A stretch of 64,000 nucleotides of DNA from Picocystis sp. L7. Its lineage: Eukaryota > Chlorophyta > Picocystophyceae > Picocystales > Picocystaceae. The notes below the pieces were generated by a model, which saw nothing but the letters and a program-made list of their open reading frames with translations, made no database searches and was not told the origin of the DNA. Of the stretch, positions 1 through 64,000 are shown in pieces. Positions within the stretch are counted from its first letter, which is position 1, and every line of letters begins with the position of its first letter. The stretch is from the NCBI GenBank assembly GCA_020975725.1, contig QXJR01000008.1:682001-746000 (forward strand), written 5' to 3'. A program made the position numbers and the translations under genes.

Positions 1-725
1 CAGGAAGGACATGGATCCCCAATGCGGATACGCCATGGCCTGGTGGAAATCTCCTCTTGCCCAACAAAACAGGACCAGGGGAAGGACAGAGATTCCGCTG
101 TTGTAGAAAAGCAGTCCATTGGTACCTAGGTTGTCCACGTCTTTGACGTATTTGACGATCACGAGGTATGCGGCCTGTAGCAGATCGTTGACGAGCACGG
201 CTGCATATCCTCTGGCATTAAAGGTCAGGTCGGTGACCGAAGCAATTAGCGCTCCAGAAATCATGATTCCAACCGCGGAGAGGGTGGGAGCACTCTGTTT
301 TCTGCTGAACATGAGGAACTCTACGATCACGGTGAACAGTATGGTGAATCTCCTGAGCGCCACGAACATGGGTATGTTGAGTCCTTGGGTTCCCATGAAT
401 CCCGCCGAGATGCTGAACAGGTTGACAATGCTCAGGGGGAGCACGCTCTTGGCGATGCGCAATTCCAGCCTGGGCCTTGCCACCAGGTACATGACCACGG
501 TGGACAGCACGAGCTGCAGCACCACCAGCACGAGTGGGAAATCAAACTTCCACACCGCAAACATGCCCTGGTTCCCTCCGTGTCGGGTCAGCCGTCGGTT
601 CTTCCATCCTCCCCGGTCGCACCTTCGCCCTTTCCAGCACCCACCTTGGTGGCAAACTGCACCACGATCGAGACCACGCCGTAGTAGGCGGCGGCGGCCA
701 GCCGCTTCCCGCGGCTCACGCTCAT
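1..725 (-). CDS. Nucleotide-sugar transporter (SLC35D-like), 3' end cut by window edge
   Basis: A multi-pass membrane protein of the drug/metabolite transporter superfamily, resembling Golgi/ER nucleotide-sugar transporters that exchange a sugar nucleotide for its monophosphate. Exon 1 (645-725) begins MSVSRGKRLAAAAYYGV. A 77-bp GT-AG intron (568-644) with GCTGAC 20 bases before its AG leads into exon 2 (1-567), which opens GMFAVWKFDFPL. Removing the intron restores one frame through several hydrophobic helices, including the family-like stretch NIPMFVALRRFT. The C-terminal part lies outside the window. Substrate cannot be told from sequence. The splice model is inferred from frame continuity and the similar introns in other genes here. 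Confidence 0.8.
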
Positions 726-1150
726 GTTCGCCGTTTCGACCGTTCCGAACCGCTTCTCGGACGGTCCGAAAATGAAAGATCTCCCGAAAAGGGTCCCTTT
801 TTGCCACCCCCCCAACCCCTCGTTTCTTCCCCCCACCTTTCCAGGCCTGGATCCGGCAAGGGAGTTTCTTCTCTCGGGAGGGGGGGGGGGAACGAGGACT
901 CGGACGTGGTCGTGTGGGTGGGATGGGTGTTGTACTTGTGTGGTGGTGTGGTCGAGGCGGAGACGGTGCAGGAACCATGGATAGCAGAGGATGGAGGCGA
1001 TGGGAAGGAGGAACCCAGACACGGTCGTGGTCCGTTTCGCGAAAGGAGGGATGCAGGAGGGGAGGGGAACCAGGAGATGACAAACGCAATGGCGTAGGAA
1101 GAAACGTAGGAAAAAAAACTCAACTGCAGGACCAGGAAAAATGCAGTGGT
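726..1150. other. Intergenic, no gene seen
   Basis: This lies between the 5' end of the transporter gene and the 3' end of the FKBP-MsrA gene, both on the minus strand. Open frames here have no recognisable product. It holds a run of eleven G near 880-892 and a palindromic AAAAGGGTCCCTTTT at about 785. It probably contains the transporter promoter. Confidence 0.5.
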
Positions 1151-2136
1151 TCAGCCATAGCAACGGATGGGATCGGAGCACTCCTTCTCTGCAGACTGGC
1201 CGCCTTTCTGGAGGTACTGCTGGTGGTAGTCCTCCGCAGGATAGTACACAGAAAGATCCTCCACCTCGGTCACGATGGGCTGCTTGTGCTTGGCCTGTTC
1301 CTCTTCCAAGGAACGAAGCGCAATCTCGCGCTGCTCCGGGGTGTGCACGTAGATGCCCGTGCGGTACTGGGTGCCGGTGTCGTTCCCTTGACGGTTGAGG
1401 GTGGTGGGATCGATCCGGTCCCAAAACAGGCGCAGCAGCTGTTCGTAGCCCACGGCCTTCGGATTGTAGGTCACCTGGACCACTTCGGCGTGCCCGGTGT
1501 CGCCGGAGCACACCTCCTGGTAGGTCGGATCATCTTTGGTTCCGTTGGCATAGCCCACGCTCGTCGACAACACGCCCGGAAGGCGCTGGTACGCCAGTTC
1601 CAAGCCCCAGAAGCATCCTCCTCCGAAAGTGGCCAATCCCAAGCTGCTTGCTGGCACCAAATCCAACAGCTCCACTTCGAAGGTCAAGGCCATGCCGGCC
1701 AAGGGATGGTTGGCATCGATGGTGATGGCATCGTCGGTGATCGAAGTGATGCGTGCCGTCATCCCGTTGGACAACTGCACCACGTTGCCCACTTCCAAAC
1801 CATCTGGTGCGGACTCTTTCGGCACGTCCGCCACGAGGTCCGACCTCGGACTGCCGTACGCCTTGTCGGGTCCCACCTGCAACATGCGGCTCTCGCCTGC
1901 CTGCAGGCCCATCACGGCATCGTCGAATCCGGCGATGACCTTTCCTCCACCCACCACGAAATCGAGCGGTTCGCGCTCACGCGAGGTGTCGAACACGGAT
2001 CCATCGTCCAACTTGCCGGTGTAATGCACTGCCACGTACGACGGCCGCAACCCAACGAGACGCAAGACGATCCCGGGACGTCATAGATCGTCAGTCCTTC
2101 GATCCCACGCTGTCCGTGCGATTCTCCCACGTGCAT
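1151..2136 (-). CDS. msrA: FKBP-type prolyl isomerase fused to peptide methionine sulfoxide reductase A
   Basis: The N-terminal part reads as an FKBP domain (GLTIYDV, then [18 protein letters not shown], then [15 protein letters not shown]). The C-terminal part is a full MsrA with the catalytic GGCFWG motif, a GYANG loop, GHAEVVQV and the usual end DPIRCYG. MsrA reduces methionine-S-sulfoxide; the isomerase domain could assist folding of the same clients. The likely ATG is at 2136, which starts [10 protein letters not shown] and leads into the FKBP motif GLTIYDV. Between about 2090 and 2045 the frame changes: the isomerase core continues in another frame with a stop just upstream and no ATG. 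This is a sequence error, a real frameshift, or a splice I cannot define. The MsrA part is certain; the exact N-terminus is not. Confidence 0.85.
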
Positions 2137-2692
2137 TCCGCCTTCCCAGGAAGCCTTCCGCGTCGATCGTGCGGCGCAGCACGACGTCCCACGTCCAGGC
2201 CTCTCGCTTTTCGCCACGCACCGGTCGCGTAATCGCCCCTTTCGGCACCTGCTCGTGCCGTGGCTGCTCCACGTGCGCCCTGGCAGTGTTTCCTGGCCGC
2301 ACGTGCCAGTCCCCTCGTCGCAGCGGCCTTCGCCATCGTCGTCAGCGCCATCCTTTTTCGCGATCTCGCACGAAGGAATGCGACGATCGGAACACGACGT
2401 GGAACGGTTTGTGAGGGCCAGGAACGTCCCTGGAGGAAACCCCCGAACCTTGGGCCACGACCCGACGAGGATGAATGAGATTGCACAACGTCCTCGACGG
2501 TATATGTTACAGCTCGAGAAGAATCGGGTGGAAGGCATCATCCGTCGAGGATAGATTAGAGTTTGTGATGGGATCCTCGACGGGAAAGGGTCCGTTTGGC
2601 GGAGGTGGGGATGGGCGGGAAGAGATCGGACGGCCATCGTCGCCACTTGGACGAGGAACGATTGCCAAGCTTGGACGTGCGTGAGAATCGCG
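2137..2692. other. Divergent promoter region between msrA fusion and MRG gene
   Basis: No supported gene. Arginine-rich open frames on the minus strand could hide a targeting exon of the FKBP-MsrA gene, but no convincing splice pair was found. A GGGAAAGGGTCC stretch lies about 110 bases before the MRG start. Confidence 0.4.
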
Positions 2693-3256
2693 ATGGAAGC
2701 GCGCTTGGAGCTGTCCCTTCCCGCCGTGCTGCGTCTGCAGCTCCTTACGGACATGGATGCCGTCGTGCAAGAGGGCCGCTTGGTGTCCCTCCCACGCCGA
2801 CCTTGCGTACGAGAGGTGCTGGGTCGATATGCGGAGCTGCGCACGCCACGTTCCAAGACGAAGACGGACACGTCCTGCGCCGAGGTGGTGGAAGGCTTGG
2901 TGTCTTACTTCGACGCCGCACTGCCTCGGGTGCTGCTGTACGCGGAAGAGAAGGCCCGTCACGCCCAGCTGGCTGGTTCCGAGACCGAGCCCAGCCAGGT
3001 GTACGGTGCCGAGCACCTCCTCCGTTTGTTCGTGCGTCTACCAGACCTCCTGCCGTACCATCGCTTGGACCCAGCTTCGCAGGACCTCCTCCAAGAACGG
3101 CTGCAAGACGTGCTCAACTACTTGGCCAAACATCGCGCCAAGCTCTTCGCACCACCACCACGTCCGCCTTCGGTCGAACCGGACCCCTTTCCGGTCAATC
3201 AGAACGCGGACCCGGGTTCGAACCCGGAGCCAACCCCTTCTCCATCGGGTTCGTGA
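2693..3256 (+). CDS. MRG-domain chromatin protein (MRG15/Eaf3 family)
   Basis: A protein of 187 residues that is almost entirely an MRG domain, the helical module by which MRG15/Eaf3 proteins join histone acetyltransferase (NuA4) and deacetylase (Sin3/Rpd3) complexes. Typical stretches are LPAVLRLQLLTD, VVEGLVSYFDAALPRVLLY, YGAEHLLRLFVRLPDLL and LQDVLNYLAKH, followed by a proline-rich tail. The first in-frame ATG is at 2693. No chromodomain is visible upstream, so this is either a short MRG-only protein like MRGBP partners or MORF4-type proteins, or an N-terminal exon was missed. A palindrome CGGGTTCGAACCCG lies inside the codons for the tail. Confidence 0.75.
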   Translation: MEARLELSLPAVLRLQLLTDMDAVVQEGRLVSLPRRPCVREVLGRYAELRTPRSKTKTDTSCAEVVEGLVSYFDAALPRVLLYAEEKARHAQLAGSETEPSQVYGAEHLLRLFVRLPDLLPYHRLDPASQDLLQERLQDVLNYLAKHRAKLFAPPPRPPSVEPDPFPVNQNADPGSNPEPTPSPSGS

Positions 3257-3339
3257 GGACCTGCACGAAGGGGACACCGAGACGGAGGCTCTCTCTCTCA
3301 CAAACTCGGCCACACACGAGGATCGTCAGGGGGTCAGGT

Positions 3340-3652
3340 GGGGAGAGGGTCCGAGGGTGACGGAGTGAGTCTCCGGTCTTCGGCGAGAGAGTCTGAGGGA
3401 GTGACCGAGTGAGGGTGAGGGAGTGAGGCAGTGAGGCAGTGAGGCAGTGAGGCAGTGAGGCAGTGAGGCAGTGAGGCAGTGAGGGAGTGAGAGGGAGTGT
3501 GGGTGAGAGGGAGAGTGATTGAGGCAGAGAGGGTGAGGCAGTGAGGGAGGGAGAGTGAGGGAGGGAGAGGGTGAGAGGGAGAGTCATTGAGGCAGAGAGG
3601 GTGAGGCAGTGAGGGAGGGAGAGTGAGTGAGGGAGAGGGTGAGAGGGAACGG
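3340..3652. repeat. Purine-rich minisatellite, 8-bp unit plus a longer degenerate repeat
   Basis: From about 3,422 to 3,487 the 8-base unit GTGAGGCA is repeated at least seven times without change. It continues into a longer, imperfect repeat of GAGGGAGAGTGA-type sequence in which a segment of roughly 60-70 bp occurs twice (near 3,502 and 3,570). One strand is almost pure purine. It lies in the promoter region of the GYF-bromodomain gene. Confidence 0.9.
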
Positions 3653-3705
3653 ACGAGAGGCGCGAGGAGGACGTGGAAGCGCGCGGTTTTGCGCGTCGCA
3701 ACGCC

Positions 3706-6065
3706 ATGGACGTGCGCCACGGCCGGCCAAGAAGGGATACAAGGGCGCCACTGCTGACCAGGGACCTCCTGCCGCACGGATGGGATCCCTGGAAGCCGCT
3801 GTACGCCGCCACGGTTCCGGGATGGGCGCTCCAGCACAGGTGCGAACAGCGCGTCCCAAGTGGGAAAGAGCGATAACATGCGCCATGATAAGCTTGCTGA
3901 CGCATGCGTGCAGAGATTTGGAAGATGCGAGGTGGATGTGGTTCGAAGATGCACCGAACAGGCCGCCGAGGGGACCCTACCGCACCGATGAGCTGCTGCG
4001 CAAGCTCGACCGAAGAGAAGCGTACTTGGACCAGCTCGTGACCGAAGGCGGAGGAAGGCCGCCAGTGCCCATGTCTGCGCTGTTCGTACGATTGGAACCA
4101 GGCAGGAGTAGGAGAAGAGAGGACAGCCTGGAGAGAAGGGAATGGAGAGGACGCGAGGAACGCAGCAGGCGATGGCCCAGGTCGTCTTCGGATCCAAGGG
4201 AAGACCGGAGGAGGTCCAGGTCCAGGTCCAAAGAACGAGAAGACAGCAGCAGAAGATGGTCCAGAGAACCGGAAAGACGGTATGCGCGCGAAAGCGTGGA
4301 CAGGAGAAGGACACCCGAACGAAGGAACGAAAGGCGGGAACCAGACGAAGAAGGTGAGATCAATGGGACCGAACCGGAAGCCAGGGTAGATCAAGTGGAT
4401 CCAAAGCTACACCTTCAGGTGCAGGAAAGGCTGGAGGCACTCATGGTGCGCATCCCCGTGCCACAAGATCCTGGAAAGGTGGAGCTCGAACACGTCTCCA
4501 AAGGACTCGCTCGCCTCGAAAAGTATTCTGACTTTGACTTTCCAGGCAGTGGCTACTGCGAGTTTGCTGCCCGAGGCGCAAAGACCAGTATACTGGATGA
4601 AAAGGGAATGCTTGCATCTACAGGGACTTTGGCCCGGGGATTGACGCCAGTCATTGACAAACGCCAAGCCAAGGTCATGGACAGGACCCCTGGACCCCCA
4701 CAAACCACCCCGCAAGAGGAGGCACAACGAGCGGACCTCCCCGTCGCAGAATTGGCTATGTACAAACCAGATAGTGAATCCTCTTCGGAGAGTGAGAAGA
4801 GTGTCATCAGCTGGTCTGACAGACCCTCGAAAGGCGCTTCGGTGCAGGGGGCTACTTCCAAACGACCTCGCGAGATGGAGGGGGACCGGCCGAGCAGGGA
4901 CCAGCCCCTAAGCGAACCCAGGTCTGTATCGCCTGAGAAGACCAGGGTAGAGAAGAGGGCGGACAAGGCCAAAAAGAGGCAGCGGCTTGCAGAATTGCGT
5001 AGCGACCCCACGACTGGCGAATGGTTCTTTTTTGGATGGGACTTGAAGGAGCATGGTCCTTACCAGTTCAATGAAGTACAGGAATTGGTCGGGGTGGGCA
5101 AGCTTCCTGTGGGGTTGTCCATTCACAGGAGGGAGGACGACCTATGGCTGCAGGTTTTCCCAAATGCCCCCCTACCGACCAAAGAGGACTTGTGCCTGGA
5201 CATGCAAGAGGTTTTAAAGGTGCAGGATCTGGCCAAAACGAACGACCCAGAAGACATAGATGAATGGTTCGAGAAGGAGGCAAAACTAGCAGAAGACAGC
5301 TCTTTACAGGAGAAAATATTGCGAGTCCGTGCGCCCCCCCAATTTAAGGCCCGATATTGTGGCAAACTACAAGAGCTCCTGCTACGTGCTTGCCGTCGTC
5401 ATTTTGTCGAACGTGCCATCGATAGACGATTGGCGCAAGCCAGGGAAAAGAGGAGGCAGCACATGCAGACCCAGAGACAGACAGCTCCGACAATAGTAGG
5501 TAGACAAGTTCCAAGTACGACTGCATTGGGTAAACTTCCGCCACCACCACGCGTTGAAGAAGAGAAGACCCAACTTCCCGTGGGCATGACGCCCCCCACA
5601 ACCAAGGCAAGAGGTGGGCCAAGCAGCGGTCAAGGGACAGGCACGGATGCTGGTATGGGTTCTCAGAGCAAGATCCAAGCCATCTTGAAAAAGGAGGCGG
5701 AGTTAGTTTCTGAAGAACTCGAGCCCCTAGTGCAGAGTCTGGCCAAGGCGGATGCCCGTGGCTTTTTCCAGGAGCCAGTGACGGACGAACTTGCACCGGA
5801 CTATTCAAGCATCATCAAGGAGCCCATGGATTTCACCAAAATAAAAGACAAGCTGCACAAGGGTGTCTATCCAAAAGGTCTGCAGGGTTTGAACGCAGTG
5901 AAGAAGGACGTCGCACTCATGTTCCGGAACTGCATGGTTTACAACCCAGAGTCCACCGAGTACCACCAGGAGGCCAAGCGGTTGATGCGTCACTCGGAGG
6001 TTGCATTCAATCGTATGGAGAAGAAGATCCAGCAGGATCTGGTGCGCTTGGGCCAGGCGCTTTGA
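3706..6065 (+). CDS. GYF-domain and bromodomain nuclear protein
   Basis: Exons 3706-3839 and 3914-6065 give 761 residues; the 74-bp intron has GCTGAC 11 bases before its AG. A first GYF-like module lies near residues 50-90 (WMWF, then GPY). An Arg/Ser/Glu-rich segment resembling splicing factors follows. A second GYF-like module is near residue 412 (EWFFFGWDLKEHGPY). Further acidic/basic linkers lead to a C-terminal bromodomain (about 662-745) with PDYSSIIKEPMDFTKIK and the acetyl-lysine-binding asparagine in CMVYNPES. The bromodomain should read acetylated histones, and GYF modules bind proline-rich partners, so a role linking chromatin to transcription or splicing is inferred. I do not recognise an established orthologue with this exact domain order. 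Confidence 0.8.
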
Positions 6066-6261
6066 ATAAAGGATGAACCATTACTTGTGCTTTCGTGCGT
6101 ATCCTTTCGTGGTGTTCGGGCTGTCGAGGTTGCGTTTTCCAGGCATTTCGTTCCGCTCCTCGTTTTCCTTTCCGTTCATTGTTGTTTTCATCCTTTCCTT
6201 TCGTGCTTCCGTGATGATTTCACCGTATCCCCGACCGCGATGGATGCTTGTCACGATCCAT

Positions 6262-6675
6262 TCACATCAACGGGGTTTGCGAGCAGAGTCCAATGGCCAG
6301 CTGTGCTTCTTCGACCGCCTTCTCCTTTTCTTTGGTGAGCAGTGCTCTGATTTTCCTCTCCAGTTCCAACTCTTCTTGCAGGACGGCCAGGTTCTGATCT
6401 TTCTGCAGCAGTTCCTTCTGTTTTTCCAGCAGCATCTCTTCTTTCTCGGCCAGTTCTTCTCTCATTTCTTGCAGGTATCGTATCCTGGTCTTCTTGGATG
6501 GTTTTTTCGTGTTGTCTTCTGGGTTGTTCCCTGGTGTTGTTTCCACGTTTTGGTTCTCTTGTGCATTCGCTTGTTTCCATCCCCACGTCATTCCTACGGT
6601 GCAGATGGCCATCCTCCTCCTGTTCCATCCACGTGTGTTCGAGATGCGACCGTTGATGCTGGTGGTGGTGGACAT
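6262..6675 (-). CDS. Small coiled-coil protein of unknown function
   Basis: An open frame of 137 codons from an ATG at 6675. The C-terminal half is a strong heptad-like coiled coil rich in Glu, Lys and Leu (MREELAEKEEMLLEKQKELL and what follows). The N-terminal 40 residues are basic and Ser/Thr/Trp-rich and could be a targeting sequence. The coiled coil makes chance unlikely, but the frame also sits in an arginine-rich, G+C-rich area. It lies between the convergent GYF-bromodomain gene and RAD51. Function unknown; possible upstream exon not excluded. Confidence 0.5.
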   Translation of the reverse strand: MSTTTSINGRISNTRGWNRRRMAICTVGMTWGWKQANAQENQNVETTPGNNPEDNTKKPSKKTRIRYLQEMREELAEKEEMLLEKQKELLQKDQNLAVLQEELELERKIRALLTKEKEKAVEEAQLAIGLCSQTPLM

Positions 6676-7033
6676 GGCGAGGTTGGGATCGGATGGAAAG
6701 TCCTCTGCTCCTTGGGGCCGAGGAGGGGTGAACCGATCTCCCCGTCGATCCCAATCGGATGGGGAAACGGGTTCGAAAGGGGATCCCACCAGGGAACGAA
6801 CCCAACACCAAGTTGGAAAGACCCCACACCACACGTGGGTGTACAGGAGTGGGGGAGCGGATGGACGAAGAGATGGGGGGGAGCCTCATCCATCCATCCA
6901 TCCAGACGGATCTGCACGTGGAACGACAGAAACACCGTATGAGAGAGAGAGAAATGACAAACCACGGCGAATGGATACGATACAGATGGAAACAAACCAG
7001 CTGCCAGGCCAGGCAGACATGGAAAACAAGGAC
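6676..7033. other. Intergenic, no gene seen
   Basis: Between the coiled-coil gene and the 3' end of RAD51. It has CATCCATCCATCCATCC microsatellite sequence near 6,885-6,905 and no recognisable protein on either strand. Confidence 0.4.
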
Positions 7034-8209
7034 CTAGTCCTTGGCATCCATCACCCCTTCTGGACCAATGCCAAAGGTAGCATCGCGCTCAGGCAAGGAT
7101 GGAGAACAGATGATCTTGGCCACGCGGTTCTCTGCACGACCCTTCTTGAAGAAGAGACGGGTGGTGGACGCATGGGCCATGATGTTGCCGCCGATGGGCT
7201 TGACCGTGGGACCAGCAAACATGCTGCCCCCATCCAAGTTGGCCGCTACCACCTGATTGGTCACCACCACGGCCACCCCAAACTCGTCCGCCAAGCGCTG
7301 GAGACTGCGAAGGAAACGTCCCAGGTGAATCTGGCGCACCGAAAGCTCCCCCCGTCCATTGAATTCCGTCCTGTACAATGCAGTAGCACTGTCCACCACC
7401 ACCAGGGCAAAGCGAGATTCGGCCATCATGGAAGCCGCTGCTATTAGCAAGGATGTCTGGTGATCGGTGTTGTGCGCACGCGCGTAGGCAACATTGTCCA
7501 GGACATCGTTGCCATTCAGTCCAAAACGCTCGGCAATCTGGACCAGACGCTGCGGTCGAAAGGTTCCCTCCGTGTCGATGTAGAGTGCCTTCCCTTCTCC
7601 ACCTCCGTGGTCGATGGGAAGCTGGCAAGTGACGCAGAGGGTATGGGCAAACTGCGTTTTTCCTGTGCGGAACTCGCCATAGATTTCCGTGATGGAGCCA
7701 GTCTCTAATCCACCTTCCAAGATGTTGTCGAGGTCTTTGCATCCGGTGGTGATTTGAATGATCTCGCCCCTCTGCTCGTAGATCACGGTTGCGGTCGTGA
7801 AGCCCATGGGCACCAGCTTCCAGGCTTCCTTTTGAATCTTGTCTACCTTGGCCTCGCTGAGTCCCTTGATGGCCGTCAGTTCTTTCTTGGATGCGTGCGC
7901 CAGGGCTTCTACGGTATGTATGCCTCCTTCCACCAGCTTCTTCACATCTGTGGCTCCGATTCCCATGGACTGGTCGGGACGCGCGTCGTGCATTCAATCG
8001 TCGTCAGCCTCCTTCCTTCCAGCTCGCATCCAGCCTGGAACGAAGCATCTCCTTCTTCTCTCGTCCTCGTCGCGTTCGCACAGCCGCTCGAACCACACGC
8101 AACGTCTCCGGCTTGGGCCACCACGCACCTCGAGCTTCTGCACTGGGATGGGTCCCACCTCTCCTTCCTCCTCCGCCACTGGTCCGTCTTCCTCGTACTC
8201 TTCCATCAT
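7034..8209 (-). CDS. RAD51: RAD51 recombinase
   Basis: The eukaryotic strand-exchange ATPase that coats single-stranded DNA in homologous recombination. Exon 1 (8129-8209) encodes an acidic N-terminus ending PIPVQKLE; exon 2 (7034-7969) opens [12 protein letters not shown]. The 159-bp intron has a GTGCGT donor and GCTGACGACG before its CCAG acceptor. The joined protein is 338 residues, against 339 in human RAD51. Visible are the helix-hairpin-helix region ([12 protein letters not shown]), Walker A GEFRTGKT (about 125-132), [15 protein letters not shown], Walker B LVVVDS (Asp about 220) and the end [11 protein letters not shown]. The [16 protein letters not shown] stretch fits RAD51 rather than DMC1. 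Without the splice the N-terminal residues would be wrong (MHDARPDQ). Confidence 0.95.
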
Positions 8210-8651
8210 CCCGTCCTCGTCCTCTCGGATGCGACGTGCGTCCCGATGGACGCCTGCTGCCTCCCTGGCGCGTGCAGCACGTTCAAATCGTTCGTCTTCG
8301 TCTGTCGTTGGTCACACGTCCCCGAGCCCCTGCCCTGCTGCGCGTGCTGCGTTCCGGCCTTCCCTATCGCGTTTTCGGGTTCCTAAATCGATCGATATCT
8401 TCGAGGAAGATATCGAACGCTTGCCAGGCTGGGATGCCGGGCTCGAAGACGCCCCGAAAGGCATCGATACGAACGAAAAGATCTCGATGGATCGGGTCGA
8501 GGTATCGAAGGGAAGGGGGAGCCACGGCCTCGACGAGTCGGACGTGGCGTGCATGGAACAGGCGCGTCAACTCGCACCGCGTGCTTCGCCTCGAAACGCG
8601 CGAGTTCGGACACCTGCGACCTTCTGCTCGCGAGAGAAAGGACCTGGGATC
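8210..8651. other. Divergent promoter region with a perfect hairpin
   Basis: Between RAD51 and the LETM1-like gene. Long open frames cross it on both strands but none has a recognisable product. An exact 10-bp inverted repeat, CGATATCTTC (8393-8402) and GAAGATATCG (8406-8415), with a 3-base loop lies here and could be a regulatory site. Confidence 0.45.
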
Positions 8652-10839
8652 ATGCAGGCAAGAGCACGTGCGCCTGGAAGGGGTGTGCGATGCGCGAAAG
8701 GCCGTGCTGGGACGTGGCACGGTTCGTCCGCACGCGCGAAGCAAGCACTTGCGTGTCGTTCGACCGCCTCGACGCCTCCACCGCCGCTGCTCGACCCCGC
8801 TGAAGCCAAGCCAAGCGAACGCATGAGGCGACTGGAGAGCCTCATCGCATTGAAACAGCTCTATCGCGACTCCTTGCGTGCCTACGTCATCCTACAAGAG
8901 GAAATGGTGCGTCACGTGCGACTCTCTGGACGCACCGTTGCGCATGAAAGAAGCGAATGGCGCGTGCGTGGAAGGCGTTGGACGCTCTTCGGGAAGGGAG
9001 CATTGGTCGGAGAGGGAATAACGCGCCCCTTCCATCGAGTAGAGCGAGGCGTGGCGAGGCGGACACGTGGCTGACCTGTCAACCTTACCCATGGTACGGC
9101 AGCAAACGCCGAAAATCGAAGCCGCCGATTCTAAAGATCGTAAGTCAAGCACGAGCGAACGTTCTGGATTGCACGAGGACCGAGAGAGGAAGGCTGACCA
9201 CGTCCTGGACCGGCGCACGTGTGCAGAGCTATCGGAGGAAGCGTTGGAAAACCTCTCGGAAGCAGTCCGAGCCTGCGACGAAGTGACGTCCTTGCTCACG
9301 AAAATCGGGTCGGACCTCCGTTCGCTCTCTCTCGGCAAATTCGACGACATATTCGAGGACGGGAAAGAAGCAGAAGAGAAAATCAAGGACATCGTCAGGC
9401 AGATCAGCAAAGATCTGGCCAGTCGAGAAGCAGCGGCCGAAGCCGCACTGCCCAAGGCCAGTTTGAGCTATGCAAAGCGCATACTGGAGGAGCGAGGCGA
9501 GAAGAGGAGGAGACGGGCGGAAGCAGTGCGGGTGAATGTGGTCGATCCGGAAAAGTGGGCCCAGCGATGGAGTGCAGTCCAAAAAGCACAGCCAGAAGAA
9601 GTCATCGGCGCCGTACGGGATGTGTGGGTACGCTTGAACGGTGGGGGGCGCAAGAACGATGGCGGCTCCACCCCTTTGAAACTTCCCAAGCCAAGCCTGC
9701 TGAGATCAAAAGAATACCTTGATGAGCAGCGGGCACTGAAAGAGTTGGTGGTTGGACTGGACAATCAGCTCCGAGAGAAGAGCAAAGCAAGAGAAGCCAG
9801 GCTGCGAAAAGGGGATGTGGTGAACCGTGCACGGTTAGTGACGGAGTTGCGTAAGCTAGATACCGAGGTCTCGTCTTTGAGCAAGCAACTGGCTATTTAT
9901 ATTGTCAAAGTCGAGTCTGGAAGTGTGTACAGCATTCTGGAAGAAGAGGCCATCGAAGTTTCCGAGTCGGTTCTGATGCGAAGCTCTGCTCGTAGCGACG
10001 ACGAGCTTGCCATTCTGGCAGCAGAGCTTTCGCTGATTGAGCAAACACTAGCCCCGCTGCTACTGGCAGTGGAGCGAGAAGAGACAGAACTCATTCCCGA
10101 TGAGATTCTTGAGACATTGGGTAGCGATATGAGAGATCTTCGCAACCGCCTTGGGATTGCCGATGAGGAGGTGTTTCCTGCGTGGGATTTGAATTGGAAA
10201 CAGGTGCTACGGTCCGTAAAGGATTCCACGGCCAAGGTGAAGGAGGGTACGGGGTTTTATACTCGGGGATTGAGGCTGTTCAATGCGGATGTGAATGCCT
10301 CCATTCGTCTTTTTTGGCGGGCCGTGCTTGGAGACACGCTTAAGCCTCGTGAGGTCCAGACATTGCGTCGGACCGTGCGCGACGTCCTATCGCTAATACC
10401 TTTCACAATCATTTTGATTGCTCCTCTGACACCCATAGGACACGTGCTGGTGTTTGGCTTTCTGCAGAAATACTTTCCAGGGTTCTTTCCTTCGCAGTTT
10501 TCAAGTCGACGACAGGAGCTTTTCCTTCGATATGAGGAACTTCGCAATGAGTTGACGTTGGCCCGGGAGCGCTTGATGTCCGAAAGCGAAGAGAGCACGT
10601 TCAAGGAGGTGCAAGCTGCTGTCCAGGCGTTGGGTTTGGGTTCCGAAGGTGGCTTAAGTGCGAATTTGCTCCGTTCCGTCGTTTCGGGCCAGGGCGATCC
10701 ATCTGATCCCCAAGATGCATCTAGATCGCAGGAGCTTCCTTCTGAGCGTGCCCTTCGCAAGTTGGAGCGGCGCGTGCAGAACCTCTCGGATGCGGTGGTG
10801 TTCTCTTTGGACGACCCGGACGAGAGCCGTGGGGATTGA
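8652..10839 (+). CDS. LETM1-like membrane protein, probably organellar
   Basis: Exon 1 is 8652-8906 and exon 2 is 9103-10839 (phase 0; donor GTGCGTCAC, GCTGACC before the GGCAG acceptor), giving 663 residues. The C-terminal LETM1 domain is clear: RLFWRAVLGDTLKPREVQTLRR, then the hydrophobic helix LIPFTIILIAPLTPIGHVLVFGFLQ, then YFPGFFPSQFSSRRQEL. LETM1 proteins act in inner-membrane cation homeostasis; this version resembles plant LETM1-like proteins assigned to plastids or mitochondria. The first 40 residues are basic and rich in Ala/Ser, like a transit peptide. The middle is helical and charged. Without exon 1 the only in-frame ATG would be 9091, inside the proposed intron. Confidence 0.8.
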
Positions 10840-10951
10840 TTTGCCGTTCCTGCTCTACGCTCCTGTCATGTTCTTACGTCCAGCACAAGCCCATGGATCC
10901 GTCTGTGTTGCGTTCCTGGAGGTCTGAACCGACGTTCCCCCTCTCTCTCCC

Positions 10952-13900
10952 ATGGGGAGGAGGGTTTGGGCAGGAAGAGGGCACATGGCAACAAGCAGGG
11001 AGTTGTCGAACAGGGGTTTGGGGTTGAGAGCGGTCGATGCTTGGAGCGAGAAACGGGTGATGGAAGTGCGCACGTCATCGACACCCAACCAGGCGTGGGA
11101 GGACGAAGGGGTGGCCGAACAGCTGAGAGAGAGGGTGTTCAACGCTTACGTGTGTCGAAGCTTGGACAGAGGACGGCCACACCCGTCGGAAGTGTTCGAA
11201 CCTTCCACGTTGGCCGACGCCTCGCTGCCCAAATGCGAGTATCCGCTGTGGGACGCACTGCCCGCAGAAGTGGTGGATGGCGGTAAGCTGAGCCAACTGC
11301 AGCTGGAAGGGGTCCTCTACGCCTGCAACAAACACATGGAAAGACTGCCGGATGGAACGCGTGCAGGCTTCCTGATCGGAGACGGAGCAGGTGTCGGAAA
11401 GGGGAGGCAGGTGGCGGGAATCATCCTAGACAACTACGCGCGCGGCAGGACAAGGCACTTGTGGCTCAGCACCTCCACGGACTTGTACGTAGACGCCAAA
11501 AGGGACATGGGAGACCTAGGACTACACATAAAGGTCATCAATGGATGCAAGGAACTCGACCGGGAATGGAGGGCCACTGGACTCTCGGCAGATTTCCAAG
11601 AAGGAGTGATGTTCTGCACCTACTCTACACTTGTGTCCGACAACGGCAAAAAAAGAAGGCTGGATCAGGTGGTGGACTGGTTGGGAGGAAAGGGATTCGA
11701 GGGATGCATATTTTTCGACGAGTGCCACAAAGCAAAGAACTATGCAGCTGGCAGTGACGGGGGAGGAACAAAGGTGTCTAAAGTTGTGGTAGCGCTCCAA
11801 GACCAGATGCCGAATGCACGCATCGTGTATTGCTCTGCCACAAGCGTATCAGAGATTACTCATATGGGATACCTGTCCCGTCTTGCCCTCTGGGGACCAG
11901 GGACCGCGTTTCGAGACTTTCCAGCCTTTCGCGATGCTATGAAGTCTAGAGGTCTGGGGTTCTTGGAAATGCTCTCTGTGGAGCTAAAGTCCCAAGGAAA
12001 GTATGTTGTAAGGGGGTTGTCTTATGCTGGGGCGGAGTTCATGGAAGTAGAATGTCCACTTACTAAAGAACAAGAAGACATGTGGGATGCAGCAGTGCAT
12101 CTTTGGAATGAGCTACGTAGAGACATCGAGACCGCGTTGGACGTTACTGCAGCTAAAACCATGGATGTTTGGAAGATGTACTGGGGTGCTCAGCAGCGAT
12201 TTTTCAGGCTTCTCTGTGTATCCTTAAAGATTCCCACGGTGGTTGCAGAAACCAAAATGGCGCTAGAAGCAGGACATAGTGTTGTCATTGGTCTCCAAAC
12301 GACGGGCGAATCCTCAGCTGATGCATTGAAGCTTCGCTCGGGGGACGAGTGTGGATTCATATCAACAGCCAAGGAAATCCTGCTGCGATTCATCAAGACC
12401 CATTTCCCCACCTACATCAACGCTGACACGGGGGTGATACACACGGAAGATTTTGACGGGCGACAGTCGCAAGAGTGCCTTGAGTTGAGAAGAAAACTCA
12501 TGCACAAGACATCTGCCCTAGACTTGCCTGTGAACTTTTTGGATGAACTCGTGGATCTGCTCGGCGGCAAAGACAGAGTCGCGGAGATGACCGGAAGAAA
12601 AGGCAGGGTCGTGAGGAACAACACCCGTATCAGCTATGAGATGAGGGCCGATGGCAACACAGCTCTTGAAGATGTGAACATAGCCGAAAAGTCTATGTTT
12701 ATGAAGGGGAAGAAGTTGGTAGCTATCATCTCGGATGCTGCATCCACTGGTATTTCATTGCATGCGGATAGGAATGCTCAGAACCAGCGGCGCCGTGTAC
12801 ATCTGACAGTGGAATTGCCCTGGAGTGCTGACAAGGCTGTCCAGCAGCTTGGTCGGTCACACAGGTCGAATCAAGTGTCCGCACCAGTCTACAAGCTGGT
12901 CTCTTCGATGGTTGGGGGAGAAAAGCGCTTTGTTGCTTCAGTTGCCTCTCGTCTCCAATCCCTTGGTGCTCTCACAAAAGGTGACCGTAGAGCTGCTTCT
13001 GGTCTGAACATGGCCGAGTCTAGCTTTGATACAAAACTAGGAAGGCAAGCACTCCGACTCCTTTTCGACTACATAGAGCAGCGCTCTGATGTGCTGCCTC
13101 CAGGTGTATCTTTGGAAGGGCTTTGCAGAGATGCTTCGTATGTTCCATGTAGTGTTTTGGAGCTCCACTCTTGCTTGAACGATGCAATGTCAAGTCTCGG
13201 TCTGTCCAGTGATCTCACCGATCTCAAACGCTTTCTGAATAGGATACTTGGCCTTCCAATTCGAAAACAGAACCTATTGTTCAACTACTTTTATCAATTG
13301 TTGCAGGAGCAAATACGCATTGCGAAGAGAAATGGCAAGTACAGTGAAGGTGTGTCTGACCTCCCAGGTTCCCAAATAAGGAGGTGTGGGAAACAAACTC
13401 AACTATGGAAGCTGGCCTACAGAAACGATATTGTCATAGATCGCGGCGTGTCCTTTGAAGGTGCTCTAGAAAAGCTACAGCAGACCGAGAATCCGGAAGC
13501 TTCAGGATTCTATCAAAGCCGAAGGCCTTTGTATGGGAAGACTTCTTACTTGCTGGCTATTCGAAAGCCAGGGCTGAATGATTTGTATACCATTTGCAGG
13601 CCCAACACGGGTATCAATTACTTTGAGATGGACCATACAGAGCTGGTTGGCAAGTACGTGGAAATAAGCGTTGATCGCGTTTGCGATGGCTGGAAGGAGG
13701 CTTATGAAGCAGCAGCAGACCAGTGTTTGCATGGTCCGAGGTGTGCAAATGGTTCACAATGCACAACCGGACGAAGGCTTACACAGGTATCACTCATAAC
13801 AGGTACAGTTTGTGCAATATGGGGGGCGCTGGAGGCTGTCCTGAGCCGTCACGAATTCGAGCTGAGTAAGGCAGATCGCTCCCTGAGAGTCGTGAGAGCT

Positions 13901-14293
13901 CAATTGGACGATGGAGAAACATTGATTGGTATACGTTACCCATCGCACTTACTCAAAGAGGTGCAAGAGATTCTGCAGGCGGAGCAAGCAGGAAAGGCCA
14001 ACATTGCAGAAATCGCTGCCCTTGGAGCCGGTACTCTGTTCAATTCTGCATCGGCTGTCGACGGAAGAATGGAGATGCCAGAACCAGTCGTTCCCAAGCT
14101 ACTCTCAAAGGCATTCCGTCCGCCTAGAACCCTTTTTACATACTTCAAGCCTACCGCCGCGGAGAATCAGAAATGCAACGTTGACACTGACGCTGAGGAG
14201 AAGAAAAGAACAGAGCAAGCACCAAAGAGGGAGGATGTGAAGAGAGTATGCACTGGGTCAGAGGCACCCGTGATTCACATCATTGATGACTAA
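10952..14293 (+). CDS. SBNO: Strawberry notch / FORGETTER1-type helicase-like protein
   Basis: An intact 1,113-codon frame for an SF2 helicase-like transcriptional co-regulator. Walker A GDGAGVGKGRQ lies at about 143-153, a DECH box (FFDECHKAKN) near 256, SAT-type motif III (YCSATSV), and motif VI QQLGRSHRSNQ near 632. The last 50 residues contain TLFTYFKP, which resembles a PCNA-interacting peptide, followed by an acidic/basic tail. The family links chromatin remodellers to gene activation; the plant member maintains nucleosome-depleted heat-memory genes. The ATG at 10952 is chosen as first in frame; the protein lacks the long N-terminal extension of some homologues, so an upstream exon is possible. 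Confidence 0.92.
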   Translation: MGRRVWAGRGHMATSRELSNRGLGLRAVDAWSEKRVMEVRTSSTPNQAWEDEGVAEQLRERVFNAYVCRSLDRGRPHPSEVFEPSTLADASLPKCEYPLWDALPAEVVDGGKLSQLQLEGVLYACNKHMERLPDGTRAGFLIGDGAGVGKGRQVAGIILDNYARGRTRHLWLSTSTDLYVDAKRDMGDLGLHIKVINGCKELDREWRATGLSADFQEGVMFCTYSTLVSDNGKKRRLDQVVDWLGGKGFEGCIFFDECHKAKNYAAGSDGGGTKVSKVVVALQDQMPNARIVYCSATSVSEITHMGYLSRLALWGPGTAFRDFPAFRDAMKSRGLGFLEMLSVELKSQGKYVVRGLSYAGAEFMEVECPLTKEQEDMWDAAVHLWNELRRDIETALDVTAAKTMDVWKMYWGAQQRFFRLLCVSLKIPTVVAETKMALEAGHSVVIGLQTTGESSADALKLRSGDECGFISTAKEILLRFIKTHFPTYINADTGVIHTEDFDGRQSQECLELRRKLMHKTSALDLPVNFLDELVDLLGGKDRVAEMTGRKGRVVRNNTRISYEMRADGNTALEDVNIAEKSMFMKGKKLVAIISDAASTGISLHADRNAQNQRRRVHLTVELPWSADKAVQQLGRSHRSNQVSAPVYKLVSSMVGGEKRFVASVASRLQSLGALTKGDRRAASGLNMAESSFDTKLGRQALRLLFDYIEQRSDVLPPGVSLEGLCRDASYVPCSVLELHSCLNDAMSSLGLSSDLTDLKRFLNRILGLPIRKQNLLFNYFYQLLQEQIRIAKRNGKYSEGVSDLPGSQIRRCGKQTQLWKLAYRNDIVIDRGVSFEGALEKLQQTENPEASGFYQSRRPLYGKTSYLLAIRKPGLNDLYTICRPNTGINYFEMDHTELVGKYVEISVDRVCDGWKEAYEAAADQCLHGPRCANGSQCTTGRRLTQVSLITGTVCAIWGALEAVLSRHEFELSKADRSLRVVRAQLDDGETLIGIRYPSHLLKEVQEILQAEQAGKANIAEIAALGAGTLFNSASAVDGRMEMPEPVVPKLLSKAFRPPRTLFTYFKPTAAENQKCNVDTDAEEKKRTEQAPKREDVKRVCTGSEAPVIHIIDD

Positions 14294-14385
14294 ATAATAC
14301 AAATCTGTGAATTTTAATGGGGCTTTTTCCTATGCTGGCAAGTGATGCCCTGTTCCATGAGCACCAAGTGGCTTTTGATGGGAAC

Positions 14386-15969
14386 TCATGTATTGCGATG
14401 CTGCTGAAAAGATGCAGCTTCAGGCACTAACCATGGTGTCCAGATCCCTCCAAAACGATTCGGATTACTCCTGGGATCCACCTTTCGTTGCTCTGGAGTG
14501 CCATTCAATGGCTCTGCTGCCTTTTCCATGTAAAGCTGCAGTCTGTCTCCCAGCTTCTTCACCAGCTCCGGGTGCCTTTGAGCCAGATCGACTCTTTCTG
14601 TAGGGTCCCAGGTCAGATTGTAGAGGCGGTATCCGGAATGAGGGTCGTTCGGCACACGCATATCCCTGCAGCAAGATTCAACACGGGGCAGCTCTGGCGT
14701 CGGCATGCAATTGTGGGCAACTGGCCTGCACCATCCACTAGGCTGCCCTGGATCTCCGGCCAGGAGTTTCAGGTCACCCACGCGGATCCCTGCATAGCCT
14801 CCCCACCAATTGTCGTTCGTCACTGGATCATAGTTCAATAAGACTTCGGTCCGTTGGGATTGCTCACCATCGACGATGGCCCTCCATTGGCTTATACCAT
14901 CAATCTTGCCAAAATCTTCTACGGCTCCCTTCCCTCCATCCCCTGCAGCATCCACTAGCGTCGGCAGCAAGTCAACAATGTGCATCAAGCCTTGGTAGTG
15001 CGTTCCAGCATTGCGGACCATTGGACCGTGCATGAAGCCTGCCAACCTGACTCCTCCTTCCCACAGCGTGTGCTTCCCTCCTCTCAATGGAAAGTTTGTT
15101 GCATGACCTTCCACAGGCCCCCCGTTGTCGCTCAAGAAGACGACCAGGGTTTGATCTTCCTGGCCGCTTGCTTCCAAAGCCTCGAACACTCCGCGAATAG
15201 AGTCGTCCATGGCTGTCGTCATTCCCCCAAATCTTTCTCTTTCAGCTGTCAACCCTCGGCCCTCGTAGTGTTTGATATATTTTGGTGGGGCTTGCATTGG
15301 ACCATGAACAGCTTGGTAGCTCAACATAACAAACCAAGGCCTTTCTGGTTTGGCCGCATTCTTTTCGATGATCCTGCACGTTTCATTTCCAAAAAGCCAC
15401 GTACTATAGGTACCACCGGCATCCCGAGCAGGTGCTGTGTCATTCCAGAAGTCATATCCTCTCAGGTGAGCTGGTCCTGCCATGTGTGTGAAGTAATTTT
15501 GCGCTCCACCGTGGTACCCATAGAAGGTGTCGAATCCCCGATAGGTGGGCGTGTTTTCCCAGGAGGATGATCCCACGTGCCACTTGCCGACCAGGTGCGT
15601 GGAGTATCCAAGCTCCTGCAAGTGTTCTCCCATCGTTTTCTCTTCCAAGGGCAAAGCATAGCGCAAGCGGAGGGTGGCCACTTTGTGCTGCATTCCGATG
15701 GTGCTGGGATACTTCCCAGTGAGAAGGGACGCCCTGCTGGGCGTGCATTGTGGTCCTCCATAGAGCTGATCCAGCACCACACCTTGCTCTGCCAATTGGT
15801 TCAAGAAGGGTGTGTCCAGTTGTTCTCCACTTTGCACGGGTGTGAAGGCCACGTCTCCATATCCCAGGTCGTCGGCCACCACCAGGAGTACGTTGGGCGG
15901 TCGTTTGCACGCGCACTGGAGTGAGCAGACGCACCAGAAGACCAGCACCAATGCGCTTTGGATGGACAT
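14386..15969 (-). CDS. Secreted arylsulfatase (sulfatase family S1)
   Basis: 527 residues from the ATG at 15969, opening with a hydrophobic signal peptide (SALVLVFWCVCSLQCA). NVLLVVADDLGYGD carries the two metal-binding aspartates, and CTPSRASLLTG holds the cysteine (about residue 75) converted to formylglycine in active sulfatases. GKWHVG, SDNGGP and the GGKHTLWEGGVR segment complete the active site. It resembles arylsulfatase B/I/J-type enzymes that hydrolyse sulfate esters on polysaccharides. A secretory enzyme acting on sulfated cell-wall or environmental polysaccharide is inferred. It converges on strawberry notch with a 92-base gap. The longer open frame upstream (to 16107) has no ATG advantage. 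Confidence 0.92.
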   Translation of the reverse strand: MSIQSALVLVFWCVCSLQCACKRPPNVLLVVADDLGYGDVAFTPVQSGEQLDTPFLNQLAEQGVVLDQLYGGPQCTPSRASLLTGKYPSTIGMQHKVATLRLRYALPLEEKTMGEHLQELGYSTHLVGKWHVGSSSWENTPTYRGFDTFYGYHGGAQNYFTHMAGPAHLRGYDFWNDTAPARDAGGTYSTWLFGNETCRIIEKNAAKPERPWFVMLSYQAVHGPMQAPPKYIKHYEGRGLTAERERFGGMTTAMDDSIRGVFEALEASGQEDQTLVVFLSDNGGPVEGHATNFPLRGGKHTLWEGGVRLAGFMHGPMVRNAGTHYQGLMHIVDLLPTLVDAAGDGGKGAVEDFGKIDGISQWRAIVDGEQSQRTEVLLNYDPVTNDNWWGGYAGIRVGDLKLLAGDPGQPSGWCRPVAHNCMPTPELPRVESCCRDMRVPNDPHSGYRLYNLTWDPTERVDLAQRHPELVKKLGDRLQLYMEKAAEPLNGTPEQRKVDPRSNPNRFGGIWTPWLVPEAASFQQHRNT

Positions 15970-16039
15970 GGTGGCGTTCGCGAATGGCTTCGTTCGGCTT
16001 GGTGTGTCCCTTCTCCCGACACGAACCGACCAGGAAAGG

Positions 16040-16056
16040 GTCAATGCCCCCCTTTT
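16040..16056 (-). promoter_or_regulatory. Shared element AAAAGGGGGGCATTGAC upstream of the sulfatase gene
   Basis: Read on the minus strand this 17-mer lies about 70 bases upstream of the sulfatase ATG. The identical 17-mer occurs at 17140 facing the VHS/GAT gene, and its first 13 bases recur at 59811 facing another gene. Each copy points toward the gene it precedes. Promoter function is inferred. Confidence 0.35.
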
Positions 16057-17139
16057 CGGGGCGAAGCAGGGGAGGACGTGGGAGAGAAAGGGAAAAAAGG
16101 GGGGCACAGGGCCACGGATCCGTCCGAGAAGGAGGGGGAAAACGGGTACCCGATCCGCATTTCGCTATGGGAAGGGGGTACATTTCCCCTCTCCGAGGGT
16201 GCCTCGGGCACGAGTCCTGGGATCCGGTGTGGGAGCTGCAGCCACTTGCATTCATGGCTGGGAAGTTTGTGTGAAGACACAGGGTCGTTCGATGCGTTCG
16301 GGGGAGGAGCCATCGAAGGAACAAGGGAGAAGCATGCAACGGAAGAGGATGGATCATGGACAGAAGTGAGTCCATGTGCAAAACATCACAAGCACGGGCC
16401 CCATGCAAACCAAGGTGTCTCGTTGAATCCACGGATCCCATCGATGCTTGGGCAGGGAAGCACCGTGCCGCCATTTCCACTGGTCCTACCAAGCGATGCG
16501 TACATCATGTCGGTGGGTCGATGCCAGGTGCGTACGGTCCACCCGTGGCGTGTCTACAAGAACGCTCCTCCGGTGCTCGAGACGACATCGTCTCGCACGG
16601 GTGATTTCGTCGACGCGACGGCGCACAGGTTCGGGATCCTTGTGAGGTCTGACCCTCAGCAGGGACAGAAGTTGGAGGTGTAGCCACGGGCATTCGAATT
16701 CCATCGGGTAGTAAAACCCTCCTCTCCTGTCGTTTCGCGTTCGTCATAGAGCCTGGCGAGGCAGGTGGAACCTCGAATTTGGCTCCCCGTGCGGCAGGAG
16801 GGCCAGCACGTCGAGACGACGTCTTCGGACCCCGCAGCTCGCCTCTGTTGGGTCGGACGGGACGCTTCCATCCCGTTCGGATCGCCGGCGACCACGCCGC
16901 CCTTGGGTGCTCGCCTATCCACGTGGACTACCATCCCTACGTCTCTCAGCTCAGGTCGGTGTCCTGTTCCCCCCAGATCCCCCCTCGGTTGTGTTTGTGG
17001 GTGAATGGGTGGGGGGGGGGGTCAATCCAGGGCCCTGGCCAGCATGGGTTCACCCCTGTGGGTCGGGTATGCCCCCCTTTGCGAAACCGGTGAGAGGAAG
17101 ACAGGGGGCGCGTGGGGGTCCCACGCGCGAGGGGACCCC

Positions 17140-17156
17140 AAAAGGGGGGCATTGAC
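17140..17156 (+). promoter_or_regulatory. Shared element AAAAGGGGGGCATTGAC upstream of the VHS/GAT gene
   Basis: Exact second copy of the 17-mer, on the plus strand, about 220 bases before the inferred VHS/GAT start codon. Confidence 0.35.
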
Positions 17157-17374
17157 GGTTTCAGACGTGGGAAGGCGGCGCGCCGAAGCGCGCAAACGAA
17201 CACACGGTCGCGACCCTGCGCGTTTCTGCGGCGGAAAGAAGCGTCCGTGAGGCGTAAAAGGCGACTGAACCGTCGCATTGGACCTGCGCCGCGTGCGAAG
17301 CCGCGACCCCAGCGCGGAAACAAGCCCTACCCAAGACCCTCGTGAAAGGAAACCCAAGTGTGGACACGGCGACG

Positions 17375-20156
17375 ATGGGCTTCTTCCGCGAGCTGCGAAG
17401 GAGCGCTTCTGCTACCGGATCGGTACGTGGAGCGAAAAGAGAGCGTGGCACGGGAAATGCGAAGGAAAAGGGACGAAGGAGAAGCTTCCCGGTGACAAAA
17501 AAAAACAGGGAAAGGCCCACGAAGAAAGACGACAGAACCCTCTCGCGAGATCCGAGCAACTTCCGATACGTCGAAGCAGCTGCATCGAAGAAGAGACGCG
17601 GCGACGGAGAAGAAGCATGCGAACGTCTCGTGGAACGTCGGAAAGAACCACATGGGATGATGCGTGCCCCCTGGGAGAGACAGATTTGTCGGCAACGGGA
17701 GGGGAACGAACGGGGGATGGTTGCGAAACGAGCACGTGCTCGAGGAAAAGAATGTCTTTCGAGGAGCGAACTGACGTGTTCTCTGTTCCGTCCGCTGATC
17801 TGTTCGTGTTGTTGTCCTGCAGGCTTCGAGGGCAGACCCGGCCATTGTGGAACTGAGGTCCGCTATCAAGCAGTCATGCACCAGCAAACTGGACAGGCCA
17901 AACATGCACTCGAACATGCGGGTGGTGGAGCTTCTGAACCGCTTCGGTATGATGGTGGCAGAGGAAGGGTGCAGAGAGATTGGAAAGAGGATGACGTACT
18001 ACGACTCGCCCAAAAAACAGTGGTTGGCACTGTACTTGTGGCAACATGTCAAGCACAAGTGTCCCAATCTAAGAGAGGCATTCTTTGTGAGAGAAGTTGA
18101 TGTATTGGTGGACAGGCTTGCCTGCATGCAACCTAAGAACGTGGAGCAGAGTAAAGTCAAAGCATTTGCCCAGATTGTGCGCAGTGGTGCCCCACCCAAG
18201 GAGCTCCCAAGCGCACAAAGCCCATACGGATATGGCGGTGGCCCTAGTGCTGGTGGCCAGTATGGTGGTCAAGGTAGTTCAAGCTACATGGAAAGGCCTG
18301 CTGGGTACTATGGAGGTGATCAGCGCCAGCTGGGCTACGGTAGGATAGCTCCAGATGGCGCAGGTCAAGACTATTTGGAAGGTCCATCTAGGTCAGCAAG
18401 CTTTCCGTCTTATGCCCGGCAGCAAGAGAAGGAAAAGATGCTGAAGGACATGCGTACATGCACAGATGCTGCATACGACCACAGTGCCCTGCTGCAGGAA
18501 ATCATGGATGCAGAAGTTGAAGAGGAAGTTACAGAAGAAACCCTGGAAGAACTTCTGGAAAGCTGTGAACAAATCTTAACCGATGTGAATGACCTCGCTG
18601 ACAAAGCGGCAAACTTTTCATCTCCAGATTTAGAGAGAACCTTGGGAGAGCTGCTCGCTGCAGGAGACGAACTATCCCAAGCATTCGGCGATTTCCAAGA
18701 TTTTCTGAAAGAACAGATCCTAAACGAAGAGCCGGCCCCACAAGCGGCGCCTCAGCTGCAGTACGAAGTGGAAGACGACGACCGACTACCGGCCCCCAAG
18801 AGCAAGAAGGCTCCAGCCGTCAAGAAAACAAAGCCAGGGAAGGAACCACTATCGATCGAACCACCCAAGAAGAAGAAGGGTCAGAATGCTTTGCCTCCCG
18901 CTCAGGCAAAAGTGCCTTCAAAAGGCAGCGGCAAAGAGCCCCTGGCCCTTCCCCCGCCCGCACCAGAACCTATTAAGCCCCTCCCCCCCTCAAGCGGTCA
19001 AAAAGGAGGAACTCGTGCAAAGAAAGCTCCAGAGCTTCCTGCACCTCCTGTGCAGCAAAGTGCTCCGGGGGACGATCTTGCCGACTTGCTGGGCTTTGAC
19101 GGGCCTGTACCTCCAATGCAGCAGGGTCAATCTACCGGAGAGTATCTTGCTGATGGAGTTGCAGCATTGTCAATGGGTCCTCAAGGCGCCAATGGTGGTG
19201 GTCCTAACCAGGATGCTTTTGGCGAGCAGCCATTTGGAACTTCCTCCAATCAGATGATGCCTGGCCAAAATATGTACGGCGGATACCCTGGTGGGCCCCA
19301 AGGACAGCAACAGATGGGTGGAAATTACCCGTCTCTATCATCTGGCCAACACAGCAATGTTCCGCAGCTTCCCTATGGAACAGGCCAAGCAGGACAAGCC
19401 AACGCACCGTTGGCTCTTCCTCCTGGCCAAGGCTTCCAGCAACAGCAGCAGCCTCGTAATCAATTCAAAGGCGCTGATGGTATGATGGCACCACAGCAAG
19501 GCCAATATGCCCAGCAGGGGGCAGGGATGGGAGACCCTTCAAAGTCCACCGAAATAGTCTTAGCCAATGCAAGGCCAGCAGCTGGAGGCAGTCAGGCACT
19601 TGTTCCATCTCAGGATGGTGGGAAGCACAAGAAGAACAATCCCTTTGCATCTGCGAATGCCGGAGGAGCATCAATGCCTCCAAGGCCTACTGACTCAGAT
19701 GCAGATCCTTTTGGTTCTCTCCAGACAGACCTTCCCAAGCCATCTCAAAGTGCAGGTGCACCCGGGGCATCAGCCCAATTTAGTGCATCCATGGGCCCAC
19801 CGAAGTCTGCGTACTATACTGGCCCTCAAGCTTACAACATGCAAAGCCCCCCAAGCGTTGGGACTCCTATGCATGGCGGAAGTCCAATGCCAACACAATA
19901 CCAGGGAATGGGGGGATATGCTACTGGAATGGGGGGTCATCCGATTGGTATGCAATCCCCACCCATGCCACAAGGGCAGGGGATGGGTCCTGGAAATTTT
20001 ACATCCATGCCTGGACAGCAACAGGCGCCCTGGGGAGGAGCTGCACAGATGGGGACTGGCGTACCGCCCAATCCTGGGATGCCACGCGGCCAAGGAATGC
20101 AGCAGCCTTATCCTGGTTCGCAAGGTATGGGAGGTGCGTACCCTGGGAAGGGCTGA
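17375..20156 (+). CDS. VHS/GAT-domain ubiquitin-sorting adaptor (TOM1-like)
   Basis: A cytosolic adaptor of the TOM1/TOL type that binds ubiquitinated membrane cargo before ESCRT sorting. The main frame (17823-20156) has a VHS-like helical domain (MRVVELLNRFGMMVAEEG, KKQWLALYLWQHVKHKC, KVKAFAQIVRSG), a GAT-like three-helix region (YDHSALLQEIMDAEVEEEV to GDFQDFLKEQI), then about 470 residues rich in Pro, Gln, Gly and Met. That frame lacks its own ATG upstream of the VHS domain. A short exon at 17375-17422 (MGFFRELRRSASATGS) ends in GTACGTGG and joins at 17823 in phase through a 400-bp intron; the total is 793 residues. The VHS/GAT call is firm, the first exon is inferred. Confidence 0.78.
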
Positions 20157-20218
20157 TGGCTTGGAATGGAATCGCTCCTTCGGTACAGCGTCCCCAATCG
20201 AGTGGTAGAATTAGTCAT

Positions 20219-20932
20219 TTAATTGAATCCTTCCCTACCAAACCTCACCTTGTCTTTGTTACTGAAGAACTTGCACGTCGCATACAATAGAATAGCCAAT
20301 GGGGTGCAAAACATGCTGAGGAGCACGAGAATGGAGTTGACAGTCCTGTTTGGGAGGGCGTGAAGGTGTATGTATCTGCCTACGACAACGCCAATCGCTT
20401 GAATGTGTAGCATTAAAGATGCAACAGAATCCGTACTTCTTGAGAACACGGTCACGATACCATCGAGCGACGGGAAGAATTGCGGGTTGAATCCTCCAGA
20501 GAAGCCATCCGCCAGGTTCCCTGGCAGGAGGAGGCTCAATGTATCGGCTTCCCAGGACCTAGCTAGGAAGAAGCCGTAGGCCAACCCCAGAGGAACGAAG
20601 GCTGCGTCGCTCTTGACGATCGCATTCGTCCATTTGCTCTTTGGTGCGAAAATCATGAGTGCGTACATCGCCGCGGAATACACCGTTGCACCGAGCACTG
20701 CTTCCGAGGATCCCACGCCACACCGCAGCGTCCTTCGCTCCACCTTCCTGTCGACCGACGCGTCCTTCTTGCACCTCGATCCGCCTTTCCATGGTTTCCT
20801 TCCCGACACGTGCATCGCGTGCACCTTTTCGACGGATGGTTGGAAAAGCATGGCGAAGAGGAGAAGGATGTGCACGTGATCCACAAACAACCATGGATGA
20901 ACTGGGAATCCACCCACCACATCGAGGGGCAT
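20219..20932 (-). CDS. ABA4-like integral membrane protein (DUF4281)
   Basis: The C-terminal 150 residues have four hydrophobic helices with the spacing of the ABA4 family: VLGATVYSAAMYALMIFA with KSKWT, FVPLGLAYGFFLA, SLMLHIQAIGVVVGRYI, and SILVLLSMFCTPLAILLYA. In plants ABA4 is a plastid envelope/thylakoid protein needed for neoxanthin formation, and relatives occur in cyanobacteria and algae; its biochemical activity is unsettled. About 75 residues before the first helix are Lys/Arg-rich and could be a transit peptide, or partly intronic. It ends 62 bases from the VHS/GAT stop codon (convergent). Confidence 0.72.
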   Translation of the reverse strand: MPLDVVGGFPVHPWLFVDHVHILLLFAMLFQPSVEKVHAMHVSGRKPWKGGSRCKKDASVDRKVERRTLRCGVGSSEAVLGATVYSAAMYALMIFAPKSKWTNAIVKSDAAFVPLGLAYGFFLARSWEADTLSLLLPGNLADGFSGGFNPQFFPSLDGIVTVFSRSTDSVASLMLHIQAIGVVVGRYIHLHALPNRTVNSILVLLSMFCTPLAILLYATCKFFSNKDKVRFGREGFN

Positions 20933-21983
20933 CCCATGGGAAGCTTACATCCAAGCAACAACAAAACATGGGCGAATCCACGTGGGACCATGAAACGGAA
21001 CAAGGAGATCCATGATTGGTTCAAGCGACTACGGCAAGGATGCTCGTCTGAAATGGAAGCTTGGAAAGAGAATGCGAAATGGGCACATCTGGTTGGTGAT
21101 GCACAAGCAAGAAGATGGACAACCGAGACCTGCACCATGTGAAGCTCACGCATGAAAGCGAAGAACAAACTCGAATTGGCCGGTCCAACAGCTTGGTGGA
21201 TCGAGGGGTCCTTCTCACATCTCCAAGCAATGGCCGTGCATCCATGTGGGCAAGACCTTTGGCAATTCCATTGCTATCCGCTTGCCTTCTCGTTGAGGGA
21301 GGATCCCTCGAGATATTGCCAAAGGCTCGAAATGCATTCAATGTTGGGAGCAACTAGAGAAGCGAAGTACACGTCGCGCACCAAGCATGCCTTGGACGAA
21401 TTTTGGTTGGCGTGTCCATTCGACGTTAGCTTAGAAAAGGCGCTTCCTTATAAGGAACAATCGATGGCATTGGCAACCAAGGTGCACCGTTCGCGAACGA
21501 ACCCTTTTGTTTGAACGGTCAAAGCTTCGAAAGTGGAGGCGGCACGGATTCTTGATCGAATCGATCCGCCTAGGCTCGACCCTTTCCTTTGGCAATGCAT
21601 TTCCGGACGATCCTTATGGAAGCAAGGGTAAGGGGGCGCTGTAAGGGGAGTTTGCTGCAGACACACATCCACGAGGGTGCTCCTCGCTCGTCCAGGGATC
21701 GCCTTCCTGTCTGTCTGTCTTGGTCACCCCCTTTCCGTCCTACGATGGTGTTCCTTCACGTCCTTCAGGTGTGTGTTCCGCGGTGGATGCGTCCATCATC
21801 CCCCCCCTTCCTTCCACCTAACAGGAGAGTTTCTTCTCTCCTTTCCCATCCCGTTCGGAGAAGCGGCTTCCCACCACCGGTGAAAAGGAACCTGAACCCG
21901 ACTGGATCCGGGTTCGAACCCGAGGGATTCCCTGGGTAGATACCTTCCCTTTTCGGTTTCGAAAGTCGACGTTTCGAAACACG
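20933..21983. other. Divergent intergenic region, no gene seen
   Basis: About 1 kb between the ABA4-like and Sec14-like genes. Open frames are under 180 codons and featureless. A 14-base palindrome CGGGTTCGAACCCG at about 21,908 is also found at 3,213. An undetected first exon of the ABA4-like gene is possible. Confidence 0.4.
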
Positions 21984-23828
21984 ATGCGCGTGCGCTGGTT
22001 GAAGCGGCGGACGAATCACGCCGAAGCAGGCGTCCTGGCGGAGCTTCATGCGTCCGAAGGAGGTGGAAACGTGCTCAGAAGGAGCCTGGACAAGGAGCCG
22101 AAGCTGGAAGGTGCACACCTCGAGCTTTCCGACCGCGAGAAGGACTTGGTGCTGCAGTGGCGGAAGAAACGACAACCTCGTGCACACGCGGCCGTCGGCG
22201 TCGCACAAGCGTGCTGGATGGCGCTGGGAGCGGGAGTATTCGTGGGAAAACTTGTGCTGCTGCGCAAGCACCGACCCAAGTGGAAGAGGAAGAAAAATGT
22301 GGCCACCGTCGCATCGGTGGTGGCCGTCTCCCAACCCGTCGGTGTGCCCGTCAACCAAGCCACACGTGCGTTGTTCTATGGATATCCACTGCCATTGTGG
22401 GTGAGAATGCCTGCAGTGATCATGACCTTGTCCCTTCCCGAAGGAACCCTCCAGTTGTTCATCAAAAAGACAGGACAAAGAATCGGCAAGAGAGTGATCA
22501 AGGTGAAAGCAGTGCAGAAACAGTTGCGAGCGTGGGGATTCAAAGGAGCAGAAGCCTGGGCAAAACACAAAACCAAACTTGAACTAAGGACTACGCAGAC
22601 CGCCCTGAACGATGCGTGGAACGCGCTGGAACAGAACCTACCAGATGATGTTCGGGCGCAGATTTCCTGTACAGAACAAAGGATAGGCACCTTCACCAGC
22701 TCCTTGATGGGCTCCATCAACGATGTCTTCGGTGGAGAAATAGAGGAGACAAACATCACAATCACGTCTCATGTTCTCGAGGAAGAAGAGGAGGAAGAAG
22801 AATCTGGTATGAGATGGTTCTTTCCTACCAAAATACGGGTTTGGCTCAGACATCGTGGAGACGAGCCCGAGGTACGTGTCGGTCGCACACAGAGGAATGT
22901 GAAGGACCTGAAAAAGGCAGATTACTCGACTTTGCAGTCCAAAATAAGGGAGCTTGGTGGCCGAAACATGAAGGCATCAGAGATGGCTTGCTTTCTCATC
23001 CAAGAGAAAGGTAATCCGGAAAGAGCATCAGCGGCAGTCTTTTCCACGATGGCATGGCGAAAGAAGTTTCGTTTCATGACGGGGTCCGCATTGAAGGAGT
23101 GGTCTCACTTGGTATTCTTGCATGGGAAGGATAAAGAAGGAATGGCATGTCTCTACATACGGTTGGGTGTAGCAGCGGCCACCCTGAATCGTAAGCAAAT
23201 GGACCGTTTTGCCTGTGCCATCATCTCCTATGCGGAGCTGTGCTGGGCTAAACTCGCAGTGAAAGGGGGGAAAATGCAAGGACAGCTGACAGTGATAGTG
23301 GATTGCCAGAATATCCTTCCCTTCACTCTTCCTGTAAAAAGCGCTCTATACTGTCTCATTCAACTGGACAGAAATTATCCTTGCTTGGCAGGAAAGGTCA
23401 TTATTTACAACACAAGACGAATGCTGCAGCCTGCACTTCGATCAGCTTTCGTAGTTTTGTCCGATTTGACGGTATCAAAGGTATACCTGTACGGCCGAGA
23501 TGAAGCTGCTCACCTGGCACTGGTCGGTCACATTGGTCAAAAGCGACTGCACGCACTTTGGGGAGGGTTGTGCCACTGCACCACATGCAAGGAAATGGTC
23601 GCAAGTGAAGGCCCATACACAGCTATTGTGAAGAAGAGAGGCGTGAAGAGGACGGCTGTTTTGAAGCTCGTGCTCGCCCCGCTGTATGTTTTTAGGGTGG
23701 TCCTGGTTTTTCCTTTCCTGCAGATGTTGGTGAGGTTGGCCGGTTTTTGGCACGCGTTCAGGAAACGAACCCGGGCATTCATTCAAGCAGCCCCCAGCAC
23801 GCAAGTGCCGAGGATTGCACATCATTAG
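21984..23828 (+). CDS. Sec14-like (CRAL-TRIO) lipid-binding protein
   Basis: 614 codons from an ATG at 21984. Residues about 335-520 form a CRAL-TRIO N and lipid-binding region (MACFLIQEKGNPERA, GQLTVIVDCQNILPF, CLAGKVIIYNTRRM, SDLTVSKVYLYG). A hydrophobic segment near residues 70-90, a basic N-terminus and a hydrophobic stretch after residue 550 (LKLVLAPLYVFRVVLVFPFL) suggest membrane association. Sec14-type proteins carry phosphatidylinositol or other lipids between membranes. The region between (about 100-330) has an acidic run EEEEEEEE and no domain I recognise. The ligand cannot be predicted. Confidence 0.75.
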   Translation: MRVRWLKRRTNHAEAGVLAELHASEGGGNVLRRSLDKEPKLEGAHLELSDREKDLVLQWRKKRQPRAHAAVGVAQACWMALGAGVFVGKLVLLRKHRPKWKRKKNVATVASVVAVSQPVGVPVNQATRALFYGYPLPLWVRMPAVIMTLSLPEGTLQLFIKKTGQRIGKRVIKVKAVQKQLRAWGFKGAEAWAKHKTKLELRTTQTALNDAWNALEQNLPDDVRAQISCTEQRIGTFTSSLMGSINDVFGGEIEETNITITSHVLEEEEEEEESGMRWFFPTKIRVWLRHRGDEPEVRVGRTQRNVKDLKKADYSTLQSKIRELGGRNMKASEMACFLIQEKGNPERASAAVFSTMAWRKKFRFMTGSALKEWSHLVFLHGKDKEGMACLYIRLGVAAATLNRKQMDRFACAIISYAELCWAKLAVKGGKMQGQLTVIVDCQNILPFTLPVKSALYCLIQLDRNYPCLAGKVIIYNTRRMLQPALRSAFVVLSDLTVSKVYLYGRDEAAHLALVGHIGQKRLHALWGGLCHCTTCKEMVASEGPYTAIVKKRGVKRTAVLKLVLAPLYVFRVVLVFPFLQMLVRLAGFWHAFRKRTRAFIQAAPSTQVPRIAHH

Positions 23829-23906
23829 CACAGCACACCCACATCTTGCAAGACGTTGCACCGCAGCAAGTTGCAATGCACTCGTCCACGATATTGATTT
23901 GGATTC

Positions 23907-24818
23907 TCAGGCAAGATTTCCAGCTTCTTTGCACGCATGGCATAGGTTTGGATGGGCATTTTTGGAGGCATGCTCCATCAAGTCGCCTCCGCAAGTAAGG
24001 CAATGGTTGGTCGGATCCGACAGCTTTTGCCACATCCAGATGTTTCGTCCCATGATTTTATCGATTTCCCTACTTGCTTCGTTCAGATCTCTTTCTTGCA
24101 TCAGCGGCTCTCCGATACAATCGTCCAGGCCAATAGATTGGAGCACAAGGTAGGATCGATTGTCTGCGTCCAACGCTTGCGCAAACTCGGACAGTTTCTG
24201 GAAGTAATCCTTCACTTCTTGCATGAGCCTTTCTCCCACCTCGCATTTCTCTTCGTACAACACCCTCCATTCCACGTGTGCATCGGTCCAGGCGTGGAGG
24301 TTCAGGACTCTTTGGCACTCTTCCACGGCCTGTTTGCAATAGTTTTTCTTCCCACCTTTCCCTTTGTTTTTGGCCAGCTGCACCAGCACGTGTACTTTGA
24401 GGGAAGCACATTCCAAGGCGTGTGGCGCACAATTCGTGGCGCGTTCGGCGTATTCGAGGGCCGCGCGCAAGAACAGCTGTCGATATTCTGGCAGTGCCTT
24501 TCGATCGTCGCAGGCTGCAAATCCTCTCCATTTGAGGAAGAACTTCCGCGGCTGTGGGAGCGCATCCCACACCGCTTCGGTGTACTGGTCGGCCAGCCGA
24601 CAGTTCATCCGACACCGAAAGTGGTGCGGCAGCGCCAGATGCAAAGCCATGGCGTCCATCGAAGGACCATGGCGGTCTTCCACGAGCGACGTGCAACGTT
24701 GCACGGCCGTGCTCACGCGGAACGCGCCGGAGAGGCGCGGTCCTTGCTTCTCGCCTCGCTCTCGACGCACGCCGCGGCATTCCTCCTGGACGAGGGTCTC
24801 CACGCGACGTCGATCCAT
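23907..24818 (-). CDS. TPR-like protein with C-terminal zinc ribbon, function unknown
   Basis: 303 residues from the ATG at 24818 (MDRRRVETLVQEEC). The middle (YRQLFLRAALEYAERATN, then KQAVEECQRVLNLHAW) resembles the TPR-like DUF627 region that plants fuse to ubiquitin-hydrolase-like domains, but no such domain follows here. The last 40 residues contain two CxxC pairs (CLTCGG and CHACKE) typical of a zinc ribbon. The protein converges on the Sec14-like gene with a 78-base gap. The open frame continues upstream of 24818, but that part is low-complexity and lacks a convincing start. Confidence 0.6.
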   Translation of the reverse strand: MDRRRVETLVQEECRGVRRERGEKQGPRLSGAFRVSTAVQRCTSLVEDRHGPSMDAMALHLALPHHFRCRMNCRLADQYTEAVWDALPQPRKFFLKWRGFAACDDRKALPEYRQLFLRAALEYAERATNCAPHALECASLKVHVLVQLAKNKGKGGKKNYCKQAVEECQRVLNLHAWTDAHVEWRVLYEEKCEVGERLMQEVKDYFQKLSEFAQALDADNRSYLVLQSIGLDDCIGEPLMQERDLNEASREIDKIMGRNIWMWQKLSDPTNHCLTCGGDLMEHASKNAHPNLCHACKEAGNLA

Positions 24819-25021
24819 GGCTGCAGGCGTGCAGTCGTCGTGCAGCTCACTCCATCGAAGCGGAAGCGCACGTAGAAGGAGGCGGATGCGTCGCAAGCGC
24901 ACGTGAGAAAGGATGGAAGGAAGGTATGGGAACCGAGATGACCAGGTGCATGGCCGAATCATCTGTCTGGGGTGGAAGCAGAGCTTTCGACTCCAATTTA
25001 CAACGAGCGGACAGGTCGGCA

Positions 25022-26128
25022 TCAAGTGGCGGGGCCGCTGGAGAACTTCCCAAGGGCCTGCTTCAAACTCAGGCTGGTGACGGGCTTGCGGATGAAGGCG
25101 TTGATCCCGCATTTCAGACCTGTCTCCATGTCCTCGCCCATCGTGGCCAAATCGTCCTTCTCCACCGAAGTCACCGCCAGGATCGGGGTAGGGACCACCC
25201 CCAACTCGCGCTCAATCTGACGAATCGCCGAGACCGTCTCGTACCACTTGAAAGCAGAGCACTGGTCACAGCAAGGTTCCATGTCCACGCCACCCTCATG
25301 CCTGGGCCCATCCAAAGAATGTTCCAGCTCCAAATCGATCAGAATGGCGTCCAAACAGGACTTCTCCGGAGACGATGCGGTGCACATCATTCGGAAGATG
25401 CTCATCGCGTCCTTTCCTTGGTTGGCAGTGTTGACGTTGTACCCCATCCTCTCCAGCATCACCTTCATTATTTTCCTATTGGTCTCGTTGTTGTCGCAAA
25501 CCAGCACTTGGAACGCGACTTCCCTGCAGTCTTCCACTCCTGTCACGCGCACACCTTCCTCCTGCACTGCATCCATCTCCCTTGCGCTTGTCGTGACCAC
25601 CTCTCCACCCCCTTCTTCGCCTGGAGGAGGCCGGCATCCAGGCGAGAGTTCAGTCACCGACATCAGGACCGCGGGTCCCTTGCCTGCAATGCGGGATGCC
25701 GCACATTGGACCATCACGGAAGAGCCGTCTTTCGCCACGAGCACTGCGTCCTGCGCATCTGCTGCTCCTCGTTTCAGCGCGATGCGAAAGAGTTCGTGCA
25801 CCGACGCACCGGAGGAGCAGCGGAGGGCAGAGGACGGATCCTTTCCCATCACTTCCTCGGCGAAGTATCCACTTAGGAGTTCCATCCTTTCGTTCCACGC
25901 CACCGTGCGGAGGTTCTCGTCCACGGCAAACAGCGGAACTGGCACCTCTTCCACGTTCACCTTCATGCCGTTGTCTCTCGCTTGCTGGGCGAAGAGGTCG
26001 CCTCCTGCACCTCCTGCCTTCCATCCGTTCATTTCGCGTCCGAAGGACGTCTTCGTGAGCTCTTCCACGAATCGTTTGGCCTCCATGACGTCCCCAAACG
26101 CGCCATCCACGCCTTCGATGCGTCCCAT
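25022..26128 (-). CDS. PAS domain plus response-regulator receiver protein, no kinase
   Basis: 368 residues from the ATG at 26128. A PAS domain (VPVPLFAVDENLRTVAWNERM and onward) is followed by an acidic linker and a C-terminal receiver domain. VLVCDNNETN gives the acidic pocket (second position Asn), AILIDLELE holds the phospho-acceptor Asp, ILAVTS the conserved Thr/Ser, and AFIRKPV the Lys. No histidine-kinase dimerisation or ATPase domain lies between, nor any output domain after. It would act as a sensor-like receiver in a phosphorelay, with the upstream kinase encoded elsewhere. An insertion (CCDQCSAF) between Asp and Thr regions is unusual. The frame is open 15 codons further upstream without an ATG, so an upstream exon is possible. 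Confidence 0.78.
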   Translation of the reverse strand: MGRIEGVDGAFGDVMEAKRFVEELTKTSFGREMNGWKAGGAGGDLFAQQARDNGMKVNVEEVPVPLFAVDENLRTVAWNERMELLSGYFAEEVMGKDPSSALRCSSGASVHELFRIALKRGAADAQDAVLVAKDGSSVMVQCAASRIAGKGPAVLMSVTELSPGCRPPPGEEGGGEVVTTSAREMDAVQEEGVRVTGVEDCREVAFQVLVCDNNETNRKIMKVMLERMGYNVNTANQGKDAMSIFRMMCTASSPEKSCLDAILIDLELEHSLDGPRHEGGVDMEPCCDQCSAFKWYETVSAIRQIERELGVVPTPILAVTSVEKDDLATMGEDMETGLKCGINAFIRKPVTSLSLKQALGKFSSGPAT

Positions 26129-26997
26129 CGGGATGCGACTGTGTCCGACAAATGAAGCCGAAGTGCCACACACGCGCCACAGTGGAGATCTTCGACCGTC
26201 CCTTTCGATCGGAACGTCCTTCCAATGGATAGGACGACGGCTCGGGTTCGATCCCCCACGCGAAACGGAGGAGTCGGAACGCGAAAGGGGAACCGGGGCG
26301 ATGCGTTCCCGTCGCGACGAGGACGTGGTCGTTCACGTGAGGGAAGGAACGGAGCCACGCCGGGCGTCCTCGTCGGGATGGGATGGGCCGGTCCGCCCCG
26401 TGCAAGAGGTGGCGGTGGCGAACCCCGACCTCTCGTGTGGACGGTTGGACCGATGGAAACGGCGATGCTCAGATACTCCTCCCCAACTCGAAGATATCCA
26501 AGTAATGGGGGAAGATCTCAGACGACCGGAGATATTGGCCCACCTGGGACTCCGAACTTCAAGACCTACAGTTGGCGTGGAGGGCTTGGGGTCCTCGAGA
26601 GAGTCCTCTGCAGTGATTAAAGACCTGGACACCGCGATCCCGAAACATAAGCCTCCGAGGACACATACAAGCTGCAGCCGCCCTCTGCGCGTGCGGTGCA
26701 TTGGAACGGCTTCGAACGCCCATTCTCTACACTTCCCGCGCAGGAACCATATGACCCCGAACCACGATCCTCTGCGGGCATGTTCCGAGCCACACTCGGA
26801 CTGCCGTACGGGGATATTTTTCGGTCCTCGGATCGTCGGCGATGGGAGTTTCATCCTTCGAACTGGCCCTCAACCACAGGAGTGGAGGCTTGCACCAGCC
26901 ACATGACAATGCTGCATCCATCGATGAATGGCTCATCCGATGCCGATCGCTCGAGCATAGCGAGCTTGTTACGGGGGATGATGAATTCGTGCCAATG
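26129..26997. other. Intergenic, one weak minus-strand candidate
   Basis: No firm gene. A minus-strand frame starting near 26,701 opens MHRTRRGRLQLVCVLGGLC, a possible signal anchor, and runs about 120 codons to 26333 but then becomes low-complexity; I do not count it as a gene. Confidence 0.3.
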
Positions 26998-27597
26998 TCA
27001 ATTAAGAGGGGACCCTCGTCTGTCCTTGGGGATGGAGCAGTCGCCCACTGGTGCATCGTACGCTGAGTTCCAAAAATAAAAGGCACCAACGGCAGCAGAC
27101 GCCGATCCTATCACTGCTGCAAACCTCCAGCCTGGGAGCCGAAGAATCGGCTTGCGTGTGGGATGGCTTGCCTCTTGGGAGCTTGAGTTCTTCTGCCCCC
27201 GAAACCGATGCAGAATCTCGTCCAGCTCACCATTGTCTGACTTGGAAGGTCCTGCAGCATCTCCAGAAGCAGTCTGGTCTTTAGCAGCCTGATTCTCCCT
27301 CATCCTTCGGGCTGCTGCCCATCTTGCCTGCATAGCTGGTCCATCTGCCATACGTGCACGACCGATCCCGCCCTCGTCCCAAAACTTCTTCTGCACGTCA
27401 TCTTGCAAAGACTGATACGCTTGAAGGAGCTCTTTGAACTTCTCATCTGCCTTGACCTTCTCCTCGGGAGTGTTGACAGTGTCAGGATGGATTTCCCTGG
27501 CCTTTTGGCGGAAGGCTCGCTTGATCTCTGGCAAGGAAGTACCAGGTTCCAAGCCCAACACCTCGTAAGGATTCACGAAATCCTTCTCGTCGAACAT
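26998..27597 (-). CDS. J-domain protein with C-terminal membrane helix
   Basis: 199 residues from the ATG at 27597. The J domain opens the protein: NPYEVLGLEPGTSLPEIKRA, the HPD motif in EIHPDT, and FKELLQAYQSLQDD. J domains stimulate Hsp70 ATPase activity. After a charged linker comes one hydrophobic segment (WRFAAVIGSASAAVGAFYFW) near the end, so it is probably tail-anchored or spans an organellar membrane. No zinc-finger or C-terminal client-binding domain is present, so it is a class III (DnaJC) type. The frame stays open upstream, and a possible targeting exon starts at an ATG at 27962 in another frame (MTIAVVQAFSSASLPVPGG), but I could not define its splice. Confidence 0.78.
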   Translation of the reverse strand: MFDEKDFVNPYEVLGLEPGTSLPEIKRAFRQKAREIHPDTVNTPEEKVKADEKFKELLQAYQSLQDDVQKKFWDEGGIGRARMADGPAMQARWAAARRMRENQAAKDQTASGDAAGPSKSDNGELDEILHRFRGQKNSSSQEASHPTRKPILRLPGWRFAAVIGSASAAVGAFYFWNSAYDAPVGDCSIPKDRRGSPLN

Positions 27598-28809
27598 GGG
27601 ATCCAGCCCCGCTTGCCTATCCTGCCAGACGTCGAAACAGCCACAATGCGCTTCGAAGACCAGATGTTGGCCACCGAATTCGCTCGACGCCTTTGCGCAC
27701 TCCCACACCCCTGTTCGCGCTCCGCCGACGCTTGCTTTTTCTGCACGATCTCAGACACCCGTCCCCGTCTCACATCGGCATCTAATGCTGCACAACACGT
27801 GGCGAATTCTGGGAGGCAGTGCTCTTCCACGAGCGGCTTTGTGACGACACCCTTCGCGTGGCCTCGATTCGTTCCTGGCCCCACTGAACCTGTGAACTTC
27901 GATGGACCACCTGGTACAGGCAAGCTAGCAGATGAGAATGCCTGCACCACAGCAATTGTCATGAAAGGGAGGAACCTCGTGAAGTCAGGCAGTGGAAGAT
28001 GGGAAACACAACTGGCGGTGAGTAGCACTGGATGCAATCGTGCGATGCAGAGTCCATGAAGCGTTCAGGAGGGATTGTCCGGTGAAGAGGGACCCCCTGC
28101 GAGCTGCAAGTGGTTGTGGATAGGAAAGGAGGGAACGTGTCCTTGATCCATCCATCTGCACTGCGAATGAAGCAAAGAATCTTCCATTCGCATCGACGTG
28201 TGGGGCCCTCTTCCGCCTGATTTCATGGCTTCGTGCGTTTGCTCGCGTCCCTACTAGCGCTTGGCGTGGCCGATATTCCGCCAGAGCGTTTGCCTTCCAA
28301 TCCCTGGTCTGTTTCGCTCCAACAAGAGGGTCTGGGACCAGACCATACACGTCTGGTAGGCACCATCCTGTTTCGTTCTCATCTGCTCCTGTTGAAACAC
28401 TGCATCGTAGGAGGAGAAAACTGTCCGACGACCTCAGAGACCCTGAGACTGGATCCACCCAGGGTCGCCCCAGAAGGAGGTTCAGGGTCGGTCCTCGATC
28501 CACGAAACGTCGGTTCCAGCTGGACCACAACAGCACGAAGGCGAAGTCCACGGTGGAGAACAGAGGCTCCGACGTAGAAGAAACACCGACCCGAACATGT
28601 TGCAGCGAAGTTGATACAGGACTGTGCACCTTGGATCTTGGGCGGCGCGTTTGGGATATCGGAATTGCTCCTCATTACAGACGTACACGTTCTGGAGGCG
28701 GAGCACCTTCGGAACTGCTGTATCTACTTGACGATCGCGACAGGAAAGCTACTGCCTCTCCGTTGCGTCGAAGTATTTTATAACCCACGGCCCCGAACGA
28801 CCTGACCCC
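27598..28809. other. Intergenic, possible 5' exon of the J-domain gene
   Basis: About 1.2 kb between divergent J-domain and NIPA genes. The minus-strand frame from 27962 resembles a transit peptide and may be part of the J-domain gene. The rest shows no supported gene; a plus-strand frame at 28233-28577 that vaguely resembles a serine protease is rejected. Confidence 0.35.
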
Positions 28810-30154
28810 ATGGAATGGATCGTGGGAGTCATACTGAAGCTGGTAAGCGCCAAGGCGTGGGCCAAAGAACCAAGTTGACCGTGAAGGGAACCTTACTGAC
28901 CATCCGAGATCTGGCGTGCGCCTTTCACTTGCAAAGGTGGGGTGTTTCATGGCAACACTAGGCACTAGCCTGATGAAGCTAGGACACATGAAAGCCTGCG
29001 CTGCTTTTTCCAAAGACGGGACGAAGATCCAGGCTCGATCCGTCCGAGATTGGCAGGTCGGTGCTTTCCTTTTTGCCTTGGGTAACGTATCCAACTTCGC
29101 ATCATTTGCGTTTGCAGCCCAGTCGCTTCTTGCTTCTTTCGGTACCGTGGAATTCGTCTTTCATGCTGCCTTTGCAAAACTTATTCTCAAGGAAGTTCTG
29201 ACCCTACATGTTTTGACTGGAACAGCTGGGGTGATTCTTGGATTGATCCTACTTGTGATTTTTGGCAACCGCGCTTCGAATGACCTCACAGCTTCTGAGT
29301 TGATGACTCTGTACGAGAATCCAGGATACATTGCATTCCTCGCGGTAGCGGGCGTGACATTCTTGATGGCCTGCGGAGTGTACTACTGGGGTAGAGAGGT
29401 CGTGCAGCCGGACACGAAGCCAGTGCAGCACTCGTTCGTCCGTCGAGTGCTTCCATTCAGCTATTCAATGCTTTCTGCAATCATCGGCTCTCAAAGCGTC
29501 CTCTTCAGCAAATGTTTATCTACCCTTCTGCGCAAGACAATATCTGGAGAGAACCAGGCCGGTTCATGGTTCACATGGGTCTGTTTATTCTTGTTCCTCT
29601 GCACTGCAGGTTTTTGGGTAGTACAGCTCAACAAAGGCTTGCAGATGTTCGACGTACTGGTGATAGTTCCTCTCATGCAGATCTGCTGGACGCTTTCGGC
29701 TATCGTCAGTGGTGGGATATATTTCCACGAGTTCCAAGACTTCTCACGAACGCAGGCTGCGGCGTTTTGTGCGGGCATTGCGATTGCAGTGGGCAGTGTG
29801 TACATCTTGATCACGGGTGGTGGCAGCATGGTCAAGGTATCTCCTGAACCAGGCCGTGATTCTCTCACCCTCCCACCTCAACAGTCTGAGCTGCAGCAAT
29901 GCGTTGGCGCTTCTCCCAAGGAAGGACCTGAAGAGAGATCGAACATGCCTGCCAGCGTGTCTCCTGCGTCCCTTCGTCGGACCTCCGTCTGCAGCCCGCG
30001 CCAGTTTCTTGGCCTGCACGAAGGTCTGCCTCCGCACCATCCTCCACCGTGGTCCACTCCTCGAGATTCCGCTTCCTTTTCGCCGCCTTGGTTTCGGAAC
30101 GAGACGTCCATGGACACGTTTCAGGGTCCAGGGTCGCCCCTCCCCCGAAGTTAA
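28810..30154 (+). CDS. NIPA-type magnesium transporter / DMT-superfamily membrane protein
   Basis: Exon 1 (28810-28842, MEWIVGVILKL) joins exon 2 (28937-30154, VGCFMATLGTSLMKL) through a 94-bp intron with donor GTAAGC, a TTACTGACC branch site and AAAG acceptor. The join completes the first transmembrane helix exactly as the family expects. 416 residues with about nine helices follow, including FASFAFAAQSLLASFGTVEFV and AFAKLILKE, hallmarks of NIPA proteins, then a Pro/Ser-rich cytosolic tail of about 110 residues. NIPA proteins are linked to Mg2+ transport in animals; the plant versions are less certain, so the ion is inferred. Confidence 0.85.
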
Positions 30155-30663
30155 CCGAAGGGTTCACAACCCCGGGGTCCGAGGTTAATTCCTCGATTAA
30201 TTCGGGAAGGATCTCGAACGTGCTTCGCGAGACATTTCCGACTTGATTCGTGCTCGAAAGCACGCCGTGCTTCGCTCCTCTTTCGCCTCCGAAGGCGCGT
30301 TGCAAGGTCGAAGAGGATACAGAAAGGTGGTGTGAAGGTCCTGGAAGACGAAGCACGGGACGCGAAGGTCCGTGGACGCGAGAAAAGGGTCAACTTCCGG
30401 TCGTGGGAGGAGGAGACTAGGAGACGGAGCACGTGCGTGACGAAGCCGAACGACGTGCGCCCAGTGGTGGGAGACAGCATCCGACAGAGGCAAAACAAAA
30501 CGTTCGAGGAGATCGTGGGGTTTTCCAGCGACAAAAGGCGAGGAGCTGGGACTTTGGAGTGCCTTGACCAGACGTCGCTTCGAGGTCCCCTCGCCTTTCT
30601 CAATAGGTGCGGGAGAAAGGTGCCGAAGGAAAGGCACCACTCTTGCGAGATTGGAAAGTTACC
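30155..30663. other. Intergenic, no gene seen
   Basis: Between NIPA and the SGR2-like gene, both on the plus strand. Arg-rich open frames only. GAAAAGGGTCAAC at about 30,383 resembles GAAAGGGTC sequences before the MRG and asparagine synthetase genes. Confidence 0.4.
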
Positions 30664-32961
30664 ATGTTGGATGTGGAGGGTTCGAGGGTGGAACAAGATC
30701 CACCGACGAGCAGCTTCCATGGCGACAAGGAACTCGAGTGGGATCCAACCCCTCTACCACCACACCGAATCCGCTGGTATTGGGAGAAAACAGAACTCAC
30801 GGGGGAAATTTACGACGACAATGGGAGGGCGTCTGTGCCAGAAGTCTCGCAACCGAGCCGTTTGCAGCGCTTTTGCATCAGCGACAGCAGCACACTAGAG
30901 GCGGCATACCGAGCACGGGAAGAGCAATTGCAAGCTGCATGGTGGAATGCACTCGCCGTGCATGATCGCTCGCGTTCTCATTCTGACAGCGCCTCTCCAC
31001 CTCAGACTCTGAAAGGCATGTCGTGGAAGATGACGGACTCTCCGGGTCCGCCGCCAGTGCCTGTACGTGGAGGAGTGTACGAAGTAGACCTGCAGTCCAG
31101 AATCATGAAGCCTACCTATTCACCTGGCGCAGCACACCGCACAGTTAGAGGAACGTGGTTTGTCGAGAAGAAGGAAGGGGAGTGGCATCCGCTGGGCGAA
31201 ACCTTGGCGGAGCAACTTGAGGGTGCCTACCGAGGTCAAATCTGGCATCCTAGCCGTGGCATGGTACATGAACAAGCAGGTAGCGGCATTGTCGCAGCGA
31301 GGCTGAACTTGCAAGGGATTGGAGATTCTGATGGTGGACTACATGCTATAGTTTTCGGACCTGATGAATTTTGGTTATGCACAGATGATTTCAGCGTGCG
31401 CTTGCTGAATGCTATTCCTTTCTTCCGCAGCAAACAGTCTGGAGATAAGCCTCTACGACCACCTGGTGGAAATCGTTTGCGAAGAGGATACTTAACACCA
31501 ACCAAAGCAGAGTACGAGACAGACTTGAGAATGGAGCAAGACGAGGAATGGTGTGCACAGACCCCCATCACCCACTTGCTTTTTGTAGTTCACGGTATTG
31601 GTCAGGCTCTTGAGCAGGCGGACGTATCTGCGGATGCTGCTAAGTTTCGGCGTACTGCCAATGAACTTGTGTTCTCCAGGGAAAGATCTATGCAAAAGAA
31701 GAAAGAGGGCCAACCACCTCCAAACGAAAATATCGCGGAAGGTAGAGTAGAAATTGTTCCTGTTCAATGGAGAAAGCATTTGGACTTTGACAGGGACAGT
31801 CTGATACAGAAAACGATGCCTACAGGAATTCGTTCATTGAGGCAACTATTGACAGAGCTGACAATGGATCTGATGTATTACTTGAACCCGGGTTATTCAC
31901 AACGCATTGTGTCAGCTTTGGTTGACGGCCTGAACGGTCAATATGCAAAGTTTTTGCGGCGCAATCCAGGCTTTCTAGGACGAGGTGGAAAAGTTTCTAT
32001 ACTCGCCCACTCTCTGGGGAGCGTACTTTGCTACGACCTACTGTGCCATCAAGACAAAAATATCTCTAGAGAAGAAGAGGCCGCGCTGAAAGACCTTGTG
32101 GAGCATTCAGGTTTTGGGCAAGCAGGAAAGAGCACTGGCTCAGTGACAGAGATTGAGAAGTTGCAAGATCAAATATCCATTTTGCAGAAGCAGCTCCGCA
32201 TACTCACCTTGCGTGAATCCAAGCACGCTTCCAAGCTCAATCACTTGCTGGGTCTGCACTACGGAAAGTTAGAATTTTCTGTGGATTGCTTGTTTCTGCT
32301 TGGTTCTCCACTGGCCTGTTTTTTCATTCTACGGGGCATCCAAGATTCCCAGGTTGAAGGGGAATTCCCCCTGTCTGAGTATGAGCTACCGATGTGTAGG
32401 CGAGTGTACAGCGTATACCACCCGTATGACCCCGTGGCATTCCGTTTGGAGCCCTTGTTATTTCCACGTCTCATGGGGCAGCAGAAGCCGGTGATGATTC
32501 CAGATCACCGCGGTGGTCGACGGATCCACATTGCGGCGGCTGCAATGACGGAAGATTTTTCATTCAGGAGTCGCTCCATGGCGGCTTATGTCGCAAAGAA
32601 GACAACGGAGGCTGTGACTTGGAAAACAACGAAAAAGGGCATTTTGGAAGAGATGGAAGCGGTGGAGGCATTGGAACCTCTTTTTGCACCTGGCAGTGCA
32701 GGTTCGAGGGCTTGGCAGCTGTTGATGGACGGGGGTCACTCTCCTACTTTTGACAGCGACGGTCGTATGGATTTCATCCTTCAGGACAATTTGCTGGACA
32801 ACTCGTACTTTTCGGCGATCAGCGCTCACTTCTCCTACTGGAGCAACGCCGACTGCGCCATGTTTGTGCTGCGTGCATTGGGTCATGCCCCTTCCGCTGG
32901 TTCGGATCCCCTTCCCATGGACAGTTCACCGAGGTCTCCATCCTCGCAAGATCCAACATGA
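30664..32961 (+). CDS. DDHD-domain phospholipase A1 (SGR2-like)
   Basis: 765 residues from the ATG at 30664. It is the phosphatidic-acid-preferring PLA1 family, whose plant member is SHOOT GRAVITROPISM 2. The N-terminal part holds WYWEKTELTGEIYDDNG and a WWE-like region. A lipase core follows with ITHLLFVVHGIGQ, the nucleophile serine in ILAHSLGSVLCYD, and the C-terminal DDHD region with FLLGSPLACFFILRG, VYHPYDPVAFRLEPLL and a final histidine in ALGHAP. A helical coiled segment (EIEKLQDQISILQKQLRIL) interrupts the domain. The enzyme acts on membrane phospholipids at endomembranes. An in-frame extension upstream of 30664 lacks an ATG. Confidence 0.9.
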   Translation: MLDVEGSRVEQDPPTSSFHGDKELEWDPTPLPPHRIRWYWEKTELTGEIYDDNGRASVPEVSQPSRLQRFCISDSSTLEAAYRAREEQLQAAWWNALAVHDRSRSHSDSASPPQTLKGMSWKMTDSPGPPPVPVRGGVYEVDLQSRIMKPTYSPGAAHRTVRGTWFVEKKEGEWHPLGETLAEQLEGAYRGQIWHPSRGMVHEQAGSGIVAARLNLQGIGDSDGGLHAIVFGPDEFWLCTDDFSVRLLNAIPFFRSKQSGDKPLRPPGGNRLRRGYLTPTKAEYETDLRMEQDEEWCAQTPITHLLFVVHGIGQALEQADVSADAAKFRRTANELVFSRERSMQKKKEGQPPPNENIAEGRVEIVPVQWRKHLDFDRDSLIQKTMPTGIRSLRQLLTELTMDLMYYLNPGYSQRIVSALVDGLNGQYAKFLRRNPGFLGRGGKVSILAHSLGSVLCYDLLCHQDKNISREEEAALKDLVEHSGFGQAGKSTGSVTEIEKLQDQISILQKQLRILTLRESKHASKLNHLLGLHYGKLEFSVDCLFLLGSPLACFFILRGIQDSQVEGEFPLSEYELPMCRRVYSVYHPYDPVAFRLEPLLFPRLMGQQKPVMIPDHRGGRRIHIAAAAMTEDFSFRSRSMAAYVAKKTTEAVTWKTTKKGILEEMEAVEALEPLFAPGSAGSRAWQLLMDGGHSPTFDSDGRMDFILQDNLLDNSYFSAISAHFSYWSNADCAMFVLRALGHAPSAGSDPLPMDSSPRSPSSQDPT

Positions 32962-33227
32962 ATCCTGAACACACGCACACACCTGTGCTTCTCATCTTCC
33001 CATGCAAACATCCCACGGGTACGCTACGGTTCGGATCTCCTTCCTCCTTCCGGGGCGTGCCAGGGGAGCACCCCTCATGATCCGCGAAGATCCAGATCCT
33101 CTCTCAAAGCTGTGATGATTTGATCCGAGGAGACCTTCACGTGTCGGGCGAAAGGGTCACGTGTCGTTCCGACACGTCAGAGTGTTTCCACCGCGCCGTC
33201 CGACGTGGCCGAAGCAGTGGCGGCGCC

Positions 33228-34892
33228 ATGTGCGGGATCTTCGGGCTGTTCGGCGCCCGAATGAGCCAGGAGGAGCTGGAAGACATGGCCAGGAAGATGG
33301 TGGAGAAGCTGCACCATCGCGGACCCGACGATCATGGGTTCCACGTGCTCGAACTGAGATCCAAAGGCGAAGGAACGAACCATCCAGTGGCGGGACGAGG
33401 TATGGTTGGACACACCAGGTTGTCCATCATTGACGTCGAAGGAGGACACCAGCCTCTGTACACACCGCAGGAAGACTGCGTACTCATCTGCAACGGGGAG
33501 ATCTATAACCACAAGGAGCTCCGAGAGGGATTGAAAGAAACCTACCGGTTCTGCACCAATTCTGACAGCGAAGTGATCCTCGCCCTCTACAAACAAGAAG
33601 GCATGGGCTTCCTACACAAGTTGGATGGTATGTTTGCCTTCCTTCTGGTGGATTTCGCTCAGCAGAGGGTCGTGGCAGCCCGAGACCCGATCGGGATCAA
33701 AACGTTGGTCACTGCCAAAGGCAAGGACGGAGAACTGTACTTCAGCAGTGAGGTTAAGGCGCTTCCGAAAGACATCGTGGAGATCAAGGAGTTTCCCAAT
33801 GGAAACTACTGGGATTCATCCACCGGAGAATTCAAGCGGTATTATGAACCTCGTTGGTGGCAGGACTCGGAACTGGGGGACATGGCCGTGCCAAGCTCCC
33901 CTGCAGACCTAAGCAAGGTTCGTGAGGTGTTTGAGCAAGCAGTCAAGAAACGGCTCATGGCAGATGTTCCTGTCGGGGTTTTCCTTTCGGGAGGTCTTGA
34001 CTCCTCACTGGTCGCTGCAGTGGCAAAGAAGTACAATACGCAGGAGGTTTTGCATTCTTTCAGTGTGGGACTTGAAAATTCACCAGACCTCCAAGCAGCA
34101 CGTGATGTTGCAGAGTTCCTAGGAACCAGGCACCACGAACGTATTTTTACCATTGAAGAAGGTGTGCAGAAAGTCAGGGACGTCATTTACTACCTGGAAA
34201 CCTACGACCCTGGCACCATACGTTCTGGTGTTCCTATGTCCATGCTCACAGAGCTTACTTCGAAACATGTGAAAGTCTCTCTGAGTGGAGAAGGGTCTGA
34301 TGAAGTATTTGCTGGCTACCTCTACTTCTACGACAGCCCCTCTGTAGAAGAACTGCACAGAGAAACGGTGCGCAAAGTCAAAGGCCTTCACGGTGCTCAG
34401 GTTCAGTTTGTGGACAGGTTGACCATGATGCACTCGCTGGAGGGCCGGGTGCCATTTCTTGACTTGGATCTCCTCGATACAATCTTTAGCATGAGACCCG
34501 AAGACAAGCTTCCAGTGCGAGGGCAAAAGATTGAAAAGCACATTCTTCGCAAGGCTTTTGAGGGATACCTGCCTGACTCAGTCCTATGGCGCCAGAAGGA
34601 ACAGTTTGGAGACGGGGTTGGCTTTGGATGGATTGATGGGTTGAAGGCCCACTGCGCTTCTACAGTGAGCGATGAGCAGATGGCAATGGCAAAGGAGGAA
34701 TTTCCGCATGACCCACCCTCCACCAAAGAACAATACTTCTACCGCAGCATTTTTGAGGAGCTCTTCCCCTATAAAGGAGACGCATCACCTGCAACGCTTA
34801 TCACTCGCTGGGCACCCTGGTCTGACCCACAAAAGCACTCAGAACCGTCTGGAAGAGTACAAGGTGTGCACGAGCTTAAGGTAGGTGCATGA
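33228..34892 (+). CDS. asnB: Asparagine synthetase (glutamine-hydrolysing)
   Basis: 554 residues beginning MCGIFGLFG, so that removal of Met exposes the catalytic Cys of the class II amidotransferase domain. RGPDDHG, GHTRLSIID, NGEIYNH and NSDSEVI line the glutaminase pocket. The synthetase domain has the pyrophosphatase-loop motif LSGGLDSS (about 253-260), SLSGEGSDEVFAGYLYF and the MMHSLEGRVPFLD segment. It makes asparagine from aspartate, ATP and glutamine in the cytosol. The start at 33228 is fixed by the need for Cys at position 2. Length and motifs match the plant/bacterial AsnB type, intact. Confidence 0.97.
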   Translation: MCGIFGLFGARMSQEELEDMARKMVEKLHHRGPDDHGFHVLELRSKGEGTNHPVAGRGMVGHTRLSIIDVEGGHQPLYTPQEDCVLICNGEIYNHKELREGLKETYRFCTNSDSEVILALYKQEGMGFLHKLDGMFAFLLVDFAQQRVVAARDPIGIKTLVTAKGKDGELYFSSEVKALPKDIVEIKEFPNGNYWDSSTGEFKRYYEPRWWQDSELGDMAVPSSPADLSKVREVFEQAVKKRLMADVPVGVFLSGGLDSSLVAAVAKKYNTQEVLHSFSVGLENSPDLQAARDVAEFLGTRHHERIFTIEEGVQKVRDVIYYLETYDPGTIRSGVPMSMLTELTSKHVKVSLSGEGSDEVFAGYLYFYDSPSVEELHRETVRKVKGLHGAQVQFVDRLTMMHSLEGRVPFLDLDLLDTIFSMRPEDKLPVRGQKIEKHILRKAFEGYLPDSVLWRQKEQFGDGVGFGWIDGLKAHCASTVSDEQMAMAKEEFPHDPPSTKEQYFYRSIFEELFPYKGDASPATLITRWAPWSDPQKHSEPSGRVQGVHELKVGA

Positions 34893-35101
34893 CACGTTTT
34901 TTTTCTGGGAGTCCCTCTTGTGGTATTCCCTCCGTCTGGCGGGTCCAGAGACATACGTTGGAAGGAGTGGAGGTGCACTTGAAGCCCGCATACAAATTTG
35001 AATCGAACTTTTGTTTTACACCAACAATAAGAAAATAATTGTGTACAATATGTACAAGCGCAATGTCCTACAACCGCCGATCGGACAGGTGGAGCTTCGG
35101 C

Positions 35102-36247
35102 TCAGCCTTGGAGTGCCCCCACAGCTTCATCCATGCCAGAAGCCCTTTCCCTTTGTGTGTTTGCCTCTGGGAAGCAAAAGTCTGACGCGGACGGCGAGCG
35201 CCAGATTTGCTTGGACGTCGGATAGCCATGTGTCAATGCAAAAATTTGGTCGGGATCAGCAGGCCTGCATGTCTGAGCCCCCCTGTACCGGACTTCGTAG
35301 AACTCTTGTCCGTCACAGGATACGACTCTTCCTTTATCGATGACCATGAACGGTTCAGAATGGCACTGTCCCATGGGCGTCCCATCGGCCCACATAACTT
35401 TTGCCTGTGGTCCAATCAGCGCCACCTCTTCTCGGTCTTGGTACTGGGTGAGTGGATCCGTACTTTTCACGCAGCTGATGTAGGCCAATCCGTCGATTTC
35501 TTCGACGACGATGGTATCTTCCTCGTCGAATTCGACCGGGGTTCCCATCACCAGCCACAAGCTGTTGTTGGGTTTGTTCGGGGACATGATGTTCATGGCT
35601 GTGGCGGCCGCCAAGTCTGCGATAGCTTGTCCCTCCGGTCCGATGGAATTGGCCAACACTTCCACGGCCACGTTCCCTTGCTTTCTTCGTGCATGTCCCA
35701 CATCTGGTCGACGCAACACCCTCCTCGAGTTCTCTCCGAACACGTTCCCTTCCAAGTCTGCGCCCACCAGTCCGGCGTCGGCGTGCGGATTCTCCTCCAT
35801 GACGCGGCGGATCGCTTCTTCGCTCGTCGCGCCGTTCCGCATGCGCTCCAGAGCATCTTCCACGAGGCTGAAACCACGTATACCTTTTACCTGCGGCATC
35901 CGATGACCTGTGGCGACGCATCCGCTCCCATTCGCCGCCACGAACTGCGACAATGGCGTGGGACGATCGGGTCCAGAGGAAATCAAGGCCGCCACACGCG
36001 CTTGCAGGACGTCTTGCACGTCTTCTGGCACTCCAGATCCAAGCAGGGACTCGGTTCCGTGCCTCTGCGTCTCCAAACGCACCACACGTCCTCCCGAACG
36101 CCCGCCATCGCCATCGCCGTCCATCACCACGGCGGCCAGGTGTGCGAACCCACCGATGGCCCCCTTTCCCACCTTTTCGACGTGCGCCAGGGCTTCTACG
36201 GCCGCACGTCCCGCTTCTGGACCCACACATACCACCGCCACGGTCAT
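35102..36247 (-). CDS. Bacterial-type conserved protein of unknown function (recalled as DUF6963-like)
   Basis: 381 residues from the ATG at 36247 (MTVAVVCVGPEAGRAAVEAL). Signature stretches are GKGAIGGFAHLAAV, RLETQRHGTES, ALISSGPDRPTPLSQF, ATGHRMP, NPHADAGLVGADLEGNVFGENS and GTPVEFDEEDTI. I recall this pattern from bacterial proteins annotated DUF6963; no biochemical role is known to me. The conserved Gly-rich start and THR/SSGPD segments recall N-terminal-hydrolase-like folds, but that is speculation. The frame is open a further 95 codons upstream, with low-complexity sequence that may be a transit peptide or noncoding. A bacterial origin by transfer is inferred from my memory of its distribution. 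Confidence 0.65.
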   Translation of the reverse strand: MTVAVVCVGPEAGRAAVEALAHVEKVGKGAIGGFAHLAAVVMDGDGDGGRSGGRVVRLETQRHGTESLLGSGVPEDVQDVLQARVAALISSGPDRPTPLSQFVAANGSGCVATGHRMPQVKGIRGFSLVEDALERMRNGATSEEAIRRVMEENPHADAGLVGADLEGNVFGENSRRVLRRPDVGHARRKQGNVAVEVLANSIGPEGQAIADLAAATAMNIMSPNKPNNSLWLVMGTPVEFDEEDTIVVEEIDGLAYISCVKSTDPLTQYQDREEVALIGPQAKVMWADGTPMGQCHSEPFMVIDKGRVVSCDGQEFYEVRYRGAQTCRPADPDQIFALTHGYPTSKQIWRSPSASDFCFPEANTQRERASGMDEAVGALQG

Positions 36248-36562
36248 CCCACGATCGAGACGAGGCGCGAGCGCGTCGACAAGTGCGCGGACGTGCTTCG
36301 GCGCAATGCGGCATGCCCGTCCCTCTCTCAGCTGTCGTTCGTGGACCTTCTCCGCCGTCGACCGTGGAGGAGGGGTATGGAGGCACAGGGAGGTCCTCGA
36401 CGGGGACCGGACGGAAGGGTTTCCATTTCCCGTGGAGGATGCGCTCAGGTACGAGCCTGGGATCCTCGTCGGGCGAAGCGTCGTTTCGACGTCGTTTATT
36501 GCTCGGTTGGGAGGGAAGCAAGACGTCCCCATCCCCTTCTGAACTCCCCATCCCCTCTCTTT

Positions 36563-36720
36563 CCTTCGGTCTCTTTCCCCTTGGAAAGGAATGAACCCAT
36601 CCTTTCCAAAGGGAAACGGATCACCTTTCCTTTCCTTCTTTCTTTCCTTCGGTCTCTTTCCCCTTGGAAAGGAATGAACCCATCCTTTCCAAAGGGAAAC
36701 GGATCACCTTTCTTTCTTGG
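36563..36720. repeat. 83-bp direct repeat, two copies, each with a hairpin
   Basis: The segment with GGTCTCTTTCCCCTTGG starts at 36568 and again at 36651, an 83-base period, and the copies are nearly identical over at least 65 bases. Each contains the near-palindrome CCTTGGAAAGG and CCTTTCCAAAGG around an 11-base loop. The second copy runs into the last codons of the Lunapark gene. Confidence 0.88.
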
Positions 36721-37741
36721 CTTCGGGAGACGTGGGAGGGAGAGGTTCCGGCGTCGGTTCGGACGAAACCGACGATGCCACGTCGGCGGAATGGACGGCA
36801 GACCTGGCCTGCGCCTCCTGGATCCCTTCCGGGCTCTCCTCGACGTGTCGAGCTTCCAACCATGGAGGCAAGGACTCGTTCGGACCCGTCCGTGACTTGA
36901 TGTAACCTTCCATCGCCTCCACACGTGCCAACAACATGGCGTTCTGCGCCTCCAGTGCAGGCGCCTTGGAATCGCCCACCAACGCCGAGGTCAGCTTCTC
37001 CATCAAAGCTGCGCCGGTAGGTGAGAGCATGCGAGACGGATGGACCTGAGACGAAGGTCCTGGACGTGGACCAGGCGTGGATGTGGACGTCCGAAGCTGG
37101 CCGCGTTGGACCTGGGCTTGGGCGTACGCCTTCCTCGTCTCCGGATCGTAGCGCAAAAGCAGCTGCTGCGTCTTCTCGTACGCCGTGCGATCCTTCAGCT
37201 CCGAAATCATCGCCGCTTGCTTCTTTCGAAGTGTCTGCAGGTGCCGCACGTCCCGACGCTCGCGCCAGTCCGCGACCGCCGTCGCGGTGGCGTTCATCAG
37301 CCACGCCAGAAGCGGCACCATGGCGAAAGGAAGCAAGCGGACGGCCATCTCTTGCAACGTGTATTCGCCGAGTTCCGCTTTCAACACCGGCCAAGCCCAC
37401 GCTGCACAAGGCACCAGGAGCAACGCGCCATAGCCCAAGCAGGCACGCTTCCATCGCCTTCGAAACTGCTTGCGTTTCTCCATGCGTTCCTGATCGACGT
37501 TCGCAAGCCCCGTAGATCGAACGATTGCCATCCGCCGTCCCAAACACGCGTCGGAAGAACATGGCGCGGTGCACTGGCGTCAGCGAGGTGCTCGCTCTCC
37601 GCGTTCGTCCTCTTTCGTCATCTCGCGCACCTCCAAGGCACGCGATTCTCCATCGATCCGTTCCAAGGCACGTTCGTAGCTCGCGTAGTAGGGATCGGAA
37701 GACCACGATACCCCTCGAAGGCGCGAAACGAGTCCGCCCAT
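36704..37741 (-). CDS. LNP: Lunapark-like ER junction protein lacking the zinc finger
   Basis: Exon 1 (37631-37741) encodes MGGLVSRLRG and ends RIDGESRALE; exon 2 (36704-37489) opens ERMEKRKQFRRRWKR. The 141-bp intron has a GTGCGC donor, GCTGACGCC, and CAG acceptor. The 298-residue product matches Lunapark: MGG myristoylation-type start, an N-terminal coiled coil, two hydrophobic segments, then LRKKQAAMISELKDRTAYEKTQ and RYDPETRKAY. Lunapark stabilises three-way ER tubule junctions. Animal and plant members end in a CxxC zinc finger after a VGDG-like motif; here ALVGDSKAPALEAQNAM follows with no cysteine at all, so the zinc-binding residues are gone. The C-terminus is Pro/Ser-rich and acidic. 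Confidence 0.82.
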
Positions 37742-38057
37742 CGCGCGTGTCGTGCGTTCGCGCCAACGGAAATGGAAAACGATCGAGCCATCGAACCCTT
37801 TGTCCGGAGTTTCACGGTTGTGAATTTCGTGGAGGTCACAACCCTGGGGGTGGGATGGGAAGGGGGAACGAAGGGGGCTGGAAACCGACACCAAGGCGGT
37901 GGCACAGGGAGGCCAGGCATGGATTCCACCAGACAGCGGGAGGAATGGGGGGGAAGAAAGAAGGATTGACGGTGTCAAAACACCCATGTTTATTGCATCC
38001 ATCCAAAACGTGGGACGTGCGCTGCCCAAGAAAGACCCGCACAACAGCCAGGCACAC
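37742..38057. other. Intergenic, no gene seen
   Basis: Between the Lunapark start and the RPC6 stop, both on the minus strand. It contains G-rich sequence and no supported gene. Confidence 0.4.
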
Positions 38058-39389
38058 TCAATAATACGCCCCCTCGTCGTCCCCATCATCCATGTCCATC
38101 ACGCCATCATCGTCGTCAAACTGCTCCCCGTAGAGGTAATCGTCTGCACCGAAGTCCTCCTCCTCCATACCATCATGCCACTCCTCGGGCATGAGAGGGT
38201 CTTGCAAACCGCCCAAGCTCTCCTCGCCTGCTTTTATTTTTATGTACTTAGCATGGCCCGTTCGATCGTCCTCGGCAACATCCTCGTCGTCTTCGTGAAC
38301 AGCTTTCTCTGCTTCCTGCGCTGCAAGCTGCTCCAGGCGGCGAAGCGAGGTATCCTCGTCAACTGCACGTAACCACGGCGAGGGCTCCCCTGCTCCACCG
38401 CACGTGGGCATGTTACCAAGCAACTCTGCAGGCACGTACTCCTCTGAACAAGTGAGCACGGCTGCAATGGATGCCTTTTGGCGCTTGGGAGAGCGCCGAC
38501 GTCCAGCAAACTGATCCAACGACTCCCCCAGGGAAAGCCTATCTGAATCCTCCATGAAATAGGGCGAGTATCGGACTTGGTTCTCCAAGCTCCTACGGCG
38601 TTTAATCAACTTCATGTCCTCTTCGGTGGCCGAGGGGAACTTACATTCCTCAATGGATTCGACCTTATCACCCGCTTGGCGAGGACCAGCACAAATATCA
38701 ACATGGCAGGGAGCTTCTGGGGTCTTCAGCCTAGCCACCCGATAGCATGGGCTATCTTTGGTGGATCCAACCCGGTCCACCTCGACCCGCCCATCGTATA
38801 CTAGAGTTTCCACCAGGGTGCGTACCTCTTCCAGTGTGAGCACAACTCTTGCAATCTCAGCACTCTTGATAAATGCATGAATCATTTCCAACGTAACCAG
38901 CCCCAGCTTCTCCTTATTCGCAATGAACTTGAAGCATGCTTCCTGGAGCACACCAATGAATTCAGAATCGAGTTCCTGCTCTGTGTACCAAGCCCCGCCC
39001 GTGATTTCTGTCGAGGGTTCAATATCATAGGACATGTAGACTACCCTATTCTTCTGCAAGACAGACTTGACCGACTTGATCAGCTTCCGCGTCTCCAGCA
39101 CCTTGACAATCTTTTTGATCTGCGGTTGCTGCAGGTTGCACCTGTGCCTCAGGTCTCTGGTCCAGATTCCGACGTTGGAAGACTCTTTGATGCTCTGATA
39201 CACGAGGAGTTCTTCCGCGGTCAAACCCTTGTACTTCACAGCTTCTTCTTTGTCCACACTACGATATACGAGTTGCTGTCCTTCCCTCAGGATTTCAAGT
39301 TCCTTCTTCCTGAGTAGGGAATTGATCAATGCAGCCCGCTCGTGGACGGACGCTTCCGGCATCTCTTTCTCGAGGTGCGTCTCGTGCAT
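38058..39389 (-). CDS. RPC6: RNA polymerase III subunit RPC6 (RPC34 / POLR3F)
   Basis: 443 residues from the ATG at 39389. Tandem winged helices are clear: LTAEELLVYQSIKESSNVGIWTRDLRHRC, QQPQIKKIVKVLETRKLIK, then GAWYTEQELDSEFIGVLQEAC. The C-terminal part keeps a cysteine cluster (APCHVDICAG and EEC) corresponding to the iron-sulfur-binding end of the human protein, which is about 316 residues. Here more than 120 extra residues follow, acidic and rich in Asp/Glu. RPC6 belongs to the RPC3/6/7 subcomplex that opens Pol III promoters together with TFIIIB. The acidic tail is an algal addition of unknown role. Confidence 0.92.
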   Translation of the reverse strand: MHETHLEKEMPEASVHERAALINSLLRKKELEILREGQQLVYRSVDKEEAVKYKGLTAEELLVYQSIKESSNVGIWTRDLRHRCNLQQPQIKKIVKVLETRKLIKSVKSVLQKNRVVYMSYDIEPSTEITGGAWYTEQELDSEFIGVLQEACFKFIANKEKLGLVTLEMIHAFIKSAEIARVVLTLEEVRTLVETLVYDGRVEVDRVGSTKDSPCYRVARLKTPEAPCHVDICAGPRQAGDKVESIEECKFPSATEEDMKLIKRRRSLENQVRYSPYFMEDSDRLSLGESLDQFAGRRRSPKRQKASIAAVLTCSEEYVPAELLGNMPTCGGAGEPSPWLRAVDEDTSLRRLEQLAAQEAEKAVHEDDEDVAEDDRTGHAKYIKIKAGEESLGGLQDPLMPEEWHDGMEEEDFGADDYLYGEQFDDDDGVMDMDDGDDEGAYY

Positions 39390-41056
39390 CCCCTACATTC
39401 GTCGATCGCGCGTTCAGTCCCTTGTCAGCAACATTACCACCGATCATCTCCATGTTCCCACGGTGCTCCATTTTCGTTGCCCTTTCTGCGTCGGCGGGTA
39501 CGACGATCCTCGCATTCGCTCCTCATCCATCCCACCAGACCCTCCACATCTTCCATGGCGTTCGTCCCACATCCTCCACGCTTCTCTCCAAGCCTCCCAT
39601 GCAGCCTTTCCGATCGTCCGTGCGGCTTCCATCCCACGGTGCTTCCCTCGCCATCCCGTCCCTTCCCCGTCGCCGAACCGCCGTTCCACGCACCTTGGGG
39701 AATCTGCGAAGGGCACTCATGAACTGACGCTCCAGTTCCCGCATCGGGAGCCCCCCTCTGTCCGCCAAGCTTGGCGCCATTGCGCCGCCACGCGCCTGCT
39801 TCGGATCCTTCGATCGAAAGTGAAAGCCAAGGCGAAGCTCCATTCGGAGCTCACCCGCCGCCCCCCTGGCGGCGGCATCGAGATCTCGACGAAAAGGGGG
39901 AAGATCTCGATCGAAGGATCGAGACCTTCGGGGGAAAAAACGGCTCGGGGCGGGTGTGGGCGATAACGGTTCGAACGGTTACGGTTGTCGGGGGTCGGTG
40001 GGGTACCATGGGAGGAAAGATGGACCAACAGGGGTGTGGATGCCACCAAGAAGGAGAGGGAACCACAGCTTGATACAAGGAACGCTTCATTCGCTCCTCA
40101 ATCGGAACGTGACAAAACGTACACAAGCGTGGAATCATGGGTAAAGAATGGACCCGACCAAAGGAGGCAGGAACATGAGATGTGGGATCGTCAAGGACCG
40201 GAAGTGCCAGGGTAGGTAGGCCTGTTCTTGGTTTCGTGCGAAAGGCAAAAGAAGATGGCACTTGAGAAAGGACACGGTTGATATTCTTCACAAACTCGAG
40301 AGGGATCGACTCCTGCAGAATGCGATCGCCAGCGTTCGCGTCGAATGCCAAGCACAGGTTGAATCTTAAAACACAACCACCCGCTCCAGATAGCCAGGAT
40401 GCATCTCAACTCGCGCGCACAAGCGTGTCCAGCAGCAGAAAAGAGACAGCAATCGTGGATCAAGATGGTCGCAGGTGTTGCCTCTTTCACTCCACAAGAA
40501 AGTGCCCGCCAAATACGAGTGCCAGCAACAGCTACTACTGCAAGGTCTTATCTTCGACTGCTAGATGATTGGTGCGTCATTACGGTGAAATCACGAACCT
40601 CATGTTCATATGCCTGGCAGGAAGTCGTCACTTGCAATCATTATATTCATGTCCAACGCTTTCAACACAGCACATTTAACGATGCGCTATTAGACATATA
40701 CCAACGACTATAGCGTGTACTGAAAATCTGGCATCCTGTACCATTGAATTAGGGCGCCTGAACAATCAAACTGTACCGAACATTGTTGATTCAAACACTA
40801 TCCTGCGCTGGAAGTCAGCAGTAGAGCACTTGCATGCACCGACAAGATTGGGAGGAGGAGCCGCTCAGACCCAGTTGTTCCAAGGCATACTTCTAAAGTT
40901 GCACGTAGCAAATGAACCCATGCACAATATATGAGGCTGCATGGGTATAAACAAGAATATTCTTCACTCAATTATCAACATCTACTTGTGACTTGTATGC
41001 GTATCTGATATTGTATTCCAAGATTCACATTCCTGTCCCCATGTGTTTTTATGCGT
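39390..41056. other. Gene-poor stretch of 1.67 kb
   Basis: Between RPC6 and the YchJ-like gene. The left part has minus-strand Arg-rich frames (39,434-39,800), among which a small split gene beginning MAPSLADRGG cannot be excluded. The right part (40,560-41,040) is markedly richer in A+T, with no frame of note, and may be the long 3' side of the minus-strand gene. No RNA gene was recognised. Confidence 0.4.
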
Positions 41057-41728
41057 CTACCTCATGTTCACTTCAACTGCATCGCGGTACCACCATCGGT
41101 CGTCTTCAAAAATGTATCTACTTCTCTCTTCCATGGCAACAGTTGGAGGTCCCGAAAACTTTTCAAACGTCGCGATAAATGTAACAAAGGCTTCTTTGTC
41201 AGAAGCATTGTCGACCCCAACAGGCATGAACCCTGTGAACTTGACTTGGTCACATATAGCTTTGACTTCCTTTTCGTACTTGCCACTCTTCAAGTCAGGA
41301 TTCATGGGGTGGTTGGTTTTCACCAGAAAATCGGTGCATCCTTTGACATAAGCGGAGTACCTTGCTCGTGCCAGTGTCAATGGGTTGGGCGCCCAAGTCT
41401 GGAATTTGTGCAGTGGTTCGCAGCATTGTCTGTACGTCGCCGATCTACCTTCTCCCCCTCCACATGGACACTTTTCCATCCACCCGTGATTCTCTGGAAG
41501 CCAGAGCGTCTCCTCCGGTCTTTCCCTTCGGTTGTCCATGACGTCTTGCAACCGTGCTCTCGACGTCTCCTTTCTGGACGAGTTTCCATGCCCATCCCCG
41601 TTTTTCTTGTCTTCGCCGAACCCACGTCCACCTCCACTGGATCCTGCACGACATGTTCTCTCCTTTCTCTTCTTCCCTCCATCGATGGAACGAATGGAAG
41701 GTCGATTCCCAAGCGTTGCGACGTGCAT
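41057..41728 (-). CDS. YchJ/UPF0225-like SEC-C and NTF2-fold protein
   Basis: The C-terminal 140 residues match the bacterial YchJ family: a SEC-C-type metal-binding start CPCGGGEG followed by QCCEPLH, then LARARYSAYVKGCTDFLVKTNHP, the NTF2-like domain, and the end FEDDRWWYRDA. Function in bacteria is unknown; SEC-C motifs bind zinc and often nucleoprotein partners. The ATG at 41728 is the first in frame; about 85 residues before the domain are low-complexity and may be an extension or partly noncoding, in which case MEKCPCGG could be the true start. It borders the ATPase array. Confidence 0.75.
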   Translation of the reverse strand: MHVATLGNRPSIRSIDGGKKRKERTCRAGSSGGGRGFGEDKKNGDGHGNSSRKETSRARLQDVMDNRRERPEETLWLPENHGWMEKCPCGGGEGRSATYRQCCEPLHKFQTWAPNPLTLARARYSAYVKGCTDFLVKTNHPMNPDLKSGKYEKEVKAICDQVKFTGFMPVGVDNASDKEAFVTFIATFEKFSGPPTVAMEERSRYIFEDDRWWYRDAVEVNMR

Positions 41729-41846
41729 CTTCCAAGCCGACACCTTCGTCTGAACCCATCCCTCGAGCACGGGTTAACTTCGTAGTTAAACCGAAGGCAG
41801 GGGTCCGAAGGGGGTCCATTTCCCCATCCTCGGGTGGGCAACGGGA

Positions 41847-42568
41847 TCCCCCTTTGTGGGTTCCTTTGGATTGGGGTCGGGTCGCCCCGGTACGGGTGGG
41901 GGTGTGCAGGGTGGACATCCACACCCACCACCTGCTTGGATCCTCCTGCATCCTATCCCATCCATCAAGACCATGGCATTGGATGCATCCTGAAGCGACA
42001 GTGGCACCCACGTCGCATGGAACCAAGCAGGAAGGACGCCAGGGAACATCACCTGGACGCAGGCACAGGCCTGAAATCCACGAAACACCTTGGAAGGGGG
42101 CCGAGGACATCCTTCCCTGTCCTTCGGACGCGTGACCGACCTTCATGCCGTCGATGACAGACCAAACGAGGACAACCGGAGCAATCCAACACCAACTGAA
42201 TGCCAACAGCCTCGGCAACGTCGTCCACACCACAAGACGACGCCGAAAGCGTGTGTGCAGGGTCGCCCATGCAAACCATCGATGAAATGGGCGGTGCGAT
42301 GGGATCCAAGGGCACAGGGCGCAGCTGGCAGGATCTCCCGAGAGCTCTTCAGAGGGGAACGTTCAATATACCGTCCAAGGAGAGGAACCCCCAGGCACTC
42401 GGAGGTTGTCTTTGGATTGGCTTCACCAGGTAGAACGATGAGAACCGCAAAGAAAACATTGAAACTTGCGTTTCAAATTACCGCTACCCTGCCCTCCCCC
42501 TGCCATGCGTTTTGTGTGCTTCTGATGTTCATGGGAATGGGGAGGGGATGTGGGTTGTACATGCACCT
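41847..42568. repeat. R module, copy 1 (empty sites for both insertions)
   Basis: About 720 bp starting CCCCCTTTGTGGGTTCCTTT, lying 3' of ParA-1. It holds the uninterrupted CTGG (42325-42328) and CCT (42566-42568) that are the target sites of the LTR-like and Crypton-like insertions in copy 2. Short frames on both strands are conserved between copies only because the DNA is; no function recognised. Confidence 0.85.
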
Positions 42569-42941
42569 GTTTCCAGGCATCATCACCACCAAACTTTGGC
42601 TGTCATAGTGGGGTGGGTGAACAGCGTAGTGGGGGTCGCTTGTCTTCTGTTTTGGATAATTGGGGGAGGCCCATCATCGCGCATCACAGGGCAGATGGAT
42701 AGAACAAGAACCTCAGAAGGTAGTAACTGGACATCCAAACCAACCGTACCAGTCCAGCAGGATGCGTCGGCAAGACTCTGTGGCAAAAAAAAACAAATCA
42801 CGGAATATGAATAACAGGAGAGATGCGTATGATGTCCAGTTCCGCACGGTAGGCTGAAGACAGTTGTTGTGCTGATACTTGGTAACACAATGAATGGCTA
42901 AAGCTTCGACTGGTGCAAAGGTTTTCAGAACAAGAAACAGG

Positions 42942-44147
42942 TCAGAGCCGCTGAACAACAGCTTCAACTGTCTCTTGGATCACCCGAAGTGTGTCCGTTC
43001 CCACAGGGCCAACGTCGTTGGGGCGGTTCTTCAGCTTGTAGGCTTTATTGGCCACAATGCACACAAAAGGAATTCCGCCAAGGTGACTGATCTTGGTTGC
43101 CAGAGCAGGGAAGTTGTAGAAACAGGTCACGAACCTTGAAGCAAAATCATTTGTACTCTGAATGGACAAATTGTCGTCAAAGAATCGCCTGTAGTCAGTG
43201 CACACGCCCTTGTAGCATCTGTAGTACATATCATCAGAGATCTCCGCCATGTTTTTCTGAACGGCGCTGACAGGGGAGAATGGAAGCGTTGCGTCTTTTC
43301 CCGTCGAGTCCTCGTGAAGCGCCACCTCCTTCTGGTTAAGCTTGTCCACTCGGTTGAACAATACCATGTGTATTCTGCCTGTAAGCATTTCTTGGCTCAA
43401 CTTTGGCAGGGTTGGAAAGAAAGCGTTGACTGGATCATTGTAAAGACGCAAGTAGTCTGACCACTTCTCAGTCACAACTATCACCAAGCGTTTGGCAGCC
43501 AGCAAGGCCACCAAAGATGGGCCTCTTTCGCACAATTCGGCATCGGTGTCGAAGAAAACTACCCAGTCGCCCTTTAATCGAAGCACAGCATCGTGGAGCA
43601 CCCTTCCTGCCTTGATCCAGTCGTCCGTATTTGCTTTCTTGCTCATCTCAATCGCCGTCTGAGGGGGCGGGTCTCCAAAAAGTGGTCGGCTTACCCGTCC
43701 AGTTGGGAGATTTGCACCACCCCCGCTGAGCCACAAGTTCTCAGGCATCTGCTGCTCTTCTTGGCTATAATTAGACACTTGTACACAGTGATTCATGACA
43801 TCTATGTTGCCGTCATCCAGTACCATTCCTCTGAACCTTCCTGTCAAAGAATCGTCGGACACACGGATCTTCAATATTGTCATCAATAGTCCTGCCATGG
43901 TCTGTTCCACGGGTATGGTCTTCAAATTCTGGGAACCAGCCGTGCTTGCAGTTGGTTCCCTCTCGAGAGGTTCCTGCGTCCCCCCAAGCAGGTACTGAGA
44001 CACATCTCCATGGGCACTGCAGTCCAGTACCAACACCTTTTTGTCCGGATTGGCCTTGGCGTAGGCGGTGGCAACTTGAAAGAGACAGAAGGACTTTCCC
44101 GTCCCCCCTCGGTTGTTGACGAAGGCGTAACTGCTCACCACCGGCAT
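42942..44147 (-). CDS. ParA/MinD-like deviant-Walker ATPase, copy 1
   Basis: 401 residues, ATG at 44147. The N-terminus has a deviant Walker A NNRGGTGKS (residues 11-19) and a second motif VLVLDCSAHGDVS (38-50) matching the D-x-D/Q region of the ParA/Soj/MinD family; VVFFDTDAE (Asp near 200) is the Walker B-like site. The first lysine of KGGxGK[ST], which acts across the dimer, is Arg here. In bacteria these ATPases dimerise on DNA or membranes to segregate plasmids or place division sites. The role in this alga is unknown, and a transferred plasmid- or bacterium-derived origin is inferred. The C-terminal half (LLAAKRLVIVVTEKWSDYLRLYNDP and later) matches its paralogues only. Downstream is R copy 1. 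Confidence 0.85.
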   Translation of the reverse strand: MPVVSSYAFVNNRGGTGKSFCLFQVATAYAKANPDKKVLVLDCSAHGDVSQYLLGGTQEPLEREPTASTAGSQNLKTIPVEQTMAGLLMTILKIRVSDDSLTGRFRGMVLDDGNIDVMNHCVQVSNYSQEEQQMPENLWLSGGGANLPTGRVSRPLFGDPPPQTAIEMSKKANTDDWIKAGRVLHDAVLRLKGDWVVFFDTDAELCERGPSLVALLAAKRLVIVVTEKWSDYLRLYNDPVNAFFPTLPKLSQEMLTGRIHMVLFNRVDKLNQKEVALHEDSTGKDATLPFSPVSAVQKNMAEISDDMYYRCYKGVCTDYRRFFDDNLSIQSTNDFASRFVTCFYNFPALATKISHLGGIPFVCIVANKAYKLKNRPNDVGPVGTDTLRVIQETVEAVVQRL

Positions 44148-45079
44148 GGTGAAGGGATCCCTGGGCGAGGTGCAGGCGCACGTCCGCGACAGTCACGTAG
44201 AACTGATGGTACGATCCTCCCCGATCGAATGGATAGGATCGCCTGCACGTGGACACGCCCCATTCGTCTCTCTCGAACGACACAGTTGTGGTTGTGGGGA
44301 ATCCACCTGGAAGGTACCCGCACGTGCATCGTTTCGAAGGAAGCTCCAGGGTCGCATCCGCCCCACACTCTTCCACCCCGGGGTCGATCGTTCTGGGGCG
44401 TGGATAGGAACGAAACCACCTCTTCCATCGTCAGGGGACGTTGTAAGACACCATCCAATGGGAACGAAACCGGGGAGAAGGATCGACCCCGGACTGGAAA
44501 AAGCGTCCCCTTTCGTCCAAACCAGAAGGAAAAAGGACCCCCGAGTCGATCGAAAAGGTACGAACAGACGCGATCCAAGCAGACGTCGAAAGCGGAAAGA
44601 AAGACCCAACCACAGAGTGTGCTTTCCGCGTTTTTCCCTACAAGCACGACCCCGTACTGGCAACAAAGGGACATAAACGTAGGAGGCCAACCACGTACAT
44701 CGATTGGCCACTCCAACTTGGCAAATGTGGCCGGAACAGTGTTCCCTCCTCCGTTGCTCGAAGGAATTGAAACTCATTTGATTCAATCCATGTTGACGCT
44801 TCATGCAGCTATGCGGGCGCTAGAGAAGGTAAAAAACGGGGGGCGTCGAATCGACATGATCATTTCCTGTCCATTTTGACACTTACAACGTGACAGTCAA
44901 CCACATTGTCCTCCAGGGTGAGCCCGAGTCTTCGTGCCTTCGACGCATACTTCGATTCGAATGAAACAATGCCTCTTCGAGCTTCGCACGCATCCATCGA
45001 AATCCGCGGATGCTTCCGTTCCCGAGATCGTTCATTTGGCATACGAAAGGGATGGCCGTCTTATTACAACCTTTTACTG
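44148..45079. repeat. 5' flank of ParA-1, duplicated in unit 2
   Basis: Upstream sequence of ParA-1, repeated almost exactly at 50534-51465; its first 470 bp recur at 53763-54225. Long open frames on both strands arise from the base composition and are not called. A 60-codon minus-strand frame at 44860-45042 (MPNERSRERKHPRI at its start) is kept in both full copies; its reality is doubtful. The promoter of the ParA gene should lie here. Confidence 0.8.
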
Positions 45080-46327
45080 TCCCCCTTTATGGGTTCCTTT
45101 GGATTGGGGTCGGGTCGCCCCGGTACGGGTGGGGGTGTGCAGGGTGGACATCCACACCCACCACCTGCTTGGATCCTCCTGCATCCTATCCCATCCATCA
45201 TGTCCATGGCATTGGATGCATCCTGAAGCGACAGTGGCACTCACGTCGCATGGAACCAAGCAGGAAGGACGCCAGGGAACATCACCTGGACGCAGGCACA
45301 GGCCTGAAATCCACGAAACACCTTGGAAGGGGACCGAGGACATCCTTCCCTGTCCTTCGGACGCGTGACCGACCTTCATGCCGTCGATGGCAGACCAAAC
45401 GAGGACAACCGGAGCAATCCAACACCAACTGAATGCCAACGGCCTCGGCAAGGTCGTCCACACCACAAGACGACGCCGAAAGCGTGTGTGCAGGGTCGCC
45501 CATGCAAACCATCGATGAAGTGGGCGGTGCGATCGGATCCAAGGGCACAGGGCGCAGCTGGTGTAGGCCCCACAGGCCCTATGCATGAGAGGGCCCCTTC
45601 GAACCCCTCTCCAAGTTGGGTCGAGACCTGCTCCGGTCAGGACCCTTGTAGTAAGGGGACTCGCCCCTTACTAAGGGACCTCCCCATCGAGGACTCAAAC
45701 GGAACAGACCGGGATTGAAGGGTTGTGGTGCTTGGAATCCCTTCCCTCAATCCCTTCTAGAAGGTAGGGCTGGGGCAACTCAACGGTGGCGATGCGACGG
45801 ACAGGCCAGGGTCGCTTGGAAACGACCCTTCGGGACCATCCAATGCATCGCCCGCCCCCCACGTGGGCAGTTGGGGAGCCCCGCCAGGCTGTCTTCAACC
45901 ACCCTTGAGCGGTTGAGAGAGAGGTAGACCCCTAGGTCCCTCCCCTTGTCTTTATGGTTCACTTGCTTTTTCTTCGGAAGCGCTACCGCCTTCCCAACGC
46001 CTCCTCCACTTCGCGACCTTCAGACGACGCTCTTTTCGGTGCTGGTGAGACCCTGAGCACGTGCCACATCAGTCGGACGCTACACTGGCAGGATCTCCCG
46101 AGAGCTCTTCAGAGGGGAACGTTCAATATACCGTCCAAGGAGAGGAACTCCCAGGCACTCGGAGGTTGTCTTTGGATTGGCTTCACCAGGTAGAACGATG
46201 AGAACCGCAAAGAAAACATTGAAACTTGCGTTTCAAATTACCGCTACCGTGCCCTCCCCCTGCCATGCGTTTCGTGTGCTTCTGCTGTTCATGGGTATAG
46301 GGAGGGATGTGGGTTGTACATGCACCT
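45080..46327. repeat. R module, copy 2, split by an LTR-like insertion
   Basis: Second R module: 45080-45561 and 46085-46327 are homologous to copy 1, separated by the inserted element at 45562-46084. The right end stops abruptly after GCACCT where the Crypton-like element begins; the homology resumes at 48955. Confidence 0.88.
45562..46084. mobile_element. Solo-LTR-like element, 523 bp
   Basis: Starts TGTAGGCCCC and ends GGACGCTACA, giving TGTAG/CTACA terminal inverted pentamers, and is flanked by CTGG on both sides (45558-45561 and 46085-46088). The uninterrupted CTGG exists in copies 1 and 3 of the module, so borders are exact. TG...CA ends and a 4-bp target duplication are the LTR-retrotransposon signature; no internal region is present, so it reads as a solo LTR, whole as such. 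It is younger than the unit duplication, since copy 3 lacks it. A short TIR transposon is the alternative. Confidence 0.7.
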
Positions 46328-46379
46328 TTCTCCCAACATTTTGTAACCCGGATTCCAAAATCCCCTATTGAATGGCCCG

Positions 46380-46404
46380 TTTTTGTAACGATTCGTTATA
46401 AAAA
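46380..46404. promoter_or_regulatory. Palindromic site 1 of the Crypton-like element
   Basis: TTTTTGTAACG, a 3-base spacer, then CGTTATAAAAA: two inverted 11-base arms with one mismatch. Related sites lie at 46498 and 48914. The layout resembles recombinase or repressor binding sites; function is inferred. Confidence 0.5.
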
Positions 46405-46497
46405 GTTGATTCACGAGGGGATGGATCCCGCCCCATTCTCCCTATCGAAACGACCTCCTTTCCTTTTGTCCGTTTTTCCATCGATCGATGGCTCAAC

Positions 46498-46524
46498 TTT
46501 TTGTAACGAGATCCTTACAAAAAA
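46498..46524. promoter_or_regulatory. Palindromic site 2 of the Crypton-like element
   Basis: TTTTTGTAACG then, after a short spacer, CCTTACAAAAA. It lies about 110 bases before the recombinase start codon, so it could be an operator of that gene. Confidence 0.5.
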
Positions 46525-46620
46525 AGATATCGATCGAATCGATCGAAAATCTCGAGGGCCGAAGGAAAAGGTATCGATGGATCGATCCGGAGGAGGGACC
46601 AAACGAAGTATCCGTTGGCG

Positions 46621-48573
46621 ATGGCGTCGACCGACCTTCCGGAGTCACCGCGTCCGGATGGTGAGCCTCTAAGTATGCAACTTGGCGGTGAAGGTGGACA
46701 ACGACTTCAGCCTTCACTTGTGAGGGAGATCCAACGCAACAGCAAATCCGAAAAGACTCGAAAGGCATATCTTGGAATGAACAAACGATTTGTGGCATGG
46801 GCGGTTGACAACTTCGAAAGCTTATCTTCTTGGCAAAGTAACGGGTTCATAACGGACAACTGGAGAGCATCATTGCAATTGATGGATGAAAAGGAACGCG
46901 TGGCTACAATTAAGAACACTTTGTTGCAGGCAGAAGGGATGGAGGAGAGTGCTCTCACTGACAAGATCAATTTGGATTGCCTTCACTTCCATGCATGGGC
47001 AATGTTCCTTTCGCAACAAAGAAAGCGAGACATTGAAGGTCGAGAAACTTACCTTCGGACTTATGGAAATTATAGAAGTGCATTGAAGCACCTCTATCGT
47101 TGTGCTGATAGCCCTCTTCCCGAATGGTTCAATGAACAAGTAACCGAATATATGAATGCATTGAGAAGGATGTCGGCACAAGAACGAGGAGTCGACCCAA
47201 ATACGACGCATGAAAGGGGGAAAATGGCATTACCATACCAACTCTATTGTGCTATGTCAAAGAAGCTATTGATGGAAGGAGTTTTGGGTGCAATGCTCAT
47301 CCATGTTTTCTCGTGGAATTTGTCATCACGTGCCCATAGCACATGTGGACTCTGCCTTTCTCACTTGCAGCGGGAGAATGACGGTCTAAAAGTGTACATA
47401 CCACATCAGAAAAATGACCAAGATGGTGAGAAACAAGGGAGATTCCCCAAGCATGTTTACTCCAATCCGACCACTCCTGAAATTTGTCCTTTGTTTTGCT
47501 TGTCCGCATACTTGGCATGCCCAGATGTAGGTCAAGATGGCAATGCCATATTTCCCCATGCCAACATCTATGCGGCTCACTCGGCTCACATGGAGCGGTT
47601 CAAGCAGAAAAACAAAGACATGTTGCAATGCTATGGCTTGGAACCAAGTGACATTGGCACCCATTCAAATAGAAAGGGCTCCAGCACATATGTTACTTCC
47701 GGTATCACAAATGGCCCCTCGATGATGAGTATTTGTAACTGTGCCGGTTGGGATACGGGCAAAGTCCTCGGGACGTACCTGCGATACGAATCAGCAGGTG
47801 ATCAGTATATCGGACGGATCGTGGCAGGCCACGCCCCATCAAGTGGTTCCCGATTTGCTCAGTTACCTCCGCATTTCTCACCTGGTGTGGACACCGCCAT
47901 CGTTCGAAGGCTTGCCCGGTTGACCTTCCCGGCATTTGGAAAGACGCTGGCATTAGATGCTGTCCGGGAGCATCTTCTCGCTACTCTGCTGTTTCATGAA
48001 AGTTGGATCCATGAGACCCTTCCTCTTGTCCATCCTTTGCGCAATATCCCTTTGTGGAAGGACAGCAGCAAGGTATGCGCCAAAGAGTTTGTGAGCGCTG
48101 ACTCCAATCGTGACCGATGGGGTAATCACATCAGTCCAACCGGTATTCCAATGAATCTGCACATCCTGAGCCATTGCGAGGATGCTGCAGCAAGCTTGCA
48201 CACACTGAAGGATGACATGCGTGCTGTGGTCCTTCAGTGCATGCAGGAGAGAGACATGCAGTGTGGCAACATCACTCAAGCAACAATCCAAGTAGCTATG
48301 AACGAGATCGTCACTCCGCTGGTCCAACGAATGGACGATCTCGTTCAAGCACGGCAAGCAGAAGGTCTGGTAGAGGCGCACCAGGCCGATGGAGCACTTG
48401 GCCTGCTTCGACTGCCAGCATCATCCATCCAGTTGCCCACGAAGCTGACAGTACGCCAGGCGTGGGTCTCCTACGTTTCAGGTGACCTCCCCTGGATGCG
48501 TTTGAGTACAACCCATGTCAGCAGGAAGCAACGACCACACCTCGCAGACTTACACTACCTGATGAAGGTTTGA
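46621..48573 (+). CDS. Crypton-type tyrosine recombinase
   Basis: 650 residues from the ATG at 46621. The N-terminal half has a helical SAM-like DNA-binding region (SEKTRKAYLGMNKRFVAW). The catalytic set is complete: Arg in LSSRAHST (about 237), Lys in HQKNDQ (264), HxxR in GTHSNRKG (348/351), Trp in CAGWDTG (377) and the nucleophile Tyr in TYLRYES (389). The C-terminal region (VRQAWVSYVSGD onward) resembles the start of the GCR1_C-type DNA-binding domain that closes fungal Cryptons. The frame stops at a TGA (48571-48573) but is open for 70 more codons with helical, basic content, so either the gene recently lost its end or stops here naturally. The catalytic domain looks intact. Confidence 0.85.
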   Translation: MASTDLPESPRPDGEPLSMQLGGEGGQRLQPSLVREIQRNSKSEKTRKAYLGMNKRFVAWAVDNFESLSSWQSNGFITDNWRASLQLMDEKERVATIKNTLLQAEGMEESALTDKINLDCLHFHAWAMFLSQQRKRDIEGRETYLRTYGNYRSALKHLYRCADSPLPEWFNEQVTEYMNALRRMSAQERGVDPNTTHERGKMALPYQLYCAMSKKLLMEGVLGAMLIHVFSWNLSSRAHSTCGLCLSHLQRENDGLKVYIPHQKNDQDGEKQGRFPKHVYSNPTTPEICPLFCLSAYLACPDVGQDGNAIFPHANIYAAHSAHMERFKQKNKDMLQCYGLEPSDIGTHSNRKGSSTYVTSGITNGPSMMSICNCAGWDTGKVLGTYLRYESAGDQYIGRIVAGHAPSSGSRFAQLPPHFSPGVDTAIVRRLARLTFPAFGKTLALDAVREHLLATLLFHESWIHETLPLVHPLRNIPLWKDSSKVCAKEFVSADSNRDRWGNHISPTGIPMNLHILSHCEDAAASLHTLKDDMRAVVLQCMQERDMQCGNITQATIQVAMNEIVTPLVQRMDDLVQARQAEGLVEAHQADGALGLLRLPASSIQLPTKLTVRQAWVSYVSGDLPWMRLSTTHVSRKQRPHLADLHYLMKV

Positions 48574-48783
48574 TTGGACGAGGTCCAGCATCGAGGCGAG
48601 TGGGACGGTCGGTCGATCATTTCTGCACATCGAGCAAACGAGGTGTTCGATCGCATCAAAGACGCAGTGCCACATGCGTCCCGCAACGGTCGCAAGTTAT
48701 CCTTGCGTACGGCTGCCACGTACCTGCGAAAGATTGAGAAAGAACGGGCGGAAGGTGGCGACACCGGCCGAGGACGTGCGTGA
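48574..48783 (+). other. In-frame open extension after the recombinase stop
   Basis: Directly after the recombinase TGA the same frame runs on for 69 codons (VFDRIKDAVPHASRNGRKLS, then TAATYLRKIEKERAE), helical and basic as expected for the end of a DNA-binding domain. It may be the former C-terminus or a region reached by read-through. Confidence 0.4.
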
Positions 48784-48913
48784 CGTCGTCCGTTGCCTGG
48801 ATCGACCGATTGACCTTCCCCTTGGTCCCGAACGTGCAGAGCAGCCTTCGATCAACCGATATCAGCCCTCCCCATCCCCATCGATATCTACGGGTCGAGA
48901 TCCCGATTCAACG

Positions 48914-48938
48914 TTTTGTAACGATATCGTTACAAAAA
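48914..48938. promoter_or_regulatory. Palindromic site 3 of the Crypton-like element
   Basis: TTTTGTAACG, spacer ATAT, CGTTACAAAA: a perfect 10-base inverted repeat only 16 bases inside the right end of the element. The best candidate for a recombinase core site. Confidence 0.6.
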
Positions 48939-49327
48939 CTTGAGGCACTACCCTGTTTCCAGGCATCATCACCACCAAACTTTGGCTGTCATAGTGGGGT
49001 GGGTGAACAGCGTAGTGGGGGTCGCTTGTCTTCTGTTTTGGATAATTGGGGGAGGCCCATCATCGCGCATCACAGGGCAGATGGATAGAACAAGAACCTC
49101 AGAAGGTAGTAACTGGACATCCAAACCAACCGTACCAGTCCAGCAGGATGCGTCGGCAAGACTCTGTGGCAAAAAAAAACAAATCACGGAATATGAATAA
49201 CAGGAGAGATGCGTATGATGTCCAGTTCCGCACGGTAGGCTGAAGACAGATGTTGTGCTGATACTTGGTAACACAATGAATGGCTAAAGCTTCGACTGGT
49301 GCAAAGGTTTTCAGAACAAGAAACAGG

Positions 49328-50533
49328 TCAGAGCCGCTGAACAACAGCTTCAACTGTCTCTTGGATCACCCGAAGTGTGTCCGTTCCCACAGGGCCAACG
49401 TCGTTGGGGCGGTTCTTCAGCTTGTAGGCTTTGTTGGCCACAATGCACACAAAAGGAATTCCGCCAAGGAGACTGATCTTGGTTGCCAGAGCAGGGAAGT
49501 TGTAGAAACAGGTCACGAACCTTGAAGCAAAGTCATTTGTACTCTGAATGGACAAATTGTCGTCAAAGAATCGCCTGTAGTCAGTGCACACGCCCTTGTA
49601 GCATCTGTAGTACATATCATCAGAGATCTCCGCCATGTTTTTCTGAACGGCGCTGACAGGGGAGAATGGAAGCGTTGCGTCTTTTCCCGTCGAGTCCTCG
49701 TGAAGCGCCACCTCCTTCTGGTTAAGCTTGTCCACTCGGTTGAACAATACCATGTGTATTCTGCCTGTAAGCATTTCTTGGCTCAACTTTGGCAGGGTTG
49801 GAAAGAAAGCGTTGACTGGATCATTGTAAAGACGCAAGTAGTCTGACCACTTCTCAGTCACAACTATCACCAAGCGTTTGGCAGCCAGCAAGGCCACCAA
49901 AGATGGGCCTCTTTCGCACAATTCGGCATCGGTGTCGAAGAAAACTACCCAGTCGCCCTTTAATCGAAGCACAGCATCGTGGAGCACCCTTCCTGCCTTG
50001 ATCCAGTCGTCCGTATTTGCTTTCTTGCTCATCTCAATCGCCGTCTGAGGGGGCGGGTCTCCAAAAAGTAGTTGGCTTCCCCGTCCAGTTGGGAGATTTG
50101 CACCGCCCCCGCTGAGCCACAAGTTCTCAGGCATCTGCTGCTCTTCTTGGCTATAATTAGACACTTGTACACAGTGATTCATGACATCTATGTTGCCGTC
50201 ATCCAGTACCATTCCTCTGAACCTTCCTGTCAAAGAATCGTCGGACACACGGATCTTCAATATTGTCATCAATAGTCCTGCCATGGTCTGTTCCACGGGT
50301 ATGGTCTTCAAATTCTGGGAACCAGCCGTGCTTGCAGTTGGTTCCCTCTCGAGAGGTTCCTGCGTCCCCCCAAGCAGGTACTGAGACACATCTCCATGGG
50401 CACTGCAGTCCAGTACCAACACCTTTTTGTCCGGATTGGCCTTGGCGTAGGCGGTGGCAACTTGAAAGAGACAGAAGGACTTTCCCGTCCCCCCTCGGTT
50501 GTTGACGAAGGCGTAACTGCTCACCACCGGCAT
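49328..50533 (-). CDS. ParA/MinD-like deviant-Walker ATPase, copy 2
   Basis: 401 residues, differing from copy 1 at only about four positions: TGRGSQLLFGD for TGRVSRPLFGD, and KISLLGG for KISHLGG. The nucleotide-binding motifs are the same as in copy 1. Its 3' side is separated from its R module by the Crypton-like element. Near identity in both gene and flanks indicates a recent duplication or ongoing gene conversion. Both copies remain open, so selection or recency has kept them intact. Confidence 0.85.
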   Translation of the reverse strand: MPVVSSYAFVNNRGGTGKSFCLFQVATAYAKANPDKKVLVLDCSAHGDVSQYLLGGTQEPLEREPTASTAGSQNLKTIPVEQTMAGLLMTILKIRVSDDSLTGRFRGMVLDDGNIDVMNHCVQVSNYSQEEQQMPENLWLSGGGANLPTGRGSQLLFGDPPPQTAIEMSKKANTDDWIKAGRVLHDAVLRLKGDWVVFFDTDAELCERGPSLVALLAAKRLVIVVTEKWSDYLRLYNDPVNAFFPTLPKLSQEMLTGRIHMVLFNRVDKLNQKEVALHEDSTGKDATLPFSPVSAVQKNMAEISDDMYYRCYKGVCTDYRRFFDDNLSIQSTNDFASRFVTCFYNFPALATKISLLGGIPFVCIVANKAYKLKNRPNDVGPVGTDTLRVIQETVEAVVQRL

Positions 50534-51465
50534 GGTGAAGGGATCCCTGGGCGAGGTGCAGGCGCACGTCCGCGACAGTCACGTAGAACTGATGGTACGA
50601 TCCTCCCCGATCGAATGGATAGGATCGCCTGCACGTGGACACGCCCCATTCGTCTCTCTCGAACGACACAGTTGTGGTTGTGGGGAATCCACCTGGAAGG
50701 TACCCGCACGTGCATCGTTTCGAAGGAAGCTCCAGGGTCGCATCCGCCCCACACTCTTCCACCCCGGGGTCGATCGTTCTGGGGCGTGGATAGGAACGAA
50801 ACCACCTCTTCCATCGTCAGGGGACGTTGTAAGACACCATCCAATGGGAACGAAACCGGGGAGAAGGATCGACCCCGGACTGGAAAAAGCGTCCCCTTTC
50901 GTCCAAACCAGAAGGAAAAAGGACCCCCGAGTCGATCGAAAAGGTACGAACAGACGCGATCCAAGCAGACGTCGAAAGCGGAAAGAAAGACCCAACCACA
51001 GAGTGTGCTTTCCGCGTTTTTCCCTACAAGCACGACCCCGTACTGGCAACAAAGGGACATAAACGTAGGAGGCCAACCACGTACATCGATTGGCCACTCC
51101 AACTTGGCAAATGTGGCCGGAACAGTGTTCCCTCCTCCGTTGCTCGAAGGAATTGAAACTCATTTGATTCAATCCATGTTGACGCTTCATGCAGCTATGC
51201 GGGCGCTAGAGAAGGTAAAAAACGGGGGGCGTCGAATCGACATGATCATTTCCTGTCCATTTTGACACTTACAACGTGACAGTCAACCACATTGTCCTCC
51301 AGGGTGAGCCCGAGTCTTCGTGCCTTCGACGCATACTTCGATTCGAATGAAACAATGCCTCTTCGAGCTTCGCACGCATCCATCGAAATCCGCGGATGCT
51401 TCCGTTCCCGAGATCGTTCATTTGGCATACGAAAGGGATGGCCGTCTTATTACAACCTTTTACTG
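50534..51465. repeat. 5' flank of ParA-2, near-identical to 44148-45079
   Basis: Second copy of the ParA upstream region; no separate gene is supported. The 60-codon frame noted in copy 1 is at 51246-51428. Confidence 0.8.
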
Positions 51466-52018
51466 TCCCCCTTTATGGGTTCCTTTGGATTGGGGTCGGG
51501 TCGCCCCGGTACGGGTGGGGGTGTGCAGGGTGGACATCCACACCCACCACCTGCTTGGATCCTCCTGCATCCTATCCCATCCATCATGTCCATGGCATTG
51601 GATGCATCCTGAAGCGACAGTGGCACTCACGTCGCATGGAACCAAGCAGGAAGGACGCCAGGGAACATCACCTGGACGCAGGCACAGGCCTGAAATCCAC
51701 GAAACACCTTGGAAGGGGACCGAGGACATCCTTCCCTGTCCTTCGGACGCGTGACCGACCTTCATGCCGTCGATGGCAGACCAAACGAGGACAACCGGAG
51801 CAATCCAACACCAACTGAATGCCAACGGCCTCGGCAAGGTCGTCCACACCACAAGACGACGCCGAAAGCGTGTGTGCAGGGTCGCCCATGCAAACCATCG
51901 ATGAAGTGGGCGGTGCGATCGGATCCAAGGGCACAGGGCGCAGCTGGCAGGATCTCCCGAGAGCCTTTCAGAGGGGAACGTTCAATATACCGTCCAAGGA
52001 GAGGAACCCCCAGGCACT
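51466..52018. repeat. R module, copy 3 (without the LTR-like insert)
   Basis: Near-identical to copy 2 up to AACCCCCAGGCACTC, with an uninterrupted CTGG target. After 52018 the sequence no longer matches copies 1 and 2. Confidence 0.85.
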
Positions 52019-52556
52019 CAGTTCTCTTGTTTGGTCAACTGTCGTCAGAAGGAATGTTTTGAAGTTCTGCAGAAGTCATGGAAAAGGGCATTGTGCATCA
52101 ACGCCGCAGCAACAGCCGTTCACCAGTTTAATGTCCCCCCATCCAGGGACGTATGAACGAGGTGCTGGTTTTAAATGCTCCTGCTTCCAGGGATCGTTGC
52201 AGCTTGTCTTTGTTGAGCGGACTGCGATGGCTATGCAATGTACTGCGATTACACATAGCATCTGCGAGAGATGGCGGCGCTCCAGCATCGAGCGCGCCAA
52301 GGCAGACCGGTGGAACAGTATCCAGAGAGAGCAAGAGCTGGACATCCAATTGATCTTTCTTCGTCTGGCAACAAACGCAAGCAGGGTTCTGTAGAATCTG
52401 AAGAAAGAAATTGTGAAAGATGAATGAAGGAAGGGAGATCCATTGGATGTCCAGTTCTGCACGGTGGGCTGTACAGGGTTGCTGTGCTGATACTTGGTAA
52501 CACAATGAATGACTAAAGCTTCGACTGGGGTGACCATTTTCAGAACGCAAAACAGG
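52019..52556. other. Diverged 3' side of ParA-3
   Basis: Only patches match the equivalent region of the other units (for example GCTGATACTTGGTAACACAA at 52484 and TAAAGCTTCGACTGG at 52513). No gene seen. Confidence 0.5.
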
Positions 52557-53762
52557 TCACAGCCGCTGAACAACAGCGTGAATGGTCTCTTGGATCACAC
52601 GAAGCGTGTCCGTTCCCACGGGACCAATGCTTAGATCTCCACAGCTGGATTTATATTGCTTGTTGGGATCAATACAAGCAAATGGAATTCCAAACACCGT
52701 AGTGATCTGAACAGGAACAGCTGGAAAATTATACACAGCGGCAACGTACGCCTTAATGAAGCTTCGTTGACTCTGCACTTCTCCTGATTGAGAAAATAGT
52801 CCTCTGTACTCATTGTTTACACCTCCCCAACACCTGGTGTAGAAATGCTCTGAAATCTCTTCCATATGCTTCTTGCAAGATTGAACCGGCGAAAACGGTA
52901 TAGAAGCAGATTCTCTGCCATTCATGTCCAGCAATATTGAAGGCATTTGCCTGTGTTTTTCCATTTTGTTAAATAAGACCAGCTGGATCGTCCCGATTTT
53001 GGCACCCCTTGTTAACATCCTCAGTGTAGGTAGGAGTGCATTCACTGGGTCACCGAAAACTCTCAAATAATCTACCCAATTGTCGGTCACCACCGTGACT
53101 AACTTTTCGGCAGCCACAATGGCAACCAATGATGGTCCTCTTTCACGTATCTCGGCATCTGTGTCAAAGAAAGCTACCCAATCCTCCTCAACCCTGCCAA
53201 GAGCATTGTTCAGCAGCTTTCCCAATTGAATCCAATCCTTCTCCGCAGACAACCTCGCCAGGCTTTCCTGGGTCCCAGAATCTTCATCTTCAAACAAAAT
53301 TCGACTGGTTCCACCCATTGCAAGTTCTTTGCCACCTGCACACAAAAATAGATTTTCTGGTATATTCTGCATATCCTGACTGTATTCTGCCACCTTGACA
53401 GTATGGTCTCGAACGTCAACACATTCACGGTGCCTGAAAAGCCTGGCCATCATCTCAACAATAGAGGAGTGGGACGTATCATCTCGAAGGAGAGCCAGAA
53501 GGAGTCCTACCATCGTCTGTTCCACGGGTATGGATTTCTTTACTTGTGCGCCAGCCGTGCTTGCGGGTGGTTCCCTCTCGAGGGGTTCCTGCGTCCCCCC
53601 AAGCAGGTACTGAGACACATCTCCATGGGCACTGCAGTCCAGTACCAACACCTTTTTGTCCGGATTGGCCTTGGCGTAGGCGGTGGCAACTTGAAAGAGA
53701 CAGAAGGACTTTCCCGTCCCCCCTCGGTTGTTGACGAAGGCGTAACTGCTCACCACCGGCAT
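52557..53762 (-). CDS. ParA/MinD-like deviant-Walker ATPase, copy 3 (mosaic)
   Basis: 401 residues. The first 65 residues, with RGGTGKS and DCSAHGDVS, are identical to copies 1 and 2, and so is the DNA upstream to 54220. From about residue 65 on the protein is diverged but alignable, with no length change: VAFFDTDAEIRERGPSLVAIVAA and NWVDYLRVFGDPVNALLP against the copy 1 versions. It ends in the shared GPVGTDTLRVIQET with VVQRL. The pattern suggests gene conversion of the 5' half, or purifying selection on the ATP site with diversification elsewhere. Confidence 0.85.
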   Translation of the reverse strand: MPVVSSYAFVNNRGGTGKSFCLFQVATAYAKANPDKKVLVLDCSAHGDVSQYLLGGTQEPLEREPPASTAGAQVKKSIPVEQTMVGLLLALLRDDTSHSSIVEMMARLFRHRECVDVRDHTVKVAEYSQDMQNIPENLFLCAGGKELAMGGTSRILFEDEDSGTQESLARLSAEKDWIQLGKLLNNALGRVEEDWVAFFDTDAEIRERGPSLVAIVAAEKLVTVVTDNWVDYLRVFGDPVNALLPTLRMLTRGAKIGTIQLVLFNKMEKHRQMPSILLDMNGRESASIPFSPVQSCKKHMEEISEHFYTRCWGGVNNEYRGLFSQSGEVQSQRSFIKAYVAAVYNFPAVPVQITTVFGIPFACIDPNKQYKSSCGDLSIGPVGTDTLRVIQETIHAVVQRL

Positions 53763-54225
53763 GGTGAAGGGATCCCTGGGCGAGGTGCAGGCGCACGTCC
53801 GCGACAGTCACGTAGAACTGATGGTACGATCCTCCCCGATCGAATGGATAGGATCGCCTGCACGTGGACACGCCCCATTCGTCTCTCTCGAACGACACAG
53901 TTGTGGTTGTGGGGAATCCACCTGGAAGGTACCCGCACGTGCATCGTTTCGAAGGAAGCTCCAGGGTCGCATCCGCCCCACACTCTTCCACCCCGGGGTC
54001 GATCGTTCTGGGGCGTGGATAGGAACGAAACCACCTCTTCCATCGTCAGGGGACGTTGTAAGACACCATCCAATGGGAACGAAACCGGGGAGAAGGATCG
54101 ACCCCGGACTGGAAAAAGGGTCCCCTTTCGTTCAAACCAGAAGGAAAAAGGACCCCCGAGTCGATCGAAAAGGTACGAACAGACGCGATCCAAGCAGACG
54201 TCGAAAGCGGAAAGAAAGACCAAGC
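53763..54225. repeat. 5' flank of ParA-3, matching the other copies
   Basis: About 460 bp near-identical to the start of the flanks at 44148 and 50534. Homology ends near 54220 at a sharp boundary. Confidence 0.8.
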
Positions 54226-54796
54226 TTCGACACTAGCGTCGGTCCATCAAACAAATCCTGAAGGGTTCAAGAAATGAGTCTTTCACCAGAATGGAAGCCC
54301 GAGAATGGTCGTTTTGTAGTCCAATTTCTGTTGATCATCTTGGTTTGATTGGATGTGCTGCGGTAAAAATATAAAGGTGTGTCCCGAGCCAACATGGACC
54401 GTCGTATCCAAGCCTTTGCAACGCGACAGATCGTTTCCCCGACCAGGAAGCATGGAGGATCCGCAGCCACGGCTCCCGTGTCCTCTTCAGGGTCGGGTCG
54501 ACTGTATACAACTCACCCGAGCACGTCTACAACCACTTGGGTTGGGCATGTGGTTTCCCTTTCTGGACCCAAGGCAATGGGATCTCCTTCTGTTCCTGAC
54601 GGTATCCTGGTTCGGATTCCCTTTCGATCGGGGCAGATGCGGGTCTCATGGAGCCTCATTGGACCCATCGGTCCAGACCCCAAAAACCGACACTTGAATG
54701 CGCATCACCTACCACTGCGCACGTCCAACTGCGTCGCATCTGCCGAGGAAGAAGGAATCCGAAAGACGTCTTGTGGACCGCAAGAGTTCGACAGCC
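54226..54796. other. Intergenic, no gene seen
   Basis: Unique sequence between the end of the array and the ADPRM-like gene. Plus-strand open frames overlap the start of that gene but show no domain. Confidence 0.4.
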
Positions 54797-55699
54797 ATGG
54801 AGAAGGACACAGGAATCCATGGACCGCCCCTCTTTCGATTCGGACTGGTGGCCGACGTGCAGTACGCCGACCGCGAGCCAGACAAAGACGAAAAAGCGAT
54901 CTATTACCGCGAAGCCATTCCCACTCTACGGAAAGCCATCGATGCGTTTGGACAACACAAAGACATACGCAGGGTCGTCCATCTTGGCGACATCATAGAT
55001 GGCAATGTCACGGCCGAGAAAACCCAACAAGACTTCGACGACGTATTGGAGGCGTTCGAGGAATTCGATAGACAAGGCATTCAGGTGTGCCATGTCTTGG
55101 GCAACCATTGTTTCCGCGTGCGACGAGACCTCCTGTTGGAACGCCTGGGATTGGAACAGCAACCGTACTATGCGATGCAGCTGCATGAAGGATGGCGATT
55201 GATTGTCTTGGACACCACGGACCTGTCCCTCTGTGCCTGGCCTGAAGGCTCCTCTGAGTATCAGGAAGCACTGAAGTATGCAGAGGATCGACCGTTGGAA
55301 GATCATCCCGAGATGGTCTCCTGGAATGGTGGCTTACGGGAAGCACAACTGGATTGGTTGAAAGCACAATTGCGGGATGCAGAGAATGCAGGGGAAAAAT
55401 GCATTGTGTGTAGCCACCATCCACTGGCTGCGGGTTGTGCTCGTCCCACGCACATGTGTTGGAATGGCCAGGAAGTTTCGGATATACTTGCATCCAGTCC
55501 CAGTGTTGTGGGTGCTTTCCATGGGCATGACCACCAGGGGGGGTACGCAGAATACAACGGGAAGCACTTCACGACCGTGGAAGCCATAGTGGAGTGTCCG
55601 CCGGATTCTGTTGCGTATGGAATAGTGGATGTTTACCCATCTAGTCTTGTGATTCGTGGTGCAGGTAGGGTGACCAGTAGGAAACTTGATTTTGCTTGA
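54797..55699 (+). CDS. ADPRM: Mn-dependent ADP-ribose/CDP-alcohol diphosphatase (metallophosphoesterase)
   Basis: 300 residues from the ATG at 54797. Calcineurin-like phosphoesterase motifs appear in order: GLVADVQYAD, VVHLGDIIDGN, VLGNHCFR, CSHHPLAAG and GAFHGHDHQGGY, which together bind a two-metal centre. The DVQYAD and NHCFR variants, plus the segment YYAMQLHEGWRLIVLDTTD, are characteristic of the ADPRM subfamily that splits ADP-ribose and CDP-choline. Cytosolic, intact, full length. It is unrelated to the ATPases on either side, so ParA-4 was separated from the array by this gene. Confidence 0.92.
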   Translation: MEKDTGIHGPPLFRFGLVADVQYADREPDKDEKAIYYREAIPTLRKAIDAFGQHKDIRRVVHLGDIIDGNVTAEKTQQDFDDVLEAFEEFDRQGIQVCHVLGNHCFRVRRDLLLERLGLEQQPYYAMQLHEGWRLIVLDTTDLSLCAWPEGSSEYQEALKYAEDRPLEDHPEMVSWNGGLREAQLDWLKAQLRDAENAGEKCIVCSHHPLAAGCARPTHMCWNGQEVSDILASSPSVVGAFHGHDHQGGYAEYNGKHFTTVEAIVECPPDSVAYGIVDVYPSSLVIRGAGRVTSRKLDFA

Positions 55700-55888
55700 G
55701 ATGCCTCTTCTAGGCAGGAATCTTGGGTCAAACGTCGAATAAAGCTGAATTACATCTTTGAAGTTTTATTAGTCGCAAGTCCGTGCCCTTGGATGGCAAA
55801 AACGTGCACGAACAATACACAGGTGGGATTTCGTGGCGACTTCCAGTGGCACGTTTGCATGCCATGGTTGTCTTGCAAACAGTCGTGT

Positions 55889-57094
55889 TTACAGGCGTTT
55901 CACCACAGAATCGACTGTATCACATATTGTCTTGAGTGTCTCTTCGGTGACTGGACCAACCTCCTGCTTTCCCTCGCTTAGTTTGTACTTCATCTTTGCC
56001 TCCATACAAACAAAAGGAGTGCCTTTGAGGACACTGATCTCTTTCGCTACTTCTGGAAAATTGTAGAACGAACAAACGTATCTGTGGGAAAAGTCCCCCT
56101 CGTTGTTGATGTCTTGAGCATCCTTGAAGAGAAGCCTGAAGTTGGAATCCATGTTCTGCCAGCAGTAACCAAACATATGATCGACAATCTCCCCCATATT
56201 CTTCTGTACAACTTTCACTGGTGAGAATGGAAGCTCCGCATCCTTGCTTTGAGCAGCTCCGTGCAGCATAATAGGATTATGATTCAGCTTCCCCACACGA
56301 TTGAAGAGGATCATGTCTACTTTTGCTACCTGATACTTGGTGTTGAAATAAGTAAGCACTGGGAAGAGCGCATTGACTGGATCGTTGTATATACGAAGGT
56401 AATCACGCCAGTTCTCTGACAGGAGCAACACGAGGCTCTTGGCCGCACGCAATGGCACCTGAGAGGCGCCCCTTTCGCTGATTTCGGCATCGGTATCGTA
56501 GAATGCTACCCAATCCTCTGGGAGACTATCCATAGCAGTTGCAAGCAGCTGTCCAGCTTGCGACCAGCTTTTCGTCTGCACTAATCTTGCCAATTCCTTT
56601 GTGACTTCTGTTGGCTCCTGCGCTATGGTCGATGCATTCACTGCTCCCACTGCCAAGGTGGACCCCCCTGCTGCGAGCCACAAGTTTTCTGGCATCTTCT
56701 GCTCTTTTTGGCTGTATTCTGCCACCTTGACGATGTGATCTTTGACGTTTGGGAGAGAGGGCGCATGGAAGAGGTTGCTGAACCTTCTGCTGATGTCCAT
56801 TCCCGAGGGATCGTCCTTGAGTAGGGCTGCGAAGAGCCCAGCAGCCGTTTTCGCCGGCGGTATGGTCTTCATCACTTGCGATCCTGCGGTGGTCGCTTTG
56901 GGTTCGTCTTTCAAAGGTTCTTGAGTCCCACCAAGCACGTATTCGGACACGTCTCCTTGTGTGCTGCAGTCCACAATGAGCACCTGTTTCTCCGGATGGG
57001 CGTGAGCGTACGCGGTGGCCAGCTGGTACAGGCAGAGCGACTTGCCCGTCCCACCTCGGTTGTTCACGAACGCGTAGCTCTTGGCGACGGGCAT
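55889..57094 (-). CDS. ParA/MinD-like deviant-Walker ATPase, copy 4 (diverged)
   Basis: Also exactly 401 residues and alignable throughout with copies 1-3, but diverged across its whole length, including the N-terminus (MPVAKSYAFVNNRGGTGKSL, then VDCSTQGDVSEYVLGG). VAFYDTDAEISERGAS is the Walker B-like segment and the end is GPVTEETLKTICDTVDSVV. Arg again replaces the signature lysine. Its flanks do not match the other units. It is the oldest split in the cluster, and the retained length and motifs argue that all four genes encode working proteins. Confidence 0.85.
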   Translation of the reverse strand: MPVAKSYAFVNNRGGTGKSLCLYQLATAYAHAHPEKQVLIVDCSTQGDVSEYVLGGTQEPLKDEPKATTAGSQVMKTIPPAKTAAGLFAALLKDDPSGMDISRRFSNLFHAPSLPNVKDHIVKVAEYSQKEQKMPENLWLAAGGSTLAVGAVNASTIAQEPTEVTKELARLVQTKSWSQAGQLLATAMDSLPEDWVAFYDTDAEISERGASQVPLRAAKSLVLLLSENWRDYLRIYNDPVNALFPVLTYFNTKYQVAKVDMILFNRVGKLNHNPIMLHGAAQSKDAELPFSPVKVVQKNMGEIVDHMFGYCWQNMDSNFRLLFKDAQDINNEGDFSHRYVCSFYNFPEVAKEISVLKGTPFVCMEAKMKYKLSEGKQEVGPVTEETLKTICDTVDSVVKRL

Positions 57095-57667
57095 CTTGTT
57101 GCTGGTTCACAAGAGGCGCGCGTAGTAGAGGTGCGTGTCCAGTCCGACACGTGCAGTTCTGATGCCTCGATCGACCCTCCTCCTCCATTTGTACCGGTCC
57201 ACCTGCCCCCCCCCAGCATTCCTCGAACGCAATCGACAAGGGAGCGGGAAAACATCGATCGTTCGTGGGGAACAAGGGGGGTTTGGGAACGTATGGCGAC
57301 GAGGACGTCGTGGGGGGGCTTCGTCCCCCCTTCGGATCGGCTTCCCCACGGGTTCGTTCGGGGAAGTGAACCCGGGAAGAGGGTGTTGGGTCCGTTTCAA
57401 ATCCAAGATTGAAAGGGAGGCGAATGGGTTCGTCCTCCGATGGAAAGGAGGATCGGCAGATGACCGTTGGTGGGAAAAGACCGAGAAAAGAACCGACAGG
57501 GTCAGGAATCACGAAGGGACCGAATTTGCGACAGGGATTGGAGACCAGGACCAAGGAAGCACTCCAGATGCATCCAAGCACCTATCCCTCCATCCTTGGG
57601 AAACGAACACCGATGCCCAGGGAGTAGCTTGGATTGGACCAGATGGTTGTGTAGCGAGCAACAAACT
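57095..57667. other. Intergenic, no gene seen
   Basis: Between ParA-4 and the 3' end of the beta-amylase gene, both on the minus strand. G+C-rich frames only; runs of C and G near 57,200 and 57,310. Confidence 0.4.
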
Positions 57668-59374
57668 TTATTCAGGGGAGGATGGGAACTCGATCGCACT
57701 GGCACCACGTGGCAAGGACCTACGGGATAACGCGCGCATCTGGAACTCACCACCCTTGCTCATATCCTGCACAAAGCTCACCCAGACTCCCCACAGAAAT
57801 GGATGAGCAAGTTCGCGAGACAGCCTCAAGAAAGTAAACCCACCCATCGCTGGCAAGTTGTCCCCATCTCGGCTCGCGTGCGTGCTGCAGACGATACGCT
57901 GTAGAGCATTCTTGTTGAACTCGTCTGCACCATGGCAAGGTAATGCATTCTCTCCATGCAGTTGCACTCCTAACAGTGCGCAAATCTTCCTGATGTGAAG
58001 CAACAGAGTCTCTGGCCCGCACCGAGCCAGCGGAGGCTGGGCACTTTCTTCCATCTCAACACATGTGAAGCAAAGTCGCGCGCCATACTTCAAGCACGTA
58101 CGTGCTATCAAGTTGTAGAAGTCGTGTGAATCCATATTGATGTAACCAGCCGTAGACTCTGCCGCATGGCTTGGGTGGTGGTGCCACCAATGAATACCTG
58201 CTAACTTCAAGGTCACGCTCAGCTTCCTCTCTGTCGGGCTACCAAACACCTCTGATGCAGCGCAGAGGAGCCTCTCGCCGTGTTTCAACAGCTCGCTGGA
58301 GTACCAGTTGAGGAAGAACTTGCCGTACTCTGTCTGATACCTACCTCCTACTGACGTGAAGAACCCTGTATGATCGGGGAAGGAATTGTAGCATCCCGCA
58401 TCGTGTGGTCCCCCTTTGCCCCACTCTGGGTGTCCTGCCCTCTTCGCAGCTATCTGCAAGGACTCCAGGGCAAATTTCCCATAGCACATGAACTCTCCGA
58501 TGCCTGGAAATTGCCACCTAGCGCCTTGCATGGGGTAGGAAGGGTATCGCAGCTCACCGCATGGTCCAGCGCCAATCACAGCATCGGTGATCACGTTCCC
58601 GATGAGATCTTCCATGGAGTCTCGAAAAGACACCATGAAGTCTCTGTAGCATTGCATCGGCGATCTACCTTCGAGCATGCCTTCCTTCTCGTCTGCAAAG
58701 AGGGATATACATTCTTTGTTGGCCCAGGACGCAGCTTCCGTGTTGGTGGGACATCTTTCGAGCGGGTACTGCGAGATTTCTGACTTGGTCCTCCGCAGAT
58801 TCGGCCTATCTTTGTAGAGTAGATCCGAGCACCGATCCATGGCGTGTTCCACCCACTTGGGCAGCGGCAAGCAGAAGTTATCGCCAACATTTCCTCCGCA
58901 GGCGTGGAAGCTGAAGACAACGTGCAGTTCCAGTCCTGCGGAGGCCACTTGAGTGGCCAGTTTTCGATAGGGTTCCCAGTCGTATTTCTTGGGAGCATCT
59001 CTTTCCACCACTCCCCACCACACGTCCACCATCACACCTTTGACCCCTGCTTTGCACATCTTCTTCAACAGCTGTTGGAACCACTTTTCCTCCAAGTACT
59101 TGACGGTCCCATCGGGTTGGACGGTGTCCAGTGGCAGCATGACGTGTACGGGCACGCCTTGCGGCTTCCCTTTGTGTCTTTCGGGCAGGAACCTCTCCCA
59201 CATCCATCCACGCATGCCTTTCCCTCTGTGCACGTGGTGGTTCTTCCTCCCATTCCCAGGTACGCTTGCGACGGTTTCTTTGCGGTTGTCGGTCGGATCG
59301 GTCCCAGGGTTCCTTTCGGGTTCGCCTCCTTCTTCCTTTCTTCCTTCCCTCGTCCCTGCTATGCCGCCTAGCAT
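57668..59374 (-). CDS. BAM: Beta-amylase (GH14)
   Basis: 568 residues from the ATG at 59374. GH14 signatures are complete: VPVHVMLPLDTV, GVKGVMVDVWWGVVE, VVFSFHACGGNVGD, the acid catalyst Glu (about 274) in GPCGELRYPSYP, the inner-loop segment KLAGIHWWHHHPSHAAE, and the base Glu (about 475) in HGENALP. The enzyme releases maltose from the non-reducing ends of starch. The N-terminal 80 residues are charged (Glu, Arg, Lys) and do not look like a clear transit peptide, so a cytosolic location, as for floridean starch, is possible. The long in-frame extension has no earlier ATG. Confidence 0.95.
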   Translation of the reverse strand: MLGGIAGTREGRKEEGGEPERNPGTDPTDNRKETVASVPGNGRKNHHVHRGKGMRGWMWERFLPERHKGKPQGVPVHVMLPLDTVQPDGTVKYLEEKWFQQLLKKMCKAGVKGVMVDVWWGVVERDAPKKYDWEPYRKLATQVASAGLELHVVFSFHACGGNVGDNFCLPLPKWVEHAMDRCSDLLYKDRPNLRRTKSEISQYPLERCPTNTEAASWANKECISLFADEKEGMLEGRSPMQCYRDFMVSFRDSMEDLIGNVITDAVIGAGPCGELRYPSYPMQGARWQFPGIGEFMCYGKFALESLQIAAKRAGHPEWGKGGPHDAGCYNSFPDHTGFFTSVGGRYQTEYGKFFLNWYSSELLKHGERLLCAASEVFGSPTERKLSVTLKLAGIHWWHHHPSHAAESTAGYINMDSHDFYNLIARTCLKYGARLCFTCVEMEESAQPPLARCGPETLLLHIRKICALLGVQLHGENALPCHGADEFNKNALQRIVCSTHASRDGDNLPAMGGFTFLRLSRELAHPFLWGVWVSFVQDMSKGGEFQMRALSRRSLPRGASAIEFPSSPE

Positions 59375-59892
59375 GTCCTGAGGTCCTCGCAGTGCCTTCA
59401 GGCGAGCTCCATCGACACCCAAGCGAAGTGCGCTTCACGCGCGTGCAACCAACCACAGAAACGCGATCCGAATCGCAATGCGAAACACCGCGAAACACCC
59501 AAAAAAAAAAAAAAAGACGAAAAAAAAGGGAAAAAACGGAAAAAAGAGGGGAGGAGGTTGGTGCGAGTGCATGGGAGGGAGGGGGGCGTGGGAGGGGATC
59601 CGTTGGAAAGGGAGGGTGGGAGGCAGGTGCCCCCTTTCACGTCGTTTCGCCCCGTCCCTCGGGCTCGGGTCGGGGAGGGGTGGAGGTCCTCCACGAGGCA
59701 CGGGGCGAGGGGAGGGGGTGGAACCGGAGCAGGAACTTGGAAGGAAGGACGGGGGTCGGAGGGCGCAGAGGACCCCTCCTCCCGCCAGGCGACGGTACGG
59801 ATCCCCGCCGAAAAGGGGGGCATACGAGGAACGGACCCTTCGCGCCTTCCGTACCCCCCCTGACCCGATAATTTAACCCTCGAATTAACCAC
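59375..59892. other. Divergent promoter region with poly-A and G-rich tracts
   Basis: Between beta-amylase and the lumen-protein candidate. It contains an A-rich stretch (about 59,500-59,545), G-rich repeats, and no supported gene. Confidence 0.45.
59811..59823 (+). promoter_or_regulatory. Third copy of the AAAAGGGGGGCAT element
   Basis: Thirteen bases shared with the elements at 16040 and 17140, on the plus strand about 70 bases before the ATG at 59893. Confidence 0.3.
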
Positions 59893-60600
59893 ATGTGGGG
59901 CGAAGGGGCCATGGAGGAGGGATTCAGAACGATCGTTTGGCGCGCCAACGGCATGGACGTCGCAGGCGCAGCTTCGGCGCACGCGAACGCTTCCTTCGCC
60001 TCGAAGGAGGGGACGAGGAGGATTGGGAAGAGTTCAGGATCGAAACGGGAGGTCGTGCATGCGAGATCACCGCGAGGGACGGGTCGGAGGAGGAGGACGG
60101 TCGAAGGAACCGTCGAGACCCGTCCACGTCCAAGTCGCAGGAAGACGGCGTCGGCGATGCTTTGGATCGCTTCGACGATCTTCGTGGGAGGGAAGGAAGC
60201 CGTGGCGGCGAACGACGCGGTCCTGGAGGCCCTACGAGCGAGGGAACGGCAGATGACCGAAGCGTCCCAGGCCGACGTCGCCCAACGCCTGGACGGCTGC
60301 GTCGAACAAGCCCAACGGGTGCGACTTTTGGTGCAAGTGGGAGACATGCGATCGGCCAGAGAACAGCTTCGGACCCAAAAGCTGTCCCACCTGCGCTTGG
60401 ACATCCGAGACGCCTCCGAGGCGATGTCCAAGGCGCGTCCGAGCTTCGAACGATTCGAAGCGATGGAAGTGGTGGGCGTCCTGGAAGCCTTGGATGCGTC
60501 GTTGAGAAGGGAAGCGAAAGAGGACGCGTTGAGCGAAGTGGACATGCTTCTGGTGCAGCTGCGAGAGATCTCCCAAGAGCTTGCAATGGCCAAGTGGTGA
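59893..60600 (+). CDS. Candidate thylakoid-lumen helical protein, unknown function
   Basis: 235 residues. The first 85 are basic and Ser/Ala/Arg-rich, followed by RRKTASAMLWIASTIFVGG ending AVAA, which looks like a bipartite plastid transit peptide with a lumen-targeting AxA cleavage site. The remaining 135 residues are charged helices (VLEALRARERQMTEA, LDGCVEQAQRVRLLVQVGD), reminiscent of PsbQ-like four-helix bundles, but without a motif I can match. Either ATG (59893 or 59911) could start it. It converges on the next gene with a 38-base gap. Confidence 0.6.
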   Translation: MWGEGAMEEGFRTIVWRANGMDVAGAASAHANASFASKEGTRRIGKSSGSKREVVHARSPRGTGRRRRTVEGTVETRPRPSRRKTASAMLWIASTIFVGGKEAVAANDAVLEALRARERQMTEASQADVAQRLDGCVEQAQRVRLLVQVGDMRSAREQLRTQKLSHLRLDIRDASEAMSKARPSFERFEAMEVVGVLEALDASLRREAKEDALSEVDMLLVQLREISQELAMAKW

Positions 60601-60638
60601 GCGTCCAATGCGGAGGATCCCTTCCGGAGGGTGTCGCA

Positions 60639-61634
60639 TCAGACGAAGCGCCAGGCTTCGTGGAGGGTGCCGGATCCTGGAGACACCGTGTAGTCGGCCT
60701 TCTTCCCGCACTGTCGCATGTATGCGTCGATGGTGAGCGCGTCGTAGTGGTTCATCACCTTGGCGTTGTGACTCTGCAAGGCTTGGATGGCCCATGCGTT
60801 GGCCGCACCTTCGGTACGCACCTTGAACTGGTTCTCATCCCCGGCGGTGGACAACACCACGTCTTCCACGCGGGATTGCAAGCAGAAGCCGTTGTCCACG
60901 AACACTTTCAGGATCTTCTTCACGCCGACCATCACGTCTTCGGGACGTGCAGCATCGCCTTCGAGGACGGCAGGTCCGTCGAACGTCGCGTCCCGGAATC
61001 CTTCCTGGATGCCACGCAAGATCTTGTCGCCCACCTTCTGATGCAAAGCAAGAGGCAAAGAGGCGTTGTCGCGCCATCGTGCGTCTCGCAACACGGTCTT
61101 GACCTCGCCTTCCACGCCTTCCTTCTCTTGGAACACCGCTCTGCCCTTCCGGATCTGTCGATCGATGGTCTGCCACTGCGAATAGCAGATGTAGTCGAAG
61201 TACAGAGGATCGCCGAGCTGGCCGACTTCCATGCGCAGCGGCGCGTACTGGTTGAGGTAAGCCTCCTGCTCGCTCCTCCGCTGCAACCAAAACTCCTTCT
61301 GGAACTCGTCCATGGGCACGAAGTCCAGCTCGTCCACGGACTCGTAGCCCGCTCGCATCAGCAGCACGGCGAACGCCTCCACCAGCCTCCTCCTGGGAAA
61401 ACGAACCGGTTCTGGCGTGGACACGCGCATCCAATCCTGACGAGCGTCCGCTTTCCTTCCCGGTAAGGAGCCCAAGGCAGCTGCTCCTGCGCCGAACAAA
61501 GCCTTCCTCCTGGCGACTTCCATCGCGGCACGGTCTCGCCACGTCCCACGTCGACTGAAACGTGCACTTAATTCCTCGACCCAACATCCCAGGAGCCATG
61601 GAATCCATCCCAACGGAAAGATGCGATGTGCCAT
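60639..61634 (-). CDS. Candidate plastid-lumen protein, unknown function
   Basis: 331 residues from the ATG at 61634. The N-terminus is followed by ARRKALFGAGAAALGSLPG, an apparent twin-arginine-type lumen-targeting signal. The mature region (VEAFAVLLMRAGYESVDELDF, LYFDYICYSQWQTIDRQI, then DAYMRQCGKKADYTV at the end) looks like a single conserved domain, but I do not recall a named family. Its start lies 19 bases after the stop of the M16 protease gene on the same strand. An ATG at 61523 is a less likely alternative because it would remove the transit region. Confidence 0.62.
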   Translation of the reverse strand: MAHRIFPLGWIPWLLGCWVEELSARFSRRGTWRDRAAMEVARRKALFGAGAAALGSLPGRKADARQDWMRVSTPEPVRFPRRRLVEAFAVLLMRAGYESVDELDFVPMDEFQKEFWLQRRSEQEAYLNQYAPLRMEVGQLGDPLYFDYICYSQWQTIDRQIRKGRAVFQEKEGVEGEVKTVLRDARWRDNASLPLALHQKVGDKILRGIQEGFRDATFDGPAVLEGDAARPEDVMVGVKKILKVFVDNGFCLQSRVEDVVLSTAGDENQFKVRTEGAANAWAIQALQSHNAKVMNHYDALTIDAYMRQCGKKADYTVSPGSGTLHEAWRFV

Positions 61635-61653
61635 GGGTGCTGCCGCTGGATTC

Positions 61654-64000
61654 CTACTGGACATCGTTTCCATGGGCCTGAACCTCCCAAGGAAGACGCT
61701 CTGCGTCTGCACCAGATGCAGAGCACGTCCAGAAGGAGAGGTCCGTTGGGAACAGTTCCGGGATCAGTGCATCCAGCTGAGGTTTGCGTATGCAGGAAAG
61801 GAATTCAATCACTCCACATACTAGCTCCCTGCCCGTCGGCCAGAAGGGAAGGCTTTGACCTTGCATGGACCTGAGCCAGAACTCGTTCGTCTTCAATCCG
61901 CTGGAAACACTGCTGATCATGGGACGGACCGCCTCCTCGATGTCCTGGGACGTGAACTCCCCCGCTCGGATCCCCTCGACACAACTCTTCACCAAGCGTA
62001 CGACTTCCTCCACATGCTCAGGATGAGGCGTGGCCCGAACCGTCAGGAGCCCGTGCTTGAAGATGTATGCATAGCCCTTCGAAGTGAAGCTGATGTCGTA
62101 TGCCAGACCCTTCTGTTCCCTCACCACCGTGAAGAGCTTCAAATTTGCGATTTCAAACAAAACGCTCGCCGTCCACCTTCTCTGCATTCGTTCCACGTTG
62201 TAATCTGGCGTTGGACACCTCTGTACAGACAAGGGAGAATGGACCGTGGGCCACATGCCCCAGCTGTTGCAGGTGGGCATGGCCATGCACAGCGAACAAC
62301 GTTTCACTTCGTCGGGAATCACCACTGTCTTCTCAGCTGGACGGGAATGAAAAGGTATGTCTTGCCAATGATGGCCATCAAGGCTCGCGGGGCTGGCCCC
62401 TGAGGGCGGATTCGTTCCCAGGGATCCAAAGTATCTCAGCACCAAAGCTTCCAACGCTTTGGCATCGAAATCGCCGACCACCAAAATTTCCATGTTGGAA
62501 GCGCAGAATTGACGGAGAACAGCTTCTTTGCATTCTTCCATAGTGAGCTTTTCGATCAGGTGTATGGGTGGCTGCAGGAATCTTGCGTCAGGCGAGATGA
62601 GCTCGTTGATTGCAGACGCAGCGCTTCCATTGATATCCCTTTGCAAGGCTTCGTAGGCCCTGCGGTAGTTTTCTTTCGACCTGGAGAATGCCTTCTCATC
62701 AAAGGATCCGCGCCTGACAAATAAGTGAAGCAGCTCAAATGCACGCTGGAGCCCCCCAGAACTCACACTTGCTTCAGCACGTACCCATATGCTCTCTGCT
62801 TCGGGTAGACCAGAAATTTCACAACCATGCCTGTGGGCATACCGACCCACCATATCCGCAGAATAGCCACCGGCACCTCCCTCCATTAACGTCTGAAGAC
62901 CTATAGACACAGAACCGGGAGAGGATGGGTCCTCCATGGCTCGCCCCCCCCAGGCTACGACTTTGATGCTGACTTGGTGTTTTTCAAAAGAAGTGTGTCG
63001 GTAGACTAAGTTTAGACCATTAGACAGCTTCATTCTGGTTATTTCAGTCTGCGGGTCCCACACCCTTATCCCTTTGTTGGCGCACCCTTCACTTCTGTGT
63101 TTTTTCGCTGGTGGGTTGTCTGCAATCCTAGCGCTGGACTCAAATGCAACCTCTCCCTCCTTGGGCGTAATATTGACGTAACACGGAGCAACACGCTGTT
63201 GGCTGTTCTCCAGTTCCTCTGGGGGAATGAGAAATTCCGGCATATCTAGATCCAAGGGTCTCACAGGATTTCCCACTGCCTCACGCAGCAAAGCCAGAAG
63301 CTGTTCACAATCCAAAACTGGAATCCCAGGCGGTAGTTTCCTGGGACCACAAGCAAACACCGAACCGGCTTTGGTGATGTTGCCCCTTTCCCAATCCAGA
63401 TTCTCGTCAGCAAGCCTAGGAACATTGACGACGAAGGCCAACATTTCCCTGACTCTTGCGTTCATATCCTCCAAGGTAATCGCTGGGAGCACTTCCTTGT
63501 ACAGCGTGCATAGCTGGTTATCATCCATGAACGCCTCCTCCAAACAAACGGCATCGAGCAAGTCTTCGACGATGCTCGCACCATCCTGACTGTCAATCTG
63601 CTCCGCGTCAATCTCTGCATCTCGAAGGAAGCACTCCCCACAAAACTTGAACTCTGCCTCGCCTAGCCCGAATGCGTGCATTTTTGCAACCTCGCTGAAT
63701 ACTAGATTCGTGGCATTAGGCCAACGCTCCTTCGACGCAGTCAGAGAAAACGTCAAGATGCCGCATCCCTCCTGAAAGCTATCCATGAAGTCCCAGCCTG
63801 CACCAACGATACAATGAGCCTGGTCTTCTTCTATGAGAGCTTCCAATCGAAGATCTAGGGCCATCTGCAAGATGCTGTCCATGGCCATCAGCCGTACATC
63901 TTCCCATCTCCGCAGGGGATGCAGTGGAGTCAAGGAACATACAGTGATTGACACTTCGGTGTGCAGTGGATCGGTATGTACCTTGACGGGCCGGCTGGGC
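61654..64000 (-). CDS. M16 zinc metalloprotease (PQQL/pitrilysin-like), N-terminus beyond window
   Basis: The C-terminal 780 residues or so of an M16 peptidase; the frame stays open to the right edge, where HTDPLHTEVSIT matches the middle of plant PQQL-type stromal proteases. A second M16 repeat follows (TRMKLSNGLNLVYRHTSF, GLQTLMEGGAGGYSADMVGRY), with the inactive-domain pattern and LVVGDFDAKALEALVLRYFGSL. The catalytic HxxEH lies in the missing N-terminal part. Such enzymes degrade transit peptides and small peptides in plastids or mitochondria. Stop codon at 61654. Confidence 0.88.
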   Translation of the reverse strand, partial: PSRPVKVHTDPLHTEVSITVCSLTPLHPLRRWEDVRLMAMDSILQMALDLRLEALIEEDQAHCIVGAGWDFMDSFQEGCGILTFSLTASKERWPNATNLVFSEVAKMHAFGLGEAEFKFCGECFLRDAEIDAEQIDSQDGASIVEDLLDAVCLEEAFMDDNQLCTLYKEVLPAITLEDMNARVREMLAFVVNVPRLADENLDWERGNITKAGSVFACGPRKLPPGIPVLDCEQLLALLREAVGNPVRPLDLDMPEFLIPPEELENSQQRVAPCYVNITPKEGEVAFESSARIADNPPAKKHRSEGCANKGIRVWDPQTEITRMKLSNGLNLVYRHTSFEKHQVSIKVVAWGGRAMEDPSSPGSVSIGLQTLMEGGAGGYSADMVGRYAHRHGCEISGLPEAESIWVRAEASVSSGGLQRAFELLHLFVRRGSFDEKAFSRSKENYRRAYEALQRDINGSAASAINELISPDARFLQPPIHLIEKLTMEECKEAVLRQFCASNMEILVVGDFDAKALEALVLRYFGSLGTNPPSGASPASLDGHHWQDIPFHSRPAEKTVVIPDEVKRCSLCMAMPTCNSWGMWPTVHSPLSVQRCPTPDYNVERMQRRWTASVLFEIANLKLFTVVREQKGLAYDISFTSKGYAYIFKHGLLTVRATPHPEHVEEVVRLVKSCVEGIRAGEFTSQDIEEAVRPMISSVSSGLKTNEFWLRSMQGQSLPFWPTGRELVCGVIEFLSCIRKPQLDALIPELFPTDLSFWTCSASGADAERLPWEVQAHGNDVQ

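Follow-up and report, generated by a model that had tools for sequence, protein, structure and literature searches.

A nuclear array of ParA-type ATPase genes from the alga Picocystis with an arginine at the signature-lysine position: a candidate eukaryotic branch of the lone ParA family

A review of the Walker A cytoskeletal ATPases, a group that includes ParA, describes them as unique to bacteria and archaea (PMC9178275). Table 1 of the same review includes BcsQ (RGGVGTT) and McdA (SGGQGKT), two ParA-fold proteins in which the signature lysine is naturally replaced. Here we describe four algal nuclear genes whose predicted products likewise lack this lysine and can be likened to BcsQ and McdA by motif and fold; McdA was among the matches listed in our structure search. 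The titles and abstract openings surveyed in literature searches, some from partial listings, included no nuclear ParA-type family of this kind.

The prokaryotic proteins that most resemble the four products are lone ParA proteins, a broad family found on small plasmids, in prophages, and on chromosomes and named 'ParA family protein' at NCBI. Our searches recovered 325 relatives in GTDB contigs and 87 viral contigs (80 kept from each), together with 157 plasmid records (141 covering at least 80% of the query) and 5 phage records (3 with such coverage). Ten of the 80 GTDB loci were dropped for lack of a 300-450-aa frame, as were 12 of 30 loci of a further set that had no usable frame, and L155 and L172 were dropped as unclassified. 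We worked with 78 prokaryotic sequences, including four that had been found before (L152, L154, L156, and L165), and thinned these to 21 for the profile and 33 for the tree. On a 4.3-kb Proteus plasmid, the lone ParA is one of three annotated proteins and no ParB is listed, as read from plasmid gene tables that are incomplete. Likewise, no annotated ParB adjoins the lone ParA in three plasmid stretches, two of which have unnamed small or HTH proteins there. At two bacterial loci (L173 and L174), the plasmid that carries the lone ParA is small (4.3 and 7.8 kb) and has no listed ParB, and a resistance gene lies nearby. The literature listings included no account of a mechanism for the lone ParA proteins of small plasmids.

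The window, meaning the whole 64,000-nucleotide stretch of DNA that was analysed, belongs to an 869,720-bp contig (C6) of a 20.5-Mb, 30-contig assembly. All four genes lie on its minus strand: gene A (42942..44147), with the P-loop NNRGGTGKS; gene B (49328..50533), a recent duplicate of A; gene C (52557..53762), an old paralogue; and gene D (55889..57094), a third paralogous lineage that is 94% identical to an outside relative, P0005. Protein identity is 56% between A and C, 50% between A and D, and 47% between C and D. The first-pass annotation had described four genes of exactly 401 codons, all open, in a eukaryotic nuclear region, and each of these statements holds. Every frame is intact, with a single stop at its end, and the window also encodes Rad51, a strawberry-notch helicase, RNA polymerase III Rpc34, bromodomain and DDHD proteins, beta-amylase, and asparagine synthase. 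These neighbors are of eukaryotic type, and the DNA of the array is therefore nuclear. Homologues of equal length exist elsewhere (401 aa in P0001-P0003, 400 aa in P0006), which excludes chance open reading frames. A genome-wide search with gene C, in which copy counts are lower bounds, found at least four copies, with A through D at one place, and did not find a fifth.

Other features of the window and assembly were noted in passing. A YchJ-like frame (PF17775; 41057-41770, minus strand) lies beside gene A's repeat unit, and a calcineurin-like phosphoesterase (metallophosphatase) frame (54698-55699, plus strand) lies between C and D. None of the RNA families searched reaches its gathering score within positions 40000-60000 of the window. 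At the end of contig C6 lies a subtelomere-like tandem repeat that closes with GGTTTTAGGGTT, and a different tandem repeat opens contig C26 (both seen in L054/L055). The 61,624-bp contig C30 carries a 300-aa P-loop frame that we take to be ChlL-like, which would fit a plastid genome.

To place the family, profiles built from proteins of the A-D type were compared with those of known ParA-related groups. The alignment with the prokaryotic lone ParA profile (phrog_164 type) is co-linear and extends over 327 columns (score 273, probability 99.9), whereas that with Soj-type ParA covers only 153 columns (score 111), and those with the MinD, NBP35/Mrp, Get3, and NifH types cover only 38-56 columns. 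In hhalign, Get3/ArsA aligned over 38 columns and MinD over 39, the latter profile comprising three bacterial MinD/FlhG-type proteins. Searches with single proteins reach less far, such that in hmmscan phrog_164 covers only residues 3-69 of C (E = 2.2e-8) and D (E = 8.6e-9). The predicted fold is a single ParA domain, with a ParA-type Rossmann fold and insertions. These insertions, of about 150 residues, further separate the proteins from the Soj/ParA partition ATPases, as does the lack of any ParB-like match among the 12 other window frames scanned with Pfam. Collectively, these sequence comparisons suggest that the genes are a eukaryotic branch of the mobile-element lone ParA family of prokaryotes (approximately 350 aa, phrog_164 type).

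These results revise the first-pass annotation in part. Its placement of the proteins within the ParA superfamily and outside the Get3, NBP35, and MinD families stands, and its statement that they match none of the latter beyond the P-loop agrees with the short alignments above. Its view of the C-terminal two thirds as a private family does not survive the 327-column homology. The ParA/MinD-like label is supported by the fold and the lone ParA kinship.

The least probable explanation, in our estimation, is that the genes encode a MinD-, NBP35-, or Get3-type organelle or iron-sulfur ATPase that has diverged beyond recognition. The proteins share the superfamily and the P-loop with these groups, and Pfam CbiA narrowly passes its cut-off in D (25.5 versus 25.4 bits), but the alignments end after the 38-56 columns given above, and neither Pfam nor profile comparison found a close full-length match to Get3 or NBP35. 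The Get3/ArsA family (PF02374) is absent from the Pfam results of A-D at E <= 1, and the NBP35/NUBPL family (PF10609) reaches 15.0, 15.0, and 13.6 bits in A, B, and C against a cut-off of 27.1 and is not listed for D. Furthermore, the genome carries separate ArsA/Get3-type (contigs C28 and C13) and NBP35-type (contigs C16, C18, and C25) matches. A CxxC motif binds metal in Get3/ArsA and NBP35. This motif is missing from 17 of 17 family members, but it is equally missing from the control sequences as cut. Neither Get3 nor NBP35 appears among the 50 matches listed from the structure search, which we do not count as evidence. One of the ArsA/Get3-type loci (C13:383298-385262; L028/L029) is a single 816-aa open reading frame with two such ATPase matches in tandem.

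Relatives of the window proteins that share the arginine were collected by three protein searches, which gave 15 sequences (P0001-P0015), 13 of them full enough for use; P0004 and P0009 were dropped as fragments and P0020 and P0021 as truncated. P0005 was trimmed to an inner methionine, and the 101 residues over which its frame stays open further upstream were taken as untranslated. Only one of the 13 comes from a named organism: P0006, from the Picocystis salinarum MMETSP set, which presumably derives from a transcriptome project. It shares well under 60% identity with each of the window copies (45% with C and 46% with D). The other twelve are probably algal. A length of 400-401 aa is kept in 8 members of the clade, which ranges from 335 to 431 aa, and the P-loop arginine is found at residues 4-24, leaving no obvious transit peptide or N-terminal HTH in any member.

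A tree of 56 rows was used to relate these proteins to prokaryotic lone ParA and Soj proteins. Sixteen rows are of the Arg type (A, C, D, and the 13 others; B was omitted as a near-copy of A). They form one clade (100/99), which joins the 33 rows of prokaryotic lone ParA proteins to the exclusion of Soj (100/96). The prokaryotic rows group separately (92/77), the stem of the Arg-type clade is long (1.25), and the tree program issued a warning about long branches, including one in the outgroup. Therefore, the tree supports a clade beside the lone ParA proteins and not nesting among the bacterial sequences. We infer acquisition from bacteria, for which the donor and direction lie beyond the sisterhood given by the tree. 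Within the clade, A pairs with P0006 (100/93), C with P0001 and P0002 (100/99), and D with P0003 and P0005 (100/99). On this tree, the three lineages thus predate the split from these outside relatives. The long outgroup branch is a second ParA-type frame of the same genome (C3:508484; L034 751-1914, minus strand), which has canonical KGGVGKTT and DADPQAN motifs and matches PF13614 at 94 bits.

The active site distinguishes the clade from its prokaryotic kin. Both groups have the P-loop at the extreme N-terminus and keep Lys18, Asp42 of Walker A', and Asp200 of Walker B. The signature lysine is an arginine in 17 of 17 members (RGGxGK[ST], as NNRGG or SNRGG), so that the canonical deviant Walker A motif KGGxGK[ST] is absent from the clade, while its catalytic Lys18, GK[ST] P-loop, and GGxGK core (17 of 17) are intact. 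Some prokaryotic loci had been fetched with a lysine-containing pattern, and the signature lysine was therefore checked at loci located by CPQ[AG]N, a motif outside the P-loop. This motif located 155 of the 160 GTDB and viral loci. NNKGG is present in 153 of these; of the other two, one has NNKSG and one is truncated. These are counts of loci and not of independent lineages, as many of the 80 viral contigs are near-identical. Likewise, the prokaryotic D[LM]CPQAN motif is absent from the clade, where a sequence of the xSxxGD type replaces CPQAN. Changes fixed in at least 90% of members include Asn to Asp48 and Asn-Pro-Ser to Asp202-Ala203-Glu204. Glu207-Arg208, Trp229, Asp231, Tyr232, and Arg234 are fixed at the same level, and WxDYxR and LPFSP motifs are new relative to lone ParA. 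We read this site as one that has been rewired and would still bind ATP. Isoelectric points are 5.2-7.7 for the 17 members, have a median of 7.55 for 74 prokaryotic proteins, and are 4.7-9.0 for four Soj proteins; they are uninformative, and the idea of judging DNA binding from overall charge was dropped.

This pattern of replaced and retained residues bears on what the proteins might do. An unlikely reading, to which we nevertheless give some weight, keeps the same homology and proposes that partition dynamics were lost, leaving a nucleotide sensor or defence switch with altered or absent hydrolysis. Lys13, the PQxN tail of Walker A' (now xxGD), and the NPS that follows Walker B (now DAE) have been lost in concert, which speaks for such a change; the retention of Lys18, Asp42, and Asp200 speaks against it, as does PADLOC, which returned only weak P-loop matches of D (AbiO and Nhi, E = 0.002). 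A defence system as such was rejected, as PADLOC gave no more than those weak matches.

The explanation that we favor, and consider reasonably probable, is that the genes are a branch of the lone ParA family, acquired once by algae, whose products act as ATP-switched dimers in cargo positioning or DNA maintenance. The gene would have entered the algal lineage a single time from a plasmid or prophage source and then been duplicated at least twice. Its product might be a cytosolic or nuclear sandwich dimer, switched by ATP, in which Arg13 would take over the trans contact made by the signature lysine. ATP-bound dimers would bind a matrix (DNA or membrane) and ADP monomers would diffuse, which could place a cargo or maintain an element. 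As their P-loops are near-identical and their bodies differ, the three paralogues may serve different partners. Cargo positioning by the putative A-D products is extrapolated from ParA. A bolder version, which we advance only tentatively and consider rather doubtful, envisions a eukaryote-specific ParA system, in which a domesticated plasmid or prophage ParA with an Arg-rewired site now serves, through its paralogues, in partition or positioning in the nucleus or cytosol. The changed ATP-binding site and the lone ParA kinship suggest that a bacterial partition-type ATPase has been co-opted by the alga, which would make the family a testable case of a mobile-element partition protein employed by a eukaryote. 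Moreover, a nuclear, full-length ParA relative with a counterpart in a green-alga sequence set (Picocystis) and a clade-wide change in the class-defining residue is a natural experiment on the role of the signature lysine.

The substitution patterns address whether the proteins function at all. Genes A and B are separated by 7 substitutions, of which 3 are synonymous and 4 nonsynonymous, and this pair is therefore uninformative on selection, with no constraint visible. These counts are what a decaying clade without protein function might show, a reading that we consider very improbable. Among the old paralogues, third positions differ most and dN/dS is 0.2-0.3. Over the full length, dN/dS is about 0.27 for A-C, with the converted part included, and 0.19 for A-D, both with dS near saturation, and C-D is too saturated in dS to compute. 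The constant length of 8 members (400-401 aa), the invariant GGxGK core (17 of 17), and the full-length Picocystis sequence presumed to come from a transcriptome project (P0006) also argue against decay.

The arrangement of the genes records several events. Flanking direct repeats begin at 41847, 45080, and 51466 and define units A (41847..45079, 3,233 bp), B (45080..51465, 6,386 bp), and C (51466..54221). The 3.23-kb tandem array of three genes described in the first-pass annotation is accurate in that a 3,233-bp period marks A, B, and C but calls for one correction: the first step is 3,233 bp and the second 6,386 bp, since unit B has gained two insertions adding 527 and about 2,626 bp (3,153 bp in total). 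Gene spacings along the array are 6,386, 3,229, and 3,332. Units A and B share 99.7% nucleotide identity across 2,996 bp, which identifies them as a recent duplication. D, at 64% over 300 bp, falls outside the closely matching DNA units.

Unit C ends like unit A and has a diverged gene body. Identity to A is 97.8% at 51466-52019, 81.6% over 228 columns at 52401-52627 (the 3' end of the gene and just beyond), and 97.6% at 53503-54221. This last tract, which covers codons 1-86 and 459 bp upstream, is common to A and B (43888-44606 and 50274-50992; 97.6% over 721 columns). Codons 1-62 of C differ from those of A at only 1 of 186 nucleotides, whereas in codons 87-375 the two genes have just 123 of 289 residues in common and differ at 195 of 289 third positions. 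Constraint cannot explain the identity of A and C in codons 1-62, because D differs from A there at 32 of 62 third positions. A mosaic origin can explain the gene, in which the 5' part of C would derive from A by gene conversion, or the body would have been replaced, with the body representing an old paralogue.

A further explanation, which we consider improbable, is that A-D are passengers of an integrated element (a eukaryotic plasmid, a giant virus, or a transposon) whose own biology, and not use by the host, would hold them in tandem. The plasmid and phage locations of the prokaryotic kin and the array torn by insertions would agree with this. Several results weigh against it: the genes were found at a single place in the genome, their flanks are ordinary host genes, and the recombinase element described below is inserted only in unit B. 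In addition, two short-pattern scans of IMG/VR viral contigs with the Arg-type family gave 33 and 17 pattern matches and no relatives, and a BFVD structure search gave no match at E <= 0.001. A similar scan of GTDB gave 24 pattern matches and no relatives; divergent members may escape such scans. A viral origin of the Arg-type family was rejected on the relative-free IMG/VR scans, which used short patterns.

The smaller insertion in unit B (45562..46084, 523 bp) has a 4-bp target duplication (CTGG) and ends TGTAG...CTACA. It resembles a small terminal-inverted-repeat element and has no match among the retrieved loci. The larger (46325..48954, plus strand, approximately 2.63 kb) is a mobile insertion with a 98.7%-identical counterpart on contig C21 and contains a tyrosine-recombinase-like open reading frame (46615-48573, plus strand) that matches Phage_int_SAM_4 at 22.6 bits, below the Pfam cut-off of 27. 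We take this element to be Crypton-like. It has 55 matches in the genome, fragments counted, and forms head-to-tail arrays on contigs C26 (about 2.62 kb) and C24 (about 2.64 kb).
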